NCBI GenBank assembly: GCA_934667815.1
Contig: CAKUMO010000003.1
Coordinates: 1 to 64,000 of the forward strand
Length of the DNA: 64,000 bases
DNA from: an uncultured Oscillospiraceae bacterium
GTDB lineage: Bacteria > Bacillota > Clostridia > Oscillospirales > Oscillospiraceae
Reading direction: 5' to 3'
A program made the translations under genes and the position numbers. Shown here piece by piece: positions 1 through 64,000 of this stretch. Numbering within the stretch: the first letter of the stretch is position 1; every line of letters begins with the position of its first letter. A model generated the notes under the pieces. That model saw only the letters and a program-made list of their open reading frames with translations, ran no database searches and was not told the DNA's origin.

Positions 1-321
1 ACGTTGCGGGCTGAACGCTACAAGTTCTTCCTGCACGGACTCTCCCGCGGGCTAGCCAACAGTCCACCGGACTGTTGGCTGCGCTCTGCGGAGCGCCGCC
101 CTGTTCGAGTCCCACGGGGCAAAGCAAAAACTGCCCGCACCAAACGGTGCGGGCATTACGCTACTAACGTTGCGGGCTGAACGCTACAAGTTCTTCCTGC
201 ACGGACTCTCCCGCGGGCTAGCCAACAGTCCACCGGACTGTTGTCTGCGCTCTGCGGAGCGCCGCCCTGTTCGAGTCCCACGGGACAAAGCAAAAACTGC
301 CCGCACCAATCGGTGCGGGCA
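1..321. repeat. Two tandem copies of a 155-bp unit (period 166 bp)
   Basis: Bases 1-155 and 167-321 match with only three differences that I can find (78/244, 119/285, 144/310). Copy 1 may extend left of the window. Each unit holds several small palindromes (the AGCCAACAGTCC stem near 54-81, a GCGCTC stem near 83-98) and ends in a hairpin built on CTGCCCGCACC. It also contains a T-loop-like GTTCGAGTCCC, but I cannot fold a tRNA from it. It lies directly downstream of the minus-strand tRNA pair. No protein-coding content is supported. Confidence 0.85.
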
Positions 322-327
322 GTTTTT
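292..327 (-). terminator. Intrinsic terminator of the tRNA-Met/tRNA-Glu operon
   Basis: A perfect 16-bp stem (292-307 with 312-327) has a four-base loop and T-tracts on both strands, so it could terminate in either direction. It begins at the last base of the tRNA-Glu CCA, so the tRNA transcript ends almost immediately after the mature 3' end. Confidence 0.85.
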
Positions 328-401
328 GGTGACCCGTACGGGACTCGAACCCATGTTACCGCCGTGAAAGGGCGGTGTCTTAACCACTTGACCAACGGGC
401 C
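327..401 (-). tRNA. tRNA-Glu (UUC)
   Basis: On the minus strand a cloverleaf folds with acceptor GGCCCGT/ACGGGTC, anticodon loop CTTTCAC (anticodon TTC) closed by a CCGCC/GGCGG stem, a TTCGAGT T-loop and an encoded 3' CCA at 329-327. The 5' end directly abuts the 3' CCA of the upstream tRNA-Met, leaving no spacer, so processing must separate two touching tRNAs. Confidence 0.96.
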
Positions 402-477
402 TGGTAGCGGCAATCTGACTCGAACAGATGACAACACGGGTATGAACCGGGTGCTCTACCAACTGAGCTATGCCGCC
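402..477 (-). tRNA. tRNA-Met (CAU)
   Basis: Minus-strand cloverleaf: acceptor GGCGGCA/TGCCGCT, D-arm GCTC/GAGC, anticodon loop TTCATAC (CAT), T-loop TTCGAGT, encoded CCA at 404-402. The anticodon stem CCCGG/CCGTG contains one apparent C-U mismatch (28:42). It is the first gene of the two-tRNA operon. Because the anticodon is CAU, an initiator or a tRNA-Ile2 (lysidine) identity cannot be excluded by the anticodon alone, but the acceptor and D-arm look like elongator Met. Confidence 0.93.
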
Positions 478-510
478 ATATTGACTTTTGCCGCCGAAAC
501 AGCAATAGTG

Positions 511-539
511 ATTATATAGAAGTTTCCTCGCTTTGTCAA
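511..539 (-). promoter_or_regulatory. Consensus sigma-A promoter of the tRNA operon
   Basis: Read on the minus strand, TTGACA (539-534) and TATAAT (516-511) are separated by exactly 17 bases, a perfect consensus match. Transcription would start near 505, about 28 bases before tRNA-Met. This fits a strong stable-RNA promoter. Confidence 0.9.
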
Positions 540-649
540 GAGGTTTCTGCAATTTCTTCGCACTTTTTTCCGCAAAAAACAAACAGCGTTTGAACTCTCG
601 GATTTTCGGGCATTCTCTACACAGATTTTTTCACAAAGGAGCTGCGATT

Positions 650-1075
650 ATGCGAAAAAAACTGTATGTTCTCTGGCAGGAGACCGTGATTTTCTATCTC
701 GGCGGGATGTTCTACTGCGGCGTGGAGCTGCTCTGGCGCGGCTGGACGCACGGCAGCATGTTCCTGCTGGGCGCGGTGTGCTTCTATCTTGTCGGCAGTC
801 TCGACCGGCACTGGCACCTGCCCGTGCTGTGGCAGATGGTGCTCGGCGCACTTATCGTCACATTCTGCGAATTCTGGACGGGTGTGCTGGTCAACGAGGT
901 CATGCACCTGAGCGTCTGGGATTATTCCGACGCGCCCCTGAACTTCCGCGGGCAGATCTGCCTGCCGTTCACGCTGTTCTGGTTCGCGCTGTCGGGCATC
1001 GCGATCTTTCTGGAGGACGGGATGCGGCGGCTGCTTTTTAATCAGCCGTTTCCGAAAATTCGCTGGGCGGCGTAG
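650..1075 (+). CDS. CmpB-family small integral membrane protein (putative ABC transporter permease)
   Basis: The 141-residue protein has about four hydrophobic segments and the signature pattern of the CmpB family (PF06541): an early YxGxxxE-L-WRGxTHGSM stretch, an internal EFWTGVLVN segment and a VWDYS..PLNFRGQICLPF segment. The family is annotated as a putative permease, but its substrate is unknown. The start at 650 is chosen because AAAGGAG lies 8 bases upstream. An in-frame ORF extends back to 533 without a ribosome site, and it crosses the tRNA promoter. The last 38 bases overlap the 3' end of the convergent gene. Confidence 0.8.
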   Translation: MRKKLYVLWQETVIFYLGGMFYCGVELLWRGWTHGSMFLLGAVCFYLVGSLDRHWHLPVLWQMVLGALIVTFCEFWTGVLVNEVMHLSVWDYSDAPLNFRGQICLPFTLFWFALSGIAIFLEDGMRRLLFNQPFPKIRWAA

Positions 1076-1898
1076 GCGCGGGAGCAGGGTCGGAAACGGC
1101 GGGGCGGCGCGTGCGGCGGCCGCGGGCATAAAGCACCTGAATGGCGTTGACAAACATGAAAAGGCACAGGCTGAGGCTCACGAGCGCTTCGCCCGCATCG
1201 CCCTGATACACGGAATCGACAAAGCCGACCGCCGAGAAAACCGTCCCGCAGAGCGTCCAGAAGGCGGTCATGCGCCGCCGGCCGACGTCGAGGCAGAAGC
1301 CCGCGAGCTGGTAGGTGCCGAGCATGCAGCAGATGGATGCGAGCAGACGCAGCGCGTAATCATGAATGGACGGGTCGGTGTTCCACGACTGGAAGCTGAG
1401 GATAAGGCGCACGACGAGGTACACGCTCACGGCGATATACAAAACGGCCGTGGGCTTCTGCCGGCTCATGCGCATCCCGGCGAAGGCCGCCATGCAAAGC
1501 GCCGCGGCAAAGCCCATCCACGGGCGGATGCGCGTCAGAACGACGGAAAAGGCGGAGACGAGCTGCTGGGCGCTGCCTGCGGGCCTGGTCAGCGTGAAGA
1601 TGTTGCCGACGAACAGCAGCAGCGCGCAGAAAATCTGAACGCCGTTCAGAACGGGCATGGGCGGAAAGACCTCCTGCCAGCTCCGTTTTTTGCGCAGCGG
1701 ACGCAGCAGCACGATGACCGCCGCTGCATACAGGACAAGCAGGATCGGCAGAATGACCTGCATCTTGCTGCCGGGCAGCAGCGTTCCGTCATTTAACAGT
1801 TCTTTTCCGAGTTGGTAGCGGCGCAGCAGCGCGGCCAGCGCGGCCATCAGGACGGTAAACACAAGCAGCACGCCCTGCGAATTCATGAGCTTTTTCAA
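1038..1898 (-). CDS. Multi-pass membrane protein of unknown function
   Basis: I do not recognise this 286-residue protein. It has about seven hydrophobic segments spread from residue 8 to 255, basic loops between them (RPLRKKR, CLDVGRRRM) and a hydrophilic proline-rich tail. The start is TTG: GGGAGGT is placed 7 bases before TTG at 1898, while the ATG four codons later lacks a ribosome site. A minus-strand extended -10 (TGC-TATAAT, 1936-1931) lies about 30 bases upstream. Its 3' end overlaps the convergent CmpB-like gene by 38 bases. Confidence 0.7.
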   Translation of the reverse strand: MKKLMNSQGVLLVFTVLMAALAALLRRYQLGKELLNDGTLLPGSKMQVILPILLVLYAAAVIVLLRPLRKKRSWQEVFPPMPVLNGVQIFCALLLFVGNIFTLTRPAGSAQQLVSAFSVVLTRIRPWMGFAAALCMAAFAGMRMSRQKPTAVLYIAVSVYLVVRLILSFQSWNTDPSIHDYALRLLASICCMLGTYQLAGFCLDVGRRRMTAFWTLCGTVFSAVGFVDSVYQGDAGEALVSLSLCLFMFVNAIQVLYARGRRTRRPAVSDPAPAPTPPSEFSETAD

Positions 1899-2038
1899 TT
1901 TGTGTACCTCCCGACCCGATCTTGGAAATTATTATAGCACAGTTTATCCGGAAATCCTATAGGACACGCAAAAAAATCTTTTGGGGTGGTTTTTCAGAGA
2001 AATTTCCGCCGTGGGACGCAAAAAATTCAACAAAACTC

Positions 2039-2067
2039 TTGCATTTCGTGAATATGCGTGCTATAAT
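2039..2067 (+). promoter_or_regulatory. Sigma-A promoter of the rimP-nusA-infB operon
   Basis: TTGCAT (2039-2044), a 17-base spacer and TATAAT (2062-2067) predict a start near 2074. The leader to the rimP start is about 70 nt and contains a complete intrinsic terminator. Confidence 0.85.
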
Positions 2068-2094
2068 AGCGGTAATCTTATAGTATGATGTACT

Positions 2095-2124
2095 AAAGAG
2101 AGGGGTTTGCCCCTCTCTTTTTTA
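2095..2124 (+). terminator. Terminator/attenuator hairpin in the rimP leader
   Basis: An AGAGAGGGG/CCCCTCTCT stem with a TTTG loop is followed by a run of six T. It sits between the promoter and the rimP ribosome site, so transcripts must read through it to express rimP and nusA. In Bacillus subtilis NusA is known to control its own operon by termination in the leader. The same role here is inferred from position. Confidence 0.8.
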
Positions 2125-2145
2125 GCGGAAAGCGGAGGAAGTAGC

Positions 2146-2598
2146 ATGAAAATTACCGAAAAGGTATGGCAGTTTGCCGAGCCGCTGGTGCAGGCGCAGG
2201 GATGCAGCCTCTGGGACGTGGAATACGTCCGCGAGGGCGGCGAGTGGTTCCTGCGGCTCTACATCGACAAGGACGGCGGCGTGGACATCGACGACTGCGA
2301 GGCCGTGTCCCGCGCGGTCGATCCCGTGCTCGACGAAAAGGACCCCATCCCGGAGAGCTACCGCTTCGAGGTCTGCTCGGCGGGGCTGGAGCGCGTGCTG
2401 AAGCGGCCGTCGGATTTCGAGCGTTTTCTGGGTGAGCCGGTGCTCGTCAAGCTCTACCGCCCGAAAAACGGCCAGAAGGAATTTCCCGGCGTGCTCAAGG
2501 GCTATGCCGGCGGCGCCGTGACAATCGATATGAACGGCACCGAACTGACATTTGAAAAACCGGAGGTCGCGCTCGTGCGGCTTCGCGTGGAATTTTAA
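2146..2598 (+). CDS. rimP: Ribosome maturation factor RimP
   Basis: The 150-residue protein matches RimP (YlxS/P15a): an N-terminal alpha/beta domain with WDVEYVREGGEWFLRLYID and the acidic DIDDCEAVSRAVDP segment, then EVCSAGLERVLK and a C-terminal SH3-like barrel. RimP binds the 30S precursor and is needed for its maturation. The start at 2146 follows GGAGGAAG; the ORF extends 13 codons further back through the terminator. It is the first gene of the operon, 10 bases before nusA. Confidence 0.95.
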   Translation: MKITEKVWQFAEPLVQAQGCSLWDVEYVREGGEWFLRLYIDKDGGVDIDDCEAVSRAVDPVLDEKDPIPESYRFEVCSAGLERVLKRPSDFERFLGEPVLVKLYRPKNGQKEFPGVLKGYAGGAVTIDMNGTELTFEKPEVALVRLRVEF

Positions 2599-2608
2599 GG
2601 AGGACAAC

Positions 2609-3685
2609 ATGAACTCGAACGCTGAGATTTTTGCGGCTCTGCGCCAGCTTGAAAAAGAGCGCGGCATTCCCGTAGATTACATGGTCGAGCGCATCACGCA
2701 GGCGCTGGTCGCCGCCTACAAAAAGGACAAGGTCGGCTACACCGATAACGTCTATGTCGAGCTGACCGAGCAGAAAATGCAGATGTACGCGCAGAAGGAG
2801 GTCGTTGACGAGGTCATCACGCCCGCCACCGAGATCACCCTCGATGCCGCGCGCAAGATCGACCCCAACGCGAAGGAGGGCGACCTCGTGAACGTGGAGA
2901 TCCAGACGCAGGCCTTCGGCCGCATCGCCGCCCAGACCGCCAAGCAGGTCATCATTCAGGGCATCCGCGAGGCCGAGCGCGGCATGGTCTTTGAGAGCTT
3001 CTCGTCCAAGGAGCACGAGATTCTCACTGGCACCGTGCTTCGCATCGAGCCGGGCAGCGGCGACATGACCATCCGCATCGGGCAGGGCAGCGACCGCACC
3101 GACGCGCTGCTGGCTGCAGGCGAGCAGGTCAAGACCGAGCACTTTACCGAAGGCGACATGATCCGCGTGTACGTCATCGAGGTCCGCCGCAGCAACCGCG
3201 GCCCGCAGGTGCTCGTTTCCAGAACGCATCCGGCGCTGGTCAAGCGCCTGTTTGAGCTGGAGGTTCCGGAAATCGCCTCCGGTGCGGTGGAGATCCGCTC
3301 CATCGCCAGAGAACCCGGCTCCCGCACCAAGATCGCCGTCCATGCCGCCGAGGAAAACATCGATCCCGTCGGCGCGTGCGTGGGTGCGCGCGGCGCGCGT
3401 GTCGCGGCCGTGGTGGACGAATTGCAGGGAGAGAAAATGGACATCGTCGTCTGGTCGGAGGACATGGCCAAATTCGTCGCCTCGGCGCTGTCCCCGGCGG
3501 ACGTGATCTCCGTCACGCCGCTGCCCGGCGCAAAGGCCTGCCGCGTCATCGTTCCGGACGATCAGCTCTCGCTTGCCATCGGCAAGGAGGGGCAGAACGC
3601 CCGTCTGGCCGCGCGTCTGACCGGCTGCAAGATCGACATCAAGCCCGCCTCGCAGGCCGAGCTGTTCGAGAACGCCGAAGAATAA
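2609..3685 (+). CDS. nusA: Transcription termination/antitermination protein NusA
   Basis: 358 residues, the length usual in Firmicutes without the C-terminal acidic repeats of E. coli NusA. Order: N-terminal RNA-polymerase-binding domain (to about 125), S1 domain (about 130-200), then two KH domains, with VGARGARV in the first and LAIGKEGQNARLAARLTG in the second. It modulates pausing, termination and antitermination. TAAGGAGG from the rimP stop region is the ribosome site for ATG 2609. It may control its own level through the leader hairpin upstream of rimP. Confidence 0.97.
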   Translation: MNSNAEIFAALRQLEKERGIPVDYMVERITQALVAAYKKDKVGYTDNVYVELTEQKMQMYAQKEVVDEVITPATEITLDAARKIDPNAKEGDLVNVEIQTQAFGRIAAQTAKQVIIQGIREAERGMVFESFSSKEHEILTGTVLRIEPGSGDMTIRIGQGSDRTDALLAAGEQVKTEHFTEGDMIRVYVIEVRRSNRGPQVLVSRTHPALVKRLFELEVPEIASGAVEIRSIAREPGSRTKIAVHAAEENIDPVGACVGARGARVAAVVDELQGEKMDIVVWSEDMAKFVASALSPADVISVTPLPGAKACRVIVPDDQLSLAIGKEGQNARLAARLTGCKIDIKPASQAELFENAEE

Positions 3686-3760
3686 CTATTATATAATGTA
3701 GAAGCATTCGCCCCGGCGCTGTACCCGGCGCCCCGGCGGAGGAAGAAAGGAGAGGGCGTC

Positions 3761-4039
3761 ATGCAAAAGAAAATCCCCATGCGTCAGTGCCTCGGCTGCC
3801 GCGAAATGAAGCCGAAGCGTGAGCTGACGCGCGTCGTGCGCACCCCGGAGGGGACGGTCTGTATCGACCGGAAGGGCAAGGCCAACGGCCGCGGCGCCTA
3901 TCTCTGCGCGAATACGGAGTGCCTGAAAAAGGCCATCCGTTCCAAAGCGCTGGCGCGCGCGCTGGAGGTCGAGATCCCGCAGGAGATCTACGACGAACTG
4001 CTGAAACAAATGGAGGCGGAAGCAAATGGAACAGAATAG
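3761..4039 (+). CDS. rnpM: YlxR/RnpM family RNA-binding protein
   Basis: A 92-residue basic protein with the family signature RxCxGCRxMKPKxEL at the N-terminus and a central GRGAYLC motif. Homologues are nucleoid- or RNA-associated; the B. subtilis protein has been reported to bind and modulate RNase P, hence the name RnpM. It sits in the conserved nusA-ylxR-ylxQ-infB order. AAAGGAG precedes the ATG. The 75-base gap after nusA contains a GC-rich palindrome (CCCCGGCGC..GCGCCCCGG) but no clear terminator. It overlaps ylxQ by 14 bases. Confidence 0.9.
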   Translation: MQKKIPMRQCLGCREMKPKRELTRVVRTPEGTVCIDRKGKANGRGAYLCANTECLKKAIRSKALARALEVEIPQEIYDELLKQMEAEANGTE

Positions 4040-4445
4040 AACCTTGGGACTGCTCTCCATCTCTCGCAAGGGCGGCAATCTGACCGTCGGTGAGGAGCAG
4101 GTCGGCGCGGTGGCCAGAGCCGGACGGGCAAGGCTGCTGCTTGTGGCCTCGGATGCGTCGGATCACACCGTGCGGCGGGCGCGCAGCTTCGTTGCCGGAA
4201 CGGCGCAGCCCATGCTTATCGTCTCGTTTACCAAGGACGAGCTGGGGCAGGCGCTGGGCGTATCGAGCTGTGCCATCGCCGCGATCACGGACGTGCGGCT
4301 GGCGCAGGCGTTTGTGAAAACGCTGGGGGAGCCGGAGAAGTACACGCAGCTTTTGAAGGATCTGGATGTGCGCGTGCAGCGCGTGGAAAAGCGCCGCGAG
4401 GAAGAAAAGGCGCACAGGTACAACGTCCGGCATGGTAAGAAGTAA
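4026..4445 (+). CDS. ylxQ: L7Ae/L30e-family RNA-binding protein YlxQ
   Basis: 139 residues with an L7Ae fold: LGLLSISRKGGNLTVG near the N-terminus, then the alternating beta/alpha pattern with LLLVASDASDHTVRRA and a VSSCAIAAITD strand-loop. Family members recognise kink-turn RNA; the target of YlxQ is unclear. The C-terminal tail is highly charged (KRREEEKAHRYN). Translation is probably coupled to rnpM through the 14-base overlap. infB starts 15 bases downstream. Confidence 0.88.
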   Translation: MEQNRTLGLLSISRKGGNLTVGEEQVGAVARAGRARLLLVASDASDHTVRRARSFVAGTAQPMLIVSFTKDELGQALGVSSCAIAAITDVRLAQAFVKTLGEPEKYTQLLKDLDVRVQRVEKRREEEKAHRYNVRHGKK

Positions 4446-4460
4446 CATGGAGGTGGCTTT

Positions 4461-6767
4461 ATGAGTTTAGTGAAGTATCGAGTGAAGGAAGTCGCGGCCG
4501 ATTTCGGCAAGACGCCGAAGGAGATCGCGGAGATCGTCGGAAAATATTTTGAGAAGCCGCGCAGCAACACGCAGGTGCTGACGGATGAGCAGCTCAACGT
4601 GGTGTTCGACTATATGACACAGAAGCATCAGATCAGCTCGCTGGAGCAGGTCTTTGCCGTGACCGCGCCCAAGGCGGAGGAGTCCAAGCCCGCTGCGGAA
4701 AAGGCGTCCGCCGAGGCAAAGCCCGCTGCGGAGAAGAAGGACGCCGCCGCGCCCGAAAAGCCCAAGGAGGAGCAGCGCAAGCGCGAGCGCCGCGTCGTGG
4801 ACACCAAGGCCGTCACGGTCAATGCCGACCGCTTCGACGACCGCGTAGACGAGCTGATCTCCGAGCGTGCGCAGAATTTCTCCGGCGGCAAGCAGAAAAT
4901 CGCCAACAAGAATAAAAATAAGAATAAAAACGGCAAAAAGCCTCCCTTCGGTGCCAAGCAGCGCAACGAGGAGCAGGAAAAGATGCGCCGTCTGCGTCTC
5001 GAGGTCATCAAAAAGACCCCGCTGACCGTCAAGATCCCCGACGAGATCACCGTGGGCGAGCTGGCCTCGCGCATGAAGAAAACCGCCACCGAGGTCATCA
5101 AGACCCTCATCAAGAACGGCGTCATGGCCTCGATCAACCAGACCATCGACTTTGACACCGCCGAGTTCGTCGCAACCGAGCTTGGCTGCCGCGTCGAGCG
5201 CGAGGTCGTCGTGACCATCGAGGAGCGCCTGATCGACGACCATGTGGACACCGAGGACGAGCTTGTCCCGCGCAGCCCGGTCGTGGTCGTCATGGGTCAC
5301 GTTGACCACGGCAAGACCAGCCTGCTCGACGCCGTGCGTAAGACGAACGTCGTCTCCGGCGAGGCCGGCGGCATCACGCAGCACATCGGCGCGTACACCG
5401 TGCAGATCAACGGCAACCCCATCACCTTCCTGGATACGCCGGGTCACGCCGCCTTTACCTCCATGCGTGCCCGCGGCGCCATGTGCACCGACATTGCGAT
5501 TCTGGTCGTCGCGGCGGACGACGGCATCATGCCGCAGACCGTCGAGGCCATCAACCATGCCAAGGCCGCAAAGATTCCCATCATCGTCGCCGTCAACAAG
5601 ATGGATAAGCACGGCGCGAACCCCGACCGCATCAAGCAGCAGCTCACCGAGTACGACCTCATTCCCGAGGAATGGGGCGGCGACACCATCGTCTGCCCGA
5701 TCTCCGCAAAGACCGGTCAGGGCATCGACCAGCTTCTGGAAATGGTCATCCTGACCGCCGAAATGCAGGAGCTGCGCGCCAACCCGAACCGCGCCGCCAA
5801 GGGCACGGTTATCGAAGCCCGTCTGGACAAGACGCGCGGCCCCATCGCCACGCTGCTCGTGCAGAACGGCACGCTCCACAAGGGCGACCTCATCATCGCC
5901 GGCACCGCCGTCGGCCGTGTCCGCGTGATGACGGACGACAAGGGCCGCGCCATCAGCGACGCAGGCCCGTCCATCCCGGTCGAGATCACCGGTCTTGCCG
6001 AAACGCCCGCCCCCGGCGACGAATTTGACGCCGTGGCCGACGAGCGCATGGCGCGCCAGCTCGTCGAGCAGCGCAAGCAGGCCGAAAAGGACGCCGCCGC
6101 CAAGCTCATGAGCAAGGTCACGCTCGACAACCTCTTTGCCAAGATGCAGGAGGGCGAGATGAAGGAGCTGAACCTGATCGTCAAGGCCGACGTGCAGGGC
6201 TCTGCCGAGGCCGTCAAGGCCAGCCTCGAGAAGCTCTCGAACGACGAGGTTCGCGTGCGCGTCATCCATGCGGGTGTCGGCGCAATCAACGAGTCGGATA
6301 TTCTGCTGGCCTCCACCGCCAACGCCATCGTCGTCGGCTTCAACGTCCGCCCGGACGCGGCCGCCGCTGCCTCCGCGCAGCGCGCAAACGTCGATCTGCG
6401 CATGTACCGCGTCATCTATGACGCCATCGACGAGATCGAAGCGGCCATGAAGGGCATGCTCGCGCCGAAGTACCGCGAGGCCGTCATCGGCCACGCCGTC
6501 GTGCGCCAGACCTACAAGGTCTCGGCCATCGGCACCATCGCGGGCTGCTACGTCAAGGACGGCAAGGTCACGCGCGACGCGCAGGTGCGTGTGCTGCGCG
6601 ACAACATCGTCATCTATGACGGCGTGGTCGGCTCCCTGCAGCGCTTCAAGGACTCGGTCAAGGAGGTCGCGCAGAATTACGAGTGCGGCATGTCCATTGA
6701 GAAGTTCAACGACATCAAGGAAGGCGACGTCTTCGAGTGCTACGTCATGGAGGAGATCCCCCGCTGA
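4461..6767 (+). CDS. infB: Translation initiation factor IF-2
   Basis: 768 residues. An N-terminal IF2_N domain (1-55) is followed by a low-complexity Ala/Lys/Glu linker with KNKNKNKN (about 70-185), a second IF2_N domain, the G domain and C-terminal domains II-IV. All G motifs are present: G1 GHVDHGKT (279-286), G3 DTPGH (from 325), G4 NKMD (379-382), G5 SAK (415-417). It places initiator fMet-tRNA on the 30S subunit and drives subunit joining. GGAGGTGG lies before the ATG. Unusually, the operon is interrupted right after this gene by 444 noncoding bases. Confidence 0.98.
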
Positions 6768-6777
6768 CACGAAACAA

Positions 6778-6846
6778 AGGGGTTGTTGCCAGAGCAGCAA
6801 CCCCTCAGCTTGTCAAAAAGTCCTTTTGGACTTTTTTGACAAGCTG
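6778..6846 (+). repeat. Terminator-like hairpin plus collapsed copy of the CAGNCTG element
   Basis: The hairpin 6778-6805 (stem AGGGGTTG..CAACCCCT) is followed at once by CAGCTTGTCAAAAAGTCC, a TTTT loop and its near-perfect complement ending in GACAAGCTG (6806-6846). The left arm closely resembles the left end CAGACTGTCAAAAAAGTCC of the long elements at 29626-29846 and 43441-43660, and it stands in the same place after a hairpin downstream of a stop codon. It looks like a version in which only the two ends remain. Confidence 0.65.
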
Positions 6847-6919
6847 CCTGCAAAATTGCAAAATATAAATTTATAGTTTTATTTTGCAACTTTGGCCGCT
6901 GCGGCGGGTTATTGAACGC

Positions 6920-7094
6920 GAAAGGGAACCCTGACGGTTCCCTTTCATACTAGAATTTCATGAAAAGCCTACGGCTTTTCATAGCGCCGCAGGCGCGTCA
7001 AATTCTGCACAAGACGTGGAGCACGCCGAAGCGTGCTCCGCAGTGCGCAACGCGCACTGGCTTCTTGATGCAATCAAGAAGTGTAGTATTACAC
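6920..7094. repeat. Train of seven adjacent short palindromes
   Basis: Seven hairpins follow each other with only 0-35 bases between them: 6920-6946, 6960-6982, 6984-6996, 7018-7039, 7041-7059, 7061-7081 and 7081-7094. Stems are 5-11 bp and essentially perfect, with loops of 3-5 bases. The stem sequences differ from one another, so this is not a simple tandem repeat. None has a proper T-tract. Confidence 0.75.
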
Positions 7095-7211
7095 TATCCC
7101 TCCCTCCGAAGCTTTCGGCCGGATAGGTTTTTGACAGTCTGCCCCTTATCTTTTTCACTTTCTTTTCACTTTCTTTTACCGACAAACTTCCCGATCAAGG
7201 AGGAATTTACT

Positions 7212-7589
7212 ATGGCATCCAACCGCATTGGACGCATCAACGAAGAAATTCAGCGCGAGCTGGCTGACCTTCTGCGTGAGCTGAAGGACCCGCGCGTGCA
7301 CAAAACCATGGTCTCCATCACGCATGTCGAGACCACGCCCGACCTGCGCTATGCGAAGGTTTTCGTCTCCATGCTCGACAAGGACTGCGTCAAGGAGACC
7401 CTCGCGGGCCTGAAATCCTCGTCCGGCTACCTGCGCCGCGAGCTGGGCAAGAGCCTCCAGCTTCGCTACACGCCGGAGCTGCAATGGCAGGCCGACGACT
7501 CCATCACCCACGGCGCACACATTCTGGACATTCTCTCCAAGCTGGACATTCCGGAGGACGACGAGCATGAAGAATCTGACGGTCAGTGA
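7212..7589 (+). CDS. rbfA: Ribosome-binding factor A
   Basis: 125 residues, a single KH-like fold: RIGRINEEIQRELADLL at the start, then DPRVHKTMVSITHVETTPDLRYAKVFVS and a C-terminal L(R/H)YTPEL.WQ.DDSI motif. RbfA assists late 30S maturation at helix 1 of 16S rRNA. The start is fixed by AAGGAGG 8 bases before ATG 7212; an ORF extending to 6960 runs through the palindrome train and is not real coding. It overlaps nrnA by 23 bases. Confidence 0.95.
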   Translation: MASNRIGRINEEIQRELADLLRELKDPRVHKTMVSITHVETTPDLRYAKVFVSMLDKDCVKETLAGLKSSSGYLRRELGKSLQLRYTPELQWQADDSITHGAHILDILSKLDIPEDDEHEESDGQ

Positions 7590-8523
7590 GACGGCCGCCT
7601 TCCTGCGTGCGCACGACAATTTTCTCATCCTGACCCACCGTCGCCCTGACGGCGACGCGGTCGGCTGCGCCGCCGCACTGTGCGAGGGTCTGCGTTCGTT
7701 GGGAAAAACGGCCGCAGTGCTGGAAAATCCGCAGTTTACGCCGAAATTCCGTCCCTATCTCGAGGGACTGACCCGCGCGGACGTGCCGCAGGACGCGTGC
7801 ATCGTCTCCGTAGACATCGCCTCCGAGCGCATTTTTGCCTATAATGCGGCAGAGCTGACCACACGCGTCGCGCTCTGCCTCGACCACCACGGCCGCAACA
7901 CGGCCTACGCCGCGGCGGGCATCGTCGAACCGCAGACCGCCGCCTGCGGCGAGCTGATCCTGCGCTTGCTGCAAGCGCTTGACGTAAGCCTGACGCCGCG
8001 CATGGCCGAGGCGCTTTACGTCGCCATTTCCACGGACACCGGCTGCTTCCGTTACAGCAACACCACCGCCGAGACGCTGCGCGCCGCCGCTGTCTGCAAG
8101 GACGCGGGCGCGGACACCTTTGCCGTCAACCGCGTGATGTTCCTGACGCACCGTCTCGCGCGGCTGAAGCTCGACGCATTTCTGACGGAAACGACGGAGT
8201 TTTATGCGGACGGTCTCGTCGCCGTCAGCGCGATCCCGAACGAAAAAATCGCCGAGCTGGGTCTGACCGAGGACGACATCGACGACATTTCCGGCTTCGG
8301 CCGCGACATCGAGGGCGTGGAGATCGGCATCATGATCCGGCAGGCGCCCGAGGGCGGCAAGCTCTCCGTGCGCACGTCGCCTGCATATAACGCAGCAGAA
8401 TACTGCGCAAAGCTGGGCGGCGGCGGACACGCGGCAGCGGCCGGCGCGACCGTGCCGGGCGGCATCGCAGAGGCGAAGGCCGCGATCCTGCGCGTGCTTT
8501 CGGAATCGGGGGTCAAGCTCTGA
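7567..8523 (+). CDS. nrnA: DHH-family nanoRNase/pAp phosphatase NrnA
   Basis: 318 residues with the bifunctional NrnA layout. The DHH domain has HRRPDGDAVG (D28, D30) and D106-H107-H108; the DHHA1 domain ends in GGGGHAAAAG. These bind two Mn ions. The enzyme degrades 2-5 nt RNAs and hydrolyses 3'-phosphoadenosine 5'-phosphate. Position between rbfA and truB is the typical Firmicute order. The start overlaps rbfA and the stop shares one base with truB (TGATG). Confidence 0.93.
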   Translation: MKNLTVSETAAFLRAHDNFLILTHRRPDGDAVGCAAALCEGLRSLGKTAAVLENPQFTPKFRPYLEGLTRADVPQDACIVSVDIASERIFAYNAAELTTRVALCLDHHGRNTAYAAAGIVEPQTAACGELILRLLQALDVSLTPRMAEALYVAISTDTGCFRYSNTTAETLRAAAVCKDAGADTFAVNRVMFLTHRLARLKLDAFLTETTEFYADGLVAVSAIPNEKIAELGLTEDDIDDISGFGRDIEGVEIGIMIRQAPEGGKLSVRTSPAYNAAEYCAKLGGGGHAAAAGATVPGGIAEAKAAILRVLSESGVKL

Positions 8524-9386
8524 TGGCCAACGGCATTCTGATCGTGGACAAGCCTGCGGGCTGGACGTCGCAGGACGTAGTGGCCAAGCTGCGCGGCGTG
8601 TTTCATGAAAAGCGCGTCGGCCACGGCGGGACGCTCGACCCCATGGCCACGGGCGTGCTGCCCGTATTCTTCGGCCGCGCGACGCGCGGCGTGGAATTTT
8701 TCGAGCACGCGGACAAGACCTATCTGGCCGCGCTGCGTCTCGGCGTCGTGACGGACACGCATGACATGACCGGCACTGTGTTACAGGAAAATCCGGTCAG
8801 CGTCACGCAGCAGGACATTCTGGACGTGCTGCCGCGCTTTCTCGGCGTGCAGGCACAGCTCCCGCCCATGTACTCGGCGATCAAGGTCGGCGGCAAAAAG
8901 CTCTACGATCTGGCGCGCGCGGGGAAGGAGATCGAGCGCAAGCCCCGCAGCATTGAGATTTTCTCCCTCGAGCCGTGCGGCCGCGAGGGAAACGACGTTC
9001 TCCTGCGCGTCCACTGCTCCAAGGGCACCTATGTCCGCACGCTCTGCCACGACCTCGGCGCAGCACTGGGCTGCGGCGGCTGCATGGCCTCCCTGCGCCG
9101 CGAACAGGCGGGAAGCTACACGTTAAAGGACGCGGTTCCGCTGGATGCACTGCTCTCTCACGCATCGCCGGAGACGCTTCTGCGGCCCGTGGACACGCTT
9201 TTTGCCAAGCTGCCCAAGGCGCAGCTTTCCGTGTGGCAGGAGAAAAAGTGCCGCAACGGCGCGGCCTTCTCCGCCGGTCTTGCCGACGGAAAATGGCGCC
9301 TTTACGGCCAAAACGGCGAATTTCTCGCCCTCGCCGCCGCCGAAAACGGCACGGTGCGGACGATCAAGAGCTTTTTCGAGGTTTGA
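8523..9386 (+). CDS. truB: tRNA pseudouridine-55 synthase
   Basis: 287 residues. The N-terminal motif GILIVDKPAGWTSQDVV and the catalytic loop GHGGTLDPMATG with Asp39 define TruB, which makes pseudouridine 55 in the T-loop of tRNAs. LPPMYSAIKVGGKKLYDLAR and KGTYVRTLCHDLG follow in family order. Translation is coupled to nrnA by a one-base TGATG overlap, and ribF begins two bases after its stop. Confidence 0.96.
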   Translation: MANGILIVDKPAGWTSQDVVAKLRGVFHEKRVGHGGTLDPMATGVLPVFFGRATRGVEFFEHADKTYLAALRLGVVTDTHDMTGTVLQENPVSVTQQDILDVLPRFLGVQAQLPPMYSAIKVGGKKLYDLARAGKEIERKPRSIEIFSLEPCGREGNDVLLRVHCSKGTYVRTLCHDLGAALGCGGCMASLRREQAGSYTLKDAVPLDALLSHASPETLLRPVDTLFAKLPKAQLSVWQEKKCRNGAAFSAGLADGKWRLYGQNGEFLALAAAENGTVRTIKSFFEV

Positions 9387-9388
9387 CA

Positions 9389-10282
9389 ATGAACGGAACC
9401 TGTGTTCTCGCGCTGGGCTTTTTCGACGGCGTGCATCTCGGCCACGGCGGGCTGCTCTCGCGCACGCGTGCGCTGGCCGATTCCCTTGGCCTGACGGCCG
9501 CCGCGCTGACCTTTGACACACATCCGGACACGCTCGTGTTCGGCACGGATGTCCCGCTGCTCAACACCCCCGCCGACCGCGCATGGCTGATGCGGGAAAA
9601 CTACGGCATCGAGCAGATTTTTACCCTGCATTTTGACGCGGAGACCATGCGCCAGCCATGGCAGGACTTCGTCTTGCAGACGGTGCTCGGGTGCTATCAT
9701 GCGGCGCACGTCGTCTGCGGCCACGACTTCCGCTTCGGAGACCACGGCGCGGGCGACCCGCAAAAGCTCGCCGCGCTTTGCCGCGCACAGGGCGTGGGCT
9801 GCGACTGCATCCCGGAAATTTGCGTGGACGGGCAGACCGTGTCCTCCACGCGCATCCGTGCGCTTCTGGCGCAGGGCGACATGGCGCAGGCCGTTCGTCT
9901 GCTCGGCCACCCGCACATTCTCAGCGGCACGGTCGTGAGCGGGCGGCACCTCGGCCGCACCATCGGCATCCCGACGGCCAACCTCGCGCTGCCGGAGGGT
10001 CTGCTCGTGCCGCGCTTCGGCGTGTACGCGGCAAAAGCCTGCTTCGACGGGCGGGCGCTGCCCGCCGTGGTGAACATCGGCACGCGCCCGACGGTCGGCG
10101 GCAGCGGCGTGACGGTCGAGCCGTGGATTCTGGACTACGACGGCGACCTTTACGGCAAGCCGCTGCGGCTGGAATTTTACGAATTTCTGCGTCCGGAGCA
10201 GAAGTTCCCCTCCCTCAACGCGCTGCGCGAGGCGATTTTGCACAATGCCGGCCAGACACGCGCGTTTTTTTGCGAGCGCTGA
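9389..10282 (+). CDS. ribF: Bifunctional riboflavin kinase/FAD synthetase
   Basis: 297 residues. The N-terminal FMN adenylyltransferase domain has GFFDGVHLGH (10-19) and ends with SSTRIRALLAQGD; the C-terminal riboflavin kinase domain has GRTIGIPTANL and NIGTRPTV. It converts riboflavin to FMN and FAD. ATG 9389 is the first start after the truB stop; a longer ORF reaching back into truB is an overlapping frame. Last gene of the operon, followed by a hairpin at 10299-10331. Confidence 0.95.
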   Translation: MNGTCVLALGFFDGVHLGHGGLLSRTRALADSLGLTAAALTFDTHPDTLVFGTDVPLLNTPADRAWLMRENYGIEQIFTLHFDAETMRQPWQDFVLQTVLGCYHAAHVVCGHDFRFGDHGAGDPQKLAALCRAQGVGCDCIPEICVDGQTVSSTRIRALLAQGDMAQAVRLLGHPHILSGTVVSGRHLGRTIGIPTANLALPEGLLVPRFGVYAAKACFDGRALPAVVNIGTRPTVGGSGVTVEPWILDYDGDLYGKPLRLEFYEFLRPEQKFPSLNALREAILHNAGQTRAFFCER

Positions 10283-10298
10283 GCGCACAAGAATAACC

Positions 10299-10331
10299 GG
10301 ATGCCCGCGGGGACAATCCCTGCGGGCATCC
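10299..10331 (+). terminator. Hairpin after ribF, probable operon end
   Basis: A GGATGCCCGC..GCGGGCATCC stem of 15 pairs (one G-T) with a CAA loop begins 17 bases after the ribF stop. There is no T-tract, so termination by this hairpin alone is uncertain. Confidence 0.6.
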
Positions 10332-10456
10332 GCCGCGCTACCCCGCATGTTTTTTGATTTTGACCCCGTTTTTTCGCTGTCCGGCCCAAAAAGCGGGCGC
10401 GTTCGGGAACGTTTTTGTTTTATCTGCAAAAAGTGCGGTTTTTCTTGAAAAATTCA

Positions 10457-10485
10457 TTGACAACGGGGGATTTTCCCGATATATT
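10457..10485 (+). promoter_or_regulatory. Promoter of potABCD
   Basis: TTGACA (10457-10462), a 17-base spacer and TATATT (10480-10485) stand about 52 bases before the expected start of potA mRNA coding. GGGGGAGG at 10532-10539 is the potA ribosome site. Confidence 0.85.
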
Positions 10486-10544
10486 TTAGGATAGCGCTTT
10501 GCATATCCGCGGGGCGCAAAATTTTATGAAATGGGGGAGGATAA

Positions 10545-11658
<1,114 letters not shown>

Positions 11659-11669
<11 letters not shown>

Positions 11670-12477
11670 ATTCCTCTCCGGACCTTACATCGTCTGGATG
11701 CTCCTGTTCACGCTCATTCCGCTGGGCGTGGTAGTATACTATGCCTTCACGGATTCCGTGACGGGGCAGTTCACGCTGACCAACCTCTCCGGGATGGTGG
11801 ACTATCTGCCCATCTTCCTGCGGTCGATCTGGCTGAGCGTGTTCGCCACGCTGATCTGCCTGGTCATCGGCTATCCCGTGGCCTATTTCATCGCAAGCTG
11901 CAAGCCCAGCACGCAGCACTTTTTGCAGATGCTCATCATGCTGCCCATGTGCATGAGCTTCCTGCTGCGCACGCTCGCGTGGGTCGCGCTTCTGGAGGAC
12001 ACCGGCATCATCAACAACTTCATCACCTCGCTGGGGCTGTCCCCGCTGCCGCTGATTCGCAACAACGGCGCGGTCATCCTCGGCATGGTGTATAACTACC
12101 TGCCGTACATGATCCTGCCGCTTTACACCGTCATCATGAAGATCGACCATCGTCTGGTCGAGGCGGCGCAGGACCTCGGCTGCAACAGCCGTCAGGTATT
12201 CGGGCGCGTGATTTTGCCGCTGTCGCTGCCGGGCATCGTCTCGGGTATTACGATGGTGTTCGTTCCGGCGGTCTCGACCTTCTACATTTCCCAGAAGCTC
12301 GGCTCCCCCGGCACCATTCTGATCGGCGACGTCATCGAGTCGCAGTTCAAGGGCGCTTATAACCCGAACCTTGGCGCGGCCATGTCGCTTGTGCTGATGA
12401 TCCTCATTTTCGTGTGCGTGGGCATCATGAACCGCTTCACGAGCGAGGACGACGAAGAAAGCATGGTGACACTATGA
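11659..12477 (+). CDS. potB: Spermidine/putrescine ABC transporter permease PotB
   Basis: 272 residues with six predicted membrane segments and the cytoplasmic EAA loop ([28 protein letters not shown] region), the contact site for PotA. ATG 11659 overlaps the potA end; a start further upstream inside potA is not needed. The gene ends in an ATGA overlap with potC, so the pair is translationally coupled. It forms the polyamine channel with PotC. Confidence 0.93.
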
Positions 12478-13292
12478 AAAAATTCAATCGTATTTTCACC
12501 ATTCTCGTCTTTATTTTCCTCTATATCCCCATGATCGTGCTGGCCGTCGCCTCGTTCAACACGGGCACGGACGTCGCGGTGTTCAAGGGCTTCACCCTCC
12601 GGCAGTATGCCGAGCTGTTCCGCGACGGCACGCTGCTGACGCTCCTGCGCAATTCGCTGATTATCGCGGTGCTCTCGAGCCTGATCGCCACGGTGCTGGG
12701 CACGGTCGCCGCACTCGGCATCCACAAGATGCGCGGCAGGATGCGCTCGGCCGTCATGACGCTGACGAACATCCCCATGACCAACCCCGAGATCGTCACG
12801 GGCGTTTCTCTGGCGCTGCTGTTCGCCTTTGCCGGCGTGATGATGCGCATTCACTCCATTCTCGGCTTCTGGACGCTGCTCATTGCGCACATCACGTTCA
12901 ATCTGCCCTATATCATCCTGAACGTGATGCCCAAGCTCTCGCAGATGGATCCTGACCTCACCGAAGCCGCGCTCGACCTCGGCTGCACGCCGGTGCAGGC
13001 GTTCTTCAAGGTCGTGCTGCACGAGATCATGCCCGGCATCGTCTCCGGTGCGCTGATGGCCTTCACCATGTCGCTCGACGACTTCGTGATCTCCTATTTC
13101 GTCACCGGTTCGAGCTTCATCACCCTGCCCGTCGAGATCTACAACTACACCAAAAAGCCCATCCAGCCGAAGATCTACGCCCTGTTTACGCTGATGTTCG
13201 TCGTCATTTTGCTGATGATGTCCATTATGAATCTCCTGCAGGCGCGTGATAAGAAGCTCAAGGCGCACACGGTCAGGAGGCAGGCACGATGA
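12474..13292 (+). CDS. potC: Spermidine/putrescine ABC transporter permease PotC
   Basis: 272 residues, six hydrophobic segments. The EAA loop reads LTEAALDLGCTPVQAF followed by KVVLHEIMPGIVSG, and FTMSLDDFVISYFVTG is the characteristic PotC segment. ATGA overlaps link it to potB upstream and potD downstream (13289-13292). Partner of PotB in the membrane. Confidence 0.94.
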   Translation: MKKFNRIFTILVFIFLYIPMIVLAVASFNTGTDVAVFKGFTLRQYAELFRDGTLLTLLRNSLIIAVLSSLIATVLGTVAALGIHKMRGRMRSAVMTLTNIPMTNPEIVTGVSLALLFAFAGVMMRIHSILGFWTLLIAHITFNLPYIILNVMPKLSQMDPDLTEAALDLGCTPVQAFFKVVLHEIMPGIVSGALMAFTMSLDDFVISYFVTGSSFITLPVEIYNYTKKPIQPKIYALFTLMFVVILLMMSIMNLLQARDKKLKAHTVRRQAR

Positions 13293-14485
13293 AACGAGTT
13301 TTATCCGCCGCACTCGCGGCCCTGCTGCTTCTGGCGGTGCTGCCCGTCTGTGCGCATGCCGCGCCCGTCACGATCAACGTCTACAACTGGGGGCAGTACA
13401 TCGCGGACGGCACGGACGATAGCATCGACGTCATTGCCGAGTTTGAAAAGACCTATCCCGACATCAAGGTCAATTACATGACCTTCGACAGCAACGAGAG
13501 CATGTACACCAAGCTCAAGACCGGCGGCTCGTCCTATGACATCATCATCCCCTCGGATTATATGATCGAAAAGCTCATTTCCGAGGATATGCTTGAACCG
13601 CTGGATTTCGAGAATATCCCGAATTTCCAGTACATAGACGAGTCCTTCCGCAACCTGTCCTATGACCCGGAAAACCGCTATTCCGTCCCGTATACCTGGG
13701 GCTGCGTGGGCATCATCTACAACTCGCGCTATGTCAGGGCCGAGGACGTGACCGGCTGGGAAATATTCTGGAACAGCACCTATGCGGGCAAGATTCTGAT
13801 GTTCGACAACCCGCGCGACGCTTTCGCCATCTCCGAGCTGGAGCTGGGCTACCAGGTCAACACTGAGGACTCCGCCGAGCTGGCCGCCGCCGCGCAGAAG
13901 CTCAAGGAGGAGAAAAACCTCGTGCAGAGCTATGTCATGGACCAGATCTTCAGCAAGATGGAGCGTGCCGAGGCGTGGATTGCGCCCTATTACGCGGGTG
14001 ACTACCTGACCATGGCGGACGAGAACCCCGATCTGGAGTTCGTGTTCCCCGAGGAGGGCTTCAACTTCTTCGTCGATGCGATCTGCATCCCCAAGGGCGC
14101 AGAGCACAAGAAGGAGGCCGAGACCTTCATCAATTTCCTGCTGGAGCCGGAGATCTGCGCACAGAATCTGGAGTATCTGGGGTATTCCGCCCCCATGGAA
14201 GCCGCAAAGGAATACATGGATCCGGAAATGTCCGAAAACCCCATTGCCTATCCGGATGCCGAGACCCTCGCGCGCGGACAGGTGTTCAGCGCGCTGAGCG
14301 TTGAGGGCACGCAGGAGATGAACGAACTCTGGCTGACGGTCAAAACCGACGACAACGCCACGGTGCGGTATCTGATCCTCACCGGCGCGGCGATTGTGCT
14401 CGTCGTGCTGCTGTGGGGCTTCTTCAAGGTGCGCAAGCGCCGCGAAAAGGCCCGCCGCTGCCGCAAATGGAAGCAGGCCGAGTAA
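13289..14485 (+). CDS. potD: Polyamine-binding protein PotD with C-terminal membrane anchor
   Basis: 398 residues. A signal peptide with likely cleavage after AHA (about residue 24) leads to the PotD fold: INVYNWGQYIADG, GGSSYDIIIPSDYMIEKL, SVPYTWGCVGIIYN and APYYAGDYLTMADENPDLEFVFPEEG. The protein has no proper lipobox. Instead it ends in a hydrophobic helix (about 361-379) followed by a very basic tail (KVRKRREKARRCRKWK). So it is apparently held at the outer membrane face by a C-terminal transmembrane helix rather than by a lipid. It ends the operon; a strong hairpin follows. Confidence 0.9.
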   Translation: MKRVLSAALAALLLLAVLPVCAHAAPVTINVYNWGQYIADGTDDSIDVIAEFEKTYPDIKVNYMTFDSNESMYTKLKTGGSSYDIIIPSDYMIEKLISEDMLEPLDFENIPNFQYIDESFRNLSYDPENRYSVPYTWGCVGIIYNSRYVRAEDVTGWEIFWNSTYAGKILMFDNPRDAFAISELELGYQVNTEDSAELAAAAQKLKEEKNLVQSYVMDQIFSKMERAEAWIAPYYAGDYLTMADENPDLEFVFPEEGFNFFVDAICIPKGAEHKKEAETFINFLLEPEICAQNLEYLGYSAPMEAAKEYMDPEMSENPIAYPDAETLARGQVFSALSVEGTQEMNELWLTVKTDDNATVRYLILTGAAIVLVVLLWGFFKVRKRREKARRCRKWKQAE

Positions 14486-14500
14486 TTGCTTTATAAACAG

Positions 14501-14538
14501 CCCCCGGCATGGGATCACAAACGATCCCATGCCGGGGG
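14501..14538 (+). terminator. Terminator between potD and the convergent membrane-protein gene
   Basis: A perfect 16-bp stem (CCCCCGGCATGGGATC with its complement) has a six-base loop and is followed by GTTATTATAT. It lies between two convergent genes. Confidence 0.8.
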
Positions 14539-14589
14539 GTTATTATATCTCGTCTCGGAAATTCCGTGCCGGGGCGGTGTTCCCCGGCC

Positions 14590-15126
14590 TCACAGGTGCA
14601 GCTTCGGCCGCAGCTTGACGCAATAAAAGATTTCCAGCCGGACGATCAGCAGATCGTAGACCACGAAGGTCAGATTCGCCAGCGCGGCCAGCGCCGCCAG
14701 CATCCATCCGCCGTAGCCGGCAAACTCCGCAGAGACGGCCTCCATGCGGAACACGAAGATCATCAGGCCGTAGGCCGCGCAGATCACCGCATTGACGTAA
14801 ACGAGCTTCACGACCCATTTGACCACGCGGCCGTGCAGATGGCCGATGAGCTTGCGCAGCATGGGGTAGTAGCCGAAGGCGACAAATAAAATCGCACTTT
14901 CCTTGTCCGGCGCAAGCAGCAGCGCCAGCGCGGCCACCGCAGCGTACCACACAAGACCCCATTTCCAGCCGCACTCGGTGTAGACCGGGATAAGCACCAG
15001 CGAGGCCATTACCGGGCAGGCAATGGCCGCAAAGGCGACCGTCCCGCCGAGGAACATCAGCGCCACGGCCAGCGCCGCCAGCACGCCGCACAGAGCGATG
15101 CGCGCGGTCTTATTGCTTCTTCTCAT
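14590..15126 (-). CDS. Small multi-pass membrane protein, coupled to pncB
   Basis: 178 residues with five or six hydrophobic segments, an N-terminal basic MRRSNKTAR and a conserved-looking FGYYPMLRKLIGH loop. I do not recognise the family with certainty; size and topology resemble substrate-binding (S) components of ECF vitamin transporters. The first 17 bases overlap the end of pncB, so it is translated from the same mRNA. That suggests a link to nicotinate, but no direct motif proves transport. Confidence 0.7.
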   Translation of the reverse strand: MRRSNKTARIALCGVLAALAVALMFLGGTVAFAAIACPVMASLVLIPVYTECGWKWGLVWYAAVAALALLLAPDKESAILFVAFGYYPMLRKLIGHLHGRVVKWVVKLVYVNAVICAAYGLMIFVFRMEAVSAEFAGYGGWMLAALAALANLTFVVYDLLIVRLEIFYCVKLRPKLHL

Positions 15127-16585
15127 GACGTTCGCCGCCCGAGTTGTGCTTCAGAAGGTCATATTTGATGTCCCAGAGCCGCTGCGAAAGATCGACATAA
15201 TAGGTGTGCGGATTGTCAAAGCGCTTGACCTCGTCCCAGAGCGTGTCCACCTGCGCACGGCAGTAGTCACGGATTTCGTCGAGCGTGGGCAGCGTGTAGA
15301 CCAGCTCGCCGTTTTTGAAGATCGGCACCTGAAGCTCCCGCGCCGTGAAATTGTAGACCTCTTTTTCCTTCCACGTCGCCTCGGGGTCGAAAATACGGAT
15401 GTTTTTGCTGTCGTCCACCGTCTCGTCCCACACGCACAGATAGTCCGCGATGGCCTTGCCGGTGTCGTTGCCGTAGAAGCGGTAGAGCTTCTTGAAATGC
15501 GGGTTGGTGATCTTGCCGGTGTTCTCGGAAATTTTGATCTTCGGCTCGATCACGCCGTTTTCGTGCTCCACGGCCACGAGCTTATACACGCCGCCGAACA
15601 CCGGCTCGCTGCGTGCGGTGATAAGCCGCTCGCCCACGCCGAACATGTCGATCTGCGCGCCCTGACGCAGCAGGTCCTGGATCAGATACTCGTCCAGCGA
15701 GTTGGAAACCGAGATCGCGCACTCCGTCCAGCCCGCCTCGTCGAGCATCTTGCGCGCCTTCTTGGTCAGATAGGTCATGTCGCCGGAGTCCAGACGGATG
15801 CCGCATTTGGTGATGCCCTTGGGCTTCAGAACCTCGTTGAACGCGCGGATGGCGTTGGGAATGCCGCTTTTGAGCGTGTTATAGGTGTCCACGAGCAGCG
15901 TCGCGTTCGTCGGATACAGCTCGCAGTAGGTGCGGAAGGCCTCGTATTCGCTGTCGAACATCTGCACCCACGAATGCGCCATGGTGCCGCCTGCATAAAC
16001 GCCGTAGAGCTGGTCGGAGATGGTGCAGGCCGTGCCGTTGCAGCCGCCGATGTAGGCCGCGCGCGCACCGAGGATGGCGCCCTGTGCGCCCTGCGCACGC
16101 CGCGAGCCGAATTCCAGCACCGTGCGTCCCTGCGCAGCACGCACAACGCGGTTGGCCTTGGTCGCAATCAGGCTCTGATGGTTCAAAATCAGCAGAATAT
16201 AGGTCTCGATAAGCTGCGCCTCGATGGCGGGCGCACGCACCGTCAGGATCGGCTCCTTCGGGAAGATGGGCGTACCCTCCGGCACGGCGTAGATGTCACC
16301 CGTGAAGCGGAAGCTCTCCAGATACCGCAAAAAGCCCTCGTCGAACAGCTTGCGTCCGCGCAGATATTCGATGTCCTCGGCGGAGAAGTGCAGATCCTGG
16401 ATATACTCGACGACCTGCTCCAGACCGGCCGCGATGGCGAAGCCGCCGTTGTCCGGCACGTTGCGGTAAAAGACGTCAAAATAGCAGATCTGATCCTTCA
16501 TCCCGCTGACGAAGTAGCCGTTGCCCATGGTCAGCTCGTAAAAATCGCAGAGCATGGTCATATTCAGCGTTTTGTTGACTTTCAT
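15110..16585 (-). CDS. pncB: Nicotinate phosphoribosyltransferase
   Basis: 491 residues. CDFYELTMGNGYF at the N-terminus, the FGSRRAQG and ARAAYIGGCNGT segments and the GIRLDSGDMTYLTKKARKML region identify the type II phosphoribosyltransferase family; it turns nicotinate and PRPP into nicotinate mononucleotide for NAD salvage. The start at 16585 is chosen because GAGGTGC stands just before this ATG; the ORF is open 11 codons further. A minus-strand promoter (TTGCCA 16668-16663, 17 bases, TATAAT 16645-16640) precedes it. Confidence 0.94.
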   Translation of the reverse strand: MKVNKTLNMTMLCDFYELTMGNGYFVSGMKDQICYFDVFYRNVPDNGGFAIAAGLEQVVEYIQDLHFSAEDIEYLRGRKLFDEGFLRYLESFRFTGDIYAVPEGTPIFPKEPILTVRAPAIEAQLIETYILLILNHQSLIATKANRVVRAAQGRTVLEFGSRRAQGAQGAILGARAAYIGGCNGTACTISDQLYGVYAGGTMAHSWVQMFDSEYEAFRTYCELYPTNATLLVDTYNTLKSGIPNAIRAFNEVLKPKGITKCGIRLDSGDMTYLTKKARKMLDEAGWTECAISVSNSLDEYLIQDLLRQGAQIDMFGVGERLITARSEPVFGGVYKLVAVEHENGVIEPKIKISENTGKITNPHFKKLYRFYGNDTGKAIADYLCVWDETVDDSKNIRIFDPEATWKEKEVYNFTARELQVPIFKNGELVYTLPTLDEIRDYCRAQVDTLWDEVKRFDNPHTYYVDLSQRLWDIKYDLLKHNSGGERHEKKQ

Positions 16586-16639
16586 ATTGCACCTCGCATT
16601 TTTGCGGAATATCTTCATGGATTCCGCGCTGATAGCTTG

Positions 16640-16709
16640 ATTATAGCCGTTTTTTCTGGAAATGGCAATCTTTTTTTCTCATTGACTTTCCGGTGCCGTT
16701 CATTATAAT
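16640..16709. promoter_or_regulatory. Divergent promoters of pncB and the thioesterase gene
   Basis: Minus strand: TTGCCA (16668-16663), 17-base spacer, TATAAT (16645-16640) toward pncB. Plus strand: TTGACT (16682-16687), 16-base spacer, TATAAT (16704-16709) toward the thioesterase. The -35 boxes are back to back 13 bases apart. Confidence 0.8.
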
Positions 16710-16738
16710 TAAGAATAGAAGAAACGGAGGTTTTTACT

Positions 16739-17125
16739 ATGGCAATCGAGATCGGACTTCAGGGTCACGCCGAGACCCTTGTGGAAAAAGAGGACACCGC
16801 GCAGGCCGTCGGTTCGGGCGGGCTGCTGGTCTATGCCACGCCCTGCCTTGCGGCGCTGATGGAGGGCGCGGCCTATGAGAGCATCGCGCCGGAGCTTGCC
16901 GAGGGCGAAAGCTCGGTCGGCACGCGCATGGAGCTGACGCACAGCTCCGCCACGCCCGTGGGGATGCAGGTGCGGGCGGAATCCGCCGTCACGGCGGTGG
17001 ACGGCCGGAAGATCACCTTCGATATCGTCGCCTACGACGAGGCGGGCGAGATCGGCCGCGCGGCGCACGAGCGCGTAATCATCAAAACCGAGCGCTTTCT
17101 GGAAAAGTGCTACGACAAGCTGTGA
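16739..17125 (+). CDS. FlK-like hotdog-fold thioesterase family protein
   Basis: 128 residues, single hotdog domain. The pattern matches the fluoroacetyl-CoA thioesterase-like family: AALMEGAAYESIAP helix, ESSVGTRMELTHSSATPVGM and FDIVAYDEAGEIGRAAHERVII. In FlK the catalytic triad is Thr-Glu-His; the Thr of the SSATP loop, Glu of the helix and His of AAHER are present. Most homologues have unknown acyl-CoA substrates, so a role in clearing unwanted acyl-CoAs is only a guess. CGGAGG precedes the ATG. rimM starts 14 bases after the stop. Confidence 0.82.
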   Translation: MAIEIGLQGHAETLVEKEDTAQAVGSGGLLVYATPCLAALMEGAAYESIAPELAEGESSVGTRMELTHSSATPVGMQVRAESAVTAVDGRKITFDIVAYDEAGEIGRAAHERVIIKTERFLEKCYDKL

Positions 17126-17139
17126 ATGGAGAATACGCC

Positions 17140-17640
17140 TTGGAAAAACAGCTTTTGCAGGCGGGCCAGCTCGTCAGCACGCACGGCGTGCAGGGCGAGG
17201 TAAAGATTCTGCCGTGGGCGGACGGCCCGGAATTTCTGCTGGATTTTGACACGTTTTATCTCAACGGCAAGCCCTACGAGGTCGTCTCCTCGCGCGTGCA
17301 CAAAACCTGCGTGCTGGCCAAGTTGCGCGGCGTGGACACGCCCGAGCAGGCGCAGCTCCTGCGCGGGCAGACCGTTTCCATCGACCGGAGCGGCGTAAAG
17401 CTGCCCGAGGGCACGGTGTTCATCGCCGATCTGCTCGGCTGCCGCGTGCTGGACGACGAGGGCGCGGAGATCGGCACGATCAAGGATGTGCTGACCATGC
17501 CCTCAAGCGACGTATATGTCATCGAGGGCGCGCGCAGCTATATGATCCCGGCGGTCAAGGAGTTTGTCCGCGAGATCAACGTGCGGGAGGGCTTCGTGCG
17601 CGTCCGTCTGATCGAGGGAATGGCGACCGATGAGAATTGA
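17140..17640 (+). CDS. rimM: 16S rRNA processing protein RimM
   Basis: 166 residues from a TTG start at 17140, preceded by GGAGA at 8 bases; in-frame GTG codons at 17107 and 17122 are alternatives. QLVSTHGVQGEVKI and the RG(V/I)DTPEQAQLLRGQ segment define the N-terminal domain; the PRC-barrel half has DLLGCRVLDDEG and YMIPAVKEFVREIN. RimM aids 30S head assembly through protein S19. It overlaps trmD by 11 bases, the standard rimM-trmD pairing. Confidence 0.92.
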   Translation: MEKQLLQAGQLVSTHGVQGEVKILPWADGPEFLLDFDTFYLNGKPYEVVSSRVHKTCVLAKLRGVDTPEQAQLLRGQTVSIDRSGVKLPEGTVFIADLLGCRVLDDEGAEIGTIKDVLTMPSSDVYVIEGARSYMIPAVKEFVREINVREGFVRVRLIEGMATDEN

Positions 17641-18394
17641 CATTTTAACGCTCTTTCCCGACACCGTCGGGGACATGATGAACGAATCCATTCTCGGCCG
17701 CGCACAGGAGCGCGGCTACATCCGCATCGAGACGCACCAGATCCGCGACTACACCGCCAACAAGCAGAATCAGGTGGACGACTACCCCTACGGCGGCGGA
17801 CGCGGCGCGGTGATGCAGGCCGACCCACTCTACCGGACGTGGTGCCACGTCTGCGACGAGGCCGGCGCACCGGTGCACACGATCTTTCTTTCGCCCTGCG
17901 GCCATGTGTTCCGGCAGGAGGACGCCAAGCGGCTTTCGCAGATGGACAATCTCGTGCTCGTCTGCGGGCATTACGAGGGCATCGACCAGCGCTTCATCGA
18001 CGAGTGCGTGGACGAAGAAATCTCCATCGGGGATTTCGTTCTGACGGGCGGCGAGATTCCGGCCATGGCCGTGGCGGACGCCGTGTGCCGTCTGGTGCCG
18101 GGCGTCCTGCCGGACGAGGAGTGCTTTGAGGACGAGAGCCACTGGGACGGTCTTCTGGAATACCCGCAGTACAGCCGGCCGGCCGTCTGGCACGGCCGCG
18201 CGGTGCCGCCGATTCTGCTTTCCGGCGACCACGCCAAGGTCGCGCGCTGGCGGCGCAAGCAGTCCTTCCTGCGCACGCGGGCACGCCGCCCGGATATGTA
18301 CGCCAAGCTCCGCTTTGACACCAAGGAGGACAAAAAAATTCTCAGGGAGATCGCAGACGATGACGAACTTGCAAACGCTGAAGCAGTGGATTGA
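17630..18394 (+). CDS. trmD: tRNA (guanine-37-N1)-methyltransferase
   Basis: 254 residues. MRIDILTLFPDTV, the YGGGRGAVMQADP loop, LSPCGHVFRQEDAKRLS, LVCGHYEGIDQRF and the knotted SIGDFVLTGGEIPAMAVADAV segment are diagnostic for TrmD, which makes m1G37 and prevents +1 frameshifting. It overlaps rimM by 11 bases and the sirtuin gene by 35 bases. Confidence 0.96.
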   Translation: MRIDILTLFPDTVGDMMNESILGRAQERGYIRIETHQIRDYTANKQNQVDDYPYGGGRGAVMQADPLYRTWCHVCDEAGAPVHTIFLSPCGHVFRQEDAKRLSQMDNLVLVCGHYEGIDQRFIDECVDEEISIGDFVLTGGEIPAMAVADAVCRLVPGVLPDEECFEDESHWDGLLEYPQYSRPAVWHGRAVPPILLSGDHAKVARWRRKQSFLRTRARRPDMYAKLRFDTKEDKKILREIADDDELANAEAVD

Positions 18395-19073
18395 GGAAAG
18401 CAGCCGGATCGTCTTTTTCGGCGGCGCGGGCGTCAGCACGGAGAGCGGCATTCCCGATTTCCGCAGCGTGGACGGCCTGTATCACCAGAAATTCGACTAT
18501 CCGCCCGAGACCATCATCAGCCACAGCTTTTATGAACGCGACCCGGACTATTTTTTCAAATTCTACCGCGAGAAAATGCTGCCGCTCGGCTTCGAGCCGA
18601 ACGTCACGCACCGTGTGCTCGCCCGCTGGGAGCAGGAGGGCAAGCTCCTTGCCGTCGTGACGCAGAACATCGACGGTCTGCACCAGAAGGCCGGAAGCAG
18701 GCGCGTCTATGAGCTGCACGGCAGCGTCCTGCGCAATCACTGCACCCGGTGCGGCAAGTTCTATCCCGCCGAGTTCATCCGCGACGCGCAGGGTGTGCCG
18801 CGCTGCACCTGCGGCGGCATCGTCAAGCCGGATGTCGTGCTCTACGAGGAAAGTCTGGATGAAAACACGCTGGCCGGTGCGATCTCCGTACTGCGGCAGG
18901 CCGACCTTCTGATCGTCGGCGGCACAAGTCTGACGGTCTATCCCGCCGCCGGTCTGCTGCATTACTACCGCGGCGACCGCCTCGTGCTTATCAACCGCGA
19001 CGAAACGCCCTACGACGGCTATGCGAACCTCGTGCTGCACGAGAAGCTGGGCGACGTGTTCGGGAAGCTCTGA
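18360..19073 (+). CDS. cobB: Sir2-family NAD-dependent protein deacylase
   Basis: 237 residues. NAD-binding GAGVSTESGIPDFR (from 22), TQNIDG (101-106), catalytic His120 in ELHGS and a Zn ribbon with C128, C131, C149 and C151. It removes acyl groups from lysine with NAD. The start lies 35 bases inside trmD; a longer frame reaching 18126 is only the overlapping trmD shadow. It is co-transcribed with trmD and trmO, and NAD use fits loosely with the nearby pncB. Confidence 0.93.
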   Translation: MTNLQTLKQWIEESSRIVFFGGAGVSTESGIPDFRSVDGLYHQKFDYPPETIISHSFYERDPDYFFKFYREKMLPLGFEPNVTHRVLARWEQEGKLLAVVTQNIDGLHQKAGSRRVYELHGSVLRNHCTRCGKFYPAEFIRDAQGVPRCTCGGIVKPDVVLYEESLDENTLAGAISVLRQADLLIVGGTSLTVYPAAGLLHYYRGDRLVLINRDETPYDGYANLVLHEKLGDVFGKL

Positions 19074-19756
19074 TGGAGCACGCCATGAAGATCATCGCAC
19101 GCATCCGCAGCGAATTTCCGACGAAATTCGGCATCCCGCGCCAGAGCGGTCTGGTGCCGGAGACGCGTGCGACCGTCGTTTTTGAACCCGAATACCGCAA
19201 CCCCGACGCCCTGCGCGGCATCGAGGGCTTTTCGCATCTCTGGCTGATCTGGGAATTTTCCGAGGCCGTGCGCACGGACTGGTCGCCCACGGTGCGCCCG
19301 CCGCGTCTGGGCGGGAACACGCGCCTTGGCGTGTTTGCCACGCGTTCACCCTTCCGCCCGAACCCCATCGGCCTGTCCTGTGTCTGTCTGGAGTCCGTGG
19401 AAAAGACCGAGCGCGACGGTACGGTACTGGTCGTCTCCGGTGCGGACTTGATGGACGGCACGCCGATCTTCGACATCAAGCCCTATCTGCCCTACGCCGA
19501 CGCGCAGCCCGGGGCCAGCGGCGGCTTCACCGCAGACGCGGGCGACTTTTTGCTGCAGGTTGAGCTTCCCGACGCGTTGGAGGCCAAAATCCCCGCCGCG
19601 CACCGCGCCGCACTGCGCGGCGTGCTGTCGCATGACCCGCGGCCGTCGTATCAGGCTGACAGTGGGCGCGTGTACGCCATGCGCTTTCTGGAGTTTGACG
19701 TGCGCTTTACGGTCGAGGGCGGCGTTTTGACCGTATGCGGGGTCGAACGCGTCTGA
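19073..19756 (+). CDS. trmO: TrmO-family tRNA t6A37 N6-methyltransferase (TsaA-like)
   Basis: 227 residues. The beta-barrel domain has KFGIPRQSGLVPET, GIEGFSHLWLIWEF, RLGVFATRSPFRPNPIGLS and LMDGTPIFDIKPYLPYADA, all hallmarks of the TsaA/TrmO family. E. coli TrmO methylates t6A37 of some tRNAs with SAM. A one-base TGATG overlap couples it to cobB. ATG 19085 is an alternative start. No clear terminator follows. Confidence 0.9.
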   Translation: MEHAMKIIARIRSEFPTKFGIPRQSGLVPETRATVVFEPEYRNPDALRGIEGFSHLWLIWEFSEAVRTDWSPTVRPPRLGGNTRLGVFATRSPFRPNPIGLSCVCLESVEKTERDGTVLVVSGADLMDGTPIFDIKPYLPYADAQPGASGGFTADAGDFLLQVELPDALEAKIPAAHRAALRGVLSHDPRPSYQADSGRVYAMRFLEFDVRFTVEGGVLTVCGVERV

Positions 19757-19804
19757 ATCATGTCGTTTTTTCCGAAATTCTGCACGAAAGGTTACAATCT
19801 GATT

Positions 19805-19833
19805 TTGCTTTTTCCGGAAGGGTATAGTATAAT
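19805..19833 (+). promoter_or_regulatory. Promoter of the L,D-transpeptidase gene
   Basis: TTGCTT (19805-19810), a 17-base spacer and TATAAT (19828-19833), about 35 bases before the ATG. GGGAGGT is the ribosome site. Confidence 0.8.
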
Positions 19834-19867
19834 GACTTCAAAGATCAAGTGATCGGGAGGTAAGAAA

Positions 19868-22153
19868 ATGAACTACCTGAGGACCGTTTTGAAACGGGGC
19901 GCGGCGCTGTTGCTGCTGCTGGCGCTGCTCGTTTCCGTATTCGGCTGCACAAAGTCAGAGCCGCAGCCGTCCGAGCCTACGCCGGCGACCGGCACGTTTC
20001 TGGCCGGTACGAAGCTCAACGGCATCGACCTGTCCGGTAAAACGCCCGAGCAGGCCGCCGCGCTCCTGAAGCAGACCGCCGAGGATTATACGCTGCAGGT
20101 CACGCTCGACGGCGTTCTGTTCCGTCTTGATGCCGCGCGGCTGGGCCTTGCATATAACGAAAAAACCGATCTTGCCGCGCTCCTGACCGCGCAGAAGGCA
20201 GACGCGTCCAAGCTGACCTTCGAGGACGACGCGCTCTTTACCTTCGCCGACGAGGACGCGCTGCGCACCGCGCTCCTGACCGGCCGCACCGAGGCGCTTG
20301 CCCAGCAGCCGCCCGAGTCAACGGACGAGGCAGAGCCGACCGAGCCGGAGGAAGAAGTCCTTCAGCTCGACGATCCCACGCGCGCACACCTGCTGTTCGA
20401 CACGGAAAAGGGCGAGTTCGTCGGCGTGGACGGTGCGCCCGGCCTCAGCACGGACTACACCGAGGCCGTCGCCAAGGTGCAGAAGGCGCTTCGCACACTG
20501 ACGCGCTGGACCGTCGTCCGCTCGCAGCAGAAGCAGGTCTCCGAGGGCGAAAAGGCTGAGGGCAACGCCCGTCTGGCCAAGGCCGTCGAGGACGCCAATT
20601 CCTATCTGAATATCTCCCTGTCCTACAGCTTTACCCCCGATGGCAAGGACACGAGCTATGAGTACATCGACCGCGACCGCATCGCCCAGTGGCTGCTCAT
20701 CCAGTCCGACGGCCTGACCATCGAGCTGAACCGCGAGGCCATCAGCACCTATGTCAGCGGCGTCGTGCAGCGGCACTCCGTCGGCGGCTCACCTGTGCAG
20801 TTCAAGACGACCTACGGCAGCTACATCAGCCTCAACAGCTATCGCGGCGGTCAGTCCGTCAACGGCGACGCGCTCTATGACGACATCATCGACTGCCTCT
20901 CCAGCCGCACCGGCGGCAGCCGCGTGGCAAAGTTCAATGCCGCGCAGGCAAGCGGCGGCGTCGAGGACTACGGCGGCAGCTATGTCGAGCTGGATCTGAC
21001 GAACCAGATGGCATATTGCTATCGCAACTACAAGCTTGTCATTTCCTCCCCTATGATCTCAGGCAGTCCTTATTATGACTGCGCAACACCCGGAGGCGTA
21101 TATACAATTAAGAGCAAGGATTCCAACCGCTATCTCACCGGCCCCGGCTACAAGGTCTGGGTGCAGACCTTCATGCCCTTCAACGGCGGCATCGGTCTGC
21201 ACGACTGTAACTGGCATTCAGTTTTCGGCGGTACGAGGTATTTCTACAAGGGCAGCCACGGCTGCATTAATCTGCCGCCGGAGGTCGCACTTACCATCCG
21301 GGATAACGTCAGTGTTGGCACTCATGTGATTGTTTATGGCGGCATTTACAATGTTCAGGGCAAAGATCAGATCTGGATTGGCACAGAGCATTACAACGTT
21401 ACACCCGATGCTACGCCTTTCAAGCTGGACATGAAGGCCGATGACAACGCTGTCCTGAGCAGCTACACCTCCAGCGATCCCTCGGTTTGCACCGTCACCT
21501 CCGACGGTGTTGTGACTGTCGTGGGCGAGGGTACCTGCACCATCACGATTGAGTCTGAGGGAACAGTCATTTACTATAATGATGAAAAGACCGTCACCAT
21601 CACCGTCGCCAAGCTCGAGCAGACCATCACCGCCAAGGACAGTCTCACGCTCCGGCCCGGCGACAAGGCCTCCGCAGAGGCCGGCGTCTCCACCGGCAGC
21701 GCACTGAGCTACACCTCCTCTGATCCGAAGGTCGCCATCGTCGGCGCGGACGGCACCGTCACGGCAGTCGGCTACGGCACCTGCACCATCACGGTCAGCG
21801 CAGCCGAAACGCCCAAGTACAAGGCGGCCGAAAAGAAGATCACCGTCACAGTCGAAAAGAAGGCGCAGCAGCTCACCGGCACGGCCGCCTACAACTGCAA
21901 AACGGGCGACGCGGCCTTCCGCCTCGACGTAACCGCGCTGGACGGCGCAGCCTTGCGCTATGTGTCGGACAATCCCGCGGTCTGCGCCGTGGACGCGGCG
22001 GGCAATGTGACCGTCGTGGGCGAGGGCACCTGCACCATCACCGTGACCGCAGCGGAAACGGCGGACTACCAGAAGGGGACCTTCACCGTGACCGTCACGG
22101 TCGCGCCGGCCGCCACCGAGCCGACCGTCCCCTCCGAGAGCGAAAATCCGTAA
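19868..22153 (+). CDS. YkuD L,D-transpeptidase lipoprotein with C-terminal Ig-like repeats
   Basis: 761 residues. Lipobox VFGC (Cys27) predicts a lipoprotein. Residues about 40-360 resemble the peptidoglycan-binding (PG_binding_4/VanW-like) domains often preceding YkuD, including a DLSGKTPEQAAALL element. The catalytic domain follows with GIGLHDCNWH and SHGCINLP (Cys466), which forms 3-3 peptidoglycan cross-links. After about residue 500 there are three Ig-like (BIG2-type) repeats, recognisable by repeated SSDP(S/K)V, GxVTVVGEGTCTIT and TVTV motifs, ending in a Pro/Glu-rich tail. The repeats could bind wall polymers. Confidence 0.88.
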   Translation: MNYLRTVLKRGAALLLLLALLVSVFGCTKSEPQPSEPTPATGTFLAGTKLNGIDLSGKTPEQAAALLKQTAEDYTLQVTLDGVLFRLDAARLGLAYNEKTDLAALLTAQKADASKLTFEDDALFTFADEDALRTALLTGRTEALAQQPPESTDEAEPTEPEEEVLQLDDPTRAHLLFDTEKGEFVGVDGAPGLSTDYTEAVAKVQKALRTLTRWTVVRSQQKQVSEGEKAEGNARLAKAVEDANSYLNISLSYSFTPDGKDTSYEYIDRDRIAQWLLIQSDGLTIELNREAISTYVSGVVQRHSVGGSPVQFKTTYGSYISLNSYRGGQSVNGDALYDDIIDCLSSRTGGSRVAKFNAAQASGGVEDYGGSYVELDLTNQMAYCYRNYKLVISSPMISGSPYYDCATPGGVYTIKSKDSNRYLTGPGYKVWVQTFMPFNGGIGLHDCNWHSVFGGTRYFYKGSHGCINLPPEVALTIRDNVSVGTHVIVYGGIYNVQGKDQIWIGTEHYNVTPDATPFKLDMKADDNAVLSSYTSSDPSVCTVTSDGVVTVVGEGTCTITIESEGTVIYYNDEKTVTITVAKLEQTITAKDSLTLRPGDKASAEAGVSTGSALSYTSSDPKVAIVGADGTVTAVGYGTCTITVSAAETPKYKAAEKKITVTVEKKAQQLTGTAAYNCKTGDAAFRLDVTALDGAALRYVSDNPAVCAVDAAGNVTVVGEGTCTITVTAAETADYQKGTFTVTVTVAPAATEPTVPSESENP

Positions 22154-22160
22154 AGATCAA

Positions 22161-22194
22161 AGACAGCGCGGACAGAACCCTGCCCGCGCTGTCT
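22161..22194 (+). terminator. Hairpin between the transpeptidase and metallopeptidase genes
   Basis: AGACAGCGCGG pairs with CCGCGCTGTCT across a 12-base loop, starting 8 bases after the stop. The following CTTCCCC is a poor T-tract, so read-through into the next gene (start 22223) is plausible. Confidence 0.55.
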
Positions 22195-22222
22195 TCCCCA
22201 AACCTAAATCAGGAGGATGCCT

Positions 22223-23950
22223 ATGAGACGATGCAGATTTCTCGCGCTGCTTGCGCTGTTCGCGCTGCTGCTGACCGCATGCTCGGCAGCGCTTTCCGAC
22301 CCGTCCGCGCTCCCCGAGGGCACGGCGCGTCTGGAGCTGACCGGCGTGAAGTCCGGGACCGTGACCGTCCGCGCCTGCGACGAAGCGGGTGAGCCGCTCA
22401 GCCAAACGGAGTTCACCTTCGCCCTGAGCAAGGACTTCTCCGGCTACTTCTGTCCGCAGAACGTGGCCGGTGCGCCCGCCGCCTCGACCTACACCGCCGC
22501 AGAGCTGCCCGATTATTACGCCGAGGCCGAAAAAACCGGCGGCTTTTCGCCCGTCTGCTGCAAATATTCCTTCAACGGCGCGGGCGAGCTGAACTATCTG
22601 GACGACGACTATCATCCTGCCCTGCCGCCGGAGACGGTGCAGGGCAGGCTCGAGGTCAATCAGGCCCTGAGCTTTTCCGCAGACTACGCGCAGGGCACGT
22701 TTGACGCCCCCATCACCGAGCTTGCAGCAGGCAAGACCACGGCGATCCTCTGCCGCCTTTTGGAACCGGCCGGGGATGCCGTTCTGACCGTGCAGACGGC
22801 GCAGGACACCCTGACCTGCACGCCGGACAAAGCGCTTTCGGATGCGGAAACGCTTTATTTTTTTCTGGACGGCGCGTCGCTCCCGGCAGGCCATGCAGAG
22901 TTTTGCGTCAGCACCGGCAGCTATGACTATGTGGCCGAGACGGACTTTACGCAGATGCGCACGCTGACCATGCTGCTCGTGCCCATCCGCATTTCGCTCT
23001 GGGAGGGGAACGTGCAGGAACCTGCCGAGGGCTGGCAGTCCGTGGACTGGCTGCTGCGCGCGTGCTACCCGCTGGCCGACGACGCTCTGACCGTCGAGCG
23101 CGGCAGCCTGCTCGACCTGACGGAATACGCCCTGGAGGACGCGCAGGTTTCCGACCGCATTTTCGAGCGGCTTGAGCAGCTCGCCGTCGAAAACGGCTAT
23201 GACATCGCGGTCGGCCTTGTGCCCGACTACTTTGAAAACGGCCTGACCGGGAAGTCCAACGGCTTCCACGCCTGTATCGTCAACGCCTCGGCAATCGACG
23301 CCGCCGCGACGCTTGCGCACGAGGTCGGCCATATCTATGCGCTGGGCGACGAATACGAGGGCGGCGCGTTCAACATGGAATGCAATCCCACGGCCTACGG
23401 CCTGACGGGCGTGGACTGGTTCGACCGTGAGCGCGAGATCGTCGCGGATGTTCCCGGGATCCAAAGCGCGTCCGAGGCCGGGCTGATTTGCAGCGGGAGC
23501 CTCGTTCCGGCGCAGTGCGTGCCCTTTGACGCGCAGGCGCGGCGTGCGGTCGAGCCTGCGGCCAGCATCCTGTGCAACGGCGGCGAAAGCTCGGAGAACT
23601 ATTGGGTCTCGCCGGACATCTGGCACCGGCTGTTCACGGCGCTGCGCGTGCGGGAATTTGACGTTTCCGTCAACGGCGAAAGCGGCTTTGTGTTCAACGG
23701 CGACGGAACAATGACTATTTACTGTGCAAATTGCTTCCACGAATCCCCTGTCGACGAGGCCGAAATTCTGGCCTACTGCCCGTCCTGCGCCGGGCTGAAT
23801 CCCGTCGAATCGGCTGCACAGGCCGAACATTCTCTCTGCCCTGCCTGCGGCGCGGAGACCGAAAACGCCGCAGTGTTCTACCGCTGCCCGTTTGCCCATT
23901 GCGGCATACCGATCCAGTTCACGCCCGGCGAACCGATCGCCATGGGCTGA
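22223..23950 (+). CDS. Secreted lipoprotein metallopeptidase (M64-like) with C-terminal zinc-ribbon-like domain
   Basis: 575 residues. Lipobox LTAC (Cys20). The HEVGHIYALGDEY zinc motif (His366, Glu367, His370) resembles the HExxH...DEY motif of M64 IgA-type peptidases, one residue shorter in spacing. The N-terminal half (30-270) is an unrecognised beta-rich region. After residue 495 there are four Cys pairs (YCANC, YCPSC, LCPACG, CPFAHC), which look like paired zinc ribbons, rare outside the cytoplasm. AGGAGG six bases upstream selects ATG 22223 over the one at 22217. The substrate is unknown. Confidence 0.7.
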   Translation: MRRCRFLALLALFALLLTACSAALSDPSALPEGTARLELTGVKSGTVTVRACDEAGEPLSQTEFTFALSKDFSGYFCPQNVAGAPAASTYTAAELPDYYAEAEKTGGFSPVCCKYSFNGAGELNYLDDDYHPALPPETVQGRLEVNQALSFSADYAQGTFDAPITELAAGKTTAILCRLLEPAGDAVLTVQTAQDTLTCTPDKALSDAETLYFFLDGASLPAGHAEFCVSTGSYDYVAETDFTQMRTLTMLLVPIRISLWEGNVQEPAEGWQSVDWLLRACYPLADDALTVERGSLLDLTEYALEDAQVSDRIFERLEQLAVENGYDIAVGLVPDYFENGLTGKSNGFHACIVNASAIDAAATLAHEVGHIYALGDEYEGGAFNMECNPTAYGLTGVDWFDREREIVADVPGIQSASEAGLICSGSLVPAQCVPFDAQARRAVEPAASILCNGGESSENYWVSPDIWHRLFTALRVREFDVSVNGESGFVFNGDGTMTIYCANCFHESPVDEAEILAYCPSCAGLNPVESAAQAEHSLCPACGAETENAAVFYRCPFAHCGIPIQFTPGEPIAMG

Positions 23951-24039
23951 GCCGCCTCTTCACGGGCAAAAGCATAGGAAACACCGCGCAATTGCGTCGA
24001 AGCTACTTGCCGAATTGTGCGGTGCTGCCTAAATTTCTA

Positions 24040-24068
24040 TTGACAAAAGCTAGTCCATCAGTTAAAAT
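24040..24068 (+). promoter_or_regulatory. Promoter of the small DUF4190-like gene
   Basis: TTGACA (24040-24045), a 17-base spacer and TAAAAT (24063-24068). Just upstream, an imperfect CACCGCGCAATT..AATTGTGCGGTG hairpin (about 23982-24025) may end the peptidase transcript. Confidence 0.78.
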
Positions 24069-24105
24069 AAAATTATCCAAAAAATGAAAAGGAGAGTAAT
24101 AAAAA

Positions 24106-24357
24106 ATGGGCGTTATTTCTTTGGTTCTCGGCATTCTCGCAACCATCTTCGGTATCTTCTGCTGCGTCCCCGGCATCTCCGCTTACGGTTGGATCGGCAT
24201 CATCCTCGGTGTCATCGGTATCGTTCTTGCGGCCATTGCCAACAAGAAGGAAAAGAAGGGCATCAACACCGCCGGTCTCGTCCTTTCCATCATCGGCACG
24301 GCTCTGTGCGCAATTCTGTTCATCGCCTGCGTCGCCTGCGCCGCTGCTCTCAGCTAA
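24106..24357 (+). CDS. Small two-helix membrane protein (DUF4190-like)
   Basis: 83 residues made almost only of two hydrophobic hairpins: residues 5-45 (two Gly/Ile-rich helices around CCVPGISAYGWIGIILG) and 55-82, separated by a KKEKKGINTAG loop. This pattern is that of the DUF4190 family, whose function is unknown. AAAGGAGAG lies upstream, and it has its own consensus promoter and terminator, so it is probably well expressed as a single gene. Confidence 0.72.
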   Translation: MGVISLVLGILATIFGIFCCVPGISAYGWIGIILGVIGIVLAAIANKKEKKGINTAGLVLSIIGTALCAILFIACVACAAALS

Positions 24358-24379
24358 GTCCCGATTCCATGCCAACATC

Positions 24380-24403
24380 GGCGCAACCCGGTCGGGTTGC
24401 GCC
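24380..24403 (+). terminator. Terminator after the small membrane-protein gene
   Basis: A perfect 10-bp stem, GGCGCAACCC/GGGTTGCGCC, with a GGTC loop is followed by GTTTGT. Confidence 0.75.
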
Positions 24404-24497
24404 GTTTGTATAAGGGAAGATTTGAACAAATCGCCGGCTGTCACCTCTTGCCGATGGATTCAGCGCTTCCTAAGAACAAAATTTGGAGGGAGCCGTT

Positions 24498-25280
24498 ATG
24501 CTGCCCTATTTTCATATTTTCGGTCTGACCTTTCCGGCCTACGGTGTCATGCTCGTGCTCGGCTTCCTGACGGCGGCGTTTTTCGGCGCACGCCGCGTAA
24601 AAAAGGCCGGTCTCTGCGTCGAGGACTTCATTCTCATCGCCGCATTCGGCTCCGGTCTCGGCCTGCTCGGCGGCGTCTTGCTGTTCGCGGTTGTGACCTA
24701 CACGCCCGCCGAGGCGCTGGCGCTGCTGCGCGCGGGTGAATTTCGCAGGCTGTTCGGCGGCATCGTCTTTTACGGCGGACTGCTGGCCGGCCTGCTCGGC
24801 GGACTGCTCGGCAGCCGCGTCGCCAAAGCCGATCTGCGCGACTTCATCAATCCGGTCGCACCTGCACTCCCGCTCGGCCACGCGCTGGGCAGAGTCGGCT
24901 GCTTTCTGACCGGCTGCTGCTACGGCCGCCCGACGCAGAGCTTCCTCGGCGTCGCCTTCTCCCATCCTGCGGGCGGCGCACCCGCAGGCGTGAAGCTGCT
25001 GCCCGTGCAGCTCTTTGAGGCCGGTGCGGACGTGCTCCTCTTCGCGCTGCTGCTCCCGCTCACGCGGCGTGCGCGCAGCCGTTACGACGGTCTTGCGTGG
25101 TACTGCCTGCTCTACGGCGCGGCGCGCTTCGTTCTTGAATTTTTCCGCTACGATGCCATCCGCGGCAGCGCGCTGTTCCTGTCCACCTCGCAGTGGATCA
25201 GTCTCGGGCTGTGGGCGCTGGCGGGCGTGCTGTTTGCCCTCGGCAAAAAAGAACGCAAAGGAGCTGCCCATGCGGTATAA
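24498..25280 (+). CDS. lgt: Prolipoprotein diacylglyceryl transferase
   Basis: 260 residues, about seven membrane segments. It carries FGIVFYGGLLAG and the HALGRVGCFLTGCCYGRPT region that corresponds to the Lgt signature in Clostridia, and an EFFRYDAIRG motif. It attaches diacylglycerol to the lipobox Cys of lipoproteins, several of which are encoded in this window. GGAGGGAG supports ATG 24498; the ORF opens five codons earlier. It overlaps the HAD gene by 11 bases. Confidence 0.88.
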   Translation: MLPYFHIFGLTFPAYGVMLVLGFLTAAFFGARRVKKAGLCVEDFILIAAFGSGLGLLGGVLLFAVVTYTPAEALALLRAGEFRRLFGGIVFYGGLLAGLLGGLLGSRVAKADLRDFINPVAPALPLGHALGRVGCFLTGCCYGRPTQSFLGVAFSHPAGGAPAGVKLLPVQLFEAGADVLLFALLLPLTRRARSRYDGLAWYCLLYGAARFVLEFFRYDAIRGSALFLSTSQWISLGLWALAGVLFALGKKERKGAAHAV

Positions 25281-25932
25281 ATGTCTCGTTCTCGACCATG
25301 ACGACACCGTGGTCAACAGCACCGCGACCATCCATTTTCCGTCCTTCCTTGCCTATCTTACGCGCGTGCGCCCGGGCGCGCAGTACACGCTCGAGGAATA
25401 TTTCCGCAAAAACTTCGACCCCGGCGTGGTCAGCCTGTTTACCGACGAGCTGGGCTTTTCCCCGGAGGAAATGGCCGAAGAATTTGCATTCTGGCAGAAA
25501 TTTGTCAAAACACGCGTGCCGGAGGCCTATCCCGGCATCCGCGAAATTCTCGAGCGGCACCGCGCGGCGGGCGGCCTGATCGCCGTGATCTCGCACTCGG
25601 TCAGCGCGAACATCCTGCGCGACTACCGCGAAAACAACCTGCCCGCGCCGGACGCGGTCTACGGCTGGGAGCTTCCGTCCGAGCAGCGCAAGCCGAACGC
25701 ATGGCCGATGCTCGACCTTCTGCGCCGCTTCGACCTGCGGCCGGAGGAGGTTCTGATGATAGACGATCTGAAGCCGGGCTATGATATGTGCCGGGCCGCC
25801 GGTGTGCCCTTTGCCGCCGCCGGTTGGGCAAACGATGTGGAAGAAATCGAAGATTTCATGCGAAAAAACTGCGATTTTTATTTCAAAACCGTAAAAGAGC
25901 TGGATGAATTCCTGCGGGAAGTCAACGGATAA
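25270..25932 (+). CDS. HAD-superfamily hydrolase, subfamily IA
   Basis: 220 residues. Motif I is DHDDT (Asp9, Asp11), motif II a Ser in VISHS, motif III a Lys in SEQRKPNAWP and motif IV IDDLKPGYDM. A helical cap lies between about 20 and 90. This suggests phosphatase activity on a small phosphate ester; the substrate is not evident. It is translationally coupled to lgt. A longer frame back to 25015 overlaps lgt and is not coding. Confidence 0.85.
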   Translation: MRYKCLVLDHDDTVVNSTATIHFPSFLAYLTRVRPGAQYTLEEYFRKNFDPGVVSLFTDELGFSPEEMAEEFAFWQKFVKTRVPEAYPGIREILERHRAAGGLIAVISHSVSANILRDYRENNLPAPDAVYGWELPSEQRKPNAWPMLDLLRRFDLRPEEVLMIDDLKPGYDMCRAAGVPFAAAGWANDVEEIEDFMRKNCDFYFKTVKELDEFLREVNG

Positions 25933-26008
25933 GCGTTTAACAGCGTCCTCTGCGCGAACGATGTCGATCGTTTGCCGCGCGGGGGATGCCGTTTTTTTGC
26001 AGTTTCGG

Positions 26009-26037
26009 TTGCAAAAATACCGAAAAAGTGCTATGAT
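26009..26037 (+). promoter_or_regulatory. Promoter of trkA-trkH
   Basis: TTGCAA (26009-26014), a 17-base spacer and TATGAT (26032-26037). The leader is only about 45 nt, and I see no c-di-AMP riboswitch in it. Confidence 0.75.
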
Positions 26038-26085
26038 GGTTCTGGTTTTTGCAGTCTTACCGTATTCTTTTCAAGGAGGATGCGT

Positions 26086-27459
26086 ATGAACATCGTCATC
26101 ATCGGCGCGGGCAAGATCGGCGTGACGCTCACCGAGCAGCTCGCCCGCGAAGGGCACAACATCACGGTCATCGACAGCCGCCCCGAGGCGCTCACCGACA
26201 TCGGCAACCGGCTGGACATCATGACCGTCGAGGGCAACGGCATCAGCATCGAAACGCAGACCGAGGCCGGCGTTCCGCAGGCCGATCTGGTCATCGCCGT
26301 CATGTCCACGGACGAGCAGAATCTGCTCTCCTGCCTGATCGCCAAAAAGCTCGGCGTGAACAACACCATTGCGCGCGTGCGCAATCCGGAATATAATTCC
26401 GCGCTCCAGCTCGTGAAGGAGGATCTCGGCCTGAGCATGGCCCTCAACCCCGAGCTTGCCAGCGCATCGGAAATCGCGCGCATTCTGCGCACGCCGTCGG
26501 CCATCAAAATCGACACCTTCTCCGGCGGCCGCGTGGAGCTTTACAAGGTCGCAATTCCCAAAAGCTCGCCGCTCGACGGGCTGCGTCTTGCCGACCTTGG
26601 CCGCGTGTACGCAGGCGTGCTGATCTGCGTGGTCGAGCGCGGGCCGCACGAGGTACATATCCCCGACGGCAGCTTCGTGCTGCAAAGCGGCGACCATATC
26701 AGCTTCATCGCCCGCCCGAAGGTCGCGGCGAAATTTTTCCATAAAATCGGCATTCCCTCCGACCCGGTCAAGCGTGTCATGCTCATCGGCGGCGGCAGAA
26801 TTACCTATTACCTTGCAAAGCAGATGCTCGATCTCGGCGCAAGCGTGAAGATCGTCGAGGCCAAACGCGCCGTCTGCGAGGATCTGGCCGACCGTCTGCC
26901 CGACGCCACGGTCATCCACGGCGACGGCACGAACGAGCAGCTCCTGCGCGAGGAGGGCATCGCAAGCATGGACGCCATCGCCACCCTCACGGGCATTGAC
27001 GAGGAAAACGTCCTCATGAGCCTCTATGCCCGCAGCGTTTCAAAGGCGAAGATCGTCACAAAGATCAACCGCCCGACCTTCTCGCAGATCGTCAAATCCA
27101 TGGATCTGGGCAGCGTATTCCATCCGCGCTTCATCGCCTCGGACAACATCGTGCGCTACGTCCGCGCGATGCAGAACTCCCTCGGCTCGAACGTGGAGAC
27201 GCTTTATAAAATCGTCGGCAATAAGGCCGAGGCGCTGGAATTCCGCGCGACGGAGAAATCCGCAGTCTGCGGCGTACCGCTGGCCGAGCTGTCCACCCGC
27301 GCGGGGCTGCTGATCGGCGCGATCAACCGCGGTGGCCGCATCCTCACCCCCGGCGGCCGCGACACCATCGAGCCGGGCGACACCGTGGTCGTAGTCACGA
27401 CCGCCTCCGGTCTGGATGATCTGGACGACATTCTGGATAAACGGAGCGTGAAGGCATGA
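26086..27459 (+). CDS. trkA: Trk potassium uptake regulatory subunit TrkA
   Basis: 457 residues in two tandem RCK modules. The first starts with NIVIIGAGKIGVTLTEQLA and holds VIAVMSTDEQNLL; the second starts near 230 with RVMLIGGGRITYYLAKQM and TLTGIDEENVLMSL. Each has a Rossmann (RCK_N) and an RCK_C part. They bind nucleotide and gate the TrkH channel. AAGGAGGATG lies before ATG 26086. The stop overlaps trkH by ATGA. Confidence 0.94.
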   Translation: MNIVIIGAGKIGVTLTEQLAREGHNITVIDSRPEALTDIGNRLDIMTVEGNGISIETQTEAGVPQADLVIAVMSTDEQNLLSCLIAKKLGVNNTIARVRNPEYNSALQLVKEDLGLSMALNPELASASEIARILRTPSAIKIDTFSGGRVELYKVAIPKSSPLDGLRLADLGRVYAGVLICVVERGPHEVHIPDGSFVLQSGDHISFIARPKVAAKFFHKIGIPSDPVKRVMLIGGGRITYYLAKQMLDLGASVKIVEAKRAVCEDLADRLPDATVIHGDGTNEQLLREEGIASMDAIATLTGIDEENVLMSLYARSVSKAKIVTKINRPTFSQIVKSMDLGSVFHPRFIASDNIVRYVRAMQNSLGSNVETLYKIVGNKAEALEFRATEKSAVCGVPLAELSTRAGLLIGAINRGGRILTPGGRDTIEPGDTVVVVTTASGLDDLDDILDKRSVKA

Positions 27460-28940
27460 ACCGGCGAATGGTCATGTCGCTTTTAGGCGACGTTCTGCTC
27501 ATCATCGGCGCGGTGCTGGTGCTGCCGCTGCTCGTGGGCATCGTGCGCGGCGAACGCGCGGCGTGGAGCATTCTGGCCACCATGGGCATCTGCGCGGCGC
27601 TGGGTCTGGCGCTGCATTTCCTGCGACCGAAGCACAACCGCACGATGCACGTCAAGGACGGCTTCGTCATGGTCGCCCTGTCGTGGATCGTCATTTCCCT
27701 CGTCGGTGCGCTGCCCTTCTTCCTCAGCGGAGAGATCCCGTCCTATCTCGACGCGGTGTTCGAGGCCGTCTCTGGCTTCACCACCACCGGCTCGAGCATT
27801 CTCGGCATCCCCGGCCACATGGTCGAGGATCTGTCCGGCTGCCTGCTGTTCTGGCGCAGCTTTACCCACTGGCTGGGCGGCATGGGCGTGCTGGTGTTCA
27901 TGCTGGCCATCGTGCCCATGTCCGGCGAGAGCATTTATCTGCTCCGCGCGGAGTCTCCCGGCCCGTCGGTCTCGAAAATGGTGCCGAAAATGCGCACCTC
28001 GTCGCTGATTTTATACGCGATCTACTTCGGCATGACCGTGCTGCAAATCCTCCTGTTCCGGCTGGGCGACCTGTGCGGCTGGGGGGAAATGCCGTGGCTG
28101 GACACTTTATGCATCACCTTCGGCTCGGCAGGCACGGGCGGCTTCGCGGTGCTGAATGACGGCTGCGCAAGCTATTCGCCCTATATCCAGACCGTCACAA
28201 CGGTGTTCATGACGCTGTTCGGCGTGAATTTCTCGGTGTATTTCTTCCTGCTTTGCCGAAAATTTAAGCTGGCGTGGAACAATTCCGAGGTGCGCTGGTA
28301 CTTTATCATCATTTTCTCCGCCGTCGCGCTCATCACGCTGAACCTCATGCACGTCGGCGGCTTCTTCCCCACCGTCGGGCAGGCGATCCATCATGTGTTT
28401 TTCTCGGTCAGCTCGGTCATCACGACCACGGGCTACGGCACGGTGGACTTTGCCCGCTGGCCGGACTTTTCCAAGGTCATTCTCGGCATGCTGATGATTA
28501 TCGGCGCATGCGCCGGCTCGACCGGCGGCGGCATCAAGGTCAGCCGGCTTCTGATTCTCTGCAAGAGCGCGCGCAGCGAGGTGCGCCATCTCGTGCAGCC
28601 GCACGCGGTCGAGACGCTCCGCATGGACGGCAAGCGCGTAAGCTCCGAGGTCGTGCGCGGCACGCTGGGATATCTGATCGTGTATGTCGTGATCGCGGTC
28701 GTTTCGACGCTGCTCATTTCCCTCGACGGCCACGGCATCGAGACCAGCCTCAGCGCCATGCTTGCGACGCTGAACAACATCGGCCCCGGCCTGAGCGAGC
28801 TGATCGGCCCTGCGGGCAGCTTCGGAACGCTCTCGCCGCTGAGCAAGCTCGTGATGATCTTCGATATGCTCTGCGGCAGACTGGAGCTGTTCCCAGTGCT
28901 GGTGCTGTTCCGCTCCCTCATCCCGCACAGGAAGGGGTAA
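27456..28940 (+). CDS. trkH: Trk/Ktr-type potassium channel subunit TrkH
   Basis: 494 residues with about ten membrane helices in four M1-P-M2 repeats. Selectivity-filter regions include SGFTTTGSSIL, GSAGTGGFAVLNDG, TTTGYGTVD and a fourth around LNNIGPGLSELIGPAG. It takes up K+ with TrkA. The ATGA overlap with trkA indicates coupled translation. A bidirectional terminator follows. Confidence 0.94.
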   Translation: MNRRMVMSLLGDVLLIIGAVLVLPLLVGIVRGERAAWSILATMGICAALGLALHFLRPKHNRTMHVKDGFVMVALSWIVISLVGALPFFLSGEIPSYLDAVFEAVSGFTTTGSSILGIPGHMVEDLSGCLLFWRSFTHWLGGMGVLVFMLAIVPMSGESIYLLRAESPGPSVSKMVPKMRTSSLILYAIYFGMTVLQILLFRLGDLCGWGEMPWLDTLCITFGSAGTGGFAVLNDGCASYSPYIQTVTTVFMTLFGVNFSVYFFLLCRKFKLAWNNSEVRWYFIIIFSAVALITLNLMHVGGFFPTVGQAIHHVFFSVSSVITTTGYGTVDFARWPDFSKVILGMLMIIGACAGSTGGGIKVSRLLILCKSARSEVRHLVQPHAVETLRMDGKRVSSEVVRGTLGYLIVYVVIAVVSTLLISLDGHGIETSLSAMLATLNNIGPGLSELIGPAGSFGTLSPLSKLVMIFDMLCGRLELFPVLVLFRSLIPHRKG

Positions 28941-28965
28941 AACCCGAATTTCAAACCTTAAACAG

Positions 28966-28996
28966 CAAAAAACCGGCTCAACGAGCCGGTTTTTTG
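28966..28996. terminator. Bidirectional terminator between trkH and the GtrA-like gene
   Basis: A CAAAAAACCGGCTC stem with its exact complement and an AAC loop has T-tracts on both strands. It ends trkAH on the plus strand and the gtrA-like gene on the minus strand, whose stop codon is the next base. Confidence 0.92.
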
Positions 28997-29485
28997 TTAT
29001 TCCTCCGAAGATTCTTTATGCTTTTTGCGGTGGTGCTCCAAGCGGTTGGAAAAGACGTAATAGCGCTGGCCGAAGTAGTTCAGCAGCGCATAGGAAATCG
29101 CACCGGCGGTCATTTCACAGTTGCCCTGAATGTTGTGCGCACCGCCGAAGGAGAAAAACGCCCTGATGCGCGTGGACTTTAACGCAAGCCGTGTGACGAG
29201 CGGCGCAACAACGTAATAGGACAAAAGATAACACACCACAATGTCGAGCACGAAGCGCAGGAGCTGGCGCGGCGTGGTTTTGGCTTTCGGAAAGAGGACA
29301 AAGCGGCAGGCCAGATACCAGATCAGGCTGCCGAGGCCGTAGTTGACGATGGGCGCTGTGTGGCGGCTGAAGCCCGCAACGTTATAGAGCAGAAACATGA
29401 TGCCCGTGCAGAGCAGGAAATTCAGAAAGCCGATGACGAGATAGAGCACCAGCGTGCGATCGAGCATTTTTTTCAGTTTTTTCAC
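28997..29485 (-). CDS. GtrA-like membrane protein
   Basis: 162 residues with four hydrophobic segments and the GtrA pattern: LVLYLVIGFLNFLLCTGIMFLLY, NYGLGSLIWYLACRFVLF and a C-terminal LLNYFGQRYYVF. The family is linked to lipid-linked sugar translocation for surface glycans. Between the second and third segment there is an unusual insertion with AFFSFGGAHNIQGNCE. AGGTGA is upstream on the minus strand. It is isolated from any glycan locus here. Confidence 0.8.
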   Translation of the reverse strand: MKKLKKMLDRTLVLYLVIGFLNFLLCTGIMFLLYNVAGFSRHTAPIVNYGLGSLIWYLACRFVLFPKAKTTPRQLLRFVLDIVVCYLLSYYVVAPLVTRLALKSTRIRAFFSFGGAHNIQGNCEMTAGAISYALLNYFGQRYYVFSNRLEHHRKKHKESSEE

Positions 29486-29563
29486 GCGGTTTCACCTCGC
29501 TTTTTGGTGTGGAGTGTGTATTATACAACATTCCGGGCGAAAAAGCAAGAGGGAAACCACGCT

Positions 29564-29872
29564 GAAGGGCGCGGCAGAGTGGCCGCGCCCTTCAGCGTGT
29601 CGAAAAACTCTTTTCGGCACGCTGCCAGACTGCGAAAAAGTTCGGAAGACAAGCAACTCACGCCCGTCGGCGTACATAGGGTACGGTAGGGCGCGAGTTG
29701 CGCAGTAAGTCAAAATCCTTGCGTAGCAAGCTGGTTTTCAGACTGAAAAGTCTGGAATTCCCGACTTTTGTAAATGAAATCCAAAGAGCAAAAATTCATT
29801 GAATTGTGAATCGATTTTGACGATTACGGACTTTTTTGACAGTCTGAAGGGCGCGGCTGCTGCCGCGCCCTT
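29564..29872 (-). repeat. Copy A of the hairpin-flanked inverted-repeat element
   Basis: In minus-strand order, after the aconitase-X small subunit stop: a hairpin (29872-29847, stem AAGGGCGCGGC), a 221-bp core from CAGACTG to CAGTCTG (29846-29626), a small hairpin with CGTGCCGAAAAGAG (29625-29594) and a second hairpin with the same GAAGGGCGCGGC stem (29593-29564). The core matches copy B (43441-43660) at about nine of ten bases by eye. The flanking hairpins differ from those of copy B but match each other. ORFs predicted inside are not supported. Confidence 0.85.
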
Positions 29873-29899
29873 GCTGTAGTTCGGAACGATTTTGAGATT

Positions 29900-30349
29900 T
29901 TATCCCTCCACCGTTACGAGGCCGTTGGCCTCCACGGTGATCTGCATTCCGTCCCTGACGCAGGCCAAGAATTCCTCGCCCAGCGAATCGACGACGGGCA
30001 TGGACGCACCCTCGAGCCACACGTCCGAGAGAATCGCACCGGCGGCCGCCAGCGAATCGATCGGCTCGGAGAACAGCATGCAGGCCGGATTGCGCCCCAT
30101 GGAGCAGGCGCAGTAGAGCACCAGACCGCCCGTGGTCGAGCCGATGGTGCGCGGCAGGCACAGCGCCTTGCCGAGCATTTGCTTGCCGTAGAGATCGGGG
30201 TTGTTCTGGTCGCCGCAGGTGGCTTTTTTGTCGCCGAATTGCAGCGCCTTCTGGAATGACGCGAGGGTGTTCAGCCCGCCGTGGGAAACCAGCGCGGGCG
30301 CCGTCACCTGTCCCTGCGCGACAACTCTGCCCTGAAAGGTCTTTTTCAT
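29900..30349 (-). CDS. Aconitase X small (swivel) subunit
   Basis: 149 residues of the DUF126 swivel domain: GRVVAQGQVTAPALVSHGGLN at the start, a central LPRTIGSTTGGLVLY with the conserved active-site Ser, then SEPIDSLAAAGAILSDVW. In split aconitase X enzymes this subunit pairs with the catalytic large subunit encoded immediately upstream (ATGA overlap). Known members are cis-3-hydroxy-L-proline dehydratase and mevalonate-5-phosphate dehydratase. An in-frame ORF that starts earlier overlaps the large subunit. Confidence 0.87.
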   Translation of the reverse strand: MKKTFQGRVVAQGQVTAPALVSHGGLNTLASFQKALQFGDKKATCGDQNNPDLYGKQMLGKALCLPRTIGSTTGGLVLYCACSMGRNPACMLFSEPIDSLAAAGAILSDVWLEGASMPVVDSLGEEFLACVRDGMQITVEANGLVTVEG

Positions 30350-31635
30350 GCCTTGCTTCCTCCTCTCGTGATCTGCTCAAGAATCTCGTCGTCCGTGTAA
30401 TAGCGTGCGCTGGTGTAAGTGCGCAGCTTGTTGCTGGAGGTGATGACGGGCATTTTGGTGCTCAGCGGGTTGTTCATGTACATCAGGGGGCAGATATAGC
30501 TCGTGATGACGCCAGTCTTTTCCAGACGTGCGGCGTAGGGCGTGGAACGGAATTTTTCCAGCACGGCCGGGGCGGCGGTGAACACCGTGGGGATGACCAC
30601 GCGGGCGTTGCCCGCTGCGGCCAGACCCTGCTCCACGCGCTCCGTCCACGAGATGAGCTGCTCAAGGCTCATGTGCGGGCAGCCCATGAAGCAGAGCTTC
30701 GGCTTGGCGTCCTTGTTCTTCCAGATGACGGGATAGCTGTCATACACGCGCTGAAGCTCGGCGTCGTCAATGACATAGACCTGCGCGTCCTCGCGCACGA
30801 GCGACCGGCCGTATTTCACGGCCTCGGGCGTGATGTTTTCCACATGGTACAGGCCGACCGCGCCGTTGGAGGCCGTGGCCGCGCCGAAGTCCTTCAGATA
30901 GGTCTTGGCGGCATCGTCCAGCGTGCCGAGCCACTTGTCAAGCCCGCAGATGAAGGGCACGTCCTCCATGACCTTCATGCCGATGGCCGAGCCGAGAAGC
31001 TGCGCCTCCGGCTTTTTGGTCGTGCGCACCTCGACGATCCAGCTCGCACGGCGCCCCTCGTCCTTCAGAAGGCCGAAGGAGGGCACAAAGCCCACGATGG
31101 AGCCCATCAGGTCGATGATGCCGGAATTCCGGTTGCAGCGTGCGCCGAGAACGGAGTTCGCATAGACCACCGCGGAGGACTCCGACCACGACAGCACCTC
31201 GCCGAAGCCGGGCGTGTTGCCGACCTCGTCCATGTAGCAGGTGCAGGTGAAGGCGTTCGGATCCATCAGGCCCAGCTTTTGGAGCTGCTGCTCATAGTAA
31301 TCCTGACGGGTATACATAAAGTGGTTGAACACGAAGTTCTGCAGGAAGCTGCTCGGGACGTTTTTGTCCAGCGGGCGCGGGTCGGCGGAGAACTTCTGCG
31401 CGGAGACCGCACCGGCCTCGAGGAGCTGCTCCATCAGGTGATACACCGGGCCGAGCGCCTTGAGGCCGAAGGAGGTGACGAGGTGGTTGTACCTGCTCGT
31501 CACGGGCACCATCTCGTCCGCGCCGAACAGCTCGCCGTAGCGCACGAGCGTCTGCATGACCTTGGCCATGGTCTCGCCGCGCGCACCGTTCAGGATTTCC
31601 TGCTGCTCAGGGGTGAGCTTCATTTGAGATTCCAT
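30346..31635 (-). CDS. Aconitase X large (catalytic) subunit
   Basis: 429 residues of the DUF521 catalytic fold: LTPEQQEILNGARGETMAKV, VPVTSRYNHLVTSFG, CTCYMDEVGNTPGFGEVLSWSESSAVVYANSVLGARCNR and a late CFMGCPHMS. The spaced cysteines are candidates for an iron-sulfur site. It dehydrates a hydroxy-acid; which one cannot be read from the sequence. AAAGGTG precedes ATG 31635. It is followed by the small subunit and preceded (16 bases) by the flavin enoate reductase, so dehydration and reduction of a double bond are probably linked. Confidence 0.86.
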   Translation of the reverse strand: MESQMKLTPEQQEILNGARGETMAKVMQTLVRYGELFGADEMVPVTSRYNHLVTSFGLKALGPVYHLMEQLLEAGAVSAQKFSADPRPLDKNVPSSFLQNFVFNHFMYTRQDYYEQQLQKLGLMDPNAFTCTCYMDEVGNTPGFGEVLSWSESSAVVYANSVLGARCNRNSGIIDLMGSIVGFVPSFGLLKDEGRRASWIVEVRTTKKPEAQLLGSAIGMKVMEDVPFICGLDKWLGTLDDAAKTYLKDFGAATASNGAVGLYHVENITPEAVKYGRSLVREDAQVYVIDDAELQRVYDSYPVIWKNKDAKPKLCFMGCPHMSLEQLISWTERVEQGLAAAGNARVVIPTVFTAAPAVLEKFRSTPYAARLEKTGVITSYICPLMYMNNPLSTKMPVITSSNKLRTYTSARYYTDDEILEQITRGGSKA

Positions 31636-31651
31636 ATTGCACGCACCTTTC

Positions 31652-33703
31652 TTAAATCTTCATGGCCGCTTCATAAGCGCCCCAGACGACGCTGCGCAGG
31701 TTGCCGACCTGACGGCAGTCGCCGACGAGCTGCGCCTTGCCCGCCTCGGGCAGCGGCGCGGAGATGTAGCCAGCGCAGGAGATCACGCTGTCGCAGGGAA
31801 TCTCGATCTCGCTGCCGTCCTTTGCGGTGCAGAGGATGGAGCCGTCGCGAACCTCCTTGAGCGTGGTTTCCAGATACACGGGAACCTTGTGCAGCGCGAA
31901 CCACTCGCGCAGGTAGGACGAATTGGCAAGGCACACGCCCTTCTGGCTGACCAGATCGTCCTTCATCTCGACAATCACAGGCTTTTTGCCCTGCAAGGCC
32001 AGCTCATAGGCGATCTCCGAGCCGGTCAGACCGCCGCCGATGACGGCCACGGTCTCGCCGGTCGCCGTGCCGCGCAGATACTGGCAGGCTTCGATCATTT
32101 TTTCATAGCCCGGCACGCGGCGCAGCAGGCGCGGCGTTGCGCCGGTGGCGACGATGACGGGCGCATCCTTGAAGGCCGCGAGATCCTTGACCTCGTCGTT
32201 CAGGTGAACCTCAATGCCCAGCTGCGTCATCTGGCGGCGATACCACGCCAGCAGGTCGCGCAGCTTGCCCTTGTAGGACTCGGCGCTGGCCGCGATGAAC
32301 GCGCCACCCAGCTCACCGGTCTTTTCGTGAAGGACGGGTTTGTGGCCGCGCAGCTTCAGCACGCGTGCGGCCTCCATGCCGCCGATGCCGCCGCCGATGA
32401 TATGCACGGTCTTGGGCTTGTCCGTCTTGCGGATGTAGTGCTTGTTCCACTGCATGGTCTCGGCGTTCACGGCGCAGCGCGCCAGATGCAGGCTGTCGGA
32501 CAGCTCCTGATCGTTCGGCACGCCCTTGTAGTGGCACATGTTGAAGCAGCCGTTGTGGCACAGGATGCACGGACGGATGTCATCCTCGCGGTCCTCCTGC
32601 AATTTCACGATCCATTGCTGATCCGCGAGGAACGCCCGGGCGAAGCCCGCGCCGTCCAGACGGCCCGCCGCGACGGAATCGGCCGCGGTGCGCGGGTCGA
32701 GGCGGCCTGCGCAGATCACGGGGATGTCCACGAACTGCTTGATGTGCTCCACGTCCGCGAGGTTGCAGTTTTCCGGCATATAGATCGGCGGATGCGCCCA
32801 GTACCATGCGTCATAGGTGCCGTTGTCGCAGTTGAGGCAGTCGTAGCCCGCGTCCTGCAGATATTTCGCGGCACGCTCGGACTCGGCCATGTCGCGCCCG
32901 ACCTCCACATAGTCCTCACCGGGCAGCGCGCCCTGGCGGAAGCCCTTGGTCTTGGAAATCACGCTGTAACGCAGCGAGACGGGGAAGTCCTTGCCGCAGG
33001 CCTTCTTGATTGCCTGCACGATCTCGACGGCAAAGCGGTAGCGATTTTCAAACGAGCCGCCGTATTCGTCCGTGCGCTTGTTGACATACAGCAGCGTGAA
33101 CTGGTCGAGCAAATAGCCCTCGTGCACCGCGTGAACCTCGACGCCGTCCACGCCGGCGTCCTTCAGGAGCTTGGCGCTCTGGGCAAAGGCGTCGATGAGC
33201 TGATGAATTTCCTCGACGGTCATCTCGCGCGAGGGCACCTTGTCCGACCAGCGGTTGGGCGAGGGGCTGGCCGTGGCGGTGATCTTATCGAGGTTCATAA
33301 AGGGCTTGCTGACCACACGCAGGAATTTGTTGGTGTAGAGCGTTTCCATCATCTGGCTGATGGTGAACGAGCGGCCGAAGCCCGCCGTGAGCTGCACAAA
33401 GAGCTTTGCGCCGGTCTTGTGGAACTCCGGCATCCACTTTTTGAGGTCGGCGAACATCTTCTTGTTCTTGTGGAGCCATTGGCCGAACATGGGGTTGTAG
33501 ACGGGCTGGCAGCCGGGCATGACCAGACCCGCGCCGTTTTTGGCGACCTCGAGGATGAAGTGTGCGCCGTCCTTGTCAAAGTGGTTCTTCTCCATCCAGC
33601 CGAACAGATCCGTTCCGCCCATACTGGTCAGAACAAAGCGGTTCTTGATCTCACAGTTTCCGATTTTCCACGGGGTGAACAACGGGTTGAGCCTCTGATC
33701 CAT
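31652..33703 (-). CDS. NADH:flavin oxidoreductase, 2-enoate reductase/dienoyl-CoA reductase family
   Basis: 683 residues. Order: an FMN TIM barrel (1-370), a 4Fe-4S motif with C379, C382, C386 and C410, then FAD and NAD domains with HIIGGGIGGMEAARVL and AVIGGGLTGSEIAYELALQG. Related anaerobic enzymes reduce 2-enoates, dienoyl-CoAs or 7-alpha/beta-dehydroxylated bile-acid intermediates (BaiCD/BaiH). The pairing with an aconitase-X dehydratase suggests reduction of its unsaturated product. A minus-strand promoter (33822-33794) precedes it and AGGAGG lies just before ATG. Confidence 0.87.
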   Translation of the reverse strand: MDQRLNPLFTPWKIGNCEIKNRFVLTSMGGTDLFGWMEKNHFDKDGAHFILEVAKNGAGLVMPGCQPVYNPMFGQWLHKNKKMFADLKKWMPEFHKTGAKLFVQLTAGFGRSFTISQMMETLYTNKFLRVVSKPFMNLDKITATASPSPNRWSDKVPSREMTVEEIHQLIDAFAQSAKLLKDAGVDGVEVHAVHEGYLLDQFTLLYVNKRTDEYGGSFENRYRFAVEIVQAIKKACGKDFPVSLRYSVISKTKGFRQGALPGEDYVEVGRDMAESERAAKYLQDAGYDCLNCDNGTYDAWYWAHPPIYMPENCNLADVEHIKQFVDIPVICAGRLDPRTAADSVAAGRLDGAGFARAFLADQQWIVKLQEDREDDIRPCILCHNGCFNMCHYKGVPNDQELSDSLHLARCAVNAETMQWNKHYIRKTDKPKTVHIIGGGIGGMEAARVLKLRGHKPVLHEKTGELGGAFIAASAESYKGKLRDLLAWYRRQMTQLGIEVHLNDEVKDLAAFKDAPVIVATGATPRLLRRVPGYEKMIEACQYLRGTATGETVAVIGGGLTGSEIAYELALQGKKPVIVEMKDDLVSQKGVCLANSSYLREWFALHKVPVYLETTLKEVRDGSILCTAKDGSEIEIPCDSVISCAGYISAPLPEAGKAQLVGDCRQVGNLRSVVWGAYEAAMKI

Positions 33704-33793
33704 TGCGAGTTGACCTCCTTATTTTTGCGGAAGCGCCGGGGCTTCCTTTGCTGATGAAACAATGCACTGCGCCTGCTTCATATTCCTACCAAT

Positions 33794-33822
33794 AGTTTAG
33801 CACGGCCGGGCGAAAAAGACAA
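33794..33822 (-). promoter_or_regulatory. Promoter of the enoate reductase/aconitase X operon
   Basis: On the minus strand TTGTCT (33822-33817), a 17-base spacer and TAAACT (33799-33794). The HAD gene's stop codon is at 33837, so the two units are separated by this promoter region. Confidence 0.7.
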
Positions 33823-33836
33823 TCGGAAGTTTCCAA

Positions 33837-34586
33837 TCACAAACTTTTCAGCACATCCTCGACGCGGCGGCACTGCTGCGGAAAGCGCGCGCGCAGCTCC
33901 GGCACAGCCGAGGCCATTAAATACGGCGTTCCGGCGTATTGCAGCATGCCGACGTCGTTGTAGTTATCGCCGATGGCGAGGATCTCCTCGCGCGAAATGT
34001 TCAGAAGCTCGCCCAGACGGCGCAGGCCGGTGGCCTTGTCGGCCCTGGTGAAGTCCACCCACCACGCCCCCGCGATCTGCGGCGGCAGCGGCCAGCCGGT
34101 CAGCTTGGGCGCGACCTCGGCGGAGTTTTTGCAGAAAATGGAGATCTTCACGATTTCCTCGGGAATGTCCTCGGGCGTGGGAACATAGACGATATGGTTG
34201 CCCACGGCCTCTACCGCACGCACGACCTCCCCGCCCTTGGGGAACAGGTAGCAGCCGCGCACGCCGGAGACCATGACCTCGCAGCCGTCGAGCGCGAGGA
34301 TCGCGTGCGCCAGCCACATGGCCGTTTCATGGTCGATGGGCACGGCGTCGAGCAGCGTCCCGTCGGGGGCAAAGATCGAGCCGCCGTTTTCGCAGATATA
34401 ATACAGCTCGTCCGCGATGGGCGCAAAAAGCCTGCGCATGCTCTCGAGCCTGCGGCCGCTCGTCGGGCAGAAGCGGATGCCCTTTTGCTTGAGCCGCTCA
34501 ATCTCGTCGAAGATGACCGGCGCGACGGAATCCAGACGGTCAAAGAGCAAGGTGCCGTCAATATCGCTTGCAATCAGTTTAATCAT
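33837..34586 (-). CDS. Cof-type HAD-IIB hydrolase
   Basis: 249 residues. Motif I LIASDIDGTLL (Asp8, Asp10), a Ser/Thr in PTSGRR, a Lys in the ADKATGLRRL segment and motif IV AIGDNYNDVGML; the C2 cap lies between about 85 and 185. Such enzymes dephosphorylate sugar phosphates. Only 7 bases separate it from the response regulator upstream, so it belongs to the sensor operon. This hints that the sensed or imported compound is a phosphate ester. Confidence 0.88.
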   Translation of the reverse strand: MIKLIASDIDGTLLFDRLDSVAPVIFDEIERLKQKGIRFCPTSGRRLESMRRLFAPIADELYYICENGGSIFAPDGTLLDAVPIDHETAMWLAHAILALDGCEVMVSGVRGCYLFPKGGEVVRAVEAVGNHIVYVPTPEDIPEEIVKISIFCKNSAEVAPKLTGWPLPPQIAGAWWVDFTRADKATGLRRLGELLNISREEILAIGDNYNDVGMLQYAGTPYLMASAVPELRARFPQQCRRVEDVLKSL

Positions 34587-34593
34587 AAAAGCC

Positions 34594-35331
34594 TCACTTT
34601 CCGCTGTCCTGATACTCCGAGGGGCTGACGCCCGTCAGCCGCTTGAAGGTGGCAGAAAAATACGCAATGTCGCGGTAGCCGACGCTCTCGGCGACCTCAT
34701 AGACCTTCCGGCGGCAGTCGCGCAGCAGCTCCATGGATTTATGGATGCGGTAGCGCGTGAGATAGCTCAGGAGCGTCTGTTCGGTCTCTTTCTTGAACAA
34801 ATGGCTCAGATGGCCCTCGCTCAGCCCGAGCGCCTGCGCGACCATGCCGACCGTCAGACTCGGATTGGCGTAGTTTTCCGCAATGTAGTCCATGGCCGAG
34901 AGCACATAGCGGCTCTGGCCGCCCTTTTTCGGCAGGACGATCTCGTGCGCGGACTGCGCCTGTAAATTTTTTTGCAGCGTCAGCACGGCCTGCTCCAGCT
35001 CGCCGTCGTGGAAGGGCTTGAGCAGGAAGTCCACCGCGCCGAGGCGCATGGCGCTGCGTGCGTACTCAAAGCTGTCGTAGGCCGTCAGGATGATGGCCGG
35101 GGCGGTGCAGCCCTGCTCGCGCAGCTTTTGCAGCATTTCGATGCCGTCCATCTTCGGCATTTTCAGATCCGTGATGATGAGCGTCGGCTCATAGCGCCGC
35201 GCAGCCTGAAGCGCTTCCTCGCCGTTGGCAGCCTCGCCCACGACCACGCAATCCAGCGCCGCCCAGTCCACCGTCAGTACGATGCCCTTGCGGATCATTT
35301 CCTCATCTTCAACGACCAAGACCTTCAGCAT
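34594..35331 (-). CDS. YesN-type response regulator with AraC DNA-binding domain
   Basis: 245 residues. The receiver domain (1-120) has VEDEE, phospho-acceptor Asp55 in IITDLKMPKMDG, AYDS and LLKPF. The AraC double helix-turn-helix (about 140-243) ends in VAESVGYRDIAYFSATFKRLTGVSPSEYQ. The start at 35331 is inside the kinase gene (23-base overlap); a longer frame is an artefact. It most likely regulates the divergent ABC importer at 38.3 kb. Confidence 0.92.
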   Translation of the reverse strand: MLKVLVVEDEEMIRKGIVLTVDWAALDCVVVGEAANGEEALQAARRYEPTLIITDLKMPKMDGIEMLQKLREQGCTAPAIILTAYDSFEYARSAMRLGAVDFLLKPFHDGELEQAVLTLQKNLQAQSAHEIVLPKKGGQSRYVLSAMDYIAENYANPSLTVGMVAQALGLSEGHLSHLFKKETEQTLLSYLTRYRIHKSMELLRDCRRKVYEVAESVGYRDIAYFSATFKRLTGVSPSEYQDSGK

Positions 35332-37027
35332 GGCCGGAATCCTCCCTTCGGGTAACGGGCAGCGTGGCGGTGATGACCGCGCCGGTGCCGTCCGTGCGAT
35401 TTTCAAGGTACAGGCCGAAGCCCGCGCCGTAGTGCTTTTGCAGAATGGTGTCCACATTGAATAAGCCCAGATGTCCCGCAGTGGACGCGTCGGGACGGTA
35501 CTTGCCCAGAAGCTCGGGCGGCAGACCCGCGCCGTTGTCCGCAATGCGGATGCAGAGCACGCCGTCCTTCTCCGTGGCCGTGACCTCAAGGCGGCCGTTC
35601 TCCACGCCCGTCAGGCCGTGCAGGATCGCGTTCTCGGCCAGCGGCTGGAGCATCATCTTCGGCACCATGCAGGACTCCAGCTCCTCCGGGATATGGACGG
35701 AGAAGGTGAAGCTGTCGGCCAGGCGGATGCGCTGGATCTCCATATAGCGCATCAGAACCGCGACCTCCTGCCGCAGCTCGACAAATTCCTCCGGCGTGAT
35801 GCAGAAGCGCAGAATGTCGGCAAGGTCCGTGGACATGAGCGCGACCTGCGGCACCTGATTGATCTTGCTGATCCACTTCATGGTGTCGAGCGTGTTGCAG
35901 AGGAAATGCGGATTGAGCTGCGCCTGCAGCATGCGAATCTGCGCCTCGTTGAGCGCCCTCTGGTTCTCGACGAGCATCTGCTGGTTGCGCTTGAGGTCGA
36001 TGACCATGCGGTTGAACTGCTGGGCAAGCTCGCCCAGCTCGTTGGACTGCACGACAGGGACATGGACGTCCAGCTCGTTGCGGCCGACCTGCCGGAGCGC
36101 GTCGTGCAGCTGCCCGATGGGGCGGAAGAGCTGGCGGCTCATCTGAAAGCTTATGAGCACGCACACGCCGATGCACACCAGCGCGCACGCCGCGCTGACG
36201 GTGTAGAGCAGCCGCATGGTGTCGCGCGTAAAGACCTCCGGCTGCTGCAAAACGACGTAAAGTCCCGTAGCCGGATGGCGGCAGATGGAATAGACATAGT
36301 CCTCGGACAGACCGGTCAGCGCCTCACCGGCCAGAAGCTGCGCGCGCAGCTTGCCCGCCATGGTCTCCAGAATCGCCGGGCGCGTGCAGTAGACCGGGCG
36401 GAAGAAGCGGCTCAGCAGCGCCAGCTCGTTCTTTGCCCCCGCCGCGCCGCCCAGCAGCGAACGGAAGCCCGCTGCCGAAACGCTCACGACCAGATAGCCC
36501 GTGGGCGCACCGTAGCGGTCGGAGAGCAGAGCAGCACCGCGCAGCACCTGATCGGAGGACGATTCCTCGCCCGCGATGTAGACGAGCCTGCCGTTCTTGG
36601 CCTGCGCGGCCTCGTGCAGAATGCCCCAGTCCGTGGGCAGGAAGCGGTCGTCCGGTGCGGTCTGCGTGGAATAGCGCCAGCGGCCGCTGATGTCGTAGAG
36701 ATCGAAGCGTGCGTAGCTTCTCGCGTCGCCCGCCGCATGGAACAGCAGATTGTTGACAACGGTGTCGTCGGCCTGATCGTCAAACAGCGCACGGCTGACG
36801 GAAAAATTCTGCTGCAAGGTGGCCGCCGCGCCGCGCACGCCCTCGTCGAGCGAGTCGAGCGCAAGCAGGCTGGTTTCCAGCGCCTGCGCCGCCTGCGTCT
36901 CGGCATCGCCGGTCATGCGCAGACGGAAAATTTGCAGCAGCATCGCAGAGCAGATCAGAAGCGGGATGAGCGACACGAGCAGAAAGCCGCTGAATAGCTG
37001 CCGCCGGAAGGATCGGGATTTTTTCAT
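35309..37027 (-). CDS. LytS/YesM-type sensor histidine kinase
   Basis: 572 residues. Two membrane helices (about 12-33 and 273-295) bracket an extracellular sensor domain of about 240 residues; then HAMP (about 296-345), a His_kinase box with His374 in QAQLNPHFLCNTLD and an HATPase with PLAENAILHGL and IADNGAGLP. GGAGGGC precedes ATG 37027. It overlaps the binding-protein gene by ATGA, so the extracytoplasmic binding protein and the kinase are made together, consistent with a ligand-loaded binding protein presenting the signal. Confidence 0.92.
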   Translation of the reverse strand: MKKSRSFRRQLFSGFLLVSLIPLLICSAMLLQIFRLRMTGDAETQAAQALETSLLALDSLDEGVRGAAATLQQNFSVSRALFDDQADDTVVNNLLFHAAGDARSYARFDLYDISGRWRYSTQTAPDDRFLPTDWGILHEAAQAKNGRLVYIAGEESSSDQVLRGAALLSDRYGAPTGYLVVSVSAAGFRSLLGGAAGAKNELALLSRFFRPVYCTRPAILETMAGKLRAQLLAGEALTGLSEDYVYSICRHPATGLYVVLQQPEVFTRDTMRLLYTVSAACALVCIGVCVLISFQMSRQLFRPIGQLHDALRQVGRNELDVHVPVVQSNELGELAQQFNRMVIDLKRNQQMLVENQRALNEAQIRMLQAQLNPHFLCNTLDTMKWISKINQVPQVALMSTDLADILRFCITPEEFVELRQEVAVLMRYMEIQRIRLADSFTFSVHIPEELESCMVPKMMLQPLAENAILHGLTGVENGRLEVTATEKDGVLCIRIADNGAGLPPELLGKYRPDASTAGHLGLFNVDTILQKHYGAGFGLYLENRTDGTGAVITATLPVTRREDSGHAEGLGR

Positions 37028-38049
37028 GTGCCCTCCTTCGGCAGGAAGCTCTGCCAGCGTTCCAGAATGGCCTCGTGTTCGCTGCTTGCCCACGCGACGT
37101 CGTAGTCCAGAAGGGTCAGCTTGTCCAGCCGCACGAGCTGCGCCGACGGCTCAATGTCCGTGCGCACGCAGCGGCGGGAGAATTCCTCCTCCTGCAGGAG
37201 CGACTGCACATCGCGGCTGACGGCAAAATCGATGAATTTCTGTGCGTTTTTCTCGTGCATTGCGCCGCGGATGACCGCGCAGCCGTCCGGCACGGCGCTC
37301 GTGCCCTCAACAGGATAGATCATGCGCAGGTTTTCGCCCGCTGCGATGCGCTTGCGTGCGGTCTCCTCCAGCGTGATGCCCACGCGGTCGGTGCCGTCGG
37401 CCACGGAGTCGAGAATGGCGCCCGAGCCGGAGAGCAGACGGCCGTCCAGATTCTCGGCAAAGCGGCGGAGCGTTTCCTCCTGCGGCGCGTCCAGCGCGCA
37501 CAGCATGGTCACAAGCGCGGTGTAGCACGAGCCGGACACGGCCGGGTCCGCAAAGGCGATTCTCCCTCGAAATTCCTCGGAAAGCAGGCTTTCCCAGCCG
37601 GTCAGCTCCCCGGGCGCGACGAGCTTGGGATTATAAATGAGTACCACGGGCAGCGCGGAAAAGGGCGTCCAGCGGTTGTCCTCGCCGCAGTAGGTTTGCG
37701 CGAGCTTGTCGTGCTCGGCGCAGACGTAGGGCGAGAAGTATTCGGCATAGGATTCCAGACTTTCCACGCCGCCGCCGAACATCACGTCCGCGCCGGGCGC
37801 GTCGGCCTCCCATTTGATGCGCTCGAGAAGCTCGTTCGAGCCGCCCGTGACCACGTCCACCCAGATGCCCGTGCGTTCCTCGAACTCGCGGACGATGGGA
37901 CGCCAGACCTCCTCTTTATGGGAGGTGTAGATCACAAGGCGCTCATCTTCGGCGGGCGCGGCGACCGGCGGAACGCCGGCGGTTTTCCCGGCGCAGCCGG
38001 ACAGCACGCAGACCGCGGCCAAAAGCAGCGCGGCAAATTGTTTCTTCAT
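37024..38049 (-). CDS. Extracellular solute-binding lipoprotein of the sensor operon (FbpA/AfuA/PgtC-like)
   Basis: 341 residues. Lipobox LSGC (Cys19). The fold is that of the FbpA/AfuA class: LVIYTSHKEEVWRPIVREFEERTGIWVDVV, then DVMFGGGVESL, FSALPVVLIYNP and the YPVEGTSAVPDGCAVIRGA hinge motif. Because it is encoded with the kinase, not with the transporter, it is probably a sensory partner, as PgtC is for the phosphoglycerate system. A minus-strand -10 TATAAT (38094-38089) lies upstream without a good -35, typical of regulated promoters. Confidence 0.85.
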   Translation of the reverse strand: MKKQFAALLLAAVCVLSGCAGKTAGVPPVAAPAEDERLVIYTSHKEEVWRPIVREFEERTGIWVDVVTGGSNELLERIKWEADAPGADVMFGGGVESLESYAEYFSPYVCAEHDKLAQTYCGEDNRWTPFSALPVVLIYNPKLVAPGELTGWESLLSEEFRGRIAFADPAVSGSCYTALVTMLCALDAPQEETLRRFAENLDGRLLSGSGAILDSVADGTDRVGITLEETARKRIAAGENLRMIYPVEGTSAVPDGCAVIRGAMHEKNAQKFIDFAVSRDVQSLLQEEEFSRRCVRTDIEPSAQLVRLDKLTLLDYDVAWASSEHEAILERWQSFLPKEGT

Positions 38050-38258
38050 CGCAGACTCCTTAGAATATATTCGTATACGTTTTATCCAATTATAGCACAG
38101 CGGCGCAGCCGTTTTCATTAAAATCGCACAAGAATCGCAGGATTTCACAAAATAACGCAGATTTGTCTACTGTTCAAGCGCGGGGGAAAATTGTAAAATG
38201 GATTCACAGGGTAAGGGACTCTGTCCCCAAGCCCGCACTTTCATAGGAGGAAAACGTA

Positions 38259-39668
38259 ATGAAAAGAATTCTCGCACTGCTTCTGGCTGTCTGCATGATT
38301 CTGGCACTCGGCGCCTGCGCCTCGCAGGGCAATGAGCCGTCTGCTCCGTCTCAGGACGCACAGCCCTCTACGGACAACACCCCGTCCGAATCTCAGAACA
38401 CCGAGCCGGAGGAAAACCTCACCGCTGTTCAGAAGATCATCAAGGAAGCCGAAGGCATGACCCTCGAAGAACTGGCCAAGAAGGCCATCGAGGAATCCAA
38501 CGGCAAGATGTTCTACGGCGTCGGCAACTCCAGCCGCGGCAAGAGCGCTCTGCCTCTGTTCATCGAGTACCTGCAGACCATCGATCCTAATTATACCATG
38601 GAATTCGAGTGGCAGCAGCCCAAAAACAACAAAATTTTCGATCAGCTCACCGCTGACTCCCTCAAGGAGACCGGCACCTTTGCCATGACCCTGATTCAGG
38701 ACGGCAACCAGATCGAAAGCAAGATGTACCAGACCGGCATTCTCGACACCTTCATCCCGAAGGATTGGGCGGACGCCAACAACACCACCGCAGACGCCTA
38801 CACCGGCTTCCTGCCGCTGCAGACCCTGAACAAGGTCTTTATGTACAACTCCACCGGCAGCAAGACCTATGACAACTGCTGGGACTACGTCGCCGAAGGC
38901 GAGCATGGCCTGTTCATGGACATCGACTCCGAGATCGTCGGCAAGAACTTCCTGTACATGCTCACCCGTGACGACTATGCCGCATGGCTGAAGGAAGCCT
39001 ATGAGGCTCTGCCCGCTGACGAGCAGACCTACTTCCAGCCCACCATCAAGGCCATGGAGTCCGAAGCGGAAGACCTCGGCCTCGGCGCTGACGGCGCTTA
39101 CGCTCTGGCATGGATCAAGCTGTGGGTCGAGAGCTACAACGCCCAGACCGACGACGGCCCGATCTGCAACACCCTCGTCGATGCCTCCGCGACCGATCAG
39201 TTCGGCCTGCTGGTTTATTCCAAGCTCCGCTCCGTCGAGGAGTCCAGCTCCGTCTCCGTCAACAACATCAAGGTCGCCGCTTATGAGGACGGCTACAAGG
39301 GCATCGGCGGCTACGGCTACTGCCATTACCTGTTCGTCACCGACAACAGCCCGCTGCCCTGGACGGCATGCGCCTTCATCGCTTACATGACCTGCACCGC
39401 CGACGGCTTCTCCGCATGGGGCAAGGACATGGGCGGCTACTCCTCCAACCCGACCGTCGCTGCCGACACCGAGGCGAAGTTCCATCACTCCATCGGCGGC
39501 ATGGCTGAGGACGGCACCACTGTCGAATTCGCTGCGAAGAACGACCGCGGCTACGACTGGTGGACCACCAACGGCGAGCTGGTTCTGGAAGATCCGGAAT
39601 ACTGCGCATCCGTCGCCTTCACCGTCGGCAGCTGGATCGAGATGCTGACGAAGTACAGCGCAGGCTAA
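38259..39668 (+). CDS. ABC importer solute-binding lipoprotein
   Basis: 469 residues. Lipobox LGAC (Cys20), then a Ser/Pro/Glu-rich linker (about 22-55) and a class II-type binding domain with conserved-looking GNSSRGKSALPLF, WQQPKNNKIFDQLTADS and YGYCHYLFVTDNSPLPWTACAFIAYMTC segments. It is longer than usual for FbpA-type proteins. Codons are strongly biased to preferred ones, suggesting high expression. AGGAGG precedes ATG. The ligand is not known; neighbours favour an organophosphate or similar anion over iron. Confidence 0.85.
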   Translation: MKRILALLLAVCMILALGACASQGNEPSAPSQDAQPSTDNTPSESQNTEPEENLTAVQKIIKEAEGMTLEELAKKAIEESNGKMFYGVGNSSRGKSALPLFIEYLQTIDPNYTMEFEWQQPKNNKIFDQLTADSLKETGTFAMTLIQDGNQIESKMYQTGILDTFIPKDWADANNTTADAYTGFLPLQTLNKVFMYNSTGSKTYDNCWDYVAEGEHGLFMDIDSEIVGKNFLYMLTRDDYAAWLKEAYEALPADEQTYFQPTIKAMESEAEDLGLGADGAYALAWIKLWVESYNAQTDDGPICNTLVDASATDQFGLLVYSKLRSVEESSSVSVNNIKVAAYEDGYKGIGGYGYCHYLFVTDNSPLPWTACAFIAYMTCTADGFSAWGKDMGGYSSNPTVAADTEAKFHHSIGGMAEDGTTVEFAAKNDRGYDWWTTNGELVLEDPEYCASVAFTVGSWIEMLTKYSAG

Positions 39669-39739
39669 GTTTTTTGACAGGAATCCGCAAATTCTGCGGC
39701 CTCCGGAGAAACCAACCGGGCGTTAAGTAAAAAAATCGT

Positions 39740-39782
39740 GGCGCCCTTGGACTGCAGCACTCCCGCCGCGTCCAAGGGCGCC
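39740..39782 (+). promoter_or_regulatory. Intercistronic hairpin between binding protein and permease
   Basis: A perfect 13-bp stem (GGCGCCCTTGGAC with its complement) has a 17-base loop and lies 72 bases after the binding-protein stop. There is no T-tract beyond CTCTTTCCC. It may stabilise the 3' end of the abundant binding-protein mRNA or act as a partial terminator. The remainder of the 249-base gap shows no gene. Confidence 0.65.
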
Positions 39783-39917
39783 CTCTTTCCCACTCTTGCC
39801 GCGGAAGCCTGCGCAAAGCCCGGCGCGATGATCGATCGGCTCAGAGCCTGATCCGGCATTCACCGGCCTGTGCGCAGCTTTCCACGGCGCACCATCCAAC
39901 CAAAAAAGGAGCGTGCC

Positions 39918-41747
39918 ATGAACCAAACCTCTCCCCTGCGGGCCAGAAGCGGGTCGATCTTTCTGAACAAGATCAAGACCTATTTCTCCAAGCCCTATAA
40001 CGTCATTCTCCTGCTGCTCGGCATCGTGCTGACCTTTACGACGATCGCGCCCATCGTGGCCATCGTGCAGGACACCTTCAAAATCCATCCCGGCACCATC
40101 GACGCCCACCTCACGGGCAAGGCCGAGGGCTATACCCTTGTCAACTACGTCGATCTTTTCACCAGCAAAATGGCGAAGAAAAACCTCTGGACGCCGCTTC
40201 TGAACACCGTGCTGCTGGCCATCGGCACCTGCGTGGTGTCCATCCTGTTCGGCGGCATCTTCGCTTTTTTAATCACGCGCACAAATCTCGCATGGAGAAA
40301 ATATTTAAGCTCCATTTTCATCTTCCCCTACATCATGCCGCAGTGGACGCTGGCCGTCGTGTGGCAGAACCTCTTTAACTCCAACGCCGTCACCGGCACG
40401 TCCGACGGCCTGATCGCCTCGCTGTTCGGTGTGAACATGCCGAAGTGGTGGTGTCAGGGACTGTTCCCGAGCCTGGTCGTGCTGGGCCTGCACTATGCGC
40501 CATTTGCCTATATCCTCATCGGCGGCATTTTCCGCAACATGGACGCCAATCTGGAGGAGGCTGCGACCATTCTCGACACGCCGCGCAGAAAGACCATGTT
40601 CCGCATCACCCTGCCCATGGTCAAGCCCGCGATTCTGTCCACGGTGCTGCTGGTGTTCGGCAGCGCGATGGGCTCCTATCCCGTGCCGCATTACCTGAAG
40701 CTCACCACCCTTTCGACCAAGTACGTCTCCATGAACGACAAGTACACCGGCGAAACGGGCATTCTGGCCATCATCATGATGATCTTCGGCGTGGCGATCA
40801 TGCTGCTCAACCAGCTCTCGCTGCACAGCCGCAAGAACTACACCACCGTCTCCGGCAAATCCGGTCAGATCTCCAAGATCAACCTCGGCAAGATCGGCAA
40901 GTACGTCATCGCGCTCATTCTCGTGGTCGTGACGTTCTTCACGAGTATTTTCCCCATCGTCTCCTTTGCCTTTGAGACCTTCCTGCCGAACCCCGGCGAC
41001 TATTCCTTCCTGTACACGGGCGATGCCTCGAACCTGACCACCAAGTGGTGGATCACCGCCGAGAACGTCTCCGAAAACGGCATGTACGGCCAGAAGGGTA
41101 TCCTCTACAACGAGACGATCTGGAAGGCCTTCGGCGGCACGATGCTCGTAAGTGTCTGCTGCGCCCTCATCGCCGGTACCATCGGCACGATGATCGGCTA
41201 CGCCGTGTCGAAAAACCGCCGGAGCAAATGGGCAAACTACGTCAACTCCATGGCCTTTTTGCCCTACCTGATGCCGTCCATCGCGGTCGGCGCAGCCTTC
41301 TTCGTCCTGTTCTCCACGGAGAAATTCAATCTCTTTAACACCTACACGCTCCTGATTATCGCAGGCACGATCAAATATATCCCCTTCGCCAGCCGCAGCT
41401 CACTGAACTCCATGCTTCAGCTCTCCGGCGAGATCGAGGAGGCCGCGATCATTCAGGACATCCCGTGGTACAAGCGGATGCTACGCATCATCATCCCGAT
41501 CCAGAAGTCGTCCATCATCAGCGGCTACCTGCTGCCCTTCATGACCTGCCTGCGTGAGCTGTCGCTGTTCATGCTGCTGTGTACGCAGGGCTTCATCCTC
41601 TCGACCACGCTGGACTACTTCGACGAAATGGGTCTGGCCGCGTTCTCCAGCGGCATCAACCTGATCCTGATCGTCACCATTCTCGTCTGCAACACCATCG
41701 TCAACAAAGTCACGGGCGCCAGCCTCGACAAAGGAATAGGAGGATAA
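39918..41747 (+). CDS. FbpB-like ABC importer permease, two fused permease domains
   Basis: 609 residues with about twelve membrane segments. Each half has its own permease domain with an EAA loop: LEEAATILDTPRRKTMFRITLPMV in the first and IEEAAIIQDIPWYKRMLRIIIP in the second. This fused layout is typical of Fe3+/thiamine/organophosphate importers (FbpB, ThiP, AfuB). AAAGGAG selects ATG 39918. It is followed three bases later by the ATPase gene. Confidence 0.9.
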   Translation: MNQTSPLRARSGSIFLNKIKTYFSKPYNVILLLLGIVLTFTTIAPIVAIVQDTFKIHPGTIDAHLTGKAEGYTLVNYVDLFTSKMAKKNLWTPLLNTVLLAIGTCVVSILFGGIFAFLITRTNLAWRKYLSSIFIFPYIMPQWTLAVVWQNLFNSNAVTGTSDGLIASLFGVNMPKWWCQGLFPSLVVLGLHYAPFAYILIGGIFRNMDANLEEAATILDTPRRKTMFRITLPMVKPAILSTVLLVFGSAMGSYPVPHYLKLTTLSTKYVSMNDKYTGETGILAIIMMIFGVAIMLLNQLSLHSRKNYTTVSGKSGQISKINLGKIGKYVIALILVVVTFFTSIFPIVSFAFETFLPNPGDYSFLYTGDASNLTTKWWITAENVSENGMYGQKGILYNETIWKAFGGTMLVSVCCALIAGTIGTMIGYAVSKNRRSKWANYVNSMAFLPYLMPSIAVGAAFFVLFSTEKFNLFNTYTLLIIAGTIKYIPFASRSSLNSMLQLSGEIEEAAIIQDIPWYKRMLRIIIPIQKSSIISGYLLPFMTCLRELSLFMLLCTQGFILSTTLDYFDEMGLAAFSSGINLILIVTILVCNTIVNKVTGASLDKGIGG

Positions 41748-41750
41748 ACC

Positions 41751-43385
41751 ATGCCTGAAATCAGATTAGAGCATATTACCAAGCGGTGGGGCAAGTTCTA
41801 CGCCGTTGAGGATCTGAACCTCGTCATCGAGGATAACGCGTTTGTGACCCTGCTCGGCCCGTCCGGCTGCGGCAAAACCACCACCCTGCGCATGATCGCC
41901 GGACTGGAAACGCCGACCTCCGGCCGCATCACCATCGGCGACAAGGTCGTTTTCGACTCCGCCATGGGCATCAACGTCCCGGCCAACAAGCGCAAGGTCG
42001 GCTTCCTGTTCCAGAACTACGCCCTGTGGCCGAACATGACCGTTTATGACAACATCGCCTTCGGCCTGTCCAACATCAAAGAGCCGATGGAGCGCATCGA
42101 CTTTGACAGCAAGAACGCCGCACGCCTCGCGCAGCTGCTCTCCGCGCCCGCCGAGGTCGCCAAGGTCATCGAGGAATGCCGCGACCGCAACGGCAAGCTC
42201 GACGAGAAGAAGGCCGTTCTGAAGCTCATCGACGCCTTCACCCTCTCGCAGTTCACGGCCAAGCGCCTGCTGTCCTACCATCCGGAAAACGGCGGCAATT
42301 TTGATTCTCAGGTCGCCGCGCTCAAGGCCAAGGCCGATGCCGGCGCCGCCTCCGCCAAGTCCGCGGGCTACACGCTCGACGCAGAATACCGCTTCTGCAA
42401 GGACGGCAAGCCCGTGATGACCACGCGCAAGCTGACCAAGGAGGAGATCGACCTCACCGTCCGCCGCGTCAGCCGCATCGTCAAGATCGGCATGTTCATG
42501 GATCGCTACCCGGCAGAGCTTTCCGGCGGTCAGCAGCAGCGCGTCGCCATTGCCAGAACCCTTGCGCCGGAGCCGACGGTGCTGTTCATGGACGAACCGC
42601 TCTCCAACCTCGACGCAAAGCTGCGTCTGGAGATGCGCTATGAGCTGCAGCGTCTGCACGTCGAGACCGGCTCGACCTTCGTCTACGTCACGCATGACCA
42701 GATGGAGGCCATGACGCTCGCCACGCGCATCTGCCTTATCAACAACGGCGTTTTGCAGCAGTATGCCGCGCCGCTGGAGGTCTACCACAAGCCCGCCAAC
42801 CTCTTTGTTGCAGACTTCGTCGGCAATCCCTCGATCAACTTCATCGAGGCCAAGGGCGAACAGCTCTCCGACGGCTGCATCTCCCTGTCGCTGCTCGGCG
42901 GACATAAGGCCGTGTTCTCCCCGAAGGGCGGCATAACGCTGGGCGACTGGTACGCACAGCGCGACGCGGACGAGGCCGCGCTTGCCGCAGCGAAAAAGGC
43001 CAAGGCCAGCGAAAAGGGCAGCGTGGAAAAGGGCAACAAGGACGAGGTGTTCCGCTATCACATCGCACGCGTCACCGAGGAGGACGATTCTCTGGCCGAG
43101 GAGCCGGTGATCGCCAACGGCGACTTTGTGCTGGGCGTGCGTCCGGAGTTTTTGGACATCACCGACCGCAACGCGCTCAAGGGCGAGATCTACGGCGCCA
43201 TGCCCACCGGCATGGAATCGACCATCAAGGTTCGCGTGGGCGATTATCTGCTGACGGGCGTGATTTTCGGCAGCTCGCTGTTCACCATCGGCGCAGAGGT
43301 TCCCTTGAGCGTCTCCGGCGAGGACATCATGCTCTTTGACCGCAAGAGCGGCAAGTGCATCTGCCTCGGCAGCCTGAAGTTCTGA
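41751..43385 (+). CDS. ABC importer ATPase with a large helical-domain insertion
   Basis: 544 residues versus about 350 for FbpC/PotA proteins. Walker A GPSGCGKT (36-43), Q-loop Gln88, signature LSGGQQQR (from 257), Walker B MDEP (Asp281, Glu282) and switch THDQMEA are intact. The distance from Q-loop to signature is about 169 residues instead of about 50, so some 120 residues (about 105-235) are inserted in the helical domain, the part that touches the permease. A second Ala/Lys-rich insertion breaks the C-terminal TOBE region (about 400-430). Confidence 0.88.
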   Translation: MPEIRLEHITKRWGKFYAVEDLNLVIEDNAFVTLLGPSGCGKTTTLRMIAGLETPTSGRITIGDKVVFDSAMGINVPANKRKVGFLFQNYALWPNMTVYDNIAFGLSNIKEPMERIDFDSKNAARLAQLLSAPAEVAKVIEECRDRNGKLDEKKAVLKLIDAFTLSQFTAKRLLSYHPENGGNFDSQVAALKAKADAGAASAKSAGYTLDAEYRFCKDGKPVMTTRKLTKEEIDLTVRRVSRIVKIGMFMDRYPAELSGGQQQRVAIARTLAPEPTVLFMDEPLSNLDAKLRLEMRYELQRLHVETGSTFVYVTHDQMEAMTLATRICLINNGVLQQYAAPLEVYHKPANLFVADFVGNPSINFIEAKGEQLSDGCISLSLLGGHKAVFSPKGGITLGDWYAQRDADEAALAAAKKAKASEKGSVEKGNKDEVFRYHIARVTEEDDSLAEEPVIANGDFVLGVRPEFLDITDRNALKGEIYGAMPTGMESTIKVRVGDYLLTGVIFGSSLFTIGAEVPLSVSGEDIMLFDRKSGKCICLGSLKF

Positions 43386-43414
43386 GAAATCAGCTTCTGA
43401 ATTGCATAACTTAA

Positions 43415-43720
43415 AGGGCCATCCCCCACGGGATGGCCCTCAGACTGTCAAAAAAGTCCGTAATCGTCAAAATCGATTCACAATTCAACGGGTTTTTACT
43501 CTCTGGATTTCATTTTCAAAAGTGGGGGATTCCAAACTTTATCGTCTGAAAACCAGCTTGCTGCGCAAGGATTTTGACTTACTGCGCAACTCACGCCCTA
43601 CCGTACCGATGTACGCCGACGAGCGTGAGTTGCTTGTCTTCCGAACTTTTTCGCAGTCTGTCAGCGTGCCGAAAAGAGTTTTTCGACACGCTGAGGGCCA
43701 TCCCCGACGGGGATGGCCCT
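43415..43720 (+). repeat. Copy B of the hairpin-flanked inverted-repeat element
   Basis: After the ATPase stop: hairpin 43415-43440 (stem AGGGCCATCCC), 220-bp core 43441-43660 bounded by CAGACTGTCAAAAAAGT and ACTTTTTCGCAGTCTG, a small hairpin 43661-43694 (CAGCGTGCCGAAAAGAG..), then a second hairpin 43694-43720 with the AGGGCCATCCCC stem and a TTTTT tract. Core and small hairpin match copy A; the outer hairpins match each other but not copy A. A 134-codon frame across it is not supported as a gene. Confidence 0.87.
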
Positions 43721-43745
43721 TTTTGATGATTTGCACTTCTGATTC

Positions 43746-44696
43746 TTACTTTCTGGCGATGGTTTCCTTGACGGCGCGGACGATGTGCTCGTCGGTCAGG
43801 TCGTAGCGCTGGCGCAGATAGCTCTGCGGGCCGACCTCGCCGAATTCATCCTCGACGGCGACGTAACCGACCTTCGCCTCGCCCTCCAGCGCTTCCTTGA
43901 CCGCGCTGTAAAGGCCGCCGATCTTGTTGTGGTTCTCGGCCGTGACGACCGCGCCGGTCTTGGCCGCCCATGCGCGGATCAGCTCGACGTCCAGCGGCTT
44001 GACGGTATAGGGGTCGATGACCGCGGCCTCGACGCCCTCGGCGGCAAGCTTCTTCGCAGCCTCCATGGCCTCGTGCACCATGATGCCCGTGGCGATGATG
44101 ACCGCGTCCGTGCCCTCGCGCAGAACGTTGCCCTTGCCGATCGTCAGCTCCGTGCCGGGCGCGTAGACGGGGTAGGATTCCTTGCGGCCGACGCGCAGAT
44201 ATTTCACGCCGGGCAGATCCTTCGCCGTGCGCAGGAAGCTCTCGAGCATGGTGATGTCCGTCACGTCACAGATCACCGCACCGGGGATGGCGCGGTAGAG
44301 CGCCACGTCCTCAAAGGGCATATGCGTGCCGCCGTTAAACGCGGCCGTGATGCCGGGGTCGGTGCCGATGACCGTGATGGGGTTTTGGGCATAGCCGCCG
44401 GAGAGGAAAATCTGGTCGTACACGCGGCGCGAGGCGAACGGCCCGAAGGTATGCACGATGGGCTTGAAGCCGACGGCTGCCGTGCCGCAGGCGATGCCAA
44501 TCATGTTCGCTTCCGCGATGCCACAGTTGATCGCGCGGTCGTATTCCTGAATCAGGCGCGCCGTGCCGATGCAGTTGGAGAGGTCTGCGTCAAAATAGAT
44601 GACGTTTTCGTCCTCCTTGAGCAGGCTCTCAATGATGCCGCCGAGGACTTTCTTGTAAAGCCGGGCGTCCTGTTCGCCATTATAGATGATCTTCAT
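43746..44696 (-). CDS. Transketolase, C-terminal subunit
   Basis: 316 residues: the pyrimidine-binding half and C-terminal domain of a split transketolase. The catalytic Glu is in CGIAEANMIGIACG, followed by HTFGPFASRRVYDQI, GTDPGITAAFNGGTHMPFEDVALYRA and the C-terminal NVLREGTDAVIIATG domain. With the N-terminal subunit (stop two bases upstream) it forms the full ThDP enzyme that moves C2 ketol units. It is the last gene of the long minus-strand cluster, just before the element B hairpins. Start 44696; a longer frame overlaps its partner. Confidence 0.92.
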   Translation of the reverse strand: MKIIYNGEQDARLYKKVLGGIIESLLKEDENVIYFDADLSNCIGTARLIQEYDRAINCGIAEANMIGIACGTAAVGFKPIVHTFGPFASRRVYDQIFLSGGYAQNPITVIGTDPGITAAFNGGTHMPFEDVALYRAIPGAVICDVTDITMLESFLRTAKDLPGVKYLRVGRKESYPVYAPGTELTIGKGNVLREGTDAVIIATGIMVHEAMEAAKKLAAEGVEAAVIDPYTVKPLDVELIRAWAAKTGAVVTAENHNKIGGLYSAVKEALEGEAKVGYVAVEDEFGEVGPQSYLRQRYDLTDEHIVRAVKETIARK

Positions 44697-44698
44697 GC

Positions 44699-45544
44699 TC
44701 AGCTCCTCCGTTCTTCCAGCTCGGCCAGATGTGCGCGCAGCACGGCCAGCCATTTGTCATAGGTTTCGGCGTCGGTCGTGACGGAATGATTCGAGGCCAT
44801 CTGCTCGACCTCCGGAATGCCGCGTCCCTTCACGGTGTCGAGCACGATGGCACGCGGGCGATCGCCCACGGGCGCAGTCAGGGCGTTATAGACCGCCTCG
44901 ACATCGTTGCCGTCCACGCGCAGCGCCTCGAAGCCGAAGGCCTCGAACTTCTCGCGCAGGTCAAACAGCGGCAGGACGGAATCGGTCGTGCCGTCGAGCT
45001 GCTTTTTGTTCTCGTCGATGAGCCAGAACAGGTTCTTGACCTTCTTGCCCGCGGCAAACATCGCAGCCTCCCAGACCTGACCCTCGTTGCTCTCGCCGTC
45101 GCCGACGATAAGATAGGTGCGGCTGGGGCGGCCCTTGATGCCGTCGCCCACGGCCATACCCACGGCCAGCGACGTGCCCTGCCCGAGGGAGCCGGTCGTC
45201 ATGTCCACGCCGGGGGTCTTGTTCTTGTCGCAGTGGCTGGGGAAGGACGTGCCGGGCTGATTCAGCGTGAGAATATCCTCATAGGGGAAGAAGCCCTTGA
45301 GCGCCAGCGCGGCATAGACCGCCGGGCCGGCGTGGCCCTTGGAGGAGACCAGCTTGTCGCGGTCGGGCCAGTGCGGGTTCTTGGGATCGTAGTGCATGAC
45401 GGCGCCGTAGAGCACGGCCAGCGCGTCGCAGATGCTGAGGCTTCCGCCCAGATGGCCGAAGCCGCGTGCCTTCATCTCCTCGACCACGCCGATGCGGATC
45501 TGCGCGGCGAAGATCTCAAGCTCGAGTTTTTGTTTGTTGTCCAT
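44699..45544 (-). CDS. Transketolase, N-terminal (ThDP-binding) subunit
   Basis: 281 residues. The ThDP motif is GDGESNEGQVWEA (GDG at 148-150, Asn153), with His31 in GFGHLGG and His71 in SKGHAGP in the usual places and GSLGQGTSLAVGMA before it. GGAGGAGC precedes the ATG. Split transketolases occur in housekeeping and in dedicated pathways, such as sulfofructose cleavage. Placement inside a catabolic operon suggests the second kind here. The C2 donor is proposed, not shown. Confidence 0.93.
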   Translation of the reverse strand: MDNKQKLELEIFAAQIRIGVVEEMKARGFGHLGGSLSICDALAVLYGAVMHYDPKNPHWPDRDKLVSSKGHAGPAVYAALALKGFFPYEDILTLNQPGTSFPSHCDKNKTPGVDMTTGSLGQGTSLAVGMAVGDGIKGRPSRTYLIVGDGESNEGQVWEAAMFAAGKKVKNLFWLIDENKKQLDGTTDSVLPLFDLREKFEAFGFEALRVDGNDVEAVYNALTAPVGDRPRAIVLDTVKGRGIPEVEQMASNHSVTTDAETYDKWLAVLRAHLAELEERRS

Positions 45545-45556
45545 ATTGCTCCTCCT

Positions 45557-46729
45557 TCAGATTCTTGCAACGCCGGAATCGCGGGCGGCCTGTGCAACGG
45601 CGGCGGCCACGGCCTTGCCGACGCGCGGGTCGAACGCCTTGGGGATGATATATTCCGCGCTCAGCTCCTCGTCGGAGACCAGCTCGGCCAGTGCGCGTGC
45701 GGCAGCCATCTTCATTTCCTCGTTGATGTCGGAGGCGCGGACGTCGAAGGTGCCGCGGAAGATGCCGGGGAAGGCCAGCACGTTATTGATCTGGTTCGGG
45801 AAGTCCGAGCGGCCCGTGGCGATGACGGCTGCGCCGCCGGCCTTGGCCTCGTCAGGCATGATTTCGGGCGTGGGGTTGGCACAGGCGAAGAGGATCGGAT
45901 CCTTGGCCATGGTCCTGACCATCTCGGCCGTGACCGTGCCGGGAGCGGAAACGCCGATGAACACGTCCGCATTTTTGATTACGTCCGCGAGCTTGCCGGT
46001 CTCCTTCTGACGGTTGGTGACGAGCGCCATCTCCTGCTTGATCCAGTTGAGGTTCTCGCGGCCCTCGTAGATCGCGCCGGTGCGGTCGGTCATGACGATG
46101 TTCCGGAAGCCCGCCGACAGCAGCAGCTTGACGATGGAGATCGCCGCAGCGCCTGCGCCGGAGGTGACGATCTTCACGTCCTCCTTCTTTTTGCCGACGA
46201 CCTTCAGGGCATTGGTCAGGCCGGCGAGGGTGATGACGGCGGTCCCGTGCTGGTCGTCGTGGAAAATGGGAATGTCGCAGCGCTCCTTGAGCTTGCGCTC
46301 GATTTCGAAGCAGCGCGGCGCGGCAATATCCTCAAGATTGATGCCGCCGAAGGAGCCGGAGATCAGCGCCACGGCGTTGACAAATTCGTCCACATCCTTG
46401 GTCTTGACGCAGAGCGGGAAGGCATCCACGCCGCCGAAGGCCTTGAACAGCACGCATTTGCCCTCCATGACGGGCATGCCGGCCTCCGGGCCGATGTCGC
46501 CCAGACCGAGAACAGCCGAGCCGTCGGTGATGACGGCGCAGAGGTTGTGACGGCGGGTCAGGTCATAGGAGCGGTTGACGTCCTTCTGGATCTCGAGGCA
46601 GGGCTGCGCGACGCCGGGCGTGTAGGCAAGGGAGAGGTCGTCCTTGGTCGCAACGGGAACGGTGGCGATGACTTCGATTTTTCCCTTCCACTTCTCGTGG
46701 AGCTTGAGGGATTCTTCTGCGTAGTTCAT
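45557..46729 (-). CDS. NAD(P)-dependent malic enzyme
   Basis: 390 residues, the short bacterial type. Tyr36 in LAYTPGVA, Lys91 in [13 protein letters not shown], the metal-binding [10 protein letters not shown] and the Rossmann [14 protein letters not shown] are present, then ACANPTPEI. It decarboxylates malate to pyruvate oxidatively; related enzymes accept other 2-hydroxy-diacids. It lies between larA and the transketolase genes (12-base spacers on both sides), so a four-carbon diacid is a likely intermediate of the pathway. Confidence 0.93.
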
Positions 46730-46741
46730 AAAAATTCTCCT

Positions 46742-47992
46742 TTACGGTTGTACTACCGGCAGCGTGGAGCCGCCGTAAGGCATGGCAAGAACGGTTGCGT
46801 CGGGGCCGAGCTTTGCATAGGCAGCGTCCAGCGCGGCCTGCGCCGAGGCAAAGGGGGTCAGGAAGCACTTGCGCACCAGCGCGTCCGGCATTTCCGAGAC
46901 GAGATAGACCTCCGCATGCTCGAGCACCATGGCGATGGCCGCGGCCTTGTGCCCGCCGAGCTGGAAATGCTTCTGCACGCGCTCGGTCAGGTCGGAGGGC
47001 TTCGCCGCCTCCTGAATCCAGCGCTCAAAGACGCCCTCGCCCAGTCCCTCGCGGCAGGAGCCGATGACGATGATCACGCCGCCGTCGCGCACGGCATGCT
47101 TGGCGTTGTCCAGCGCCTTCTGCGTCTGGTAGAGATTCAAGTCCTTCGGTGCGCCGCCCTGACTGACCAGCACGATGTCCGCGCGCCTGGCAATGGGCTT
47201 CTGGTACAGCGTGTCGAGGAAGGCGCAGCCCGCGCGGTGTGCCTTGACCGCGTCGCCCGCGACGGCGTGGACGATGTTCTTGTGCTCGTCGAGCACGACG
47301 TTGACGATATAGTCGATGCCGAGGATGCGCCCGGCCTGCTCGATGTCCTCGCGGATGGGATTGCCGTCGAGCTTGCCCGCGTGCGCCTCCGGACGGATCA
47401 TCATGCGGTGGTTGCACTGGATGGCATCGCGGGTGGAAACGCCGGGCATGATGCTCTTTGCGCCGCCGGAATACCCGGCAAAGTAGTGATACTCAATGTT
47501 GGCAAGGCAGATCACGCGGTCGGCCTCGGCCACGGGACGGAAAATATCCACGGGCGTTCCGGCGTCCGTCGTACCCAGATGCACGCAGTCGTCCGGATCG
47601 GAATCGACACAGCGCAGCTCCTGCCACCCGCGCTCACCGGCCAGATGCCGCTGCTCGTCGGGCGTGTGGCGCCGGTGGCTGCCCAGCGCAAAGACGAGAG
47701 TGATGTCCTTTTTATCCACGCCTGCGGCATAGAGACGGTCGAGCAGCGGCGGCAGGATCTTCCACGTCGGGCAGGGGCGGGTGATGTCCGAGGTGACGAT
47801 GGCGATCTTCTCGCCGGGGTGCACAACCTGCTCGATGGCGGGCGCGCCGATGGGCGCATCCAGCGCGGCGCGGACGGCGTCCTCGCCGGTCAGGCCGGGT
47901 GCGAGGCGGTTTGCATGCAGAACGCCGAGCAGGCGGTCGTCGCGCACCTCAACGCTCTGCGTGCCGGTGCCAAAGCCGAATTCCAGCTTCAT
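46742..47992 (-). CDS. larA: LarA-family nickel-pincer racemase/epimerase
   Basis: 416 residues. Residues that hold the nickel-pincer cofactor in lactate racemase have counterparts: His106 in GSHRRHT, His169 and Lys179 in EYHYFAGYSGGAKSIMPG, and His195. Arg72 in TRPCP would contact the substrate carboxylate. The family covers lactate, malate and sugar-acid racemases, so the substrate is open. The cofactor genes larB, larC and larE are not in this window. It overlaps the PGK-like gene by ATGA. Confidence 0.88.
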   Translation of the reverse strand: MKLEFGFGTGTQSVEVRDDRLLGVLHANRLAPGLTGEDAVRAALDAPIGAPAIEQVVHPGEKIAIVTSDITRPCPTWKILPPLLDRLYAAGVDKKDITLVFALGSHRRHTPDEQRHLAGERGWQELRCVDSDPDDCVHLGTTDAGTPVDIFRPVAEADRVICLANIEYHYFAGYSGGAKSIMPGVSTRDAIQCNHRMMIRPEAHAGKLDGNPIREDIEQAGRILGIDYIVNVVLDEHKNIVHAVAGDAVKAHRAGCAFLDTLYQKPIARRADIVLVSQGGAPKDLNLYQTQKALDNAKHAVRDGGVIIVIGSCREGLGEGVFERWIQEAAKPSDLTERVQKHFQLGGHKAAAIAMVLEHAEVYLVSEMPDALVRKCFLTPFASAQAALDAAYAKLGPDATVLAMPYGGSTLPVVQP

Positions 47993-49245
47993 TTCTTTTC
48001 CTCCAGCGCCGCGCCGTGGCGCAGCGCCTTGACGACCGGCAGCTCCTCGCCCGTCAGGAAGCGGATGAGCGCACCGCCGCCGGTGCAGATATAGTCGATG
48101 TTGTCGGTCTGGCCGTACTTGCTCGTCGCGGTAATGCTGTCGCCGCCGCCGACGACGGTGTAGGCCTTCGTTGCGCCGAGGGCAAGCCAGACGGTCCTGG
48201 TGCCCAGCTCCGTCGTCTCCTGCTCAAAGACGCCCATGGGGCCGTTGACGAACACGGTTGCGGAGCTTTCGATCAGGCGGCGGTAATTTTCGGCGGTTTT
48301 CGAGCCGATGTCCAGAGAGCCGATGTCCGCAGGAATGCTGCCGACGGCCGCCTCGCGGCGTTCGCCGTTCTCCAGCCACGCCAGATCCTCCGGCAGGACG
48401 ATGCGGTCGGCGTACTTCTCGAGCAGGCCCTTGGCCACGTCGATGTATTCGCCGTAATTGGACTTGTAGATGAAATCGAGGCTTCCCTTGCCGATCTCCT
48501 CACCCTTGGCGGCCAGCAGGATGTTGCCGACCAGACCGCCGGTCAGGACGCGATCGGCCGCGCCGCCCCGGAGGACGGTCTCGAGCATCAGGAAGGCATC
48601 GGAAATTTTCGCGCCGCCGAGGACGAACGTGCACGGGCGTGCCGGGGACTCCATCAGCTCGGAGATGACGCAGTATTCCTTTTCAAACAGGCGACCCATG
48701 GCCGACGGCAGCACCTGCTCAAAGCCGCACAGGCTCGGCTGGTCGCGGTGCGCGGCAGCAAAGGCGTCGCAGACATAGAGATCGGCCAGCGGCGCGAGCT
48801 TGCGCACGACCACGGTCTGCGCCTGCTGCTCGTGCGTGAGCTTGAGCTTCAGCTCAAAGAGCGTCTGCTCCTCGGCCATATAGCGCACGTTCTCCAGCAG
48901 CAGGATCTCGCCGTCGTTCAGACTGCGCACGGCCTCCTGCGCGGCAGGGCCGCAGACGTCCTCGACAAACTGCACGGGTCTGCCGAGCAGCTCCTCGAGC
49001 ACCGCGCGGTGCGGACGCAGGGTGTAGTAGTTTTTATATTCGATGTCGCTTCCCTGATGGGCGAGCAGCACGACGCGTGCGCCCTTGTCCGAAAGCTCGC
49101 GGATGGTGGGGACGCAGGCGCGGATGCGGGTTGTCGAGCGCAGCGTTCCGGTCGCCCGATCCACGGGCTGGTTGATGTCCACGCGGCAGAGCACGGTCTT
49201 GCCGCGATAGTCGAACTCATCGAGCGTTTTGATTCCAAATCGCAT
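47989..49245 (-). CDS. Archaeal-type phosphoglycerate kinase-like protein with altered substrate site
   Basis: 418 residues; alignment from memory is best with archaeal PGKs. The N-domain has CRVDINQPV (Asp23, Asn25), STTRIRA, LLLENVR (Arg121) and AFAAAHR (Arg167). The loop that reads HLGRP in bacteria or HQGKP in archaea is HQGSD here (63-67), so the Arg/Lys that contacts the substrate phosphate is missing. The nucleotide side (GGAKISDAF, NGPMGVFE, GGGDSI) is intact. Likely a kinase for another acyl phosphate. TTTGGAGG before ATG 49245 fixes the start. Confidence 0.85.
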   Translation of the reverse strand: MRFGIKTLDEFDYRGKTVLCRVDINQPVDRATGTLRSTTRIRACVPTIRELSDKGARVVLLAHQGSDIEYKNYYTLRPHRAVLEELLGRPVQFVEDVCGPAAQEAVRSLNDGEILLLENVRYMAEEQTLFELKLKLTHEQQAQTVVVRKLAPLADLYVCDAFAAAHRDQPSLCGFEQVLPSAMGRLFEKEYCVISELMESPARPCTFVLGGAKISDAFLMLETVLRGGAADRVLTGGLVGNILLAAKGEEIGKGSLDFIYKSNYGEYIDVAKGLLEKYADRIVLPEDLAWLENGERREAAVGSIPADIGSLDIGSKTAENYRRLIESSATVFVNGPMGVFEQETTELGTRTVWLALGATKAYTVVGGGDSITATSKYGQTDNIDYICTGGGALIRFLTGEELPVVKALRHGAALEEKK

Positions 49246-49335
49246 GGCGTAGCCTCCAAAAAAGGACGGCGGCACAGCGCGGCAATGCCAGGCTGTACCG
49301 CCGCATATTACGGTTATGAAGTTCTGAAAGGGTGC

Positions 49336-50394
49336 TTACTGCTTCTTAAATTTTCCGATGTGCAGATACTTGTTGGTCTCGGCGGTGCCCTCCTCGCGGG
49401 TAAGCTGCATCTTCATGCAGGCGCGGATGGCATCCATGGTCTCGGGGATGGTGACGGATTCCTGCGGGATGTTGATGGCATACATGATGTCGTTGCCGGT
49501 CTCGACGATGGAATCTGCCCACAGGCCGATCTCGTACATGTCGCCGCGGCGGTTGCCGAGGTCACGGGCATACTTGAACAGGCTGGCGTTGCCCTTGAAG
49601 CCCTCGTCGATCGTGACCACGCGGATGCGCGGATGCTTCTCGAACGCGGCAAGCGCGGCCTCCTTGGTGATCTTCTTGCCGTCCTTGGCCGAAGCGACCA
49701 CGGTGATGATATGGCCGTGGGTCACGGGCGTGTGGACGAGAATGCCGGTGGCGTTGACATGCGGCATGATGGTCATGAGGTCAACTGCCTGATGCGACGG
49801 TGCCTTGTCGATCTGCAATGCGTTCGTCAGGCCGCGATGATAATCGCCGGGGTCGGCCACGCGGCGGATGATGGTGATGGCCACGCGCTCAATGCCGAAT
49901 TCACGGTCGAGGCAATCGACGGTACGGATCAGGCCCGTGGTGTTGCAGGAGGTGAGCTTGAGGTAGTCCACGCCCAGACCCTTTTCATAGTTGGCATAGC
50001 CGTGGAAGAACACGTCCGCGACGGAGTTCTTCTCGCCGCCCTGGAAGATGGCCTTGACGCCGTACTTGACATACAGCTCCTTGTTCTTCGCGCCGACGCC
50101 GCCGGGGGAGGAGTCGAGCATCACGTCAACGCTCTTGCAAAGCTCCTCAAAGGTGCCCGCAACGGGGATGTCCTTGGCCTCGAAGGCGGCCTTGTCCGCG
50201 CCGTCAACGAGATAGAGGTTGTACTTGACGCCGTTCGCGCCGATCATGTCGTTTTCGCGCAGCGCCTGAATGGAAAGCGTCGGGGCGAGATCCGCAATAC
50301 CGACCAGCTCCATGTCGCCCTGCATGGCAACGCCGTCGGCCAGACGCTGGCCGATGGTGCCGTAACCGGCGACGCCTACTCTGATTTTCTTCAT
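49336..50394 (-). CDS. Type II (archaeal) glyceraldehyde-3-phosphate dehydrogenase-like protein
   Basis: 352 residues. Rossmann motif VGVAGYGTIGQRLADG, catalytic Cys150 in TSCNTTGL, RR at 177-178 and HGHI near 226 follow the archaeal GAPDH layout. Two substrate-site stretches differ from my memory of archaeal enzymes: RGLTNA (187-192) where KGPINS is usual, and SHQ (200-202) where SHH is usual. It probably oxidises an aldehyde to an acyl phosphate, using NAD(P). It sits 90 bases before the PGK-like gene, copying the normal GAPDH-PGK order. Confidence 0.87.
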   Translation of the reverse strand: MKKIRVGVAGYGTIGQRLADGVAMQGDMELVGIADLAPTLSIQALRENDMIGANGVKYNLYLVDGADKAAFEAKDIPVAGTFEELCKSVDVMLDSSPGGVGAKNKELYVKYGVKAIFQGGEKNSVADVFFHGYANYEKGLGVDYLKLTSCNTTGLIRTVDCLDREFGIERVAITIIRRVADPGDYHRGLTNALQIDKAPSHQAVDLMTIMPHVNATGILVHTPVTHGHIITVVASAKDGKKITKEAALAAFEKHPRIRVVTIDEGFKGNASLFKYARDLGNRRGDMYEIGLWADSIVETGNDIMYAINIPQESVTIPETMDAIRACMKMQLTREEGTAETNKYLHIGKFKKQ

Positions 50395-50470
50395 AGTCTT
50401 TTCCTCCTGTAATTTTCGGGGAAAGCTCTGAAGCCATCATCTGTCCTTGCAGATTATAGCAGAGCTTTCA

Positions 50471-51283
50471 TCAATTTTCAAGCAGCTTTCGCACCGCCGC
50501 GAGCCAGCCTGCCGCGGCCTCCTGCTTCGTCGGCAGGGGCAGGCATTCCGCGCTCAGAACGCCGTCGTAGCCGATCTGGCGCAGCGTGCCGAGCACGCCC
50601 GCAAGGTCGAGGTGTCCCTGACCGGGGTAGCGGCGGTTGGAATCTGCCAGATGCACATATTTGATCTCCGGCGCGCAGGCGAGGATGGAAGCGGACAGGT
50701 CGGCCTCCTCGATGTTCATGTGGAAGGTATCAATCAGAAGCCCGGTGTGCTTCAGGCCGTGCGTGCGCACAAAGCCGGAAATGTCTGCCATGGTGCACAA
50801 AAAGTTGTTTTCATAGCGGTTGATCGGCTCAAAGACGATCTCAACGCCCTCTCTGCCCGCAGCCTCGTCCAGATGCGCCATGGACCTGCCAAGACGCTCC
50901 AGCGCGGCAGGAAGCTCCTCGGGCTTGGACAGATTCCCGCGCATGCAGCCGATGATGACCTTTGCGCCGAACTGCCCTGCCAAAGCAATAAACTGCTCGA
51001 GCCTGCGGACGGCGGCGAGGCGGCCTGCCTCGTCCGCGTCCGTGATGGAGAGCCGGTCGTTGACGTAGGCTCTGCCCGTCCCGAGGGCGGTGACGCCGAG
51101 GCCGGTGCGGCGCAGTGCCGTCCGGATCTCCTCGGCGTTCGCCGCCAGAGGGTCAGTGAAATGCAATTCAACACCGTCGTAGCCCAGACGCGCAGCGGCT
51201 TCGATGCCGCTGACCGGGTCCCCCTCGCAGACGAAGGGCGCGCTGCCGATCAGCTTGTCTACGACGGTCATGGAGGTTTTCAT
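50471..51283 (-). CDS. iolO: IolO-like TIM-barrel sugar-acid epimerase
   Basis: 270 residues, AP-endonuclease-2-type TIM barrel. Metal ligands are likely Glu152 (FEPINRYE), Asp185 (DTFHMNIEE), His211 (HLADSNRR) and Glu246 (AECLPL). The combination GTGRAYVNDRLSIT, FGAKVIIGCMRGN, EPINRYE, DTFHMNIEEAD and HLADSNR resembles Thermotoga maritima TM0416, 5-keto-L-gluconate epimerase of the inositol pathway. It starts 3 bases after the hydrolase gene. A close paralogue is encoded at 62.6 kb. Confidence 0.8.
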   Translation of the reverse strand: MKTSMTVVDKLIGSAPFVCEGDPVSGIEAAARLGYDGVELHFTDPLAANAEEIRTALRRTGLGVTALGTGRAYVNDRLSITDADEAGRLAAVRRLEQFIALAGQFGAKVIIGCMRGNLSKPEELPAALERLGRSMAHLDEAAGREGVEIVFEPINRYENNFLCTMADISGFVRTHGLKHTGLLIDTFHMNIEEADLSASILACAPEIKYVHLADSNRRYPGQGHLDLAGVLGTLRQIGYDGVLSAECLPLPTKQEAAAGWLAAVRKLLEN

Positions 51284-51286
51284 CGC

Positions 51287-52408
51287 TTAGGACTCTACGA
51301 ACAGGCCGCGGCGCGGAAGCTCGTGGACGGACTTCCAGCCCTCGGAGAGCGGCTCGCGCAGACACGGCTCGATCTCCTCGTAGGGGCGCAGGCTGAACTT
51401 TCTGGGATCGGGCACCTGACCGGCCGGATAGGCCGCCAGAATGTCCTCGACCATGGCGTTGAGGTACTCGCAGATGGCTGCGATGGCACGCTTGACGCGG
51501 CGCGGTTCACCGCGGGAGGGATAGCCCACGACGCCCTCGGGGGTGCCGAAGCGCTCGATGACACGGTGGCCCTCGGCCTCGGACCACTTGTTCGGGCGGT
51601 GGAAGGAGTCCACGCTGCCGTCATAGAAGCCCTCGTCGAGCATGCCGAAGCTCTTGGCCTGCGCATCGACGACGCAGCTCATGTCCACCATGCCGGGGAA
51701 CATCAGCAGAGCCGCGGAGGTCTCGGCCTCGTCGGCGTGGACAAAGGGCGTGCTGATGAAGTCGGGACGCTCGTCGCCCAGCGGATAGAAGAACTCGCGT
51801 ACGGCGCGGTGCCACTCGACGACGGTGGCAAAGGCCGGGAGCTGGAAGCGCTTGAAGAATTCCTGAATGGCGGATTCCATCATCCAGTCCATGCCGTGGT
51901 TATTGACAAGGATGATCTTGCGGAAGCCGTCGTCCCACAGGCCGACCATAACATTGATGAGCGTATCGACGATGGAGCGCTCGGTGGTCATGACCGTGCC
52001 GGGCATGCCGCAGTGGTGATAGGGGTGGCCGCCGTAGTTGATGGGCGGCAGGGCAAGGGCGACCTCATGGCCGGCCTTCGCGGTCTTGCGGCGCACGGCT
52101 TCGCAGATGGACGAGCACATGAAGGTGTCAAGGCCGGAGTTGTTGTGGATGCCATGGTTCTCGGTGCAGCCGATGGGAACGAGCACGATGTCGTTCTTGT
52201 GGCGCTTGTTGATGACCATTCTGCGCGGGGAGGTCTGGATGTAGCAGCCGGGCTTGCCCATCTCGGATTCGGAGGGGATGCCGTAGTCGTCGAGGATGGC
52301 CTGAATTTCTTCCTCGGATGCGTCCCAGAGGCGCTTTTTGAGCTGGCCGATCTTGTTGTCCTCAAAGAAAATGTTCGGGTACTCGGTGGTCAGATACTTT
52401 TGGTACAT
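51287..52408 (-). CDS. Creatininase-fold hydrolase (IolN-like)
   Basis: 373 residues. Metal ligands of the creatininase family are visible: Glu83 and His85 in CTENHG, Asp94 in SGLDTF, and the HADE motif of FVHADEAETS; GGHPYHH and NNHG complete the site. In Thermotoga the creatininase-like IolN hydrolyses a diketo-inositol ring to 5-keto-L-gluconate, and the gene pairs with iolO as here. An N-terminal extension of about 60 residues (SEEEIQAILDDYGIPSESE) is absent in the paralogue at 61.7 kb. Confidence 0.78.
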   Translation of the reverse strand: MYQKYLTTEYPNIFFEDNKIGQLKKRLWDASEEEIQAILDDYGIPSESEMGKPGCYIQTSPRRMVINKRHKNDIVLVPIGCTENHGIHNNSGLDTFMCSSICEAVRRKTAKAGHEVALALPPINYGGHPYHHCGMPGTVMTTERSIVDTLINVMVGLWDDGFRKIILVNNHGMDWMMESAIQEFFKRFQLPAFATVVEWHRAVREFFYPLGDERPDFISTPFVHADEAETSAALLMFPGMVDMSCVVDAQAKSFGMLDEGFYDGSVDSFHRPNKWSEAEGHRVIERFGTPEGVVGYPSRGEPRRVKRAIAAICEYLNAMVEDILAAYPAGQVPDPRKFSLRPYEEIEPCLREPLSEGWKSVHELPRRGLFVES

Positions 52409-52617
52409 GGTAAAATGTCCTCCTTGTAATGATATAATCTATGATTACGTTCAGACGTTGCCATCAGGAAAAGTGTGCACGCCCTTTCCTCATGGTAGCT
52501 TCCAAACGCGCTCAACGGGTTGATCCCGCCCGGTGCGGCGGCGAACCGCCGCACCGGGTCTGCGTGGGGAAGAAGAAAGTATGTTCGCCTGCGGTCAGCG
52601 AAACGGAAACGGTGAGA
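52409..52617 (-). promoter_or_regulatory. Intercistronic region with a strong hairpin
   Basis: These 209 bases separate the binding-protein gene from the hydrolase gene. A perfect 13-bp stem (52529-52558, CCCGGTGCGGCGG, CGAA loop) lies 60 bases after the binding-protein stop, without T-tract. It probably protects or partly terminates the binding-protein message. I see no convincing promoter. Confidence 0.6.
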
Positions 52618-53568
52618 TCAGGCGTTCTTGAAGGTGTCGACGTTCTCCTTGGTGACGACGACGGTCTCAACCTCATAGAACGCGTCAACTTTCTTGCCCT
52701 CGAGGACGTCCACGGCAGCCTTGACGGCGGTGTAGCCCTGCATGTAGGGGTTGCCAAAGGAGGTGACGGTGATCTTGCCTTCCTTCAGAGCGGCGACGGC
52801 GTCGTCGTTGGCGTCCTGGCCGGCGACCTTGATGGTGCCGGTGAGGTTGGCGGCGTCAATGGCTTCGGCGGAGCCGAGGGCCATTTCGTCGTTGCAGCAG
52901 AGGATGGCGTTGACATCGGGATGTGCCTGCAGGAGGTTCTGCACGACGTTCAGCGCGTCGGCACGGGAGTAGTTGGCGGACTGCTGGGCAACGACTTCGA
53001 TGTTGGGATACTCGGCCAGAGCCTTCTCAAAGCCCTTGACACGGTCGATGGAGGTCTGTGCGCCGGTGGAGCCTTCGATGATGAAGATCTTGCCTTCGCC
53101 GTTCATCAGCTCGAACATGGCCTTGGCGGTGTTGTAGCCCTGGTTGATGTTTTCCAGGCCGCAGAAGGTCTTGTACTGGGTGTCGTCGGAGATCTTGGTG
53201 TTCAGGTTGACGATGGGGATGCCGGCCTCGTTGATCTTCTTGGTGGCCGGGACGATGGCTTCGGAGTCAACCGGAGCGAGGACGACGCAGGAAACGCCGG
53301 AGACGATGGCTTCCTCGCAGAGGTTGGACTGCTGCTCGTTGCCGGAGCCTTCTGCCGTATCAACGGGGGTCTTGCAGGTGACGGTGTAGCCCAGCTCAGC
53401 ACCGGCGGCCTTGGCGCCGTCCATAACGCTGATCCAGAAGGGAGCGGTGGAGTTCTTCACGATAACGAGAATTTCTTTTGCGTCGGTTTTGTTGTTGTCC
53501 TTGGAGCAGCCGGCGAACATGCAGGCCACCATGGCAACGGCAAGGATGAGTGCAAAGATTTTTTTCAT
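52618..53568 (-). CDS. Sugar/polyol ABC importer binding lipoprotein (RbsB/InoE-like)
   Basis: 316 residues. Lipobox FAGC (Cys21), then a type I periplasmic-binding fold: ILVIVKNSTAPFWISVMDGAKAAGAELG, VSCVVLAPVDSEAI, IPIVNLNTKI, AILCCNDEMALGSAEAI and VAGQDANDDAVAALKEGKI. Such proteins bind ribose, galactose, inositol and similar polyols. It is encoded with two permeases and a double ATPase. Given the catabolic genes, inositol or another cyclitol is the best guess. Confidence 0.9.
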   Translation of the reverse strand: MKKIFALILAVAMVACMFAGCSKDNNKTDAKEILVIVKNSTAPFWISVMDGAKAAGAELGYTVTCKTPVDTAEGSGNEQQSNLCEEAIVSGVSCVVLAPVDSEAIVPATKKINEAGIPIVNLNTKISDDTQYKTFCGLENINQGYNTAKAMFELMNGEGKIFIIEGSTGAQTSIDRVKGFEKALAEYPNIEVVAQQSANYSRADALNVVQNLLQAHPDVNAILCCNDEMALGSAEAIDAANLTGTIKVAGQDANDDAVAALKEGKITVTSFGNPYMQGYTAVKAAVDVLEGKKVDAFYEVETVVVTKENVDTFKNA

Positions 53569-53631
53569 TTTTTCCTACTCCTTTTTTGTTGGTTGGGTTT
53601 TTTATTCACACAGCAGCGCTGTAATGAACGG

Positions 53632-54621
53632 TTACGCAGCGGCCTTGGCACGCTTTTTCTTGTGCTCGGCGACGTAGAGCATCAGAAGGTTCAGTCCGCG
53701 CTCGTAGAACACCGAGAACAGGATGACCATGCCGACCACGGCCTGCTGCCAGTTGGTCGAAACGCCCATGATGTTCAGGCCGTTGCGGATGAACATGATG
53801 ACCAGTGCGCCGATGATGGTGTTGATGACCGAGCCCTTGCCGCCGCCGAAGGCGATGCCGCCGATAAGCGCGGAGGCCAGAGAGTCGATGGTCAGGGTGC
53901 CCTTGATGGTCGGGTCGGCCGCGTTCAGACGGGCCAGATACAGAATGCCGGTCAGGGAGGCCAGCAGGCCGTTGATGACGTACACGGAGATGACGATCTC
54001 GTCTGCACGCATGCCGGCGAGCTTGGCGGCCTTGCGGTTGTGGCCCAGCGCGTAGAGCGCACGGCCGTAGGTGGTGTGCTTGGTCAGGAAGTACAGCAGG
54101 GCAAACACGGCGATCGTGATGAGCGCGATATTCGGGATGCCGGGGATGAGCGCGCCGTTGGTCAGAGCGCGGAAGCCCTCGGGGAAGCCGTAGATGTACT
54201 TGCCGTCGCAGACGACATAGGCAAGGCCCAGCGCCACGAAGTCCACGGAGAAGGTGGCAATGAACGGCTCGATCTTGACCTTGGCGATCAGAATACCGTT
54301 GAGCAGGCCGAAGGCGACGCCCACGCCGACCGCGACCAGAATGCCGACAAGGTAGTTGCCCTCGCTGAAGAAGGTGCCGCTGAGGTAGCTCGAGAGCACC
54401 ATGTTCGAGGCCATGGAGATGTCGATGCCGTTGGAGATGATGGCAAGGCTCATGCCGAAGGCCATCAGCAGGGTGAAGGGCGTCTGCTGGAAGATCACCT
54501 GGCTGAGGTTGTTCCAGTTGAGGAAGGCACCCGGCTGGAGCACGGCCATGATGGCCATGACCACAATGAGGATCAGAAAACGAGAGATGAGGTCAACGCG
54601 GTTTTTAGCTTCCAGTGACAT
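53632..54621 (-). CDS. Sugar/polyol ABC importer permease (RbsC family), second
   Basis: 329 residues, about nine membrane segments. LLMAFGMSLAIISNGIDISMASNMVLSSYLSG, LAGMRADEIVISVYVINGLLASLTGILYLARL and LIGGIAFGGGKGSVINTIIGALVIMFIRNGLNIMG are RbsC hallmarks. It overlaps the other permease gene by 17 bases. Two different permeases indicate a heterodimeric channel. Confidence 0.9.
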   Translation of the reverse strand: MSLEAKNRVDLISRFLILIVVMAIMAVLQPGAFLNWNNLSQVIFQQTPFTLLMAFGMSLAIISNGIDISMASNMVLSSYLSGTFFSEGNYLVGILVAVGVGVAFGLLNGILIAKVKIEPFIATFSVDFVALGLAYVVCDGKYIYGFPEGFRALTNGALIPGIPNIALITIAVFALLYFLTKHTTYGRALYALGHNRKAAKLAGMRADEIVISVYVINGLLASLTGILYLARLNAADPTIKGTLTIDSLASALIGGIAFGGGKGSVINTIIGALVIMFIRNGLNIMGVSTNWQQAVVGMVILFSVFYERGLNLLMLYVAEHKKKRAKAAA

Positions 54622-55621
54622 GGCCGTAGACCCTCCTTAATCCCTTGATGTTCTTTCTGTGTTCGTTTGCGACGTCCACAACGATCATGGTGACGATGAC
54701 GACGCCGATGAGCGCCTTCTGCCACGTTGCCGGGATGCCCATCAGGCTCAGGCCGCTGGCCAGCACGCGCAGCAGCACCGTGCCGAAGACCGTGCCGAGG
54801 ATGCCACCCTTGCCGCCCGCCATGGACGTTCCGCCGATGACGACGGCCGCCATTGCATTGAACGAATATTCCACGCCGACCGAGGGGCTGCCGGAGTTGG
54901 TCATGCAGGCGATCGCAACGCCCGCGACGGCGGCAAAGAGACCGGCCAGCGCGTAGACCCAGATGCGGGTCTTGACGACCTTGATGCCCGAGACGTTTGC
55001 AACGTTTTCCGAGCCGCCGATGGAATAGACATTATAGCCGAAGCGGGTTTTCTTCTGCACCAGCACCATCAGGCCGACCAGAAGGATGGTGATCCAGATG
55101 ATGACGTACAGGCCGAGAATCTTGCCGTTGCCGATCCAGTCAAGAACCTCGTTCTTGACCGGGATGGTCACGCCGTTGGTGAGCACCAGCGCAAGGCCTG
55201 CGAAGATACTCATGCTGGCGAAGGCGACGACCCAGTAGTCAAATTTCAGCTTTGCCACGAGCACGCCGTTGAACGCGCCGATGGCAAGACCCATCACAAG
55301 CGGAATGAGAATGACCAGCACCGTGGGCATGCCCGCCTGATTCAGCAGCGCCACCACGACGGCTGCCATTGAGACGGTCGAGCCGACGGATATATCGTTC
55401 TTGCCCATCAGGATGACCAGCGTCAGACCGGTGGAGGTGAGCAGCAGCGTGCAGCAGTTGCGCAGGATCAGCATCAGGTTGTAGCTCGTGAAGAAGCGAT
55501 CCGTTGCGATGGAGAAAAACAGAATCAGAAGAATATCGCCGATCAGAATGCCGGGAATGTTCAGCTTTTGGTAGCCGCGGCGAACCTTTTGCAGTGCGGG
55601 CGGCAGCGTCAGTTTGCTCAT
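54605..55621 (-). CDS. Sugar/polyol ABC importer permease (RbsC family), first
   Basis: 338 residues. TGLTLVILMGKNDISVGSTVSMAAVVVALL, the VSGIKVVKTRIWVYALAGLFAAVAGV segment and IGGTSMAGGKGGILGTVFGTVLLRVLASGLSLMG define an RbsC-type permease. The start at 55621 is set by the ATGA overlap with the ATPase stop; a long upstream frame lies over the ATPase gene. GGAGGTCACGGC is the ribosome site. Confidence 0.9.
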   Translation of the reverse strand: MSKLTLPPALQKVRRGYQKLNIPGILIGDILLILFFSIATDRFFTSYNLMLILRNCCTLLLTSTGLTLVILMGKNDISVGSTVSMAAVVVALLNQAGMPTVLVILIPLVMGLAIGAFNGVLVAKLKFDYWVVAFASMSIFAGLALVLTNGVTIPVKNEVLDWIGNGKILGLYVIIWITILLVGLMVLVQKKTRFGYNVYSIGGSENVANVSGIKVVKTRIWVYALAGLFAAVAGVAIACMTNSGSPSVGVEYSFNAMAAVVIGGTSMAGGKGGILGTVFGTVLLRVLASGLSLMGIPATWQKALIGVVIVTMIVVDVANEHRKNIKGLRRVYGHVTGS

Positions 55622-57135
55622 GCCGTGACCTCCTCTCCGCCAACCGCATAGCGCATGATGGCTTCCTGCGTCAGGTTGGGTCTGGTGACCTCGCCCGTGA
55701 TCTCGCCGTCCTTCATGACATAGACGCGGTCGGAAATGCCGACGACCTCGCTCAATTCCGAGGAAATCATCAGAATGCCGTAGCCCTCGCCCGCCAGACG
55801 GTCGAGCAGGTGATAGATCTCGCTCTTTGCGCCGACGTCGATGCCGCGCGTCGGCTCGTCGATAATCAGGAAGCGGCAGCCGGTCTCGAGCCATTTGCCG
55901 ATGACGACCTTCTGCTGGTTGCCGCCGGACAGCTCGCCGACGAGCTTGTCGGCAGAGGGCGTTGCGATACGCAGCTCCTTGACGTACTTTCTGCCGATCT
56001 CGTCCTCAGGTCTGCGGCGCAGGATGCCGCGCCGGAAAACCTTGCCGAGGCTTGCGGAGGTCAGGTTCTCCTTGATGGGCATTTGCAGCACCAGGCCCTC
56101 GATCTTGCGGTCCTCGGGCAGCAGACCCAGCGACTGCTTCACGCTCTTGCGCGGCGTGGTCTTGCGGATCTCCTTGCCATAGAGGGTGTAGCTGCCGTGC
56201 TCGATCGGCTCGTCGCCAAAGACGGCCTTGGCAATCTCCGTGCGTCCCGCGCCGATCAGGCCGGACAGGGAGACGATCTCTCCCTCGCGGACGGAAATAT
56301 TGACATTGCGGAAGCGGTAGCCGCCGAGGTCGCGCGTCTCAAAGATGACATCGCCGGGCGTGTTGTAGTTGCGCTCGTACATCTTTTCGATGCGGCGGCC
56401 GACCATCATGGAGATCAGGGTGTCCAGCTCGACGTCCGCGACGTTCACGGTGTCGATGTACTGGCCGTCGCGCATGACCGTGACGTGGTCGCCGATGCGC
56501 TTGATCTCGTCCATGCGGTGGGAGATGTAGATGATGGCCACGCCCTGCTTCTTCAGCCGCTCAACGATCTCAAAGAGCTTGGTGATCTCGCGGCTGGTCA
56601 GGGACGAGGTCGGCTCGTCCATGATGACCAGCTTGACCTCCTTGGACAGCGCCTTGACGACCTCGACCATCTGCATCTGTGCGATGCTGAGCTTCTTGAC
56701 GAGGGTGTTGGGGTTCATGTCCAGGCCGAGACTTTCCATCAGCGCACGGCTGTCGCGAACCATCTTCTTGTAGTCCACAACGCCCTTGAGGCCCTTCTTC
56801 ATCGGCTCGTGGCCGAGGTAGATGTTCTGGGCGATGGTGCGCTCGGGCAGCAGGTTCAGCTCCTGATGGATGATGCTGATGCCTGCGTCCATGCTCTGGC
56901 GGACGTTGGTGAAGTTGACCTCCTTACCGTCGTACCACATGGAGCCTTCGTCGCGGTGGTAGACGCCGGAGATGATCTTCACGAGGGTGGACTTGCCTGC
57001 GCCGTTCTCACCGAGCAGGATGTGTACCTTTCCGCGCTCGCAGGTGAGCTGCACATGGTCCAGTGCCAGCGTGCCGGGAAAGCGTTTGGTGATCCCCTTC
57101 ATCCGAAGAATGACGTTCTCTTCGTTGAATTCCAA
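55618..57135 (-). CDS. Sugar/polyol ABC importer ATPase (RbsA/MglA type, two NBDs)
   Basis: 505 residues, two fused nucleotide-binding domains. First: Walker A GENGAGKST (42-50), Q-loop IIHQELNL, LSIAQMQMVE signature, Walker B IMDEPTSSL. Second: degenerate Walker A GLIGAGRTE as usual in this family, LSGGNQQK signature and IIDEPTRGIDVGAK. It powers the permease pair encoded downstream. It begins 11 bases after the beta-hydroxyacid dehydrogenase stop. Confidence 0.94.
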   Translation of the reverse strand: MEFNEENVILRMKGITKRFPGTLALDHVQLTCERGKVHILLGENGAGKSTLVKIISGVYHRDEGSMWYDGKEVNFTNVRQSMDAGISIIHQELNLLPERTIAQNIYLGHEPMKKGLKGVVDYKKMVRDSRALMESLGLDMNPNTLVKKLSIAQMQMVEVVKALSKEVKLVIMDEPTSSLTSREITKLFEIVERLKKQGVAIIYISHRMDEIKRIGDHVTVMRDGQYIDTVNVADVELDTLISMMVGRRIEKMYERNYNTPGDVIFETRDLGGYRFRNVNISVREGEIVSLSGLIGAGRTEIAKAVFGDEPIEHGSYTLYGKEIRKTTPRKSVKQSLGLLPEDRKIEGLVLQMPIKENLTSASLGKVFRRGILRRRPEDEIGRKYVKELRIATPSADKLVGELSGGNQQKVVIGKWLETGCRFLIIDEPTRGIDVGAKSEIYHLLDRLAGEGYGILMISSELSEVVGISDRVYVMKDGEITGEVTRPNLTQEAIMRYAVGGEEVTA

Positions 57136-57146
57136 GGCGATTCCTC

Positions 57147-58052
57147 CTAACCTTCTGAGTTTGTGGGTTGTGCGTAGGGTTGATTCAGCCGTTCGTTGAC
57201 CAGACAGATCGAGGTGTTGTCCATCCGGCCCAATCCCATTGCCATCAGGGTGTTGTACATCTGCATGGTGACGGCGGCGGTGGGGACTGCGGTGCCGGAC
57301 GCAGCCGCCAGCGCCATGGCCATCTTCATGTCCTTGTGCATGTTGTAGCCCGTGGAGGTGGGAGTGAAATCACGCTGCCGAAGCGTGTCTTTCTTATATT
57401 GATAGATCGGTGCGCCCGCCGCGCTGTCCGCGATCAGGTCGAGCATTTCCGCACGCGGAAGCCCGAGCTTCTGACCGAGCACCAGCGCCTCGGAGAGCGC
57501 CTGAAGCTCCTGCGCAAGCAGCATGTTAATCAGCAGCTTCATCACACGCGCCTCCTCGCCGGGGCCGAGGTAGGTCTGGCGGTTTCCGAGCACCTGCAAA
57601 TAGGGCAGGCACTGCTCGAACAGCGCTCTTTCGCCGGAGACCATGATGCCCAGCGTGCCAGTTTTGGCAAAGTGCGTGCTGCCCGTGACCGGCGCACGCA
57701 GAAAGCTGCCGCCTGCACGCCCGACCGTTTCCGCGGTCTTTTGCGAGGACTCGGGATCGACCGTGCTCATGTCGATGAGAATTTTGCCCGTCAGGGGGAC
57801 GGAGGCGAGCTGCTCTGCGATTTCCAGCAGGATTTCGCCGTTCGGGATCATCGTGAAGATCACGTCGGCGCGGCCCGCAAGCTCCGCGGGATTTTTTGCA
57901 AGGGAAGCGCCGGTCTGCGCGGCATAGCCGGATAGATCCCGGCGGCCGGAGCCGCAGACGGTCATCTCATAGCCCGCCTCGCACAGCCGCGCGGCCATGG
58001 GCGCGCCCATATTGCCGACGCCGATCCAGCCGAGGCGTTTTTTCGCGCTCAC
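57147..58052 (-). CDS. Beta-hydroxyacid dehydrogenase (3-hydroxyisobutyrate/tartronate-semialdehyde reductase family)
   Basis: 301 residues. N-terminal GWIGVGNMGAPMA, DMSTVDPESSQ, LRAPVTGSTHFAKTGTL and the catalytic Lys172 with Asn176 (MKLLINMLLA) match the family; the usual SGG after the APV is replaced by TGST. It reduces or oxidises a 2- or 3-hydroxy acid semialdehyde with NAD(P). The start is GTG, overlapping the preceding dehydrogenase stop as GTGA; a longer frame covers that gene. Confidence 0.85.
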   Translation of the reverse strand: MSAKKRLGWIGVGNMGAPMAARLCEAGYEMTVCGSGRRDLSGYAAQTGASLAKNPAELAGRADVIFTMIPNGEILLEIAEQLASVPLTGKILIDMSTVDPESSQKTAETVGRAGGSFLRAPVTGSTHFAKTGTLGIMVSGERALFEQCLPYLQVLGNRQTYLGPGEEARVMKLLINMLLAQELQALSEALVLGQKLGLPRAEMLDLIADSAAGAPIYQYKKDTLRQRDFTPTSTGYNMHKDMKMAMALAAASGTAVPTAAVTMQMYNTLMAMGLGRMDNTSICLVNERLNQPYAQPTNSEG

Positions 58053-59083
58053 AGGGAGAGCACCACCTTCATGCTGCCCTCGGGGATCCGTGCGGTGGCA
58101 AAGGCCTGCTCGACCTGCGCCATGGGATAGACATGACTGATGAGCTTTTCCGCCGCAGCGGGATGCCTGACCAGAAATTCCATCGCGCGGTCGAAATCGC
58201 CCGTGCCGCCGATGGAGCCGACGATCGTCAGGGACTTCGTGACGATCAGACGCTGCGCGATCTCGACCTTGGCGATCATGCCGACGCAGCCGAGCACGCC
58301 GCCCGGACGGACGAGATTCAGCGCGTTGGCAAAGACGGGCGCGACGCCGGTCGTTTCGATCACGATGTCGTATTTCGCCGCCGCGTACATCGAGGCATAG
58401 TCGCCGCTGCCCGCGCCGGGGTTCAGCTCGTCCGCCGTGGGGATGCGCGCGCCCTCGGAGGCGGCCAGCGCCGTGCGGGACGCAGCCAAATCGTAAAGCT
58501 CGGTGTGCTTGCAGCCCTCCATGTGGATCAGCAACATCAGTGCGCTCATGCCGATCACGCCGCCGCCGAGCACGAGGATGCGCTTCTCGCTCAGCCCTTC
58601 GGGCACGATGCGCTTGATCTTCGAGAGAAGATGCGCCGCGACCGCGACCGGCTCGGACAGGCAAAGAAGGCGTTCATTCATGCCCTCGGGAGATTTATAA
58701 ATGTATTTTTCGTCGCGGACGAAGTATTCCGTGCTCGCGCCGTCGATGGTGATGCCGAACTTCTCGATGTGCTCGCAGAGATTCCTGTCCTTTTGGCAGC
58801 TCGGGCATTCGCCGCAGAAGCGGGAGCAGTCGCCCGTGACCAGATCGCCGGCCTTGAGGGTTTTGACGTCCTCGCCGACGGCCTCGACCACGCCGGACCA
58901 CTCATGGCCGAAGCGCATGGGGTAGCTGTGCGGCGCACTGTAGGTTCCGTGGAACAGGTGGATGTCCGAGCCGCAGATACCGACGTTTTTGACATGCACC
59001 AGCACCTCGTGGCCGGTGGGAACAGGCTTGGGCTGCTCGACGGGAACGACCCGCTTCGGTTCCTGCAAAATATAAGAAATCAT
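58049..59083 (-). CDS. Zinc-dependent medium-chain dehydrogenase, sorbitol-dehydrogenase-like
   Basis: 344 residues. Catalytic zinc ligands Cys37, His60 and Glu61 (FGHEWSG); a structural-zinc loop with CSRFCGECPSCQKDRNLC; Rossmann motif VLGGGVIGMSAL. It resembles polyol dehydrogenases and could oxidise an inositol or inosose hydroxyl, as IolM does in Thermotoga. It differs clearly from the two following dehydrogenases. ATGA overlap with the upstream dehydrogenase and GTGA with the downstream gene show tight coupling. Confidence 0.88.
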   Translation of the reverse strand: MISYILQEPKRVVPVEQPKPVPTGHEVLVHVKNVGICGSDIHLFHGTYSAPHSYPMRFGHEWSGVVEAVGEDVKTLKAGDLVTGDCSRFCGECPSCQKDRNLCEHIEKFGITIDGASTEYFVRDEKYIYKSPEGMNERLLCLSEPVAVAAHLLSKIKRIVPEGLSEKRILVLGGGVIGMSALMLLIHMEGCKHTELYDLAASRTALAASEGARIPTADELNPGAGSGDYASMYAAAKYDIVIETTGVAPVFANALNLVRPGGVLGCVGMIAKVEIAQRLIVTKSLTIVGSIGGTGDFDRAMEFLVRHPAAAEKLISHVYPMAQVEQAFATARIPEGSMKVVLSL

Positions 59084-60162
59084 GCTGTTTCCTCCTCGCC
59101 GTTGGGGTGGATGACGACCCGGATCGCGCCGTCCTTATGATTTACAAACGTGTCAAAGGCTTCATGGAGCCGCTCGAGCGGGAAGCGGTGGGTGATGATC
59201 TCACCGACGCGCAGCTTGCCGCCGCTCATCAGTCCCAGCACCTTGGCCGAGCAGTTGGGGTTGGCACGCACGCCGTGTACGGTGATTTCGTTTTTGACCA
59301 TATAATACAGGGCTTCCTGTGTGGTCGTCTGCTTGGGATAGGCGATCACCGCGACGTGCCCCTCGGAGGCGGTCATGCGGATGGCCTTGTCCAGCGTGTC
59401 GCCCGCGCCCGCGCAGTCAAAGCTGCGGTCGGCGCCCGCGCCGCCGGTCAATGCCCGGACAGCCTCGACCACGTCGGGCGTTTCCAGAGTCTCGATCACA
59501 TGATCCGCGCCGGTCTGTTTGGCCATGCGCAGGCGGTCGGGGTCGTTGTAGCCGATGACGACGGTTTTGCTGCCCATGGCTTTGGCCATCTGCATGAGCA
59601 GAATGCCCATGGGGCCGGGGCCGATGATCGCCGTCCAGCCGCCGGGCACGATGCCGGCAAGGCTGATACCGTGGAAGGCGATGCCCGCGGTATCCACCGT
59701 GGAGCCTTCGTCAAAGCCGACGTTGTCGGGCATGACGGTCAGCGCCTTCTGGTCATAGACCTGATACTGCGCGTAGCAGCCCGGTGTCGCGTGGCCGTAG
59801 TGGTGATGACCCGCGCGGCCGTAATTTCTGCACAGATTGTAAAGACCCTTTTTGCACATCTCGCAGACGCCGCAGCCGCAGTGCGCTTCGCCCGCGACAC
59901 GGTCGCCGATCTTTAAGGTCGCGACGCCCTCGCCCAGCGCCTCCACCACACCGGCAAATTCATGACCGGCGATGAAGGGGTAGTGCGGCGGCCAGCCGTC
60001 CTTCAGAACCGCGCCGCCGAAAATGCCGGGGTCGGAGCCGCAGATGGAAACAGATTTGATTTTCACAAGCACCTCGCCGTAGCCCGGCTGCGGAACGGGG
60101 ACGGTCTCGATGGAGAAATCGCCCGGCGCGTGCAGCACGGCGGCGCGCATGGTTTCGTTCAT
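59080..60162 (-). CDS. Zinc-dependent medium-chain dehydrogenase, paralogue 2
   Basis: 360 residues. Cys41, His67 and Glu68 at the catalytic zinc; structural-zinc loop HCGCGVCEMCKKGLYNLC; an unusual His-rich GRAGHHHYGHATPGCYAQYQ segment; Rossmann IIGPGPMGILLMQMAKAMG. Its N-terminal half is about three-quarters identical to the next gene, so the two arose by duplication. A polyol or inosose substrate is inferred from context. It has its own ribosome site (GGAGGCTACACT). Confidence 0.88.
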   Translation of the reverse strand: MNETMRAAVLHAPGDFSIETVPVPQPGYGEVLVKIKSVSICGSDPGIFGGAVLKDGWPPHYPFIAGHEFAGVVEALGEGVATLKIGDRVAGEAHCGCGVCEMCKKGLYNLCRNYGRAGHHHYGHATPGCYAQYQVYDQKALTVMPDNVGFDEGSTVDTAGIAFHGISLAGIVPGGWTAIIGPGPMGILLMQMAKAMGSKTVVIGYNDPDRLRMAKQTGADHVIETLETPDVVEAVRALTGGAGADRSFDCAGAGDTLDKAIRMTASEGHVAVIAYPKQTTTQEALYYMVKNEITVHGVRANPNCSAKVLGLMSGGKLRVGEIITHRFPLERLHEAFDTFVNHKDGAIRVVIHPNGEEETA

Positions 60163-60175
60163 AGTGTAGCCTCCG

Positions 60176-61234
60176 TCAGTCGTTTGGATGGATGACTACC
60201 TTGACCGCGCCGTCCTTGCGGCCGGTGAAGGTGTCAAAGGCTTCGTGGATCTGCTCGAGCGGGAAGCGGTGGGTAATCATTTTCTCCACCGGCAGGATGC
60301 CCTGCGACATCATGTCCAGCACGGTTTTCGAGCAGTTGGGGTTGGCGCGCACGCCGTGCAGGGTGATCTGATTCATAATCAGGGACTTGAGCGCGGCCTG
60401 CTGCCCGTCCTGCGCGGGGATGCTGATGAGCGCGACGTGGCCGCCCTTGCGCGCCATCTGAATGGATTCGTAATACGCCGTGGCGTTGCCCGCGGCCTCG
60501 ATGACCTGATGCGCACCGCCGCCCGTGATGCGCCGAACCTCGGCGACGGGATCCTCGACGGCTTCAAAATCGACCAGCACGTCCGCGCCCAGCTCACCGG
60601 CAAGGGCAAGACGGCGGCCGCGTCCGATGACGACGGTGCGGCTGCCCATGGCGCTTGCCAGCAGCATTGCGGCGATGCCCATGGGGCCGGGGCCGATGAC
60701 GACCGTCCAGCCGCCCGGCTCCACGCCCGTCAGGCGCAGCGCGTTATAGGCGATGCCGGTGGTATCGACCATTGCGCCCTGATCGTAGGTGACGTTGTCC
60801 GGCAGGAGCGTGAGCGCCTTCTGGTCGTAGACCTGATACTGCGCGTAGCAGCCGGGAGTGTTGTGGCCGTAGTGATGGTGGCCTGCGCGGCCGTAATTTA
60901 AGCAAAGGTTGTAAAAGCCCTTCTTGCAGTTCTCGCAAATGCCGCAGCCGCAGTGCGCTTCGCCCGCGACGCGGTCGCCGGCCTTCAGAGAACCGACGCC
61001 CTCGCCGACCTCGACGACCTGCGCGGCAAATTCGTGACCGGCGGTGAAGGGGTAGTAGGGAGGCCAGCCGTTTTGCAGCACCTTGCCGTTGAAAATGCCG
61101 GGATCGGAGCCGCAGATCGCAACGGACTTGACCTCGACGAGCACCTCGCCGCGTCCGGGCTTCGGAACGGGAACGGTCTCGACGTTAAATTCACCGGGAG
61201 CGTGGATCACGACCGCGCGCATCTCATTATTCAT
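60176..61234 (-). CDS. Zinc-dependent medium-chain dehydrogenase, paralogue 1
   Basis: 352 residues, first gene of the long minus-strand operon. Cys41, His67, Glu68, HCGCGICENCKKGFYNLC and the same GRAGHHHYGHNTPGCYAQYQ segment as its tandem paralogue. The cofactor half differs more: GPGPMGIAAMLLASAMGSRTVVIGRGRR, suggesting a different cofactor or stereochemistry. The promoter and an operator palindrome lie 70-160 bases upstream. Confidence 0.88.
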   Translation of the reverse strand: MNNEMRAVVIHAPGEFNVETVPVPKPGRGEVLVEVKSVAICGSDPGIFNGKVLQNGWPPYYPFTAGHEFAAQVVEVGEGVGSLKAGDRVAGEAHCGCGICENCKKGFYNLCLNYGRAGHHHYGHNTPGCYAQYQVYDQKALTLLPDNVTYDQGAMVDTTGIAYNALRLTGVEPGGWTVVIGPGPMGIAAMLLASAMGSRTVVIGRGRRLALAGELGADVLVDFEAVEDPVAEVRRITGGGAHQVIEAAGNATAYYESIQMARKGGHVALISIPAQDGQQAALKSLIMNQITLHGVRANPNCSKTVLDMMSQGILPVEKMITHRFPLEQIHEAFDTFTGRKDGAVKVVIHPND

Positions 61235-61302
61235 AGGACAGGCTCTCCTTTCCGGTTCTTCCGCCGCGCTTGCGGCGGGAGGGGCGGCTTGTGTGGTATT
61301 TT

Positions 61303-61316
61303 AGTGGCATGCCACT
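61303..61316. promoter_or_regulatory. Operator palindrome 1
   Basis: The 14-bp perfect palindrome AGTGGCATGCCACT is followed by TGCATTC. Site 2 at 61529-61540 shares GTGGCATGCCA and a GCATTC three bases further on. Site 1 lies about 50 bases downstream of the predicted minus-strand start, in the leader of the dehydrogenase operon. Confidence 0.75.
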
Positions 61317-61367
61317 TGCATTCGTAAAATCGAGGGGTTCAAAATCCCTCTCGCAATTGACAATCTC

Positions 61368-61396
61368 ATTATCCGTCTTAATCACTAAAAAATCAA
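61368..61396 (-). promoter_or_regulatory. Promoter of the minus-strand catabolic operon
   Basis: On the minus strand TTGATT (61396-61391), a 17-base spacer and GATAAT (61373-61368). It would drive the sixteen genes from 61234 to 43746. The surrounding 420-base region is distinctly A/T-rich and contains no gene. Confidence 0.65.
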
Positions 61397-61492
61397 GAGT
61401 TTTCGGCCAAAAATTGTGAACAAATCTCGTGCCCAAAATTTAGGCAAGTTTAACAAACTTCGGTTTTTGGCAGAAATTTTTCATTTTCCCTC

Positions 61493-61520
61493 TTGAAATT
61501 TCGATTCCGGCGCTTATAAT
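61493..61520 (+). promoter_or_regulatory. Promoter of the plus-strand hydrolase/epimerase genes
   Basis: TTGAAA (61493-61498), a 16-base spacer and TATAAT (61515-61520). The predicted start near 61527 lies at operator 2, so regulator binding would block initiation. The leader to the ATG is about 130 nt. Confidence 0.8.
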
Positions 61521-61528
61521 CATGGTAG

Positions 61529-61540
61529 GTGGCATGCCAG
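61529..61540. promoter_or_regulatory. Operator palindrome 2
   Basis: TGGCATGCCA (61530-61539) within GTGGCATGCCAG, followed by AGGCATTC, sits just downstream of the -10 box. It repeats the core and the downstream GCATTC of site 1, as expected for paired sites of a GntR-type regulator. Confidence 0.75.
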
Positions 61541-61657
61541 AGGCATTCACACAAATGCCGTTTCGGCAGGCCGCTTTCCAAAATCATTTTCAATTCTTTA
61601 TAAAAGAGCGCTCCGCCTCCCGGACGCCCAAAACCATGAAAGGCAGGTTTATCAAGT

Positions 61658-62605
61658 ATGAGCAAATGGCAGCTTCCCGCCACCGGCGGCAACATGGAGG
61701 TCAACAATGGGATCTATTATCAGAACATGACCAACAAGGACGTTGCAGAACGCCTGAAGAAGAACGACATTATTCTTATCCCCGTCGGCTCCACCGAGAA
61801 CCACGGTCCCAGCGCCCCCTACGGCGAGGACACCTATCTGGATACCCGCCTGTGTGAGCAGGTCGCCAAGGCCACCGGCTGCACCGTCGCGCAGCCCATC
61901 TGGTACGGCTCCCATCCCTATCATCATCTCGGCCAGAAGGGCACGATCATCATTCCCGAGGAAATCCTCGCGGACTATCTGGTCTATGTGTTTGCAGGCT
62001 TCTGGAATGCGGGCTTCCGCAAGATGATCGTCGTCAACGGCCACGGTCAGGACTACGTCATCCCGCTCGCCATCCATAAATTCGGCAAGAAATTCCAGGT
62101 GCCCGCCATCATTCTCTACACCCACTTCTGGAACTGCGCAAAAGAGCAGCTCGACACCGAGGAGAACGGCGGCCCGTACAAGACACCCTTCATTCACGCC
62201 GACGAGGTCGAGCAGAGCTGGTGCCTGGAGCTGTTCCCCGAGCTGATCCGTCAGGAAGAAGCCATCAAGGTCGATCCGCGCCCGCTGCTGCCCGCAGGCC
62301 ACATCAACAACTCCGCAGAGCGCGGCACCGGCCCGATCAAGTGGTACAACGCGCTCGGCTCCACCGCCATGGAGTGCATCGTGCAGCCGCAGGGCGTCAT
62401 CGGCGATGCCCGTCTGGCCGATGGCGAGAAGGCACGCAAGGGCGTGGAAATGACGCTGGACTATCTGGAAAAGCTCGTCAACGACATCCTCGAGCGCTAT
62501 CCTGCCGGTCAGCTTCCGCCCACGGAGCTGATGACCCAGCGCGACCCGGCCGCCGTGGAAGCGGTGCTGCGCGGTGAGCGCCACATCTACACCCTCGCAT
62601 ATTGA
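61658..62605 (+). CDS. Creatininase-fold hydrolase, second copy (IolN-like)
   Basis: 315 residues. Glu47, His49 (STENHG) and Asp58 (YGEDTY) with GSHPYHH, NGHG and FIHADEVEQS form the same metal site as the 51.3-kb paralogue. It is about 58 residues shorter. The ribosome site (AAAGGCAGG) is moderate; ATG 61694 is an alternative start. It is divergent from the large operon and shares the two-operator region. The two hydrolases may act on different ring stereoisomers. Confidence 0.8.
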   Translation: MSKWQLPATGGNMEVNNGIYYQNMTNKDVAERLKKNDIILIPVGSTENHGPSAPYGEDTYLDTRLCEQVAKATGCTVAQPIWYGSHPYHHLGQKGTIIIPEEILADYLVYVFAGFWNAGFRKMIVVNGHGQDYVIPLAIHKFGKKFQVPAIILYTHFWNCAKEQLDTEENGGPYKTPFIHADEVEQSWCLELFPELIRQEEAIKVDPRPLLPAGHINNSAERGTGPIKWYNALGSTAMECIVQPQGVIGDARLADGEKARKGVEMTLDYLEKLVNDILERYPAGQLPPTELMTQRDPAAVEAVLRGERHIYTLAY

Positions 62606-62610
62606 TCGCC

Positions 62611-63432
62611 ATGAACAATCCGCTTGCCATTACGGCCATCGTCCACGCCGCGCCGGAGGCGCCGCTCGTCCTGCGCGGCGAGCTTCCGCAGTGCATCCGG
62701 CAGGCAAAGGCGCTGGGCTATGACGCCGTGGAGATCCACGTCATCGAGGCGCCGACCTTCCCCATGGCGGAGGTCAAAGCGGCTCTGCGGGAGACGGGAC
62801 TGCACATTTCGGCCATCGTCACGGGAAGAATCTTCACCGAGCGCGGCCTGTGCATCACCTCTCCCGACCCGCAAAACCGTGCCGCCGCCATGGCCGAGAT
62901 GCGCGATTACATCGACATCGCCGCCGCGCTTCAGGCGACCGACGGCGTGATTCTCGGCTGGGTCAAGGGCAACCGCCGCGCGGACGATCCCGAGTTTGAC
63001 CGTCTGCTTGCCGAGCAGCTTCGCCTTCTGGGCGAATACGCCGGAAGCCGCGGTCAGACCATTCTCATCGAGGTCATCAACCGCTATGAGACGAATCTGT
63101 TCAACACGGCCGCCGAGCTGCGTGAATTTTTGACCAAGTGGCAGCCGCCGCACTGCCGCATCCACCTCGATTCCTTCCATATGAACATCGACGAGGCGGA
63201 CATGCCTGCGGCCATTGAGACGGCGGGCGATCTGCTGGGCTATTTCCATGTGGCTGACTCCAACCGTCTCGCGCCGGGCAGGGGACATGTGGACTTTGCG
63301 GCGCTGTTTTCCGCGCTGGAGCGTGTCAACTATCGCGGCACGATCTCGCTGGAATGCATCCCGGGGCCGGACGGCCTCGCCACCGGTGCAGAAGGTTACT
63401 CGTATCTGACGGAAGTGCTGAATCGGCGTTGA
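62611..63432 (+). CDS. TIM-barrel epimerase/isomerase, second copy (IolO-like)
   Basis: 273 residues. Glu154 (IEVINRYE), Asp187 (LDSFHMNIDEAD), His213 (FHVADSNR) and Glu248 (LECIPG) match the metal site of the 50.5-kb paralogue. The TGR.F..RGLCIT loop replaces GTGRAYVNDRLSIT, so the substrate may differ. The first ATG is 5 bases after the hydrolase stop; an in-frame TTG overlaps that stop. It is probably translated by coupling. Confidence 0.82.
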   Translation: MNNPLAITAIVHAAPEAPLVLRGELPQCIRQAKALGYDAVEIHVIEAPTFPMAEVKAALRETGLHISAIVTGRIFTERGLCITSPDPQNRAAAMAEMRDYIDIAAALQATDGVILGWVKGNRRADDPEFDRLLAEQLRLLGEYAGSRGQTILIEVINRYETNLFNTAAELREFLTKWQPPHCRIHLDSFHMNIDEADMPAAIETAGDLLGYFHVADSNRLAPGRGHVDFAALFSALERVNYRGTISLECIPGPDGLATGAEGYSYLTEVLNRR

Positions 63433-63457
63433 CTTTCATGAATTAAATCGGTATAAT
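63429..63457 (+). promoter_or_regulatory. Promoter of the GntR regulator gene
   Basis: TTGACT (63429-63434), a 17-base spacer and TATAAT (63452-63457). The -35 box overlaps the stop codon of the epimerase gene, so the regulator has its own promoter in addition to read-through. No TGGCATGCCA site is visible here. Confidence 0.82.
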
Positions 63458-63488
63458 ATTCAGTAAAACGTTAGAGGGGTAATTTTAG

Positions 63489-64000
63489 ATGGGTACTTTG
63501 GAGGTTCTTGCCGAAACAACGAGCAAGGCGGAAAATGTGTATAATGCTCTGTTGGAGAAGATCGTGGACGGCGACTATCCGCCCGGCTATTCCCTGTCCA
63601 TCCGGGAGATCAGTCAACAGCTCGAGGTCAGCCGCACACCGGTCAAGGAGGCGTTCAGCCGTCTGGTCTACGACGGCTATGTCGAACCGCTGCCGAACCG
63701 CAGCTTTATCGTCGCGCGCATCAGCACCACCGAGGTTCTGGAGCTGCTGGAGGTGCGCGAGGCGCTGGAACGCTCGGCGGCCTTCTATGCCGCGCAGCGC
63801 CGGACCGACGCAGACATTGCCGAGCTGCAGCGCATCAGCGAGTATCACCGCAACATTCCCGCCGACGAGATTGCAGAGATCGCCCTCTGGGACAAGAAGT
63901 TCCATCTGGCCATTGCCCGCGCGACCTACAACCAGCAGATGTTCGGCATTCTGGAAAAGGTCTTTGAAAAGCTGACGCGTATCAGCCTGCCGATCACGCG
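63489..64000 (+). CDS. GntR-family transcriptional regulator (FadR/FCD type), cut by window end
   Basis: 170 residues are visible and the frame is still open at the edge. The winged helix (about 12-75) reads ALLEKIVDGDYPPGYSLSIR, ISQQLEVSRTPVKEAFSRL and DGYVEPLPNRSFIV. The FCD ligand domain starts near 80 with LLEVREALERSAA; Asp and His of WDKKFHLAIA are likely metal ligands. It probably binds the palindromes at 61.3 and 61.5 kb and senses a pathway acid. AGAGGGG precedes the ATG. A different frame at 63508-63975 is a shadow. Confidence 0.9.
   Translation, partial: MGTLEVLAETTSKAENVYNALLEKIVDGDYPPGYSLSIREISQQLEVSRTPVKEAFSRLVYDGYVEPLPNRSFIVARISTTEVLELLEVREALERSAAFYAAQRRTDADIAELQRISEYHRNIPADEIAEIALWDKKFHLAIARATYNQQMFGILEKVFEKLTRISLPIT

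Follow-up and report, generated by a model that had tools for sequence, protein, structure and literature searches.

The Thermotoga-type pathway of inositol breakdown, which comprises IolG, IolM, IolN and IolO, is completed via mannonate dehydratase to KDG. The classical pathway, as described for Anaerostipes in the accessible text of PMC8355322, comprises IolG, IolE, IolD, IolB, IolC and IolJ, and its steps up to 5-keto-2-deoxygluconate would be shared by most of the well-flanked loci treated below. Beyond inositol, the sulfo-transketolase pathway employs a two-subunit transketolase (TK), SqwGH, which transfers a C2 unit to glyceraldehyde 3-phosphate (G3P) and thereby yields xylulose 5-phosphate; its donor is an unphosphorylated ketose whose negatively charged terminus is a sulfonate, and the sulfo-erythrose left behind undergoes isomerisation and a further cleavage (PMC11659671, available portion). 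Carnitine breakdown leads from malic semialdehyde via D-malate to pyruvate by means of a malic semialdehyde dehydrogenase and a D-malate dehydrogenase (PMC11353897, available portion). In addition, the LarA-group protein Mar2 of Thermoanaerobacterium exhibits a KM of 0.38 mM for L-malate, its cellular role being left open in the accessible part of PMC7583248. With respect to surveys, a study from 2022 set the presence of three out of iolB, iolC, iolD and iolE as its criterion and considered incomplete sequence, assembly error or frameshift as possible causes of a missing fourth (PMC9430895), and a culture study from 2026 encountered inositol growers devoid of the known genes, for which it suspected an unidentified route and which belong to other named taxa (PMC12838507), as far as the available text of both goes.

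The locus considered here lies in a stretch of 64,000 nucleotides from an uncultured Oscillospiraceae bacterium, hereafter the window. As the initial annotation had described, genes for a split TK, a malic enzyme, a LarA-family racemase, a phosphoglycerate kinase (PGK)-like protein and a type II glyceraldehyde-3-phosphate dehydrogenase (GAPDH)-like protein form one minus-strand run behind iolN and iolO, which is borne out by Pfam and NCBIfam models. The run encompasses the C-terminal half of TK with its pyrimidine-binding and C domains (43746..44753; Transketolase_C, PF02780, 105.8 bits; Transket_pyr, PF02779, 91.2 bits), the true start of which is likely near 44696, the N-terminal half with the ThDP domain (44699..45544; PF00456, 144 bits), the malic enzyme (45557..46729; PF00390/PF03949, 115.4 and 99.5 bits), a predicted nickel-pincer malate racemase of the LarAH6/Mar2 type (46742..47992; NF052593, 559.6 bits, cut-off 500), a putative PGK-like acyl phosphate kinase (47989..49275; PF00162, 384 bits), which likely starts near 49245, and a putative type II GAPDH-like phosphorylating aldehyde dehydrogenase (49336..50394; NF003251, 394.9 bits, cut-off 185). 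On the same strand follow the IolO-like 3-epimerase IolO1 (50471..51283; NF041099, 252.8 bits) and the IolN-like diketo-inositol hydrolase IolN1 (51287..52408; NF041098, 268.3 bits, cut-off 245), the N-terminus of which exceeds the model by about 50 residues. The close packing noted earlier likewise holds from the C-terminal TK half to IolO1: four of the six junctions are overlaps or 12 bases long, and 60 and 76 bases separate PGK from GAPDH and GAPDH from IolO1, respectively.

Further along the minus strand lie genes for a ribose-type ABC transporter assigned by Pfam and NCBIfam (binding protein, 52618-53568; permeases, 53632-54621 and 54605-55894; ATPase, 55618-57135) and for a dehydrogenase of the 3-hydroxyisobutyrate/tartronate-semialdehyde-reductase family (57147..58664; PF03446/PF14833; TIGR01505, 183.8 bits, below the cut-off of 340.75); since the domains of the latter begin at residue 211, the real gene probably spans about 57147-58050. 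Three zinc alcohol dehydrogenases resembling IolM/Tdh complete this strand (58049-59083, 59080-60162 and 60176-61234; PF08240), all scoring below the cut-off of 450 for the IolM model NF041097 (150-192 bits). A divergent plus-strand operon, which the initial annotation had missed, encodes a second IolN (IolN2, 61658..62605; NF041098, 503.3 bits, cut-off 245) and a second IolO-like epimerase (IolO2, 62602..63432; NF041099, 221 bits), so that the window holds two IolN above cut-off together with two IolO-like genes which both best match IolO yet score below its cut-off of 300. The minus-strand open reading frames at 61652-63905 were discarded as genes, as they match no Pfam or NCBIfam model and the plus-strand frames in this region are IolN2 and IolO2. 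About 0.3 kb past the window end, as read from a near-identical contig, starts a gene for the tagaturonate epimerase UxaE.

The two TK halves, the GAPDH-like and PGK-like proteins, LarA and the malic enzyme probably constitute a transferable catabolic module which completes the degradation of inositol independently of the IolC kinase and the IolJ aldolase, the donor in the window most likely being D-fructuronate. What is observed comprises the gene content, its recurrence, the absence of IolC from the tested genomes and fixed substitutions at presumed substrate-binding sites; from these we infer every reaction and all stereochemistry of the route, worked out by hand. The split TK would transfer a C2 unit from an unphosphorylated 5-keto-hexonate to an aldose phosphate, for instance to G3P with formation of xylulose 5-phosphate. 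For classical iol operons, unphosphorylated 2-deoxy-5-keto-D-gluconate would be the donor and malate semialdehyde, (R)-3-hydroxy-4-oxobutanoate, the C4 remainder, which corresponds to D-glyceraldehyde 3-phosphate with a carboxylate replacing the phosphate end. The GAPDH-like enzyme would convert malate semialdehyde and phosphate into the 4-acyl phosphate, from which the PGK-like enzyme would gain ATP and D-malate; LarA would then turn D-malate into L-malate, and malic enzyme would release pyruvate and CO2. With D-malate as the product, a malate racemase and a malic enzyme would be the very activities needed. In the window, it would be tartrate that is epimerised by LarA and decarboxylated by malic enzyme. 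Such C2 transfer from an unphosphorylated, negatively charged ketose would equal that of SqwGH, except that the donor would end in a carboxylate and that the C4 aldehyde would be oxidised with ATP gain. Moreover, the semialdehyde, D-malate and pyruvate would form the same node as in carnitine breakdown, with GAPDH/PGK, racemase and malic enzyme standing in for the two dehydrogenases reported there. A literature search for inositol or malic/malate semialdehyde in combination with transketolase and related terms, judged by titles and abstract openings, found no such route among the papers listed.

The initial annotation had proposed essentially this chain, with TK acting on a C6 keto acid, GAPDH and PGK acting on a C4 aldehyde acid with ATP gain, and LarA and malic enzyme following, starting from the 5-keto hexonates of the Thermotoga inositol pathway; comparison of related loci supports the outline and shows that the block is not merely attached to the IolN/IolO type of pathway. 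The comparison covered the best 80 of 440 related loci, one of which is the window's own near-identical contig; nearly all genomes compared are draft bins, and many of the 80 loci are truncated by contig ends. PGK is present in 73 and LarA (at least 50% identity) in 58 of these 80, both TK halves (at least 50% identity) in 47 and malic enzyme in 33, and because the genes recur together in this sample, the arrangement is more than chance. Among the 46 well-flanked loci, those with 5 kb or more of sequence on each side, PGK occurs in 45, LarA in 40, the TK halves in 32 each and malic enzyme in 23; TK at this identity was not seen in 14 and malic enzyme not in 23 of them. The same 46 loci contain IolE in 36, IolD in 35, IolB in 34 and IolG in 26 cases, while IolN occurs in only two, the window's own contig and locus L041, so that a fixed association of the block with the IolN/IolO pathway had to be discarded. 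For IolG, IolE and IolD, the single representative examined scores above the respective NCBIfam cut-off, whereas IolB scores below its own. The block is found in rumen and gut genomes, mostly within classical iol operons.

The gene content of these loci also bears on a reading in which an aldolase would split unphosphorylated 5-keto-2-deoxygluconate into dihydroxyacetone and malonate semialdehyde, with GAPDH and PGK making ATP from the latter. In the classical route, cleavage of the phosphorylated compound at its C3-C4 bond gives 3-oxopropionate, according to the accessible text of PMC8355322, and some related loci show no TK in view, both in line with such an aldolase reading; it is nevertheless very unlikely, since malonate, which lacks a stereocentre, would render a malate racemase and a malic enzyme unneeded that occur in 40 and 23 of the 46 loci, respectively.

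The GAPDH-like protein keeps the motif SCNTTGL in 80/80 loci and features a changed motif, HTP(V/I)THGHI, likewise in 80/80, in which HGH is retained; the Cys of SCNTTGL and the His of HxH are, as we assume, the catalytic residues of phosphorylating type II GAPDH. Its motifs near the catalytic site differ from those of four solved archaeal enzymes, and it is proposed to be a malate-semialdehyde (or erythruronate) dehydrogenase. In the PGK-like protein, HQGSD replaces HLGR/KP in all 63 aligned module PGKs, which converts to Ser the Arg/Lys that presumably binds the 3-phosphate of 3-phosphoglycerate and that is kept in 13/13 housekeeping PGKs; the Arg of NVR and that of HRD are retained throughout (63/63). 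As for TK, the ThDP, pyrimidine and C domains all score above the Pfam cut-offs on two chains, and the best solved match of the N-terminal chain is the N half of the split-chain transketolase 6yak. Asp132 and Asn140 of the C-terminal chain align with a His and an Asp of the human and Carboxydothermus transketolases, which we take to be canonical substrate-site residues; the exchanges of His for Asp and of Asp for Asn recur in 45/45 module TKs and in 3/3 more distant split TKs.

These substitutions argue against the possibility that the GAPDH-like and PGK-like proteins are extra glycolytic copies for G3P and 3-phosphoglycerate and the TK an ordinary pentose-phosphate enzyme, co-expressed to handle inositol sugar phosphates. 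Scores as a type II GAPDH above the curated cut-off and as a PGK would suit this explanation, and solved split-chain TKs carry the plain name transketolase. It is very unlikely nonetheless, as it leaves the malate racemase, the malic enzyme and the missing IolC unexplained and as the separate housekeeping pair, the absence of which the initial annotation had named as a refutation, does exist in most genomes checked: a canonical high-scoring PGK and a high-scoring class I GAPDH are each present in 20 of the 22 genomes belonging to 22 loci hand-chosen from the 80. Within this set, the canonical PGK is the sole PGK of G016, and class I GAPDH amounts to a fragment in G008 and is not found in G010.

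The LarA protein of the window, besides scoring above the curated LarAH6 malate racemase model, carries the substrate motif, and its best solved relative is Mar2 (6d6z), which together place it in the same family as Mar2; the family model predicts a nickel-dependent malate racemase. Its GHK motif occurs in 55/55 aligned sequences. Malic enzyme shows AYTPGVA in 28/28 aligned sequences, the window included, and DDQHGTA in 27/28.

The initial annotation had further stated that no kinase for a usual route is encoded, which is substantiated as far as IolC is concerned: with all candidates scored, none of the 22 module genomes exceeds the TIGR04382 cut-off (best 193.6 bits versus 300), and 17 of them possess IolD. 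In contrast to the classical pathway, the keto acid would be neither phosphorylated nor aldol-cleaved. Among 297 genomes of the order of G007, picked because it contains module genomes, 44 possess IolD, 28 IolC (at most 7 candidates scored per genome) and 20 this type of GAPDH. The 44 IolD genomes divide into 24 with IolC only, 19 with GAPDH only, one with neither and none with both (Fisher 1.4e-11, or 7e-4 when only the 8 operon-type GAPDH copies are counted, both figures ignoring kinship). However, 11 of the 20 GAPDH copies, corresponding to 11 of the 19 GAPDH-only genomes, are 77-80% identical; the four of these loci that were read (G071, G289, G170 and G268) are separate from the iol genes and adjoin a PGK of another class, and neither TK nor GAPDH is in view in the iol loci of all 11 genomes. 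The exclusion is not significant (Fisher 0.59) among the 197 genomes of the G005 family that served as a second sample: the 13 IolD genomes comprise five with IolC only, three with GAPDH only, two with both and three with neither, and five of the ten GAPDH genomes are devoid of IolD. Four of the six copies at 65-68% identity in this family were read (L107, L113, L114 and L119) and adjoin transaminase or hydantoinase genes. The neighbourhoods of the 77-80% and 65-68% copies therefore rule out that every GAPDH relative marks the module.

What feeds the module in the window has to be judged from its neighbours. A close relative of IolN was detected in 5 of 394 genomes searched and is adjoined by TK in three of them; the two copies in G645 and the one in G705 have no TK neighbour, and sugar-kinase and KDPG-aldolase family genes are situated nearby in G705 (L105). 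L041 encodes IolN (93% identical), TK, GAPDH, PGK and UxaE, the last beside TK, so that UxaE occurs in both IolN-type module clusters. At L102, an IolN and an IolO that are 92% and 63% identical to those of the window are followed downstream by genes of the tagaturonate-reductase-like and altronate/galactarate-dehydratase-family types, a neighbourhood that points to plain 5-keto-hexonates. Since IolN/IolO and UxaE adjoin the module, D-fructuronate is the most likely TK donor in the window, with tartrate as the C4 product. The initial annotation had left the choice between malate and tartrate open; the tartrate type now appears more likely for the window, and D-malate for the iol operons. IolN, UxaE and putative IolO genes link the window cluster to the Thermotoga-type pathway, whereas no mannonate dehydratase UxuA (PF03786) was found in G001, the window's close relative and a draft bin of unstated completeness, and the TK module would replace the KDG route.

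As second choice for the window, the donor could be a 2-deoxy keto acid derived from a deoxyinositol such as quercitol via the alcohol dehydrogenases, IolN1 and IolO1, with D-malate as the product as in iol operons. Departures of the window from columns conserved to at least 95% in relatives are few (GAPDH 1, TK 3, PGK 6, LarA 6, malic enzyme 5), its LarA keeps GHK, and the iolG-E-B-D locus L080 falls within its clade of six in the GAPDH+PGK tree (support 0.944). That the module proteins show so few window-specific changes, though no IolD was found in G001, counts against the tartrate reading for the window. Both the L102 neighbourhood and the position of UxaE oppose a deoxy donor, which is possible but rather unlikely. 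The content of L041, where LarA and malic enzyme are not in view, would also fit a situation in which these two are passengers in the window and oxidation of the hexonate by the TK module stops at tartrate, which is excreted or used elsewhere. For a newly described malate racemase, as for others, tartrate epimerisation is merely a side activity according to the accessible text of PMC11770544, which agrees with this view; yet LarA and malic enzyme keep the motifs checked and reside inside a run with 12-base or overlapping junctions, which makes passengers unlikely.

Additional loci suggest suppliers and users of the same C4 node other than those in the window: gabT-gap-pgk'-me-larA in L107, gabT-gap-pgk' in L114, ADH-iolN-TK-ALDH in L103 and gap-pgk-tartrate dehydrogenase in L065. 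A presumed D-malate dehydrogenase after PGK in L067 was rejected, as the gene best matches a DeoR-type regulator. L067, which contains the GAPDH-PGK pair, belongs to Oscillibacter valericigenes An411 (G004), whose genome encodes IolD at a different place. On balance, we lean towards regarding the GAPDH-like/PGK-like pair as a general 'acid glycolysis' unit, a payoff step running parallel to the ordinary one, which would gain ATP from C4 aldehyde acids via malyl (or tartryl) 4-phosphate, to our knowledge not a described metabolite. In iol operons its substrate would come from deoxyketogluconate through TK, in IolN clusters like that of the window from hexuronates, again through TK, and at other loci from 4-amino-3-hydroxybutyrate through a GABA-type transaminase; its product would be consumed either by malate racemase together with malic enzyme or by a tartrate/D-malate dehydrogenase.

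Taken together, the module apparently represents an undescribed inositol fermentation of gut and rumen bacteria, where phytate-derived inositol is a plant-derived substrate, and in which relatives of sugar enzymes would take an acid rather than a phosphate sugar as substrate, with ATP gained all the same. If this holds true, genomes that are now scored as incomplete for want of IolC could be read correctly, and pyruvate and CO2 would be predicted in place of malonate-semialdehyde products. Furthermore, the module, as a proposed source of D-malate, would offer a cellular role for the Mar2 group of malate racemases, and a whole glycolytic enzyme pair would have been re-used with a carboxylate replacing the phosphate.

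The minus-strand run in the window, as read from ORFs and family models, spans 61234 down to 43746. It begins with three zinc alcohol dehydrogenases and proceeds through a 3-hydroxyisobutyrate-dehydrogenase-family enzyme, a ribose-type ABC transporter, IolN, IolO, a type II GAPDH-like protein (49336-50394), a PGK-like protein (47989-49275), LarA (46742-47992) and malic enzyme to the halves of a split transketolase (TK), the last of which occupies 43746-44753. The co-directional, mostly overlapping arrangement described in the initial annotation was borne out, as every junction from TK through PGK is either an overlap or 12 bases, and the GAPDH gene is separated from PGK by 60 bases and from IolO by 76. 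LarA reaches 559.6 bits with the curated LarAH6 malate racemase model (cut-off 500). A second iolN (503.3 bits, scoring above the minus-strand iolN) and a second iolO-like gene are located on the plus strand (61658-63432). Another ABC transporter, on the plus strand (binding protein, double permease and ATPase; 38259-43385, ORFs assigned by eye), converges on the end of the operon.

The GAPDH-like protein has 440 relatives in one-genome-per-species contigs, and loci were compared for the best 80 of these, one being the window's own. The remaining 79 are 85-92% identical and reside in bins with labels including Clostridia, Spirochaetes and Synergistaceae, the one named strain being Oscillibacter valericigenes An411. 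Within 46 loci flanked by at least 5 kb on either side, PGK is present in 45, LarA in 40, each TK half in 32 (LarA and TK counted at 50% identity or more) and malic enzyme in 23. Hence, the proposed conservation of the module with iolN/iolO holds for the block as such, which recurs in related loci, but not for its partners: IolN occurs in 2 of the 46 loci and IolE in 36, together with IolD (35), IolB (34) and IolG (26). Representatives of IolG (443.9 bits), IolE (416.5) and IolD (894.3) exceed the NCBIfam cut-offs; IolG of locus L078 attains 354.1 bits against a cut-off of 355, and the IolB representative (94.4 bits) stays under its own. L078 displays the typical order: transporter, iolG, gap, pgk, larA, me, TK-N, TK-C, iolE, iolB, iolD, iolG. 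In four loci of Spirochaetes bins (L011, L030, L055 and L048), gap and pgk accompany iolE, iolB and iolD, with TK and malic enzyme absent from view; LarA of the first three is only 33-34% identical. Directly upstream of iolG and gap, locus L008 encodes several HAD phosphatases and a protein with swapped iPGM domains (7376-8941; Metalloenzyme first, iPGM_N second), a relative of which occurs in 24 of the 80 loci; these proteins are possibly inositol-phosphate phosphatases.

The product of IolG, IolE, IolD and IolB is 2-deoxy-5-keto-D-gluconate, HOCH2-CO-CHOH-CHOH-CH2-COO-, which, viewed from the CH2OH end and with stereochemistry worked out by hand, is D-threo like the fructose and xylulose phosphates cleaved by TK. 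Removal of C2 by TK would leave OHC-CHOH-CH2-COO- in D configuration, which by the same manual comparison resembles D-glyceraldehyde 3-phosphate with a carboxylate replacing the phosphate end. Its oxidation would yield D-malate, and because of this a racemase and malic enzyme would be needed to reach pyruvate; both a malate racemase and malic enzyme are encoded in many of the module operons. An assayed precedent for the conversion of malic semialdehyde via D-malate to pyruvate is described for the carnitine pathway (PMC11353897).

Sequence comparison argues that the GAPDH, PGK and TK of the module are not housekeeping enzymes. The separate housekeeping copies whose presence the initial annotation had proposed to check were found in most cases, as a canonical, high-scoring PGK is present in 20 of 22 module genomes (being the sole PGK of G016) and a class I GAPDH with a high score likewise in 20 of 22 (the further GAPDH of G008 is a fragment only, and G010 has no further GAPDH at all). 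In an alignment of 63 module PGKs with 13 housekeeping PGKs from the same genomes, 33 columns, fixed or nearly so within each group, separate the two. The motif HLGR/KP, with R or K in 13/13 housekeeping enzymes, is replaced by HQGSD in 63/63 module PGKs, thereby losing a basic residue that we take to bind the phosphate of 3-phosphoglycerate, while the Arg residues of NVR and HRD are kept. Module GAPDHs retain SCNTTGL (80/80) and the HxH motif, but PSHH is changed to P(S/T/N)HQ (80/80), and PTTLMHxH of four solved archaeal enzymes to HTP(V/I)THGH. In TK, Asp replaces His and Asn replaces Asp (45/45) at two positions that presumably hold the substrate in canonical TKs, and three split TKs that are more distant carry the same pair, IolN adjoining two of them.

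IolC over its cut-off is found in none of the 22 module genomes, a chosen set (best 193.6 bits against 300), and IolD over its cut-off in 17 of them. A first exclusion sample comprised 297 genomes from the order of G007, picked since this order holds the module; with IolD taken at E<=1e-150 and at most 7 IolC candidates scored per genome, it contained IolD in 44 genomes (42 over the cut-off), IolC in 28 (all over the cut-off) and this GAPDH in 20. Among the 44, 24 have IolC only, 19 GAPDH only, none both and one neither (G110, whose IolD is cut at a contig end); outside the 44, one GAPDH genome (G115) and four IolC genomes are without IolD (Fisher 1.4e-11, kinship ignored). Eight of the 19 GAPDH-only genomes (80-91% identical) were counted as iol-operon copies, of which seven share a locus with iol genes (L004, L008, L016, L036, L111, L112 and L116), the eighth being G082; with these eight alone, p is 7e-4. 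The other 11 GAPDHs are 77-80% identical; the four whose neighbourhoods were read lie away from iol loci and have as neighbour a non-canonical PGK of a second class (HQGDT). At the iol loci, which were examined in all 11 genomes, neither a GAPDH nor a TK match is in view. The exclusion was not repeated in 197 genomes from the family of G005 (p 0.59), where 13 IolD genomes comprise five with IolC only, three with GAPDH only, two with both (GAPDH 68% and 78% identical) and three with neither; five of the 10 GAPDH genomes are without IolD, one of them carrying IolC. G769, G781 and G845 have IolD and neither IolC nor the GAPDH. The iol clusters of L131-L133, which include ABC transporter or LacI-type genes, perhaps represent yet another lower half.

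The GAPDH/PGK pair also occurs in other settings, and several loci suggest independent sources or uses of the C4 semialdehyde. Locus L107 combines in one run a 4-aminobutyrate transaminase (528.7 bits, cut-off 506.65), GAPDH, PGK-like protein, malic enzyme and malate racemase (557.3 bits, cut-off 500), and L114 joins such a transaminase (519.7 bits) to GAPDH and PGK-like protein; acting on 4-amino-3-hydroxybutyrate, a GABA-type transaminase would supply malate semialdehyde with no need for TK. A TRAP transporter stands alongside the transaminase at both loci. At L065, from which TK and iol genes are absent, a tartrate dehydrogenase (TIGR02089, 503.8 bits, cut-off 470.4) follows PGK. L103 lacks GAPDH/PGK and encodes, all in one direction, IolN and TK between an alcohol dehydrogenase and an aldehyde dehydrogenase (453.6 bits). 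L113 and L119 pair GAPDH-like and PGK-like genes with a hydantoinase-family gene, and malic enzyme with malate racemase is found in L107, L113 and L119, all settings without TK. In L006, L075, L076 and L106, the GAPDH-like gene adjoins an apparent 2-oxoacid dehydrogenase E1 (judged by eye and from a distant match), to which L006 and L106 add PGK-like protein and E2 (Pfam).

In the window itself, the product is more likely tartrate than malate. Its upstream end is about 97% identical, over 6.6 kb compared, to contig JALEMS010000008.1 (26,240 bases) from a Clostridiales bin (genome G001), and this contig continues past the window end with the remainder of a GntR-type regulator, the tagaturonate epimerase UxaE (495 bits) and a membrane transporter; neither IolD nor UxuA was found in G001. 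UxaE is near the module in both IolN-type clusters, directly after TK in L041 and in a divergent operon in G001. IolO inverts C3 and UxaE C4 (counted from CH2OH), and together they would convert the L-threo IolN product, by manual derivation, into D-fructuronate, a D-threo TK donor. Cleavage of this donor would leave D-erythruronate, from which the GAPDH/PGK pair would form meso-tartrate. Epimerisation of tartrate is described as a side activity of malate racemases (PMC11770544). The operon also encodes a tartronate-semialdehyde-reductase-family enzyme (57147-58050); were malic enzyme to convert tartrate to hydroxypyruvate, this enzyme could take the pathway further to glycerate. Against tartrate, the window proteins are little changed from their relatives, departing from columns conserved to at least 95% at one position in GAPDH, three in TK, six each in PGK and LarA and five in malic enzyme, so that the donor may instead be a deoxy acid and the product malate. 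Against the deoxy donor, the gene content of L102 (genome G645) suggests that the window-type IolN/IolO pair produces tagaturonate: the IolN and IolO of this locus, 92% and 63% identical to the window's, are followed downstream on the same strand by a protein that shares 41-44% identity with annotated tagaturonate reductases and by a gene of the altronate/galactarate dehydratase family, and TK is absent from view. A close IolN relative occurs in 5 of 394 genomes searched, with TK adjoining IolN in three (G001, G519 and G603). Since the window's clade of six in the GAPDH+PGK tree (63 rows, support 0.944) does not include L041, IolN and the module may have joined more than once.

The nearest mechanism to the proposed route is the sulfo-TK pathway, in which SqwGH transfers C2 from sulfofructose to G3P (PMC11659671). 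Inositol breakdown in Anaerostipes is described as using IolC and IolJ (PMC8355322), and a term search finds neither malate nor Thermotoga in a review from 2025 on inositol metabolism in the gut (PMC12482443). A literature search found no paper on the route among the matches listed, which is not proof of absence. Taken together, the enzyme families and the upstream path are known, and the lower half would be new.
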